Source of the DNA: a virus
Strand: one strand, 5' to 3'
DNA length: 21,280 nucleotides
IMG/VR virus record: IMGVR_UViG_3300027573_000287
Span: 1-21,280 of that record
Below, piece by piece: positions 1 through 21,280 of the stretch; position 1 is the first letter of the stretch, and every line of letters begins with the position of its first letter. The position numbers were made by a program, and so were the translations under genes. The notes under the pieces were generated by a model that saw only the letters and a program-made list of their open reading frames with translations, ran no database searches and was not told where the DNA came from.

Positions 1-1
1 C

Positions 2-73
2 AACCACATGCAGGACAAGTGCGGCGAAATGGTGAAAACCAATCTGAACAAATCTGACAACGAATCAATTTAG
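2..73 (+). CDS. C-terminal end of an upstream gene (partial)
   Basis: An open frame runs from the left edge of the window to a TAG at 71-73 and would encode the last 23 residues of a protein, rich in Lys, Asn, Glu and Asp, including CGEMVKTNLNKSD. The codons end in C or G more often (GCG, GGC, AAG, CTG, GAC) than in the rest of the window, which suggests a different module or origin. The piece is too short to identify. Everything after it is non-coding until 832, so this is probably the last gene of the preceding block. Chance openness over 23 codons is possible, hence the low confidence. Confidence 0.35.
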   Translation, partial: NHMQDKCGEMVKTNLNKSDNESI

Positions 74-149
74 CTTTCATATATGTAATCCTTAATAGAT
101 AATGTGTAATTACACTATCTACAGACGATGATACAGGATGCTCGCGCAT

Positions 150-175
150 GTGTCAACTACAAGATGTAGTGACAC
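150..175 (+). repeat. 11-bp hairpin with one bulged A
   Basis: GTGTC (150-154) pairs with GACAC (171-175), and ACTACA (156-161) pairs with TGTAGT (165-170), leaving a three-base AGA loop and a single bulged A at 155. It is the strongest compact hairpin in the gene-free region. No T-run follows, so it is not a standard intrinsic terminator for the gene ending at 73. Confidence 0.6.
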
Positions 176-330
176 CATATTCTTTATCACTACATATAGT
201 GGTCGGCAACATACATGCACATGTTATTCCGTACGATATTTACTGTGGCATGAAACGTGTATTAGCAATGCGCGTGCCATAGAACTATAACGTACTCCTA
301 CGACACATACATATATCATGCCATACATAG

Positions 331-350
331 AGTCATATAGAGTCATATAG
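331..350. repeat. tandem 10-bp direct repeat AGTCATATAG
   Basis: Two exact head-to-tail copies of AGTCATATAG occupy 331-340 and 341-350. Partial copies flank them: ATAG before and AGTA after. Such iterons can bind a replication or regulatory protein, but two copies are weak support for an origin. Confidence 0.6.
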
Positions 351-442
351 AGTACGTGGCACGTTACTTGCTATAGCATACATCATGCCATCTTAACAAT
401 TGTATCAACATGTATTTTTTTGTATTAAATTGTATCAGCTAC

Positions 443-488
443 CCACTATATGTTGTGGTAGGTACCCCCATACCCCTATATATAGTGG
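443..488. repeat. inverted repeat CCACTATAT / ATATAGTGG
   Basis: Nine bases at 443-451 are the exact reverse complement of 480-488, with a 28-base spacer that carries GGTACC and two C-runs. A further CATATAGTGG stands alone at 193-202, so this element occurs three times in the gene-free region, in both orientations. That is compatible with an operator or a structured leader. Confidence 0.5.
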
Positions 489-645
489 TACCATATGGCA
501 CGATTATTGCGGTTGCCTTAATCGGTTGATAGGGTATATATTTTAAGAATAATCTTAATAATAAAAGGGTCCCCTATTTAATAGTAGCTACAAATATAGA
601 TTTAATTATTGGTCAGATAGAATGTTCAGATGTCTGATTTTCTTG

Positions 646-676
646 TTGACTTCTGAACCGAAGTCTGTTAGACTTC
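646..676 (+). promoter_or_regulatory. candidate sigma70-type promoter overlapping alternative hairpins
   Basis: TTGACT at 646-651 is followed after 17 bases by TAGACT at 669-674, a plausible -35/-10 pair that would start transcription near 681, upstream of all the late genes. The same bases form three alternating arms: GACTTC (648-653), GAAGTC (660-665) and GACTTC (671-676). Arms 1 and 2 can pair, or arms 2 and 3 can pair (7 bp with a three-base loop), but not both. This may be an operator or a two-state RNA. The promoter call rests only on resemblance to consensus. Confidence 0.3.
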
Positions 677-800
677 CTTATGAGGATTAGACCCTTCTGA
701 ACGGGACCGTAGAGAATAGTATGTAAAAATTACGTAACGATATATGTCTATTAATTATTAACATAAAACATTACAATAGGGGTGTAATTCCTCTTTCGTT

Positions 801-815
801 ATGGCGAAGCGCCAT
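801..815 (+). promoter_or_regulatory. GC-rich hairpin just upstream of the first late gene RBS
   Basis: ATGGCG (801-806) and CGCCAT (810-815) form a perfect six-pair stem with an AAG loop. The ribosome binding site AGGTGG follows at 820-825, and the ATG at 832. Compact hairpins directly before a phage RBS are known to stabilise mRNA 5' ends or keep the RBS unpaired. Which role applies here is inference. Confidence 0.5.
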
Positions 816-831
816 GAAAAGGTGGTAATCA

Positions 832-1392
832 ATGACAGAATCAAAATCAGATGCACAGGTAATAAAAGATGAAGCTGCTGCTGAAAAGGAATTCCAAAAA
901 ACTACTGCTGGCGTAAGTGAAGCTAGTAATAAGCCTGGTACAGGTGATACAGCAGCGGGTCTTAAAGCTGATGGTAAAGATGTGTCTGCAAGTGCAGCCA
1001 GTAATAGGCCAACAGATGCTAATGTTCCTGTTATAATGAAGCGTCTATTAGGTACTGAAGAAATTGAAGTTAAAGTATCTCGCCAGTCATTACGTGTAGT
1101 AGATAAGAATGGCAGGAAACTTGAGGTTGGGCAGGTTGTTAATCTTAGAGTAAGAATTCTATCATTTGGTCCTGACAATCAGATAGAAGTTGTTTATCCA
1201 CCATATATTAATGAAGGTCCGAAACTGAACGATAAGAAAGATGGACTTGTTACCATTGATGACAGATATAAAGTAGTTGATGGTAAGATTGTTAATGTTG
1301 CTGATAATAAGCCTTATGTTGTTGATTCATCTGTTAAGGTTGAGACACAGCATAAACTAACTGTTAAAGCTGATAAGGTAGAAAGATTCTAA
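832..1392 (+). CDS. unknown protein with disordered Ala/Lys-rich N-terminus
   Basis: The gene encodes 186 residues. The ATG at 832 has a good ribosome binding site (AGGTGG, 820-825). Residues 1 to about 65 are low-complexity, rich in Ala, Lys, Asp, Thr and Ser, and probably disordered. Residues about 66-186 are beta-prone with alternating hydrophobic residues (EIEVKVSRQSLRVV, VGQVVNLRVRIL) and contain short repeats built around V-D-G-K-I-V. There is no signal peptide or membrane segment. It is the first gene after the large control region and precedes the terminase small subunit candidate, so it belongs to the late block, possibly as a virion or packaging accessory protein. I do not recognise the family. 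Confidence 0.75.
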   Translation: MTESKSDAQVIKDEAAAEKEFQKTTAGVSEASNKPGTGDTAAGLKADGKDVSASAASNRPTDANVPVIMKRLLGTEEIEVKVSRQSLRVVDKNGRKLEVGQVVNLRVRILSFGPDNQIEVVYPPYINEGPKLNDKKDGLVTIDDRYKVVDGKIVNVADNKPYVVDSSVKVETQHKLTVKADKVERF

Positions 1393-1409
1393 TCAAAAGG
1401 ATACATCAT

Positions 1410-1973
1410 ATGCCAATGCTTATTGTTGATGATGAAGATTTTGAATTAGAACTGAAAAGATGTAATGGTTCTAAGAATAATTCTACCATCATTAAGATGC
1501 CGAAAATGGGTAGACCAGATGGTTGCATTGAAACACCAGAAACATTAAGGAAACTTATTGCTGGTGATGCAATTGATGGTATAGCTACGGCTAAAGAAAT
1601 AGCAAAGGAATATGGTGTATCCATGTCGTCTGTTAATGCATATAAAGGTGATTCAACTAGTACAGATAGAATGGTCAATAAGATAGTAGATTCTGACTTA
1701 AAGAAACATAACGATAATAAGCGTAAGAAATTAAATAGCCTGGCTCATAAAGTTAGTAGAAAAGCATTAGAACATATTACTGATGAAAAATTAGAGGCAT
1801 CAAAAGCTACTGATTTAAGTCAGATTGCTGCGAATGCTGCACGTGTTATTGATAAGACCACTCCTAAAGATGGTGGTAATACTGTCACTAATAACATTCA
1901 TTTCTATTCACCACAGCAAATACGTAAAGAAAATTTTGAAGTAGTTGAAGCAGAAGTTATCGCACAGCGATAA
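1410..1973 (+). CDS. probable terminase small subunit (helix-turn-helix)
   Basis: The gene encodes 187 residues. The ATG at 1410 is preceded by AAAGGA at about 1396-1401. Residues 33-80 hold MGRPDGCIETPETLRKLIAG followed by a helix-turn-helix-like segment (AKEIAKEYGVSMSSVNAYKG, residues 61-80), as in DNA-recognition domains of phage small terminases. The middle, residues 90-150, is basic and helical (KKHNDNKRKKLNSLAHKVSRKALEHI) and could form the oligomerisation region. The C-terminus (NFEVVEAEVIAQR) is acidic. A small terminase would recognise the phage genome and hand it to the large subunit, whose gene starts 3 kb downstream. The call rests on the helix-turn-helix, size, basic core and position, not on a specific signature. 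A regulatory DNA-binding protein is the alternative. Confidence 0.5.
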   Translation: MPMLIVDDEDFELELKRCNGSKNNSTIIKMPKMGRPDGCIETPETLRKLIAGDAIDGIATAKEIAKEYGVSMSSVNAYKGDSTSTDRMVNKIVDSDLKKHNDNKRKKLNSLAHKVSRKALEHITDEKLEASKATDLSQIAANAARVIDKTTPKDGGNTVTNNIHFYSPQQIRKENFEVVEAEVIAQR

Positions 1974-1984
1974 TAGGAATTAAA

Positions 1985-2311
1985 ATGCAAACATTATATG
2001 ATGCTTTAGTAGCTTCAGGATTATCTGCATTAAATGCTGCTGGTCCTATACCACAAGCGGCTGAAGCAGATAGATTTGAAGTTGGTGTAGAATTTGGAGC
2101 AGGTACTTCTGCTGGTACTGTAGTAATAGAATCTTCACATGACCCCGCATTTGCTGGTACATGGCATGTTGAAGCTACAATAGCATGGGCAGCTTTATCT
2201 AGTTATAAACATGCGTCTATTGTTGGACCGCGCCGAGCATTACGATATAGAGTATCTGTTGCTGTAGTTGGTGGTTCAGTTTCTATATATGCTAAGGCAT
2301 CTAAAGGATAA
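1985..2311 (+). CDS. small beta-rich protein, possibly virion decoration
   Basis: The gene encodes 108 residues and starts at an ATG 11 bases after the previous stop, with AGGA just upstream. The N-terminus is helical (LYDALVASGLSALNAAG). The rest alternates small and hydrophobic residues in strands (RFEVGVEFGAGTSAGTVVIESS, LRYRVSVAVVGGSVSIYAKASKG), which suggests a compact beta-sandwich. The phrase SSHDPAFAGTWHVEATIAW looks like a fold seen in small virion proteins that present a residual/expected-value type beta domain, but I cannot name a family. The location among head and packaging genes makes a decoration or minor structural role plausible, as inference only. Confidence 0.65.
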   Translation: MQTLYDALVASGLSALNAAGPIPQAAEADRFEVGVEFGAGTSAGTVVIESSHDPAFAGTWHVEATIAWAALSSYKHASIVGPRRALRYRVSVAVVGGSVSIYAKASKG

Positions 2312-2327
2312 TTAATAGGTGTTAGAT

Positions 2328-2537
2328 ATGGACCATATTAGAGGTAGGATTAAATCACTCAAGAAGAACTATGGATTTATTCAGGGAGAGAATGGTGTTG
2401 ACCATTTCTTTCATTGGACTTTCTTAGTTAAAGAGTCTAAAACATTTAATAAGCTACAAGTCGGTGATACAGTAGACTTTATACCCAAGCAAATGGAAGA
2501 TAAAGTCCATGCAACAGAGATAAAAACATTAGATTAA
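2328..2537 (+). CDS. cold-shock-domain protein
   Basis: The gene encodes 69 residues if started at the ATG at 2328, with TAGG at 2316-2319 as ribosome binding site. A GTG at 2319 would add three residues. The whole protein is one cold-shock domain: GRIKSLKKNYGFIQGENGVD carries the RNP1-type core (K-N-Y-G-F-I), DHFFHW corresponds to RNP2 (usually D-I-F-V-H), and LQVGDTVDFIP is the typical beta-4 segment. Cold-shock domains bind single-stranded RNA or DNA and unfold RNA hairpins. A phage-encoded copy in the late operon could act on the structured mRNAs noted in this window, though that link is inference. Length and motif order fit the family well. Confidence 0.85.
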   Translation: MDHIRGRIKSLKKNYGFIQGENGVDHFFHWTFLVKESKTFNKLQVGDTVDFIPKQMEDKVHATEIKTLD

Positions 2538-2549
2538 TAGAGATTAATC

Positions 2550-3764
2550 ATGGCTGATTATAATAAATTTGTATTTGACGAAATTAGACGTATAGGAAAA
2601 GCCTGGGTTGATAAAAATGGTGATGGTAGTGGTGTCTATGACATTGAACAACTATTCGAGAAAATAGGTGAGATGTCATGGCGTCGATTAGTTGATAGCA
2701 AAACAGTTAAACAAATATTAAATGAGATAGGGGTTAATCCTGCTGATTATGGTGAGGATATATCTGTTATAGAGAATCCAAATTTTAAACCATTAAATCA
2801 ACATCCTCGTGTTGGAATGACTATTGCCGGAATACTTACTGGCGTTAATCACGATATTGATGAAACACTTAAACGATTTATTGATTGTGGTGTTCAATAC
2901 TCTAGTATTAATCTTATCAATGCTAGCCGTAGTGGTAATGGTGTATTTCCATTCAAAAAATTACCTGATGGTAAGTGGGATTTGTTTGATTGGGATAACA
3001 GGTATTTTGAAAGATTACTCGAAATTAAAGAAAAGTTTAATAAAGCTGGTATTGTAATTCCCTGGTGTTTTCTTGAATTATATTCATGGTCAGATAGAAA
3101 GCCCGGCCCTCAGCAAATTAGTACATTCTGGCGTAACAATGTCAATGGTATCTATTGGCCACCTGGTGATTCTACTTTAACTAGTCTATTACCTGATAAA
3201 TGGTGTAAAGAATTTATTAAGAAGATATGTCCATTACTAGACCTACATGTTAATATGTTCAGGATTGGTAATGAACTTCCTGAAAAAGGTTTACATGAAC
3301 GTATTAGAGATTTAGTTAGAGCAGAAGTTCCAGGTGCGCTAATAGATGTGAATAGAAATGAAGATACTCCTGGTCAATATAAGAATATGAAGATTGGTCA
3401 GAATTATGATTTCATTTCTTTTCATGGTGCTAAACTTAAACAGTTAAGTGACCTTAATAGAAAAGATTATGAAGATGGTCCACATGATTCTTGGCAGGAT
3501 TTTATTGATGATGGACCACATGATAAATGGCGTATAACTTTTTCAAGTGATGGTGCCCGAACTGATACTCGTGATAAAGATGGCAAACTACTAACTAGTA
3601 AAGATAGTGCAGATAATCCATATGATTGGACTAAGTTAAAAGAGTTTTTCAGGCATATGAAAAAGTTAGGTTACGGCATTGAACATCAGTCTAGAGCTAA
3701 GATGACTCAATCACCAAATCATCATATGATTGAGGTTGATTGGTTCAATGAGGTAATCAAATAA
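2550..3764 (+). CDS. glycoside-hydrolase-like TIM-barrel protein, possible endolysin or depolymerase
   Basis: The gene encodes 404 residues. Residues 21-33 (DKNGDGSGVYDIE) form an EF-hand or dockerin-like calcium loop followed by two helices. Residues 88-380 resemble a clan-A glycoside hydrolase barrel: a strand at 89-95, strands ending near V169-IPW and HVNMFRIGNE, with the adjacent N241-E242 pair in the position typical of the acid/base Asn-Glu. FISFHG (288-293) and GIEHQ (376-380, E378) sit where later barrel strands and a nucleophile would be. The phrase DGPHDxW occurs twice, at 309-315 and 321-327. There is no signal peptide. Its neighbours downstream are two membrane proteins, so a cell-wall lytic role (endolysin) fits. 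A virion-borne polysaccharide depolymerase is the alternative. The exact GH family is not established. Confidence 0.5.
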   Translation: MADYNKFVFDEIRRIGKAWVDKNGDGSGVYDIEQLFEKIGEMSWRRLVDSKTVKQILNEIGVNPADYGEDISVIENPNFKPLNQHPRVGMTIAGILTGVNHDIDETLKRFIDCGVQYSSINLINASRSGNGVFPFKKLPDGKWDLFDWDNRYFERLLEIKEKFNKAGIVIPWCFLELYSWSDRKPGPQQISTFWRNNVNGIYWPPGDSTLTSLLPDKWCKEFIKKICPLLDLHVNMFRIGNELPEKGLHERIRDLVRAEVPGALIDVNRNEDTPGQYKNMKIGQNYDFISFHGAKLKQLSDLNRKDYEDGPHDSWQDFIDDGPHDKWRITFSSDGARTDTRDKDGKLLTSKDSADNPYDWTKLKEFFRHMKKLGYGIEHQSRAKMTQSPNHHMIEVDWFNEVIK

Positions 3765-3766
3765 TT

Positions 3767-4102
3767 ATGTGGGACTCAACTGAAGTTCTTAACATGGTTG
3801 GCTCAGTAGGTATTCTAGTAACTGCATTAGGTGCGGTTATAGTGAATATTATTGTAGCTGTTAGAACTGGTAAGAAAATGGATGACTCTCTAGTTAAATC
3901 AGAAGCTATAAGTCATCAGGTTCAAGAAGTTCATACTCTAACTAATTCTAATCTATCTGCTGTTAAAGCTGAACTTAATCAAGCTGTAGCACAACTTGCT
4001 GAAATGAAAATATTAGTCAATGATTTAAAGAGTGAAAGAGATAAGTTAGCTATTACTGCAGCAGTAAATACTGATGTTAGTAAAAAACCAGGAGATAAAT
4101 AA
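3767..4102 (+). CDS. single-pass membrane protein with coiled coil (holin or spanin-like candidate)
   Basis: The gene encodes 111 residues. Its ATG follows the hydrolase stop by two bases, so translation is probably coupled. Residues 9-33 (NMVGSVGILVTALGAVIVNI and following) form a clear transmembrane helix, followed by basic residues (VRTGKKMDD). Residues about 40-98 are a long helix with heptad character (VQEVHTLTNSNLSAVKAELN, then QAVAQLAEMKILVNDLKSER), probably a coiled coil. One N-terminal membrane anchor with a long coiled tail fits an inner-membrane spanin or a one-helix holin-like protein. Its place between a putative lytic enzyme and another membrane protein supports a lysis cassette. 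No diagnostic motif is present, so a structural role cannot be excluded. Confidence 0.55.
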   Translation: MWDSTEVLNMVGSVGILVTALGAVIVNIIVAVRTGKKMDDSLVKSEAISHQVQEVHTLTNSNLSAVKAELNQAVAQLAEMKILVNDLKSERDKLAITAAVNTDVSKKPGDK

Positions 4103-4242
4103 TGGATTTAGTATTTCTAGTCTTTGCTTTCGTTTGTTTTGTTCTAGCTGCATTTCCATATGCTAGTCCGTATTGGAATCGTTTAATTGCAGCAGGTTTA
4201 GCATTTTGGGTTGCAACACAATTCTTAACTCGTTTGTTATAA
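4102..4242 (+). CDS. 46-residue two-helix membrane protein
   Basis: This short gene starts in a TAATG overlap with the preceding stop (4100-4104) and ends at the TAA at 4240-4242. The protein is almost wholly hydrophobic: helix 1 covers residues 2-18 (DLVFLVFAFVCFVLAAF) and helix 2 covers about 27-42 (RLIAAGLAFWVATQFL), joined by a turn with two prolines and tyrosines. Tight overlap with the membrane/coiled-coil gene and the next gene's strong RBS (CAGGAGAC, 4243-4250) right after its stop argue that it is real. A small holin or antiholin is likely in this context, but there is no family signature. Confidence 0.6.
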   Translation: MDLVFLVFAFVCFVLAAFPYASPYWNRLIAAGLAFWVATQFLTRLL

Positions 4243-4253
4243 CAGGAGACAGA

Positions 4254-4550
4254 ATGAAAAAGATTAACATTTTCCAGGTTCTTAATCTAATCAATATGGG
4301 TATGGCTTTAGTTGAATCGATTAAAGGTAAGAAATCTAAACAAGAGAAAATTGATGCTGCTGTAGAAGCAGCTTCTCCATTCGTTCAGGCTCTTGAATTA
4401 AGTTTTGGTAAAGATTTGCTTAAGGAAGAAAAAGTTAAACCATTTGCAGAGAAGTATATTAGTGCTGCTAAAGACCTGGTTAATATTATTGCTGAAGTTA
4501 AAGGTCTTAAGGCTGATAAACCTGCTGATACACCAGTTAATGATAATTAG
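4254..4550 (+). CDS. unknown small helical protein
   Basis: The gene encodes 98 residues. I chose the ATG at 4254 because AGGAG lies seven bases upstream; a longer reading from 4173 would overlap the membrane gene and lacks such a site. The sequence is mostly helical and charged. Residues 4-23 (INIFQVLNLINMGMALVESI) are amphipathic and could touch a membrane, residues 24-35 are lysine-rich, and residues 39-88 are a helical bundle-like stretch (AAVEAASPFVQALELSFGKD). The tail is Asp/Pro-rich. It sits between the lysis-like genes and the first HNH gene. Function unknown. Confidence 0.65.
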   Translation: MKKINIFQVLNLINMGMALVESIKGKKSKQEKIDAAVEAASPFVQALELSFGKDLLKEEKVKPFAEKYISAAKDLVNIIAEVKGLKADKPADTPVNDN

Positions 4551-4552
4551 TA

Positions 4553-5008
4553 ATGTCTGATAAATTATGTCCTAAATGTAATATAGTTAAAAATGTACTT
4601 GAATTTGGCTTTCAAGGTATTTATGTAAAGGGATATTGTAAGCCTTATAATAATAATTATAAGAGAAGTGAAGGCCAAATAGATAAGACTAGGCTTAATA
4701 CTAAACGTAAAGATTTAAAAAGAGCGTTTGGTATTACAATTGAAGATTACGATAAGCTATATGAAGAACAAGAAGGCAAATGTAAGATTTGTCATGTAGA
4801 AGCCGAAAGATTTGAATTATGCGTAGACCATTGTCATAGCAGTAATATAGTAAGAGGATTATTGTGTAACACTTGTAACATCGGTATCGGGATGTTTAAG
4901 AATGACGTGTTAACAATACTTAAAGCTGCTGATTATTTATTGAATATTAGCGATAAGAAAGGAGAACCCCTCCATGCAGGTGGAAGTAAAATCACCTCTA
5001 GAAGCTGA
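4553..5008 (+). CDS. HNH homing endonuclease, endonuclease VII-like
   Basis: The gene encodes 151 residues, starting two bases after the preceding TAG without an obvious RBS, so translation is probably coupled. The N-terminus has a zinc-knuckle (LCPKCNIVKNVLEFGF). The catalytic module is EGKCKICHVEAERFELCVDH, then CHSSNIVRGLLCNTCNIGIG: the DHCH, the RGLLCxxCN and the paired CxxC zinc ligands match the recombination endonuclease VII (T4 gp49) superfamily of HNH proteins. It would make a double-strand break that copies the gene into related phages. The last 20 or so residues (GEPLHAGGSKITSRS) are read from sequence overlapping the terminase start at 4974, as expected for an insertion directly before that gene. 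It is a clear paralogue of the enzyme at 14844-15236. Confidence 0.85.
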   Translation: MSDKLCPKCNIVKNVLEFGFQGIYVKGYCKPYNNNYKRSEGQIDKTRLNTKRKDLKRAFGITIEDYDKLYEEQEGKCKICHVEAERFELCVDHCHSSNIVRGLLCNTCNIGIGMFKNDVLTILKAADYLLNISDKKGEPLHAGGSKITSRS

Positions 5009-5093
5009 CATAAAAAAATGGATGCCTGAACCAAAACAAGAAAGGTTTATAAGTATTCCGTATGATATATTCGAAGCATTCTATGGAGGGGTT
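4965..5093 (+). repeat. 11-bp long-range inverted repeat joining terminase start codon and P-loop codons
   Basis: AACCCCTCCAT at 4965-4975 is the exact reverse complement of ATGGAGGGGTT at 5083-5093, and a G-U pair can be added at each end (64/94 and 76/82). The left arm spans the gap between the terminase RBS (AAAGGAG, 4958-4964) and the first two bases of its ATG. The right arm ends on the GTT codon immediately before the in-frame TGA at 5094-5096. In mRNA this would hide the start codon unless ribosomes finishing the HNH gene (stop at 5006-5008) keep the left arm open. A smaller GGAG/CTCC hairpin (4961-4964 with 4970-4973) covers the RBS itself. Confidence 0.6.
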
Positions 5094-6638
5094 TGAGTAA
5101 AAGGGCCGGGCAAGAGTGAAATACTGGTTCTGTTACCTATCTTATACGGACTGCATAATAATCCTAATTATAGAGGATTGTATATGCGCCGTACATATGC
5201 TGACGTTGAGAGAGAAATATTAGATAGACAGCGTAAATATTATCCATCAACAGGTGCCGTATTAAACGAGCAGAAGAAAAGATGGAAATGGCCGAATGGC
5301 GCTATAGATAGATTAGGACATGCTGAACATGAACAAGATGTTCGAGAATATGATACTGACGAATATCATCTTTTACGCTGGGACGAACTTACTCATTTTC
5401 TTCCTTTTCAGTATAACTATTTATCTTTCACACGCGTCAGAAGTAGTGACCCATTTTTACCTGCAATTGTTAGGAGTGCTGGTAACCCTGGTAATATTGG
5501 TAATCAGTGGGTTTATAAGCGTTTTATTAAACCGGCGCCGTTTGGTTTCAAAAGAATTAGAGAAAGAATACAAGACCCACGAACAGGAAAATGGGAATAC
5601 TTAGAACGTATATTTGTTCCTGCTGATATAAATGATAATAGTCACATCGACCCAACATATTATCTTAAGATTCAGCTATTACCTGAAGCTGAACGAAAAG
5701 CAGCATTAGGTGATTGGCATGCATTTGCAGGACAAGTATTTACTGAATGGCGTGTACAACCATTTGCTAATGAACCAGCTAATGCATGTCATTTAGTTGA
5801 TAGATTTGAAATACCTAAATGGTGGCCGCGCATTGTATCAATAGATTGGGGTTGGGATGCTGCTACAGCAATATTATGGGCAGCTATCGCGCCGAACGGA
5901 CAAATATTTATTTATAGAACCTATAATCAGCGTGAAAGATATATCAAGGATTGGACGAGAGACCTGGTTAATTTATCAGTCGATGAAGTCCAATCTATTA
6001 GAAGAATTAGTATTTGTCACTCAGCAGCTCAACAAAGAGGAGAGCCAGAAACTATTGAAGAACAAGTTAACAATGCATTACAGGCTAATAATTTTCCTGT
6101 TAAATGCACATTAGGTAAGCGTGATAGAGTAGGTGGTAAGCAATTAATTCATGAGTATCTTAGGTGGAAAGTAATACCAGCTAAGATATTACAGCAATCA
6201 TATAATGAGCGATTAGCACAGGCAATATTAAGAAATTATGGGCAAGAACGGTATGAACAATATAATGAGATGTTTATACCGGAAGTTGAGGATAATCTTC
6301 CTAAGTTGCAACTATTTCGAGATGAAACACGTGACTTACAGGAAATTATACCGAACTGTCAGTATGAACAACGAGAGAATAAGAACACAGAAGATGTAGC
6401 AGAATTCAAAGGTGATGATTTATATGATGCGTTACGGGATTTGTTATGGTCAGTTAGTTCATATGTGAAAGAATCATCAAATGAATTTGAAATCCGTAAA
6501 ACTATTGATGCTGTCATTTCTCAACATGCTCAAACAGGGGATACAACGGAGTTATATCGCAGTATGGAACGTATTGAACAAGCTGCTGATATTGCCATGC
6601 AGCCAGTTCGTAGGTTTCATCGTCACTTATCTAGGTAA
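4974..6638 (+). CDS. terminase large subunit, interrupted by an in-frame UGA in the P-loop
   Basis: From the ATG at 4974 (RBS AAAGGAG, nine bases upstream) the frame reads MQVEVKSPLEADIKKWMPEP and continues to FYGGV, then meets TGA at 5094-5096 (codon 41), and goes on in the same frame as VKGPGKSEILVLLP to the TAA at 6636-6638, 555 codons including both stops. The ATPase domain has the P-loop around the stop and a Walker B/DE motif (LLRWDELTHF, residues about 133-142). The nuclease domain shows SIDWGWD (about 289-295) and a C-terminal GDDLYDALRDLLWS. The protein powers DNA packaging through the portal. A restart at the ATG at 5184 (AGAGG at 5172-5176) would give a 484-residue product lacking the P-loop, hence unable to act as a motor alone. 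Either the UGA is bypassed or read through, or the gene is defective. Confidence 0.85.
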
Positions 6639-6900
6639 GCCTAATAAGTATGAGCAACATCATAATGAGGTTGTAAGTATTTATAGGGAAAGAATATTTA
6701 ATCTTGAGTTAGAAGTTGAATTAGCACGTAATGAACGTGATAAATATGAACGAATGTTACATAAACAATTAGGTATAGCTGAACAGAATGAAAGAGATGC
6801 TATTGAATATCAGTCAATAATGAGGCCAGTATCACCTGGTCGTATGAAGCATTCTCTTGAGCAAGCTAGTTTATCAAAATTAAAATCAGATAAGAAATGA
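6592..6900 (+). CDS. small coiled-coil protein between terminase and portal; start uncertain
   Basis: The frame ending in TGA at 6898-6900 is clearly coding after the terminase stop: charged heptads SIYRERIFNLELEVELARNE, then RDKYERMLHKQLGIAEQNER, and a basic tail with MRPVSPGRMKHSLEQASLSK. Many phages carry a comparable small coiled-coil gene at this spot. There is no ATG or GTG in frame between 6481 and the coiled coil. The best conventional candidate is the TTG at 6592 (102 residues), overlapping the terminase, but no ribosome binding site precedes it. The ATG at 6481 would add a stretch that looks like a shadow of the terminase. A +1 shift at the terminase end (AGG TAA) would join the two frames. 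The stop overlaps the portal ATG (AATGA). Confidence 0.55.
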   Translation: MPCSQFVGFIVTYLGKPNKYEQHHNEVVSIYRERIFNLELEVELARNERDKYERMLHKQLGIAEQNERDAIEYQSIMRPVSPGRMKHSLEQASLSKLKSDKK

Positions 6901-9041
6901 TTACAATATCTGACGAACTAAAGATTGAACTTAAGACTATCTTAAGTACACTTGAAAAACGAGACCAAAGTGTTAGAGATAGACATTTGCGTCTATTAAA
7001 GATGCTCGACCTATATTGGAAGAACATACATAATATTTTTTGGGATGCCGCAGTTAAAGATTGGCGTAATATAAATGACCAGAATATCAATACAGATTTG
7101 GATACTTATTATGCTGATAAGGTTATTAACATATATCGCGCGCATGGCGAATCGATTATCGCAGCGCTTAGTCAAGATTTGCCACAAACTATTTTTGTAC
7201 CGGATGATGCTGAAAACCAAGATGACCTCAACACAGCAAGAGTATGGACACAAATAAGTGAATTAATTAATAAGGAACAGAAAGCTGTTTTACTACTAAT
7301 CAGGACATTGTTCCTGATGTATAATCAAGGTACGGTCGCGGCTTACGTATATAGTAAGGCAGATGAAGATAATGGCATGTATAACGTACCTCAATATGGT
7401 AGGCGCACGCAATATACAGATAATGAAATCTGTCCTAATTGTGGTGCTGATTTAGCTAGTGCTATTAGACCTGAAGAAATGGGTATGGAACCTACCATGC
7501 CTGGTAGTGTTTTATGTGAATATTGTCAGCAGGAAGTAATACCATTTATTGAAACTGATGAAGAAGAAGTACCAGTTATATTAGGTTATAAACAGGAACC
7601 TAAACCGCGACCGTGCATTGAAATTTACGGAATGATGAATATTCGTGTTCCTCATTTCGTTAAGACACAGAAAGAATGTGGTTATCTCATACTTGAGACT
7701 GATTCTGATAAAGAATATGCTCAGGATGAAGCTGGTGAAGAAATACCTAATAATGGTAATGGATACGAAACTGGTAGATGGGCGCGTCTTGATTCAGATT
7801 TTGACTGGGAAGAATCTAATCAAATTGTTACATGGCGTCGTGTGTGGTTACGCTCATGGGAATTTAATTTAGCATCATCACCTGAACGAGCTAAAGAGTT
7901 AAAAAAGAAATTTCCTAAAGGTTGCTATTTCTTAATGATGAATGACCTTCTTGTAGAGGCTGACAATGAATCAATGGATGCGCATTGGATTATTAGCCAG
8001 TCTCCATTAAGTAATCATATTCATACAGAGCCATTAGGATTACCTGCTAAAGCTGTACAAGATATTAGAAGTGAAATTGTAATATTACAGCTTCAGGCAA
8101 TGGAATATGGTATACCTGATACATTTGCTGACCCTGCTGTATTAGATTTTAAGGCATATGGTAAATCTGAAGCTGCACCGGGCCAAATATTTCCTATTAA
8201 AGCAATGCCAGCAGGTAGAGCATTAGGTGATTCATTTGCAACATTGAAAACAGCTATTTATCCTAAAGAAGCTGAAGAATTTAAGAAATCACTAGACCAG
8301 GATGGTCAATTCGTATTAGGAGATTTTCCTTCTATATATGGTGGAGTACAACAGGGTGGCTCGCGCACGCTGGGAGAATATCAATCATCGCAATCCCGAG
8401 CATTAATGCGATTATCTATTGTATGGAAAATCACATCAGTATTTTGGGCAGGAATTAATGAGAAAGCTACACGAATATTTGTTAATGAGATGCGTGAAGA
8501 TGAGAAATTTGTTAAAAAGAGTGGTAGCAACTGGGTTAATATTTGGATTAGGCGTTCTAATATGCTTGGTAAAATTGGTTCAGTTGAACCAGAAACGAAT
8601 ACAGCATTCCCAATGTCTTTCATGCAGAAGAAAGATTCGTTGCTTAAGTTAATAGAATTTCAGAATCCTGCTATTCAGACTGTTATTACACATCCTGAGA
8701 ATGCTGGACTTATTGCTAAGTATATGGGCTTTCCTGAACTATATATTCCTGGTGATGATGATAGAAATAAACAGCTTGATGAAATTCAGGAAATTATGGA
8801 AGGTATACCAGTTGAAATTGATGCAGATTTAGATGTGCATCAGACTGAATATGATGCATGTATTGCCTGGCTCAATAGTGATTATGGTATAGACGCTAAG
8901 ATGAGTAATCCTGAAGGTCGGGAAATGGTTAAGGAACACGCAAGACAGCATAAAATTGCTATTTCTATGTTGCAAATGCAACAAATGGAGCAAGAGGCTC
9001 AATTTTCAGATGAGGTAGAGAATAATGAACAATTTGCTTAA
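6897..9041 (+). CDS. portal protein with internal zinc ribbon
   Basis: The gene encodes 714 residues, with its ATG overlapping the previous stop. Length, position directly after the terminase and content fit a portal of the large podovirus-like type: helical N-terminus (LEKRDQSVRDRHLRLLKMLD), a stretch with YADKVINIYRAHGESIIAAL, a central region with YGGVQQGGSRTLGEYQSSQS (about 480-499) as seen in portal clip/stem segments, and a Gln/Glu-rich C-terminus (ISMLQMQQMEQEAQFSDEVE). Twelve copies would form the DNA channel at the capsid vertex and dock the terminase. Unusual is a CPNC...CEYC pair at residues 179-182 and 207-210, a probable zinc ribbon inserted in the body. The last 17 bases overlap the scaffold gene. 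Confidence 0.8.
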   Translation: MITISDELKIELKTILSTLEKRDQSVRDRHLRLLKMLDLYWKNIHNIFWDAAVKDWRNINDQNINTDLDTYYADKVINIYRAHGESIIAALSQDLPQTIFVPDDAENQDDLNTARVWTQISELINKEQKAVLLLIRTLFLMYNQGTVAAYVYSKADEDNGMYNVPQYGRRTQYTDNEICPNCGADLASAIRPEEMGMEPTMPGSVLCEYCQQEVIPFIETDEEEVPVILGYKQEPKPRPCIEIYGMMNIRVPHFVKTQKECGYLILETDSDKEYAQDEAGEEIPNNGNGYETGRWARLDSDFDWEESNQIVTWRRVWLRSWEFNLASSPERAKELKKKFPKGCYFLMMNDLLVEADNESMDAHWIISQSPLSNHIHTEPLGLPAKAVQDIRSEIVILQLQAMEYGIPDTFADPAVLDFKAYGKSEAAPGQIFPIKAMPAGRALGDSFATLKTAIYPKEAEEFKKSLDQDGQFVLGDFPSIYGGVQQGGSRTLGEYQSSQSRALMRLSIVWKITSVFWAGINEKATRIFVNEMREDEKFVKKSGSNWVNIWIRRSNMLGKIGSVEPETNTAFPMSFMQKKDSLLKLIEFQNPAIQTVITHPENAGLIAKYMGFPELYIPGDDDRNKQLDEIQEIMEGIPVEIDADLDVHQTEYDACIAWLNSDYGIDAKMSNPEGREMVKEHARQHKIAISMLQMQQMEQEAQFSDEVENNEQFA

Positions 9042-10380
9042 TTCATTCATGCTTAAATTATTTTATGCTCCAGATGGAGATGGTAGTGGCGGTGCTGCTA
9101 CAGATGACATTCAAGATGATATAGCTATTCTTGAAGATTTAGATGACCCAGATAATAAAGACGATAAAGATGATTTAGATGACGATGATAATAAAGACGA
9201 TTTAGATAAAGATGACGATGACGATTTTGATGACGATTCATCCGATAAAGATGAAGACAAGGACAAAAAACGCGCTGATAAAGATGATAAAGACTCTGAT
9301 GATAAATCAGACGATGATGAAGATGACAAAGATAAGAAAGAAGAAACTGAAGAAGAAAAGAAAGCGCGAGAGGAAGCTGAAAAGAATAAGCCTATAGAGG
9401 CTAAAGATTTAAGTCCACGAGCACTTAAAGATTATGATAAGGACATCTATAAGCATTTTCCTGAGTTAAAAGATGTTCTGTTTCAGAATAAAGAATACAA
9501 TAAGCTATTTGGTTCAGTAGAGGATGCACAAGAAGCAAGAGAAAAAGCTGAACTATTAGATGAAATTTCAGCTACTACATTACAGGGTGACCCAACAGAA
9601 CTTGTTGTTGCTCTTAAGAAAACTGGTGATAATGTATTAGAGGAATTTAGTAACAACTTTCTAGTTAAATTGAAAGATGCTAGTAAAGATTTGTATTATA
9701 GAGTTACAGACCCTATTATTGGTGGAGCACTTAAAGCTGCATTTAATCATGCATCTAAGACAGGTGATAAGAATCTGAAACTGGCATCTCAATATATGAG
9801 TCAGTTTATATTTAGCGATTCTAACATTCCTGAATTTAATAATGGTAGGAAAAAAGAAGAAGACCCTGAAAAGATTAAGTTACAGGAAGATAGAAATAAC
9901 GAGAATAGGAAAAGACTACAGGAACATGAATCGGCAGTATTTGAATATACCGAACGAAAGCTAAAAGAGATTATTACTGATGGACTTGACCCTGGTAATG
10001 TTTATAATACTTTCGTTAAAGAGGCATTGACTGATAAAATTATTGAAAGAGTTGGTCAGGTATTAAAAAACGATAGAGCATTTCAGGGTCAAATGGCAGC
10101 TTTGTGGAAAAAAGGTGTAAGAGAGGGATTTACACGAGAAATTAAGAGTAGAATTGCTCATACTTATTTAGCTAAAGCCAAGCGAATAGTTCCTGGTATT
10201 AGAAATAAAGTAAGGGCAGATGCACCGGCTGATAAACAAGATATTAAAAGAGATAATAAAGGCAAGAAGATTATTCCGTCAACGAATGATAGGAATAAAA
10301 ATAGAAGTACTATTCCAAATGACCCGAAAAAGATTGATTGGAATAAGACAAGTGATGATGACATATTAGCTGCTGATTAA
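9025..10380 (+). CDS. Asp/Lys-rich scaffold-like protein
   Basis: The gene encodes 451 residues. The ATG at 9025 has GAGG-like RBS bases upstream inside the portal gene; the ATG at 9049 (MLKLFYAPDGDGSGG) is an alternative start. Residues about 28-125 are an extreme low-complexity tract of Asp, Lys and Glu (for example DDDDNKDDLDKDDDDDFDDD), encoded by drifting GATAAAGATGA-like DNA repeats at about 9150-9345. The rest is helical: AEKNKPIEAKDLSPRALKDY, then a long central domain with LLDEISATTLQGDPTELVVA and a basic C-terminus ending DDDILAAD. Position between portal and major capsid genes, high helix content and charge fit a capsid scaffolding protein that guides prohead assembly. Sequence identity to a named scaffold family is not recognised. 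Confidence 0.65.
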   Translation: MNNLLNSFMLKLFYAPDGDGSGGAATDDIQDDIAILEDLDDPDNKDDKDDLDDDDNKDDLDKDDDDDFDDDSSDKDEDKDKKRADKDDKDSDDKSDDDEDDKDKKEETEEEKKAREEAEKNKPIEAKDLSPRALKDYDKDIYKHFPELKDVLFQNKEYNKLFGSVEDAQEAREKAELLDEISATTLQGDPTELVVALKKTGDNVLEEFSNNFLVKLKDASKDLYYRVTDPIIGGALKAAFNHASKTGDKNLKLASQYMSQFIFSDSNIPEFNNGRKKEEDPEKIKLQEDRNNENRKRLQEHESAVFEYTERKLKEIITDGLDPGNVYNTFVKEALTDKIIERVGQVLKNDRAFQGQMAALWKKGVREGFTREIKSRIAHTYLAKAKRIVPGIRNKVRADAPADKQDIKRDNKGKKIIPSTNDRNKNRSTIPNDPKKIDWNKTSDDDILAAD

Positions 10381-10497
10381 TCATTATAGTTAAAAAGCCT
10401 TAAATCAGCGTGGGCTGCTGAACATAATGATAAAGCAAAACATAATGATATATAAACATATAAGGAGCTGATTAGTTAGTTAAGAAACGAGTATAAA
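10381..10497 (+). promoter_or_regulatory. structured leader of the major capsid gene
   Basis: TCATTAT at 10381-10387 pairs with ATAATGA at 10424-10430, and inside it TCAGC (10405-10409) pairs with GCTGA (10417-10421). ACATAATGATA occurs twice, at 10422-10432 and 10440-10450. A strong AAGGAG at 10462-10467 lies about 30 bases before the chosen ATG at 10498, too far for normal use, while GAAACGAG nearer the start is a weaker site. No T-run follows the hairpins, so this is not an evident terminator. A leader that raises capsid expression, possibly with its own promoter, is the likely role, but it is inference. Confidence 0.4.
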
Positions 10498-11790
10498 ATG
10501 CCAACAGATGAAGCAGATGTCTTATCAAACGAATTGGAGCGAACAAATCCTAAAGTTGCTCTATTGTTTGAAAGAGAAGGTACATTCTGGTCTACAGTTG
10601 TAGGTAAAAGACCTGGTGTAGAAGTATCAGCTAGAGATGCACGTGTACCACTAGAAATTAGACCCGGTGGTAAATTTGGACATTTTAATCCTGATGGTGG
10701 TGGATTAGGACGTGGTACTGGTCCGAAATTCGATAAGGGATTAATTCCTGCTGTATACAATAAGATGGGTGTTGAGTGGACTAAGAAATCTGACTGGGCT
10801 ACAGATAGCGCAAGAAAAGCTATTCTTAGCACATTTAGGCATCTTGTTGCTACATCAATGGCCGAATATAGACGACATATGGATAGTTTAGCTATGACTG
10901 CTGGTGATGGTGTATTGGGCACTATTACTACAGTTGGTAGTTCAGGTGGTAAAGATACATATACATTTGCTGATACTACTGGTGATGGATTCGATATTCG
11001 TTTGCTACGTGATGCGTCATACTATTCTGTATATAATGCTGCACTTACTACACGTAGACCATTTGCAGGTTTGGGTGCAGTTGCAGGTGAAGGTCCAATT
11101 GAATTTTACGATATTGGTAACAAACAAGTAAGATTCAATTCGGCTGCTGCTGGTGCTATTGCTACAGATAAAGTTGTAGTTGGTGGTCTTACAGCTACTC
11201 CTCCTGTATCAATATTTGGCGTAATGTATCATCATTCAGATGCATCTACAGGTACATGGCTTGGACTTGATAGGGCAACATTGCCACAAGTTCGTGCTAA
11301 TCGTATTAATGCTGCTGGTGCATCATTTGCTCTACCTTTTGCTAGACAAGCACTTAATAAGTCTGGTAATCGTGTAGGTAATGAACAGTTGAAAACATTA
11401 CGTGCATGGATGCATCCGGCACAACAGGATGCATATGAGCGTAGTGGCCAGTTGGTATCTACTATCAATATGACTACTAAGTCTCAGGGTCTCAATATGT
11501 ATTTTGACCAGAATAACATGCAATTAGCAGGCGCTCCTGTTAAGACACATTTTAGCTGGAATAAAAAGCGTATTGATTTCATTCTTGAGTCTGCATGGGG
11601 TCGTATTGAAGTACAGCCTGTTGGATATTACACGGATAAACAAGGACGTAAGTTCTTTGAAATTCGTGATACAGATGGTGGCGTTGCTGCCGCTGATATT
11701 TTCTATCTTTGTTCAGGTTTGAACATTTATGTTTCAAATCCAGCAGCAGAGACATATATTGATGGTCTTGCAATTCCAAGCGGATATTGA
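10498..11790 (+). CDS. major capsid protein
   Basis: The gene encodes 430 residues and lies directly after the scaffold-like gene. The N-terminus (MPTDEADVLSNELERTNPKV) is helical and followed by a long glycine-rich extended loop (RPGGKFGHFNPDGGGLGRGT, about residues 59-78). The core has the alternating helices and sheets of HK97-type shells, with ARKAILSTFRHLVATSMAEY as a spine-like helix. The C-terminal half has LKTLRAWMHPAQQDAYERSG, and a beta-rich end with TDKQGRKFFEIRDTDGG. Codon use is the most regular in the window, as expected for a highly expressed gene. It ends in TGA, with an in-frame TAG four codons later. The identification rests on order, size and composition; a related minor coat protein is the less likely alternative. 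Confidence 0.8.
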   Translation: MPTDEADVLSNELERTNPKVALLFEREGTFWSTVVGKRPGVEVSARDARVPLEIRPGGKFGHFNPDGGGLGRGTGPKFDKGLIPAVYNKMGVEWTKKSDWATDSARKAILSTFRHLVATSMAEYRRHMDSLAMTAGDGVLGTITTVGSSGGKDTYTFADTTGDGFDIRLLRDASYYSVYNAALTTRRPFAGLGAVAGEGPIEFYDIGNKQVRFNSAAAGAIATDKVVVGGLTATPPVSIFGVMYHHSDASTGTWLGLDRATLPQVRANRINAAGASFALPFARQALNKSGNRVGNEQLKTLRAWMHPAQQDAYERSGQLVSTINMTTKSQGLNMYFDQNNMQLAGAPVKTHFSWNKKRIDFILESAWGRIEVQPVGYYTDKQGRKFFEIRDTDGGVAAADIFYLCSGLNIYVSNPAAETYIDGLAIPSGY

Positions 11791-11810
11791 TTTCCAGCAT
11801 AGTCATTAGC

Positions 11811-12330
11811 GTTAATTACTTCATGTAGAGGAGTTGATAAAATGGACGTAAAAAGAATAAAGGAAATTCTTGATAAGCGAACATCAATTGACTCCTCTAC
11901 AGGTTGTTGGCTATATTTAGGTACAAATTTAGATGGTTATGGTCAAATTCAAATAGATTATATGTTTCATTATGTTCATGTATTATCAGCTAAACTATTT
12001 TTAGGTTATGAAAATAGCGCTGATTTTGTAGTCTGTCATAAAACTAATATGTCCTAATAAAAATTGTTGGAATCCAGAACATATTTATATAGGTACGTAT
12101 TATGAAAATTCTCAAGATATTTCAACACTTAGAAATGGCCGTGGTAGATATTCTGGTGTAACTCATTGCGTAAACGGACACGAATTTACAGAAGAAAATA
12201 CTTATATTAGACCAAATGGTAATAGGTCATGTAGAATTTGTCTTAAAGATAGAGATAAAAAACATAAAGCCAGAGTAAAAGAAGCCTTCGCTATACAAAA
12301 TGAAAAATTTATAAGTAAAGATGTTAATTA
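11811..12330. repeat. 8-bp direct repeats GTTAATTA bounding the second HNH gene
   Basis: GTTAATTA occurs at 11811-11818, between the capsid stop and the HNH RBS, and again at 12323-12330 over the HNH stop codon. It may mark the ends of the inserted unit (512 bp from repeat to repeat). The repeat is AT-only except one G, so chance is a real alternative; the similar arrangement at the third HNH gene makes it more interesting. Confidence 0.35.
11824..11901 (+). promoter_or_regulatory. RBS-sequestering inverted repeat of the second HNH gene
   Basis: TGTAGAGGAGT at 11824-11834 contains the whole ribosome binding site (GAGGAG, eight bases before the ATG at 11842). It is exactly complementary to ACTCCTCTACA at 11891-11901, which lies in the gene's own codons 17-20. 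TGAT (11835-11838) can add four pairs with ATCA (11883-11886) across a bulge. In mRNA the RBS would be locked in the stem and the start codon placed in the loop. T4 genes such as the endonuclease VII gene and I-TevI are known to be silenced on long early transcripts by this kind of hairpin. Confidence 0.7.
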
Positions 12331-12331
12331 A
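11842..12331 (+). pseudogene. HNH homing endonuclease broken by a one-base frameshift
   Basis: The first frame (ATG 11842 to TAA 12057) encodes TGCWLYLGTNLDGYGQIQID and FVVCHKTN. The second frame, read from about 12044 to the TAA at 12329-12331, continues as ICPNKNCWNPEHIYIGTYYE, then THCVNGHEFTEENTYIRPNG and CRICLKDRDKK. Together these give the complete HNH_3-type pattern (C-W-L-W/Y-x-G ... VCHK ... C-x-N-P-E-H-L/I-x-x-G-T) plus a C-terminal zinc-binding segment, about 162 residues. One extra base in the AAAA run at 12040-12043 explains the break. It belongs to a different HNH subfamily from the other two. As read, the product lacks the final catalytic His and metal site, so it is probably inactive, unless a +1 slip or sequence error is involved. 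Confidence 0.8.
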
Positions 12332-12338
12332 TGAGACT

Positions 12339-12450
12339 GGTTAGCTAGTATATCTCGGTCCTCCAAACGACCAGAGAGTTCATATATTAGCAACCATTAT
12401 GAGGGTGGTGCCTAAAAAGCTGGGGGGAGCCTCTGGGCATCATCCTCATA
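12339..12450 (+). ncRNA. two adjacent long RNA hairpins upstream of the gene at 12463
   Basis: Hairpin A: GGTT (12339-12342) pairs with AACC (12392-12395), and GCTAGTATAT (12344-12353) pairs with ATATATTAGC (12382-12391) with one G-U. It is topped by CTC-GGTC (12354-12360) pairing with GACC-A-GAG (12369-12376) and the loop CTCCAAAC. Hairpin B: the 15 bases at 12398-12412 pair with 12436-12450, including two G-U pairs, with a large loop that carries GCT-GGGGGG-AGC. The G-U substitutions keep pairing while the DNA differs, which argues for selection at the RNA level. CTCC in loop A is complementary to GGAG in loop B (12426-12429), so a kissing contact is possible. No T-run follows, so this is not a standard terminator. 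Its function is unknown. Confidence 0.55.
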
Positions 12451-12462
12451 TAATTAAAATTT

Positions 12463-13008
12463 ATGGAATCGTTAAAAGTAATAAACAAAAGATTAGCTGA
12501 AAAGTACGGCCTTAGTTTGGATGGTCGACCAAATTTCCGTGTTGTGTTTTCAGATACGCAATATGAAAACCGATACGAAGATTTTGTGGTCCATCTAGGC
12601 GAAATATATTTGAAAGAAACACGTGAATATAGATATTGCAAGAAATATGAATATATCAAAGGTAAACATGTACTTGAGGAATTGAAATTTTTTGATTATG
12701 GCACATTTCCTGATAGACCATTTATAAGAGATTCATATGAACCATTATGGACATTTATGGATAAAGATAAGAATCCTCTTTATCCCATATGGCAAGCAGT
12801 TGAACATGTAGTTGAATGCAAATTGAATGGTATAAGAGAAACTATTAAGCGAAATTTCAAAGCTGAGGAACAAGCTCAATTAGATGCTGATATTAAAGAG
12901 ATGGACGAGATATTAGGTGTAGATGAAGGCAGCGTATTAGATATGAATAATCAATACGTTAATTTCGTTAAACCCGTTTTCTTAAATGGACCTATATTCA
13001 AAGGATAA
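12463..13008 (+). CDS. unknown conserved-looking protein after the capsid gene
   Basis: The gene encodes 181 residues, MESLKVINKRLAEKYGLSLD and so on, then a beta-rich portion (FRVVFSDTQYENRYEDFVVH, residues 25-44) rich in Tyr and Arg, and a C-terminal helix (IRETIKRNFKAEEQAQLDAD) ending in NFVKPVFLNGPIFKG. There is no membrane segment or known motif. The gap to the next gene is five bases and the two probably act together. The bases before the ATG (ATAATTAAAATTT) contain no ribosome binding site; the nearest G-rich sequence is in the loop of the upstream hairpin at 12422-12429. It lies between the head and connector genes, so a head-completion or assembly role is plausible. Family unknown to me. 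Confidence 0.7.
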   Translation: MESLKVINKRLAEKYGLSLDGRPNFRVVFSDTQYENRYEDFVVHLGEIYLKETREYRYCKKYEYIKGKHVLEELKFFDYGTFPDRPFIRDSYEPLWTFMDKDKNPLYPIWQAVEHVVECKLNGIRETIKRNFKAEEQAQLDADIKEMDEILGVDEGSVLDMNNQYVNFVKPVFLNGPIFKG

Positions 13009-13013
13009 TTAAA

Positions 13014-13688
13014 ATGGAAGAACAGTATGAAGGCCATATTTGCACAGTTGTTTCTTGTTTACCATTTGTAGTAAATAAGAATATTCCTCATTGCTATCCA
13101 GGTAATTTTAGAATACCTGAAGTTAAAGACGTATGGAAAGATATTGAACTACTGCATGTTGGTAGTACAATGTGTCAGTATTATGTAGGTGGCGAGGCTG
13201 GTGATAGAAATGATGGATGGATTAAGAAAACTATTCCATCTGAAGAACTTGCACAAGCTATTTGTATGGATGAAGTCGCTTCCTGTATAGATATTACTCT
13301 TGGTATAGCTCAGCCTGCTATTTTTTGGTTGCATAATAAGTTGACTCCAGAAGAAGTTATTCTTAAGCATTATGATAAGATAAAGGAAGTGCGCGAGCAA
13401 CAGAAACGATGGTTTATTGAATTAGTTCGTCAGGCTGATATTGATTTCGGTAAAATTAAATCACCTGGTGCAGTTAGTGAGTTGCAACGAAAAGCAGCTA
13501 AATTTCTTAACCTGCGTAAAGAATGGGATATTGATGTTCAGGTTGAGAATATTATGGCATGTCCCTCATGCAACGAGATTGTTAATCCTGCAGCAATTAT
13601 GTGTAAAAATTGCAAGTATATTCTCAATGAAAGTGTTTATAAAACTATGAAGGATAGATTTGCTACCCCTGAAGTAGTTAATAGGTAA
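13014..13688 (+). CDS. unknown protein with C-terminal zinc ribbon
   Basis: The gene encodes 224 residues. The first 90 residues hold several cysteines and aromatic residues (CTVVSCLPFVVNKNIPHCYP). Residues about 118-175 form a long charged helix (EVILKHYDKIKEVREQQKRW) and a short KSPGAVSELQRKAAKFL segment. Residues 181-200 carry a two-pair zinc ribbon, ACPSCNEIVNPAAIMCKNCK. It follows the previous gene by five bases, with no strong RBS. Adjacent unknown genes of this type between capsid and adaptor genes are usual in uncultured podovirus-like phages. The portal also has a CxxC pair, so two zinc-ribbon proteins are encoded in one head module. Function unknown. Confidence 0.7.
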   Translation: MEEQYEGHICTVVSCLPFVVNKNIPHCYPGNFRIPEVKDVWKDIELLHVGSTMCQYYVGGEAGDRNDGWIKKTIPSEELAQAICMDEVASCIDITLGIAQPAIFWLHNKLTPEEVILKHYDKIKEVREQQKRWFIELVRQADIDFGKIKSPGAVSELQRKAAKFLNLRKEWDIDVQVENIMACPSCNEIVNPAAIMCKNCKYILNESVYKTMKDRFATPEVVNR

Positions 13689-13693
13689 CAAAC

Positions 13694-14347
13694 ATGATAG
13701 TAAGTGATGTAACAGAACGAGCTAGAAAAGTATTTCTGAACGATACTGATGTTCAGTTATATACTGATGAAGTACTGTTTCCATTTGTTCAGCAAGCATA
13801 TGGTGAGGCTGAAAAAGAACTGAATCTAAATGGTATAAGTACTACAGAAGAATGGTCTACCGTAATATCTGTTGCAGCAGGAGTAGAACCTGTTATAGGA
13901 TTGAATGAGATAAATGATTTAGTGCTACCATTAGAATTATCAGAACGAGCTGTTGGTGAGACTTATTATACTGATATGTATAAACGTCCCTGGCTTCCTG
14001 ATACTGAACGAACTGAATATTTAATTTATTGGGATTGGCGTGAGAATGAAATTAAACTATTAGGTTCAACAGCTATTAGAGAAGTGCGAGTTAAGTATAT
14101 TAAAGGACTACCAGCTTTAGTAAATTCTGGTAGTACTGTTGGTATTAATTCAGCAATGGAGTTTCTTGCAGCTAAAGCATCTGCTTATGCTAGTCGTTTT
14201 ATAGGTGGTAATGCTTCAAGAGCAGATAGCTTAGAGATTATTGCTAGAGAAATGCTACCTAAAATGGTAGCTGTTGAGGTAAAAGCAGAACAATCTAATC
14301 CTGTTAGACGTAAACCTTACAGGGCATTTCGTCATATAACATATTAG
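13694..14347 (+). CDS. probable head-tail adaptor/connector protein
   Basis: The gene encodes 217 residues with an ATG five bases after the previous stop. The pattern fits gp6-like adaptor proteins: an N-terminal helix VTERARKVFLNDTDVQLYTD, then LFPFVQQAYGEAEKELNLNG, a beta insertion around GVEPVIGLNEINDLVLPLEL (residues about 58-77) with an aromatic-rich WLPDTERTEYLIYWDWRENE, and C-terminal helices AMEFLAAKASAYASRFIGGN with IIAREMLPKMV. Such proteins form a ring under the portal and connect it to the tail. The C-terminal tail is basic (RRKPYRAFRH). The assignment comes from motif style, length and order; no decisive catalytic motif exists in this family. Confidence 0.6.
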   Translation: MIVSDVTERARKVFLNDTDVQLYTDEVLFPFVQQAYGEAEKELNLNGISTTEEWSTVISVAAGVEPVIGLNEINDLVLPLELSERAVGETYYTDMYKRPWLPDTERTEYLIYWDWRENEIKLLGSTAIREVRVKYIKGLPALVNSGSTVGINSAMEFLAAKASAYASRFIGGNASRADSLEIIAREMLPKMVAVEVKAEQSNPVRRKPYRAFRHITY

Positions 14348-14381
14348 AAATGTAACTTAGATTTACAAGCGAGGTGATACA

Positions 14382-14819
14382 ATGTGGGATTTTATTCAAC
14401 GAGTACTTCATGTTTGGTCAGATGCTAACGTAGAACATTCACTATCTGTTTATAAGAGATTTACTATTGCAGAGGTAAATGCTGGTGCAGTATTAGTAGC
14501 TGCTATACCAGGACATAAACTTAGGCTAATTGATGCTAGAATGACAGCTATTGGTGGTGCAGTAGGTGCTACTACAACAGTTGATATTCTTGCTACATTA
14601 GCAGGTGTATCACGTAAGTTACTTGCTGTAGCTATTGCAGCTCTCACACAATCTGCTGTAGTTCGTGCTGGTGCAGCTAACGCAGTTGTATTAGCTGATG
14701 GTGCATCTTTTACTGCTAATGATGTAAATACTGCATTGACCATTAATAAAACTGGTGCTACAGCTACTACAGCAACACATGTTGACGTTCATGCTATTTA
14801 TGTATTAGAAAGATTCTAA
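14382..14819 (+). CDS. small beta-rich virion protein
   Basis: The gene encodes 145 residues, with a good RBS (GCGAGGTGAT, 14369-14378) before the ATG. After an N-terminal amphipathic helix, residues 30-145 are Ala/Thr/Val-rich strands (KLRLIDARMTAIGGAVGATT, SAVVRAGAANAVVLADGASF, TATTATHVDVHAIYVLE). This composition and length are typical of small capsid decoration or tail-tip proteins of phages. Its stop TAA (14817-14819) overlaps an ATG TTT GAA that looks like the lost start of the tail gene now beginning at 15229. Structural role probable; exact role unknown. Confidence 0.6.
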   Translation: MWDFIQRVLHVWSDANVEHSLSVYKRFTIAEVNAGAVLVAAIPGHKLRLIDARMTAIGGAVGATTTVDILATLAGVSRKLLAVAIAALTQSAVVRAGAANAVVLADGASFTANDVNTALTINKTGATATTATHVDVHAIYVLERF

Positions 14820-14828
14820 TGTTTGAAA

Positions 14829-14937
14829 GGGATTTGGGTCTATATGAATACTAAAATTTGTAATAAATGTAAAATAGAAAAACCTATTTCAGATTTTTCA
14901 GTAAGAAATATAGGTTTGGACAATAGACCCAAATCCC
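14829..14937 (+). promoter_or_regulatory. 15-bp RBS-sequestering inverted repeat of the third HNH gene
   Basis: GGGATTTGGGTCTAT (14829-14843) is the perfect reverse complement of ATAGACCCAAATCCC (14923-14937). The left arm overlaps the ribosome binding site AAAGGGA (14826-14832) and ends at the base before the ATG at 14844. The right arm lies in codons 27-32 of the same gene. In a full-length transcript the start region would be held in a 15-pair stem with a 79-base loop. This is the same arrangement as at 11824-11901, with unrelated sequence. Confidence 0.75.
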
Positions 14938-15236
14938 AATGTAAATTATGTTATAATCAATCTTCTTCAACTAAAAGAACTCCTGAACAAAATAGAATAA
15001 AACATTTTAAAGATTATTATGGTATAGATATAGAAGTATATAACAATCTATATAAAGAACAAGAAGGTAAGTGTAAGATTTGTGGTGAATTTTTTGAAAA
15101 ATTAAATTTAGACCATTGCCATAAAGAAAATATAGTTCGTGGTTTGCTGTGTTTTAATTGTAATACTGGTTTAGGATTTTTTAAAGATAATCCTATATTG
15201 TTACAAAAAGCTATTGAGGCATTAATTCGTGTTTGA
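14844..15236 (+). CDS. HNH homing endonuclease, endonuclease VII-like
   Basis: The gene encodes 130 residues from the ATG at 14844; a TTG at 14823 would add seven residues but lies across the insertion boundary. It has an N-terminal zinc-knuckle (ICNKCKIEKPISDF), a second CKLC motif at about residues 33-36, and the catalytic core EGKCKICGEFFEKLNLDHCH followed by IVRGLLCFNCNTGLGFF. The DHCH and RGLLCxxCN motifs match T4 endonuclease VII-type HNH enzymes. It is a close relative of the enzyme at 4553-5008, also at the DNA level (shared AAGAACAAGAAGG and TGTAAGATTTGT blocks). The C-terminal codons CGT GTT TGA overlap the GTG start of the next gene. It is probably translated poorly from long mRNA because of the hairpin over its RBS. 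Confidence 0.88.
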   Translation: MNTKICNKCKIEKPISDFSVRNIGLDNRPKSQCKLCYNQSSSTKRTPEQNRIKHFKDYYGIDIEVYNNLYKEQEGKCKICGEFFEKLNLDHCHKENIVRGLLCFNCNTGLGFFKDNPILLQKAIEALIRV

Positions 15237-17061
15237 AGAATATCAGCCATATCTCATCAGAAAGTTCAAAGGACTCTGGGATAGAGGCACAAATGATTCT
15301 TGTCCACCAGACCATTTTCAGGATTGCTTAAATATGCAATTTACTGATAATGGTGTTAAAACAAGAGATGGATTAGAACAAACACTCGCATCAGGAAATG
15401 TATTACGTACTCATAGTTATAAACGAATTGGTGAGGCATCACGAGATTTAATACTTAAAGCGGGTGGCAATTTATACGATAGTACTAATTTAGGTGTACC
15501 TATTCTTACTATCGCAGCAATGACAGATTTCAGTGCAATAAATGTTTATAACAGAATTTATATAAGTCCACATAACGGAATCAAGGGTTTACCAGGTGAA
15601 AAAGTTTATGTATGGGATGGCACTACTATAAGAGCCGCAGCAGGTATAGCTCCTACAGGTGCATTTACTGCTGTTAATAGTGCTACTACTGGTATTGTTG
15701 AGGCTGGTACTCATTTATTCGCTGTTGTATATGAAACAGCTAGTGGATTTTTAACTAAGCCCGGCCCAGTTACATTCCCATTCGTTGTTGCTGACGGTAC
15801 CAAAAAAGTTGACCTATCAATACCTAATGGTCCTGCTGGTACAGTTAGAAAACACGTAATTGCCACACGTGCAATAGCCGATTATAATGGTAATCAATTT
15901 GGTCAAGAATGGTTTTTTGTTCCTAATGGAACTATTCATAATAATTCTGACCTACCACTTACTGTTAACTTTTATGATAGTGAATTATCAGCCGATGCAT
16001 TATATCTATTTTACATTTTAACTGAATTGCCCTCTTGTTTAGTATTATTTACTTACAAGGGGCGATTAGGAATGGCTAATTTTGATGAGAATCAATTTCT
16101 AGTACGTTTATCAACTAAAAATGAACCAGAAGTATTTGATGAAGCTGATAGTGCTATGATAATTGGTCCTGAAGATGGACTAGGCATCACTAATGCTGTT
16201 GAACATAGAGATTTACTAGGATTTACTAAATCTCTAATGTCCTATGTTACATCTGATAATGGTGATAGTCCTAATACATGGGACCCAATATCATTAGACC
16301 CTGGAATTGGTACTGAAGTTCATGGCATTAGTAGTATATTAGATAAGAGTGGTACTAGCACTGATGTATTCTTTATAGCTAGTCGGGGCGGCCTTATACT
16401 ATTTAACGGTTCATTTCAGGTGCCCGAACTATCATGGAAAATAGAAGCATTATGGAAAAGAATCAATCAGGCCAATTTCCATAAAGTACAAGTAGCTTAT
16501 GATAGTATCAATAAGTATATATATGTTCTCGTTCCATTAGATGCAGCAACAGACCCATCACATATACTTTTTGCTGATTGTAGTGATGGATTAGATTATA
16601 AGAAAATACAATGGTCACCCTGGGCATTTCCATTTGCTCCTACTAGTATCTTAATAGATACAGTAAGTAAGAGTCCAATTCTGAAGATAGCTGGTGATAA
16701 CATTTATAAGCAAACAGTTGGACTTATTAATGATAATGGAACTGTAATAACGAATTATGTAAAGATGGGATTAGCTCCAGATAAGAGTAATGGGGTAATT
16801 AATCATTTTAATGCTTTCATAGTTAGAATGATTGGTAGTGGTTCTGTTGAAGTTGAATTGACTGGATTAGATAATTCAGTAATAACTCATCCACCTAATT
16901 TTAATGTTACAGCAACACCAGGTAAAGAGATACTAAGGAAAGTTAATTATGTAGCAGAAAAGATGGCTATTAAATTTTCCATGACTAGTATTAATGAAAC
17001 ATTTGAATTAAGTAGTTTAATCATTTACTTCAAAGCATTATGGTCACAAAGGCCGCAATAA
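15229..17061 (+). CDS. large tail/stopper protein, probably beta-propeller
   Basis: The gene encodes 610 residues from a GTG at 15229 (GAGG at 15214-15217), overlapping the HNH stop. The N-terminus FEEYQPYLIRKFKGLWDRGT and CLNMQFTDNGVKTRDGLEQ start a protein built almost wholly of beta repeats: segments such as GGNLYDSTNLGVPILTI, RIYISPHNGIKGLPGEKVYV, DVFFIASRGGLILFNGSFQV and YIYVLVPLDAATDPSHILFA recur like propeller blades. The region 110-230 has a separate sandwich (AGTHLFAVVYETASGFLTKP). Phages of short-tailed type carry comparable propeller proteins that close the portal channel or form the tail hub (P22 gp10 is one). That role fits its place after the adaptor gene. The fold assignment is inference from repeat pattern. 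Confidence 0.6.
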   Translation: MFEEYQPYLIRKFKGLWDRGTNDSCPPDHFQDCLNMQFTDNGVKTRDGLEQTLASGNVLRTHSYKRIGEASRDLILKAGGNLYDSTNLGVPILTIAAMTDFSAINVYNRIYISPHNGIKGLPGEKVYVWDGTTIRAAAGIAPTGAFTAVNSATTGIVEAGTHLFAVVYETASGFLTKPGPVTFPFVVADGTKKVDLSIPNGPAGTVRKHVIATRAIADYNGNQFGQEWFFVPNGTIHNNSDLPLTVNFYDSELSADALYLFYILTELPSCLVLFTYKGRLGMANFDENQFLVRLSTKNEPEVFDEADSAMIIGPEDGLGITNAVEHRDLLGFTKSLMSYVTSDNGDSPNTWDPISLDPGIGTEVHGISSILDKSGTSTDVFFIASRGGLILFNGSFQVPELSWKIEALWKRINQANFHKVQVAYDSINKYIYVLVPLDAATDPSHILFADCSDGLDYKKIQWSPWAFPFAPTSILIDTVSKSPILKIAGDNIYKQTVGLINDNGTVITNYVKMGLAPDKSNGVINHFNAFIVRMIGSGSVEVELTGLDNSVITHPPNFNVTATPGKEILRKVNYVAEKMAIKFSMTSINETFELSSLIIYFKALWSQRPQ

Positions 17062-17847
17062 GTGAATGAAATTGACAGAATTAGAAGTCTTATTACCGGT
17101 TTACAAAAGACTCAGCCTAAGATATATGAGGCTTTGAGTGCAGTAGCTAAAGCTTTAGATAAGCTAGATACTAATATTGAAGCAGTTGTAAGTGAATTAG
17201 CATCTGTACCTGAGAGTGGACTTGCAATAGCACCGAACGTAATAGTATTTACTTATCGATTTACACGTAGGAATGTAATATTAGAATGGGAACAGCCTGA
17301 TTTAAGTATATTTCATTATGAGATTAAAGTAGGTGGTGCTGATTGGGATACTGCAACACATGTATTAACAACTAGTACATTAAGTGCTGTTCTTGACCCA
17401 TTAGTAGTAGGTACTACACGTTATTGGATTAAAGGAATAGATTTTGATGGTAATGTTAGTATTGCTGCATTAGCATTAGATGTTGTAGTTCCCGCTATTG
17501 GTGCTATTAGTGTTACTAGTGCAGTAATTGATAATAACATCTTATTTAGCTGGACCGAACCAACTAGCACATTTGATATTGATTATTATACTATATATAA
17601 AAGTGCTGTATTAGTAGGTAAAACTAAGGGAACATTTGCTGTAGTATTTGAATCTGTTGGTGGTACTTTTGAATATAAATTTAAGCCTGTTGATATAGCT
17701 GGTAATGTTGGACCAGAAAGTACTATATCAGTTGAAGTAAGACAACCACCTGATTTTGATTTATTGGCTCAGTTAGTTGATGATTTATCTGGTACGAAAG
17801 TTAATACAATGATTCAAGATGGTAAACTGCTTGCTAATGTGTGTTGA
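17062..17847 (+). CDS. fibronectin type III tail protein, apparently C-terminally truncated
   Basis: The gene encodes 261 residues from a GTG directly after the previous TAA. Residues 1-45 are a helical stalk (ITGLQKTQPKIYEALSAVAK). Two fibronectin type III-like domains follow: about 56-142 (NVILEWEQPDLSIFHYEIKV ... RYWIKGIDFDGNVS) and 147-230 (ILFSWTEPTSTFDIDYYTIY ... YKFKPVDIAGNVG). The end, DLVDDLSGTKV-like (VDDLSGTKVNTMIQDGKLLA then NVC), leads in known phage tail proteins of this type into a longer C-terminal domain. Here a tandem TGA TAA stops the frame. The missing domain seems to be present at 20329 onward, fused to another protein, and both sides read Val-Cys in register. The protein probably belongs to the tail tip or fibre attachment. 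Confidence 0.7.
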   Translation: MNEIDRIRSLITGLQKTQPKIYEALSAVAKALDKLDTNIEAVVSELASVPESGLAIAPNVIVFTYRFTRRNVILEWEQPDLSIFHYEIKVGGADWDTATHVLTTSTLSAVLDPLVVGTTRYWIKGIDFDGNVSIAALALDVVVPAIGAISVTSAVIDNNILFSWTEPTSTFDIDYYTIYKSAVLVGKTKGTFAVVFESVGGTFEYKFKPVDIAGNVGPESTISVEVRQPPDFDLLAQLVDDLSGTKVNTMIQDGKLLANVC

Positions 17848-17855
17848 TAATATAA

Positions 17856-18098
17856 ATGTCTCCTCAAAAACCGTGGATGCATAATTTCAAACCATGTGGA
17901 ATGAGAGAAGCGATTGCTAGAGTTTGGTATATGACACCATCAGAAGTTAAAAAGGCATTTATACATAAAGAGACTGAGAGAAGTAAGTCTAGTAGTCTGT
18001 ATCACGCTTTAAGAATGCGAATTGCTGAACCAGATGAATGGGATAAAATCGTTAAGTTCTTAAAGTTGAGGAGAAAAAATGCCCCTCAAGATAGTTAG
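17856..18098 (+). CDS. unknown small basic protein
   Basis: The gene encodes 80 residues. No ribosome binding site precedes the ATG at 17856; internal ATGs at codons 8 and 16 are alternative starts. The sequence is helical and basic (REAIARVWYMTPSEVKKAFI, then HKETERSKSSSLYHALRMRI) and might fold as a small helix-turn-helix, but this is weak. The 20-base overlap with the next gene and the AGGAG used by that gene support coding. It is the first gene inside the segment that appears to split the fibronectin-type tail protein. Function unknown. Confidence 0.5.
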   Translation: MSPQKPWMHNFKPCGMREAIARVWYMTPSEVKKAFIHKETERSKSSSLYHALRMRIAEPDEWDKIVKFLKLRRKNAPQDS

Positions 18099-18318
18099 TT
18101 ATACTCCTTCAAGTTGTAGTCATGGTGTATTAACTGTCGATATTGATGGTCAACAGTTTTCTATGCCTTTAGTGAAAGATGAAGTTCAGGAATTAGCAGC
18201 AGAGGTAGCTAAAATTTCTCCTTTTACTCCTAAACAAACTCTATTATTTTTATGGATAGCGTTTAGAATGGCAAAGGGAGCAACTTTTAATAGTCTTATT
18301 GGAGTTGAATTAAATTAA
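18079..18318 (+). CDS. unknown small protein
   Basis: The gene encodes 79 residues. The ATG at 18079 has a strong RBS (GAGGAG) five bases upstream and overlaps the previous gene's end by 20 bases. Residues 1-40 are beta-prone (LKIVSYTPSSCSHGVLTVDI, DGQQFSMPLVKD), and residues 41-70 are two helices (VQELAAEVAKISPF, QTLLFLWIAFRMAKGA), the second fairly hydrophobic. Its TAA overlaps the next ATG. No family recognised; a small virion or assembly protein is possible. Confidence 0.6.
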   Translation: MPLKIVSYTPSSCSHGVLTVDIDGQQFSMPLVKDEVQELAAEVAKISPFTPKQTLLFLWIAFRMAKGATFNSLIGVELN

Positions 18319-19424
18319 TGGCTGCTTCATATCCATTTACACTAAGTCCTCTTGAAATGTCAGGTTGGGCTGCTGCAAATATCAGTTCGTCTCATAATAT
18401 GGATGCTGATGCTGAAATGATTGCATGGAAACATTTTCCACAGTCTGCGTCTCCTATAACTCATATTGATATTCATGCAAATATAGGCGGAACTATTACT
18501 GATACTAATTTTACTGTTGAGGTTCAATCTGATAGTGCAGATGCTCCATCAGGAACACTTTTAGGAACTGCTTCTGCTGAATGGGCTGGTATAGCTGCTG
18601 ATGGTTGGATTGGTGAAAAGGCTTTAGCTACTGATACGGGAGCTTTAACTATTGGAGTTCCAGTTTGGATAGTAGTAAAGCGTAGTTCTGGTGGTTCTTT
18701 ATCTGCAACAGATTTTTTTGCGTTTAGAACAACAGCAATAAGGAAAGGACTAGAAAAACTTAGGCATCATAATGGAACTAACTGGACTACATCGGCAGCA
18801 CAACTTGCTACTCCAATCGCAGTTGTAAAACATTCTAATGGAGATTATGTTGGTCATCCTATAACAGCTATTAATGCTGCATCAGGAGAAGCTGATATAT
18901 TTGGCACCAACAGATTAGGACTAAAAATGAGATTTGGTTGTCAAGTTAAAATACAGGCAATTAAATGTCAAATTAGTAAGACGGGCTCTCCTGCTAATTT
19001 AGAATGTGTAATTTATGAGGGTTCTACTGAAAAATACTCCACATCTATTGCAGCAGCAGTTCTAGTAAATTCAGATGAGGCGATATTTTGGTTCTCATCG
19101 GCTGTTCTATTAGCAGCTAATACAGATATATACATAATTTTGAGGCAGGCTTCTAATGGCGGAGATAACTCTAATGATTACGATTTACGCTCATTTGCTG
19201 TTAATGCTGCATATATAGATGCTATAGTTCCTAGTAATTGGAGAATGGTTGCTGGAACAGGCGATGACCCTACAGCATTTACAGTTCAGACGGATGAAGT
19301 TGCGGTTATGCTTCCTATATTAGTTGATACTGCATTAGATTTAGATGAGACTGCATCAGGTGGTGGAGGTGCCGCATTAGGTGGTGTAAAAGTTATTCAT
19401 CCAGGTCATATTATAGTTCAGTAA
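18318..19424 (+). CDS. virion structural protein with beta-sandwich repeats
   Basis: The gene encodes 368 residues and starts at the TAATG overlap. The sequence consists of two similar jelly-roll-like halves. Each half has an opening strand pair, a phrase of the type ITHIDIHANIGGTITDTNFT or IQAIKCQISKTGSPANLECV, then GTLLGTASAEW or YEGSTEKYSTSIAAA, and a VPVWIVVKRSSGG or NTDIYIILRQASNGGD strand. Such duplicated domains occur in phage tail-fibre and spike accessory proteins that bind carbohydrate or the fibre shaft. A glycine-rich linker (ASGGGGAALGG) precedes the C-terminus. No catalytic motif is visible. A receptor-binding accessory role is inference. Confidence 0.6.
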   Translation: MAASYPFTLSPLEMSGWAAANISSSHNMDADAEMIAWKHFPQSASPITHIDIHANIGGTITDTNFTVEVQSDSADAPSGTLLGTASAEWAGIAADGWIGEKALATDTGALTIGVPVWIVVKRSSGGSLSATDFFAFRTTAIRKGLEKLRHHNGTNWTTSAAQLATPIAVVKHSNGDYVGHPITAINAASGEADIFGTNRLGLKMRFGCQVKIQAIKCQISKTGSPANLECVIYEGSTEKYSTSIAAAVLVNSDEAIFWFSSAVLLAANTDIYIILRQASNGGDNSNDYDLRSFAVNAAYIDAIVPSNWRMVAGTGDDPTAFTVQTDEVAVMLPILVDTALDLDETASGGGGAALGGVKVIHPGHIIVQ

Positions 19425-19440
19425 AAAAGGAGAATAAACA

Positions 19441-19893
19441 ATGTCAGGAGTAAGATTTCGTGCGAGTAGTGGTGAGCAAGCATTGGGTGCAGGTGTAGCA
19501 GAAACAGTATTACAAGTTGTTGCTGCTGCCAATCATCGTGTTAAAATCACTGAATTGTGCGTTACATTCAAAGGAGTATTAGCTACAGACACGCCAGTTA
19601 ATTGTAAAATATTTAGACAGACCGGTGCAGGAACATCAGCGGCAGCCACAGTAGTTAAAGAAAATGATGCTGATGATGAAACATTACAAACTACAGCTAG
19701 AAATGCATTTTCGTCCGAACCTGCTACAGATGATGCATTAATTGATGAATTTTTAGTTCATCCACAAACCGGTATGAAACAGTTTTTCCCATTAAGTCAG
19801 GAAATACCTGTTAAAGGTGGTAATAGAGTTGGTGTTAAATGCACTGCTGCACAAGCACAAACTGTTGTAGTTAGTTTAGCTGGTGATGAGTAA
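19441..19893 (+). CDS. small beta-rich virion protein
   Basis: The gene encodes 150 residues with a strong RBS (AAAAAAGGAG, 19424-19433) before the ATG at 19441. Strands dominate: SGEQALGAGVAETVLQVVAA, HRVKITELCVTFKGV, PVNCKIFRQTGAGTSAAA, then FLVHPQTGMKQFFPLSQEIP and GNRVGVKCTAAQAQTVVVSL. This is a typical small phage surface or baseplate-like beta-sandwich. It lies between the jelly-roll-like and the proline-rich tail proteins and probably belongs to the same virion substructure. Exact role unknown. Confidence 0.6.
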   Translation: MSGVRFRASSGEQALGAGVAETVLQVVAAANHRVKITELCVTFKGVLATDTPVNCKIFRQTGAGTSAAATVVKENDADDETLQTTARNAFSSEPATDDALIDEFLVHPQTGMKQFFPLSQEIPVKGGNRVGVKCTAAQAQTVVVSLAGDE

Positions 19894-19899
19894 TAAAAA

Positions 19900-20946
19900 A
19901 TGATTAAGGTGTGGTTACCAATCAGCAGGCGTAGACCTTGGTTCGGTCAAATACCTGTTATAGCTGCTGTAGTAGCAGCCACACCATTAATCCCTTCACT
20001 TAATGTTATTGCTAGTAATCAAGTTGAACCTCGACGTGGCTCAGTAATTATACAGCCTATACCACATGAAACTATTGTAGTTCCACCAGTTGTAGCGAAA
20101 TACCCTAAACAGGTATTAGTTGTTAATCGCGCTATACAGTATCATAATGGTAAGGTAATTAAATTTGGTCCTAGAAATGTAGCTGTAGCAGGACCAGTAA
20201 TACCACGACCTAAAACTATACAAGTAGTTAATGGTAATACTAGAAATGTAGTTAATAGGTTTAGGAATGTTAAAGGTAATATATGGCTACCTAGACTATT
20301 AAAAGAAACAATAGCACCAATTTATCCAGTATGTTCGTGGGGTGCTCATTTTGTTGATAATGGCTGGGCAACTATACAAGACCAAATTAATGCTGGTTAT
20401 CCAATATATTTACAGCCCGCACCATTAGTAGGAACATATGAACGAATATTTGATTTTGGTGCGATATTTGATGATGTAATTGTTACATTAATATGGAACC
20501 AAAATCAAATAGCAGGTACAACAGTAGTAAGTTCTGAAATAGCTTATAGTACTGATGGAATTGGTTATACTGCATATGTAAGTGGCAGAAACCTATTTGT
20601 TGCAAGTGCTAGATATGTTAAGGTTAAATTTACTTTTACTGGCTCTACTCCACACGCATTACTTGAGTTTTATGAATTAGAAGTAAATCTTAATGTTAAG
20701 GTAGAAACAGATAGCGGACAAGTTAATGCTGATAAAGATGATGTGGGTGGTACTATAGTACTATTTAACAAGGTATTTAAGGATGTTAATAGTATTACGA
20801 TTACTGCGGATAGTATCGAGCCTATTTATCCCATTTATGATTTTGTTGATATTCCTAATCCTACTCAGTTCAAAGTGCTGATATATGATAGTAGTGGACA
20901 AAGAGTTGATTATTTGATTAGCTGGAAAGCACGTGGAATTACGTAA
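19900..20946 (+). CDS. chimeric tail protein: proline-rich N-terminus fused to a fibre-type C-terminal domain
   Basis: The gene encodes 348 residues. Residues 1-143 are proline- and valine-rich and extended (RRRPWFGQIPVIAAVVAATP, VEPRRGSVIIQPIPHETIVV, VLVVNRAIQYHNGKVIKFGP), resembling separate short structural proteins of phages. Residues from about 144 on differ: SWGAHFVDNGWATIQDQINA, GYPIYLQPAP, RIFDFGAIFDD, then ASARYVKVKFTFTGSTPHAL and the C-terminal IYPIYDFVDIPNPTQFKVLI with YDSSGQRVDYLISWKARG. I know this block as the C-terminal continuation of fibronectin type III phage tail proteins, where it follows a ...DGKLL-type segment. That segment ends the protein at 17062-17847. A gene fusion after insertion of 2.5 kb explains both. 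The previous stop is six bases upstream. Confidence 0.65.
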   Translation: MIKVWLPISRRRPWFGQIPVIAAVVAATPLIPSLNVIASNQVEPRRGSVIIQPIPHETIVVPPVVAKYPKQVLVVNRAIQYHNGKVIKFGPRNVAVAGPVIPRPKTIQVVNGNTRNVVNRFRNVKGNIWLPRLLKETIAPIYPVCSWGAHFVDNGWATIQDQINAGYPIYLQPAPLVGTYERIFDFGAIFDDVIVTLIWNQNQIAGTTVVSSEIAYSTDGIGYTAYVSGRNLFVASARYVKVKFTFTGSTPHALLEFYELEVNLNVKVETDSGQVNADKDDVGGTIVLFNKVFKDVNSITITADSIEPIYPIYDFVDIPNPTQFKVLIYDSSGQRVDYLISWKARGIT

Positions 20947-21280
20947 TGGCTGGTAGACACATTAGATATAACGTAGCTAGTAGTTATTTTGAATATTCCA
21001 CTACAGGATTAGAGGCCGGGCCATTTGCCAAACTTGATTTAAGTGGACATACTGAAGTAGCACCGGAAGCATTTAAAGTAGGTAGTATATATACTAATGT
21101 TACTGGTGTTAATCCCGCTACTGAATTAGGTTATGGAACTTGGGTTGCATTAGCAGCAGGTAGAGTATTAGTAGGATTTGATTCTGGTCAAGTAGAATTT
21201 GATACTGTTAGAGAAACTGGTGGTGCTAAAACTCATGCTTTAACTACTGCTGAGTTAGCAGCACATAATCATGGAGTTAC
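20946..21280 (+). CDS. tail collar/fibre protein (N-terminal part, runs off the window)
   Basis: The frame starts at the ATG in the TAATG overlap at 20944-20948 and stays open to the right edge (111 codons). It reads MAGRHIRYNVASSYFEYSTT, later YGTWVALAAGRVLVGFDSGQ and GGAKTHALTTAELAAHNHGV. The W-x-A-L-A-A-G-R-V-L-V-G sequence followed by GGAKTHxLTTAELxAHNHG is the hallmark of phage tail-collar domain proteins, which trimerise at tail fibres. Their C-termini normally carry the receptor-binding part, which is not visible here. The GC-rich 8-mer GGCCGGGC lies at 21014-21021 inside this gene. Confidence 0.8.
   Translation, partial: MAGRHIRYNVASSYFEYSTTGLEAGPFAKLDLSGHTEVAPEAFKVGSIYTNVTGVNPATELGYGTWVALAAGRVLVGFDSGQVEFDTVRETGGAKTHALTTAELAAHNHGV

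Follow-up and report, generated by a model that had tools for sequence, protein, structure and literature searches.

An IMG/VR virus record of 21,280 bases (IMGVR_UViG_3300027573_000287), classed as lacking end repeats and analyzed here whole as "the window," carries a long gene-free stretch shortly before its packaging genes, raising the question of what this DNA does. The original prediction, made from the letters alone, placed 758 bp without genes at positions 74 to 831, between the end of one gene block and the start of the next, and called this length exceptional. We find no plausible gene at 81 to 831 (751 bp), whereas positions 74 to 80 are the start of a minus-strand gene. Four open reading frames (ORFs) of 40 to 50 amino acids inside 81 to 831 gave a best protein match of E 0.032 against sequences of 14 relatives, and coding content was rejected because these short ORFs had no convincing protein matches. 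Since one neighbor starts at 80 on the minus strand and the other at 832 on the plus strand, the two point apart, and both blocks begin here. Nor is the length exceptional, as gaps of approximately 250 to 1,400 bp recur before the packaging genes of relatives (mechanical ORF calling). The N terminus of the leftward gene is homologous to L005 1471-1238, and the gene appears zinc-ribbon-like from its CxxC pairs (MKAKLIRCQICSDWF...), its counterpart in L005 giving sub-threshold zinc-ribbon matches. As is general for divergent control regions, gene blocks start on both sides and read outward, with local exceptions on the left side in two relatives (L005 and G009). We conclude that 81 to 831 is very probably the region that controls divergent transcription in a tailed phage with two oppositely read arms. 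At the level of sequence, this reading builds on the divergence itself, on promoter-like motifs conserved in place, and on the conservation of sites (Table 1).

Table 1. Features in and beside the gene-free stretch, in window coordinates
Feature	Position	Strand	Details
Leftward gene, 5' part	1..80	minus	start codon 80-78; N terminus MKAKLIRCQIC...
Gene-free stretch, probable divergent control region	81..831	none	flanked by outward-reading gene starts
Shine-Dalgarno-like AAGGA of leftward gene	93-89	minus	
PL, predicted leftward promoter	128..156	minus	TTGACA, 17 bp, TATCAT; predicted start ~121
Inverted repeat on PL -35	150..175	none	GTGTC A ACTACA AGA TGTAGT GACAC; core in L005 too
ATATAGTGG, copy 1	194..202	plus	
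Large fold-back element	245..391	none	five of the region's six TGGCAYG copies
Conserved 18-mer TTGTATTAAATTGTATCA	420..437	none	two TTGTATYA units; third unit at 400
ATATAGTGG, copy 2, inverted	443..451	minus	
Conserved block	465..513	none	CCCCCATA, GGTACCATA (487-495), TTGCGG; 88% identical to L006 77-126, E 3.5e-12
ATATAGTGG, copy 3	480..488	plus	
Second box, resembling GGGTCCCATAT	567..577	none	one base off in window
GTTCAGA, candidate operator upstream of PR	624..630	plus	15 bp from -35
PR, predicted rightward promoter	646..674	plus	TTGACT, 17 bp, TAGACT, TG before -10; predicted start ~681
TCTGAAC in PR spacer	652..658	minus	window only
Perfect 7-bp inverted repeat on PR -10	660..676	none	GAAGTCT-GTT-AGACTTC
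TCTGAAC, candidate operator downstream of PR	696..702	minus	
Shine-Dalgarno-like GGTGG	821..825	plus	present in L005 and G003 too
First gene of rightward block	832..1392	plus	
Second rightward gene, helix-turn-helix-like, probable small terminase (TerS)	1410..1973	plus	inferred from place and sub-threshold matches

Relatives of the window's TerL were found in viral contigs at 29 loci with a single protein and at 44 with a profile, the two sets overlapping. Ten of the records are 44 to 48 kb long (G002, G003, and G009 to G016) and are assumed to be near complete from their similar lengths; all ten have oppositely read arms (mechanically called ORFs, judged per 2 kb), and, treated as circles, G002 (46,452 bases) and G003 (44,780 bases) align colinearly across each other's ends. 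In G003, the one annotated relative from which the replication genes were read, the left arm encodes a uracil-DNA glycosylase (UDG)-DNA polymerase A fusion, an SNF2-type helicase, a Sak4-like protein, an exonuclease, and a primase, while the right arm encodes TerL, portal, MCP, and others. This fusion is a single protein of 817 amino acids that joins a UDG domain to a family A DNA polymerase containing a 3'-5' exonuclease domain (L043 11537-13990, minus strand, record G003). No RNA polymerase was recognized in scans that covered ten proteins of G003 and proteins of the window, so the use of host polymerase is assumed; one of the G003 proteins, of 999 amino acids and encoded in the right arm, gave no match. 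Two TerL peptide patterns searched in a collection of 84,980 host genomes gave 46 pattern matches, and a single-protein scan for TerS-like relatives gave 100, with no relative confirmed in either set, and a profile of the first gene retrieved only five already known records. The annotated phage collection holds no DNA match to the window and no MCP match, and TerL matches 559 of its records, all at less than 60% identity. Our literature search returned no publication recognizable as treating this phage group.

Promoters were sought with a sigma70 matrix, which may differ from that of the host. Three matches scoring at least 11 occur in the 21-kb window, namely PL, PR, and a gene-internal one at 15860; the last, which also reads rightward, scores best, and PL is second. 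PL and PR are predicted to face both blocks, with leaders of approximately 40 and 150 nucleotides, and are conserved in place. The possible promoter near 681 proposed earlier is thus a sigma70-type motif that is kept in every close relative holding the region. It lies at the same place in all six close sequences scanned (window, L005, L006, L004, G002, and G003), which represent five distinct sequences because L004 and G002 are identical here, and its score in G003 is 9.9. Composition shuffles contain a mean of 0.1 to 0.3 matches per region at a PR-type score. Between the left arm and TerL, 7 of the 10 relatives of 44 to 48 kb have a rightward match of at least 11, in each case the best or only such rightward match in its record; G012 and G013 have none there. 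The match of G009 precedes a rightward gene resembling p143 and not the counterpart of the first gene or TerS, and in G010 and G011 the match coincides with, or falls just within, the start of a mechanically called ORF. Among 12 more distant loci, represented by pieces, 8 have a rightward match of at least 9.5 and L066, L060, L061, and L056 have none; in L056, a promoter scan of 6940-8130 gave no match, and the motifs named here are absent from the control region. PR is probably a main promoter of the rightward arm.

On the leftward side, L005 has a PL counterpart at the same place and spacing (1668-1640). A second, mid-region leftward promoter scores 14.1 in L005 and is weaker in L004 (9.7), G002 (9.7), and G003 (9.0), and leftward promoters number two in L005, in tandem and separated by noncoding sequence, against one clear one in the window. 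The leftward promoters of G002, G003, L004, and L005 have in common a GCTAG-type spacer before the -10, which takes the form GCTAGRGGC in these 4 of the 14 sequences scanned.

Conservation extends to noncoding DNA around the promoters. Positions 148 to 200 are 83% identical to L005 1660-1712 (E 8.3e-11), and positions 409 to 513 are 77% identical to L005 1774-1879 (E 3.8e-15). Since fourfold sites of TerL are only 43, 41, 41, and 33% identical between the window and L005, L009, L006, and L004, respectively, this noncoding conservation reflects more than recent descent. In the comparison with L005, TerS (53%) and the gene at 1985 (85%) show higher identity than TerL, and recent exchange may account for the value at 1985. 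The 18-mer TTGTATTAAATTGTATCA is exact in L005, L004, G002, and G003 and absent from L006; in L005, L004/G002, and G003, it precedes a predicted leftward -35 by 8 bp, a distance at which the window has no good promoter. Scanning viral contigs for this 18-mer returned 10 stretches, 4 of them in this group (L005, G002, G003, and G005), and the other six were taken as chance, since tblastn with the group's proteins matched none of them at E 0.01. GGTMCCATA occurs twice in each of L005, L006, and L004 and likewise in the region of G003.

The sites around PR are similarly ordered. GTTCAGA stands 3 to 5 bp from the PR -35 in L005, L004/G002, and G003, versus the longer distance seen in the window, and the downstream TCTGAAC starts 22 to 26 bases past the -10. 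From start to start, the pair spans 72 bp in the window, 60 in L005, 65 in L004 and G002, and 66 in G003. Copies of GTTCAGA/TCTGAAC are concentrated here, with three of the window's six in the region and, within approximately 95 bp at PR, three of the seven in record G003 and three of the five in G002; L006 is without these sites. As GTTCAGA lies upstream of the predicted start, the pair cannot form a hairpin of the PR transcript, and sites for a protein are the natural reading of these motifs. We identified no regulator for them or for the other candidate sites. Conservation in relatives, whose absence was part of what the original prediction would have counted against it, is found for promoters, noncoding blocks, and sites, although some relatives lack the sites.

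The repeats first reported for this stretch are located as claimed: CATATAGTGG at 193-202, its reverse complement at 443-452, ATATAGTGG at 480-488, and the tandem ATAGAGTCAT at 327-346. ATATAGTGG has no copy in the other 20.4 kb of the window. In 100 dinucleotide shuffles of 74 to 831, a three-copy 9-mer arose in 6, an equally good inverted 18-mer pair in 4, an equally good direct pair in 19, a one-mismatch 10-mer family of at least the same size in 37, and palindromes in at least equal number in 14. ATATAGTGG was rejected as a conserved operator, with no copies in L006, L004, and L005 and with the two of G003 (1936 and 28359) outside the control region. TGGCAYG, a repeat missing from the original prediction, occurs six times at 246-502 (246+, 273-, 317-, 357+, 384-, and 496+) and four times in the rest of the window; the regions of L005 and L006 have one copy each, and those of L004 and G003 have none.

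The region as a whole has strong fold-back potential (z -5.45, reached in 0 of 60 shuffles; second run, z -5.46, 0 of 20), whereas ten control stretches of 751 bp from elsewhere in the window gave -0.22 to -2.96 and the regions of nine relatives gave -0.37 (L006) to -3.53. Among 48 shorter pieces folded, the lowest z was -5.36 at 620-679, which holds PR, and the GACTTC/GAAGTC/GACTTC triple alone (640-679) gave -2.15. The triple (GACTTC at 648 and 671, GAAGTC at 660) does overlap the predicted promoter, as had been noticed. However, the mutually exclusive hairpins proposed for 648-676 fall on the -35 and -10 boxes of PR, upstream of the predicted start, and would be absent from that transcript; an RNA switch at the triple was rejected for this reason. 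No Rfam family matched the window at gathering scores.

Combining these observations, host RNA polymerase with a sigma70-type factor would start leftward at PL to transcribe the replication arm and rightward at PR to transcribe the packaging and structural arm. GTTCAGA upstream and TCTGAAC downstream of PR are putative binding sites of phage or host regulators, as may be the TTGTATYA tandem, the inverted repeat at PL, and the GGTMCCATA-like pairs near the leftward promoters, and regulators acting there might time the two arms. Of the late control switch suggested originally, the promoter conserved in place supports one part, but the early holding back of PR, like promoter firing and site binding, is something we infer.

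The closest studied parallel that we found is the c2-type phages: as described for Ceduovirus, their early and late blocks diverge from a noncoding region that contains the origin and can sustain replication of a plasmid (PMC7150918). In the c2-type origin region, the first two early promoters, PE1 and PE2, lie on either side of a noncoding stretch. The region described here resembles that early/late intergenic region in its two divergent blocks, the noncoding DNA between them, and the promoters inside (PMC7150918). It differs in that the genomes are approximately 45 kb rather than approximately 22 kb, no fixed genome ends were seen, and no DNA or MCP kinship was found in the phage collection. 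Lactococcus is not among the ten organism names in the TerL matches listed (12 entries of 559 records), and kinship with c2-type phages is not supported. Cluster O mycobacteriophages offer a second comparison, with SigA-type promoters facing both ways (PL1-PR2) from an AT-rich intergenic region; leaderless transcripts are predicted in that account, whereas leaders are predicted here, and the flanking sites differ (PMC4351075).

The c2-type parallel raises the possibility that the region is also, or mainly, an origin of replication, at which RNA started leftward at an early promoter upstream, and running over a structured noncoding stretch, would prime DNA synthesis. We regard this as possible though not likely. 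Consistent with it, the detrended cumulative GC-skew minimum falls 1.6 to 5.7 kb upstream of TerL in 9 of the 10 relatives of 44 to 48 kb, the window region has strong fold-back potential, and in L005 noncoding sequence separates the two tandem leftward promoters, with the 18-mer beside the upstream one. Ceduovirus has the same layout, and there the region supports plasmid replication (PMC7150918). However, GC skew also follows gene direction, and because gene direction changes in the same stretch, the minimum is no proof of an origin; in G013 it lies elsewhere. The DnaA box has the pattern TTWTNCACA, and exact copies are absent from 81 to 831, while the rest of the window has three. No clear upstream leftward promoter can be made out in the window, and in L005 (z -1.23) and L006 fold-back potential exceeds chance only weakly. 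The GC-skew check attached to the proposed origin thus points to this part of the genome, without separating replication from the change in transcription direction.

That the stretch consists of decayed genes or a mobile element without function is improbable: positions 201 to 408 are longer than their L005 counterpart (1713-1773) and have repeats that are not shared, but conserved promoters and boxes stand in fixed order on both sides of them. A packaging start, as a cos site or fixed terminus, would suit a region shortly before the probable small terminase gene and had been among the roles first proposed. We consider it very unlikely, since no two of the ten records of 44 to 48 kb break at the same distance from TerL (range, 801 to 42,108 bases), which leaves a fixed genome end here unsupported; this and the circular colinearity of G002 and G003 across their ends fit permuted or circular assemblies. 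A pac site that leaves no fixed end may still be present. Least probable is a lambda-type lysogeny switch with repressor and Cro-like genes, for although the region resembles the lambda immunity region in having divergent promoters with operator-like sites, it differs in holding no repressor gene between PL and PR, no relative was confirmed in the host genomes searched, and no integrase occurs among the proteins scanned (a subset of genes).

Several observations concern the surroundings of the control region. The p143-like gene lies near it in opposite orientations, rightward in L005 (470-880, plus), L056 (6610-6945, plus), and G009 and leftward in L004 (396-806, minus), L009 (199-630, minus), G002, and G003, indicating that a gene inversion happened beside the region. 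In L006, an ORF that by eye resembles an HNH endonuclease (317-787) is located downstream of PR (246-274) and ahead of the first rightward gene (860), which would fit insertion of a homing gene into the leader. The window has two HNH-like ORFs, also judged by eye, amid packaging and structural genes (4553-5008 and 14823-15236; approximately 44% alike), and the sequence that the first one matches in L002 (9448-9831) is the counterpart of the second. A cold-shock-domain protein (window 2319-2537) is conserved upstream of TerL in L003 to L010. Short stretches at L005 3087-3191 and L008 149-253 are 51% identical to 35 MCP residues, the one in L005 lying just after the first rightward gene, far from the usual place of MCP. 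Record G001 is 99.8% identical to window 5397-21280 and does not reach the control region.

Returning to the probable divergent control region, its layout is an ordinary one, known from other phages and found here in a little-studied group with conserved DNA sites of its own. A more specific arrangement, which we consider doubtful, is a two-sided switch particular to these phages, in which a regulator on GTTCAGA/TCTGAAC (60 to 72 bp apart), perhaps through a DNA loop, would hold back the structural arm until replication from a neighboring structured origin begins. If true, late transcription in this group of uncultured phages would be coupled to replication. What had appeared as a puzzling gap becomes a defined control region of a group of 44- to 48-kb phages without a close relative in the annotated collection searched, with promoters and candidate sites named for testing and a piece of DNA that could report both arms.
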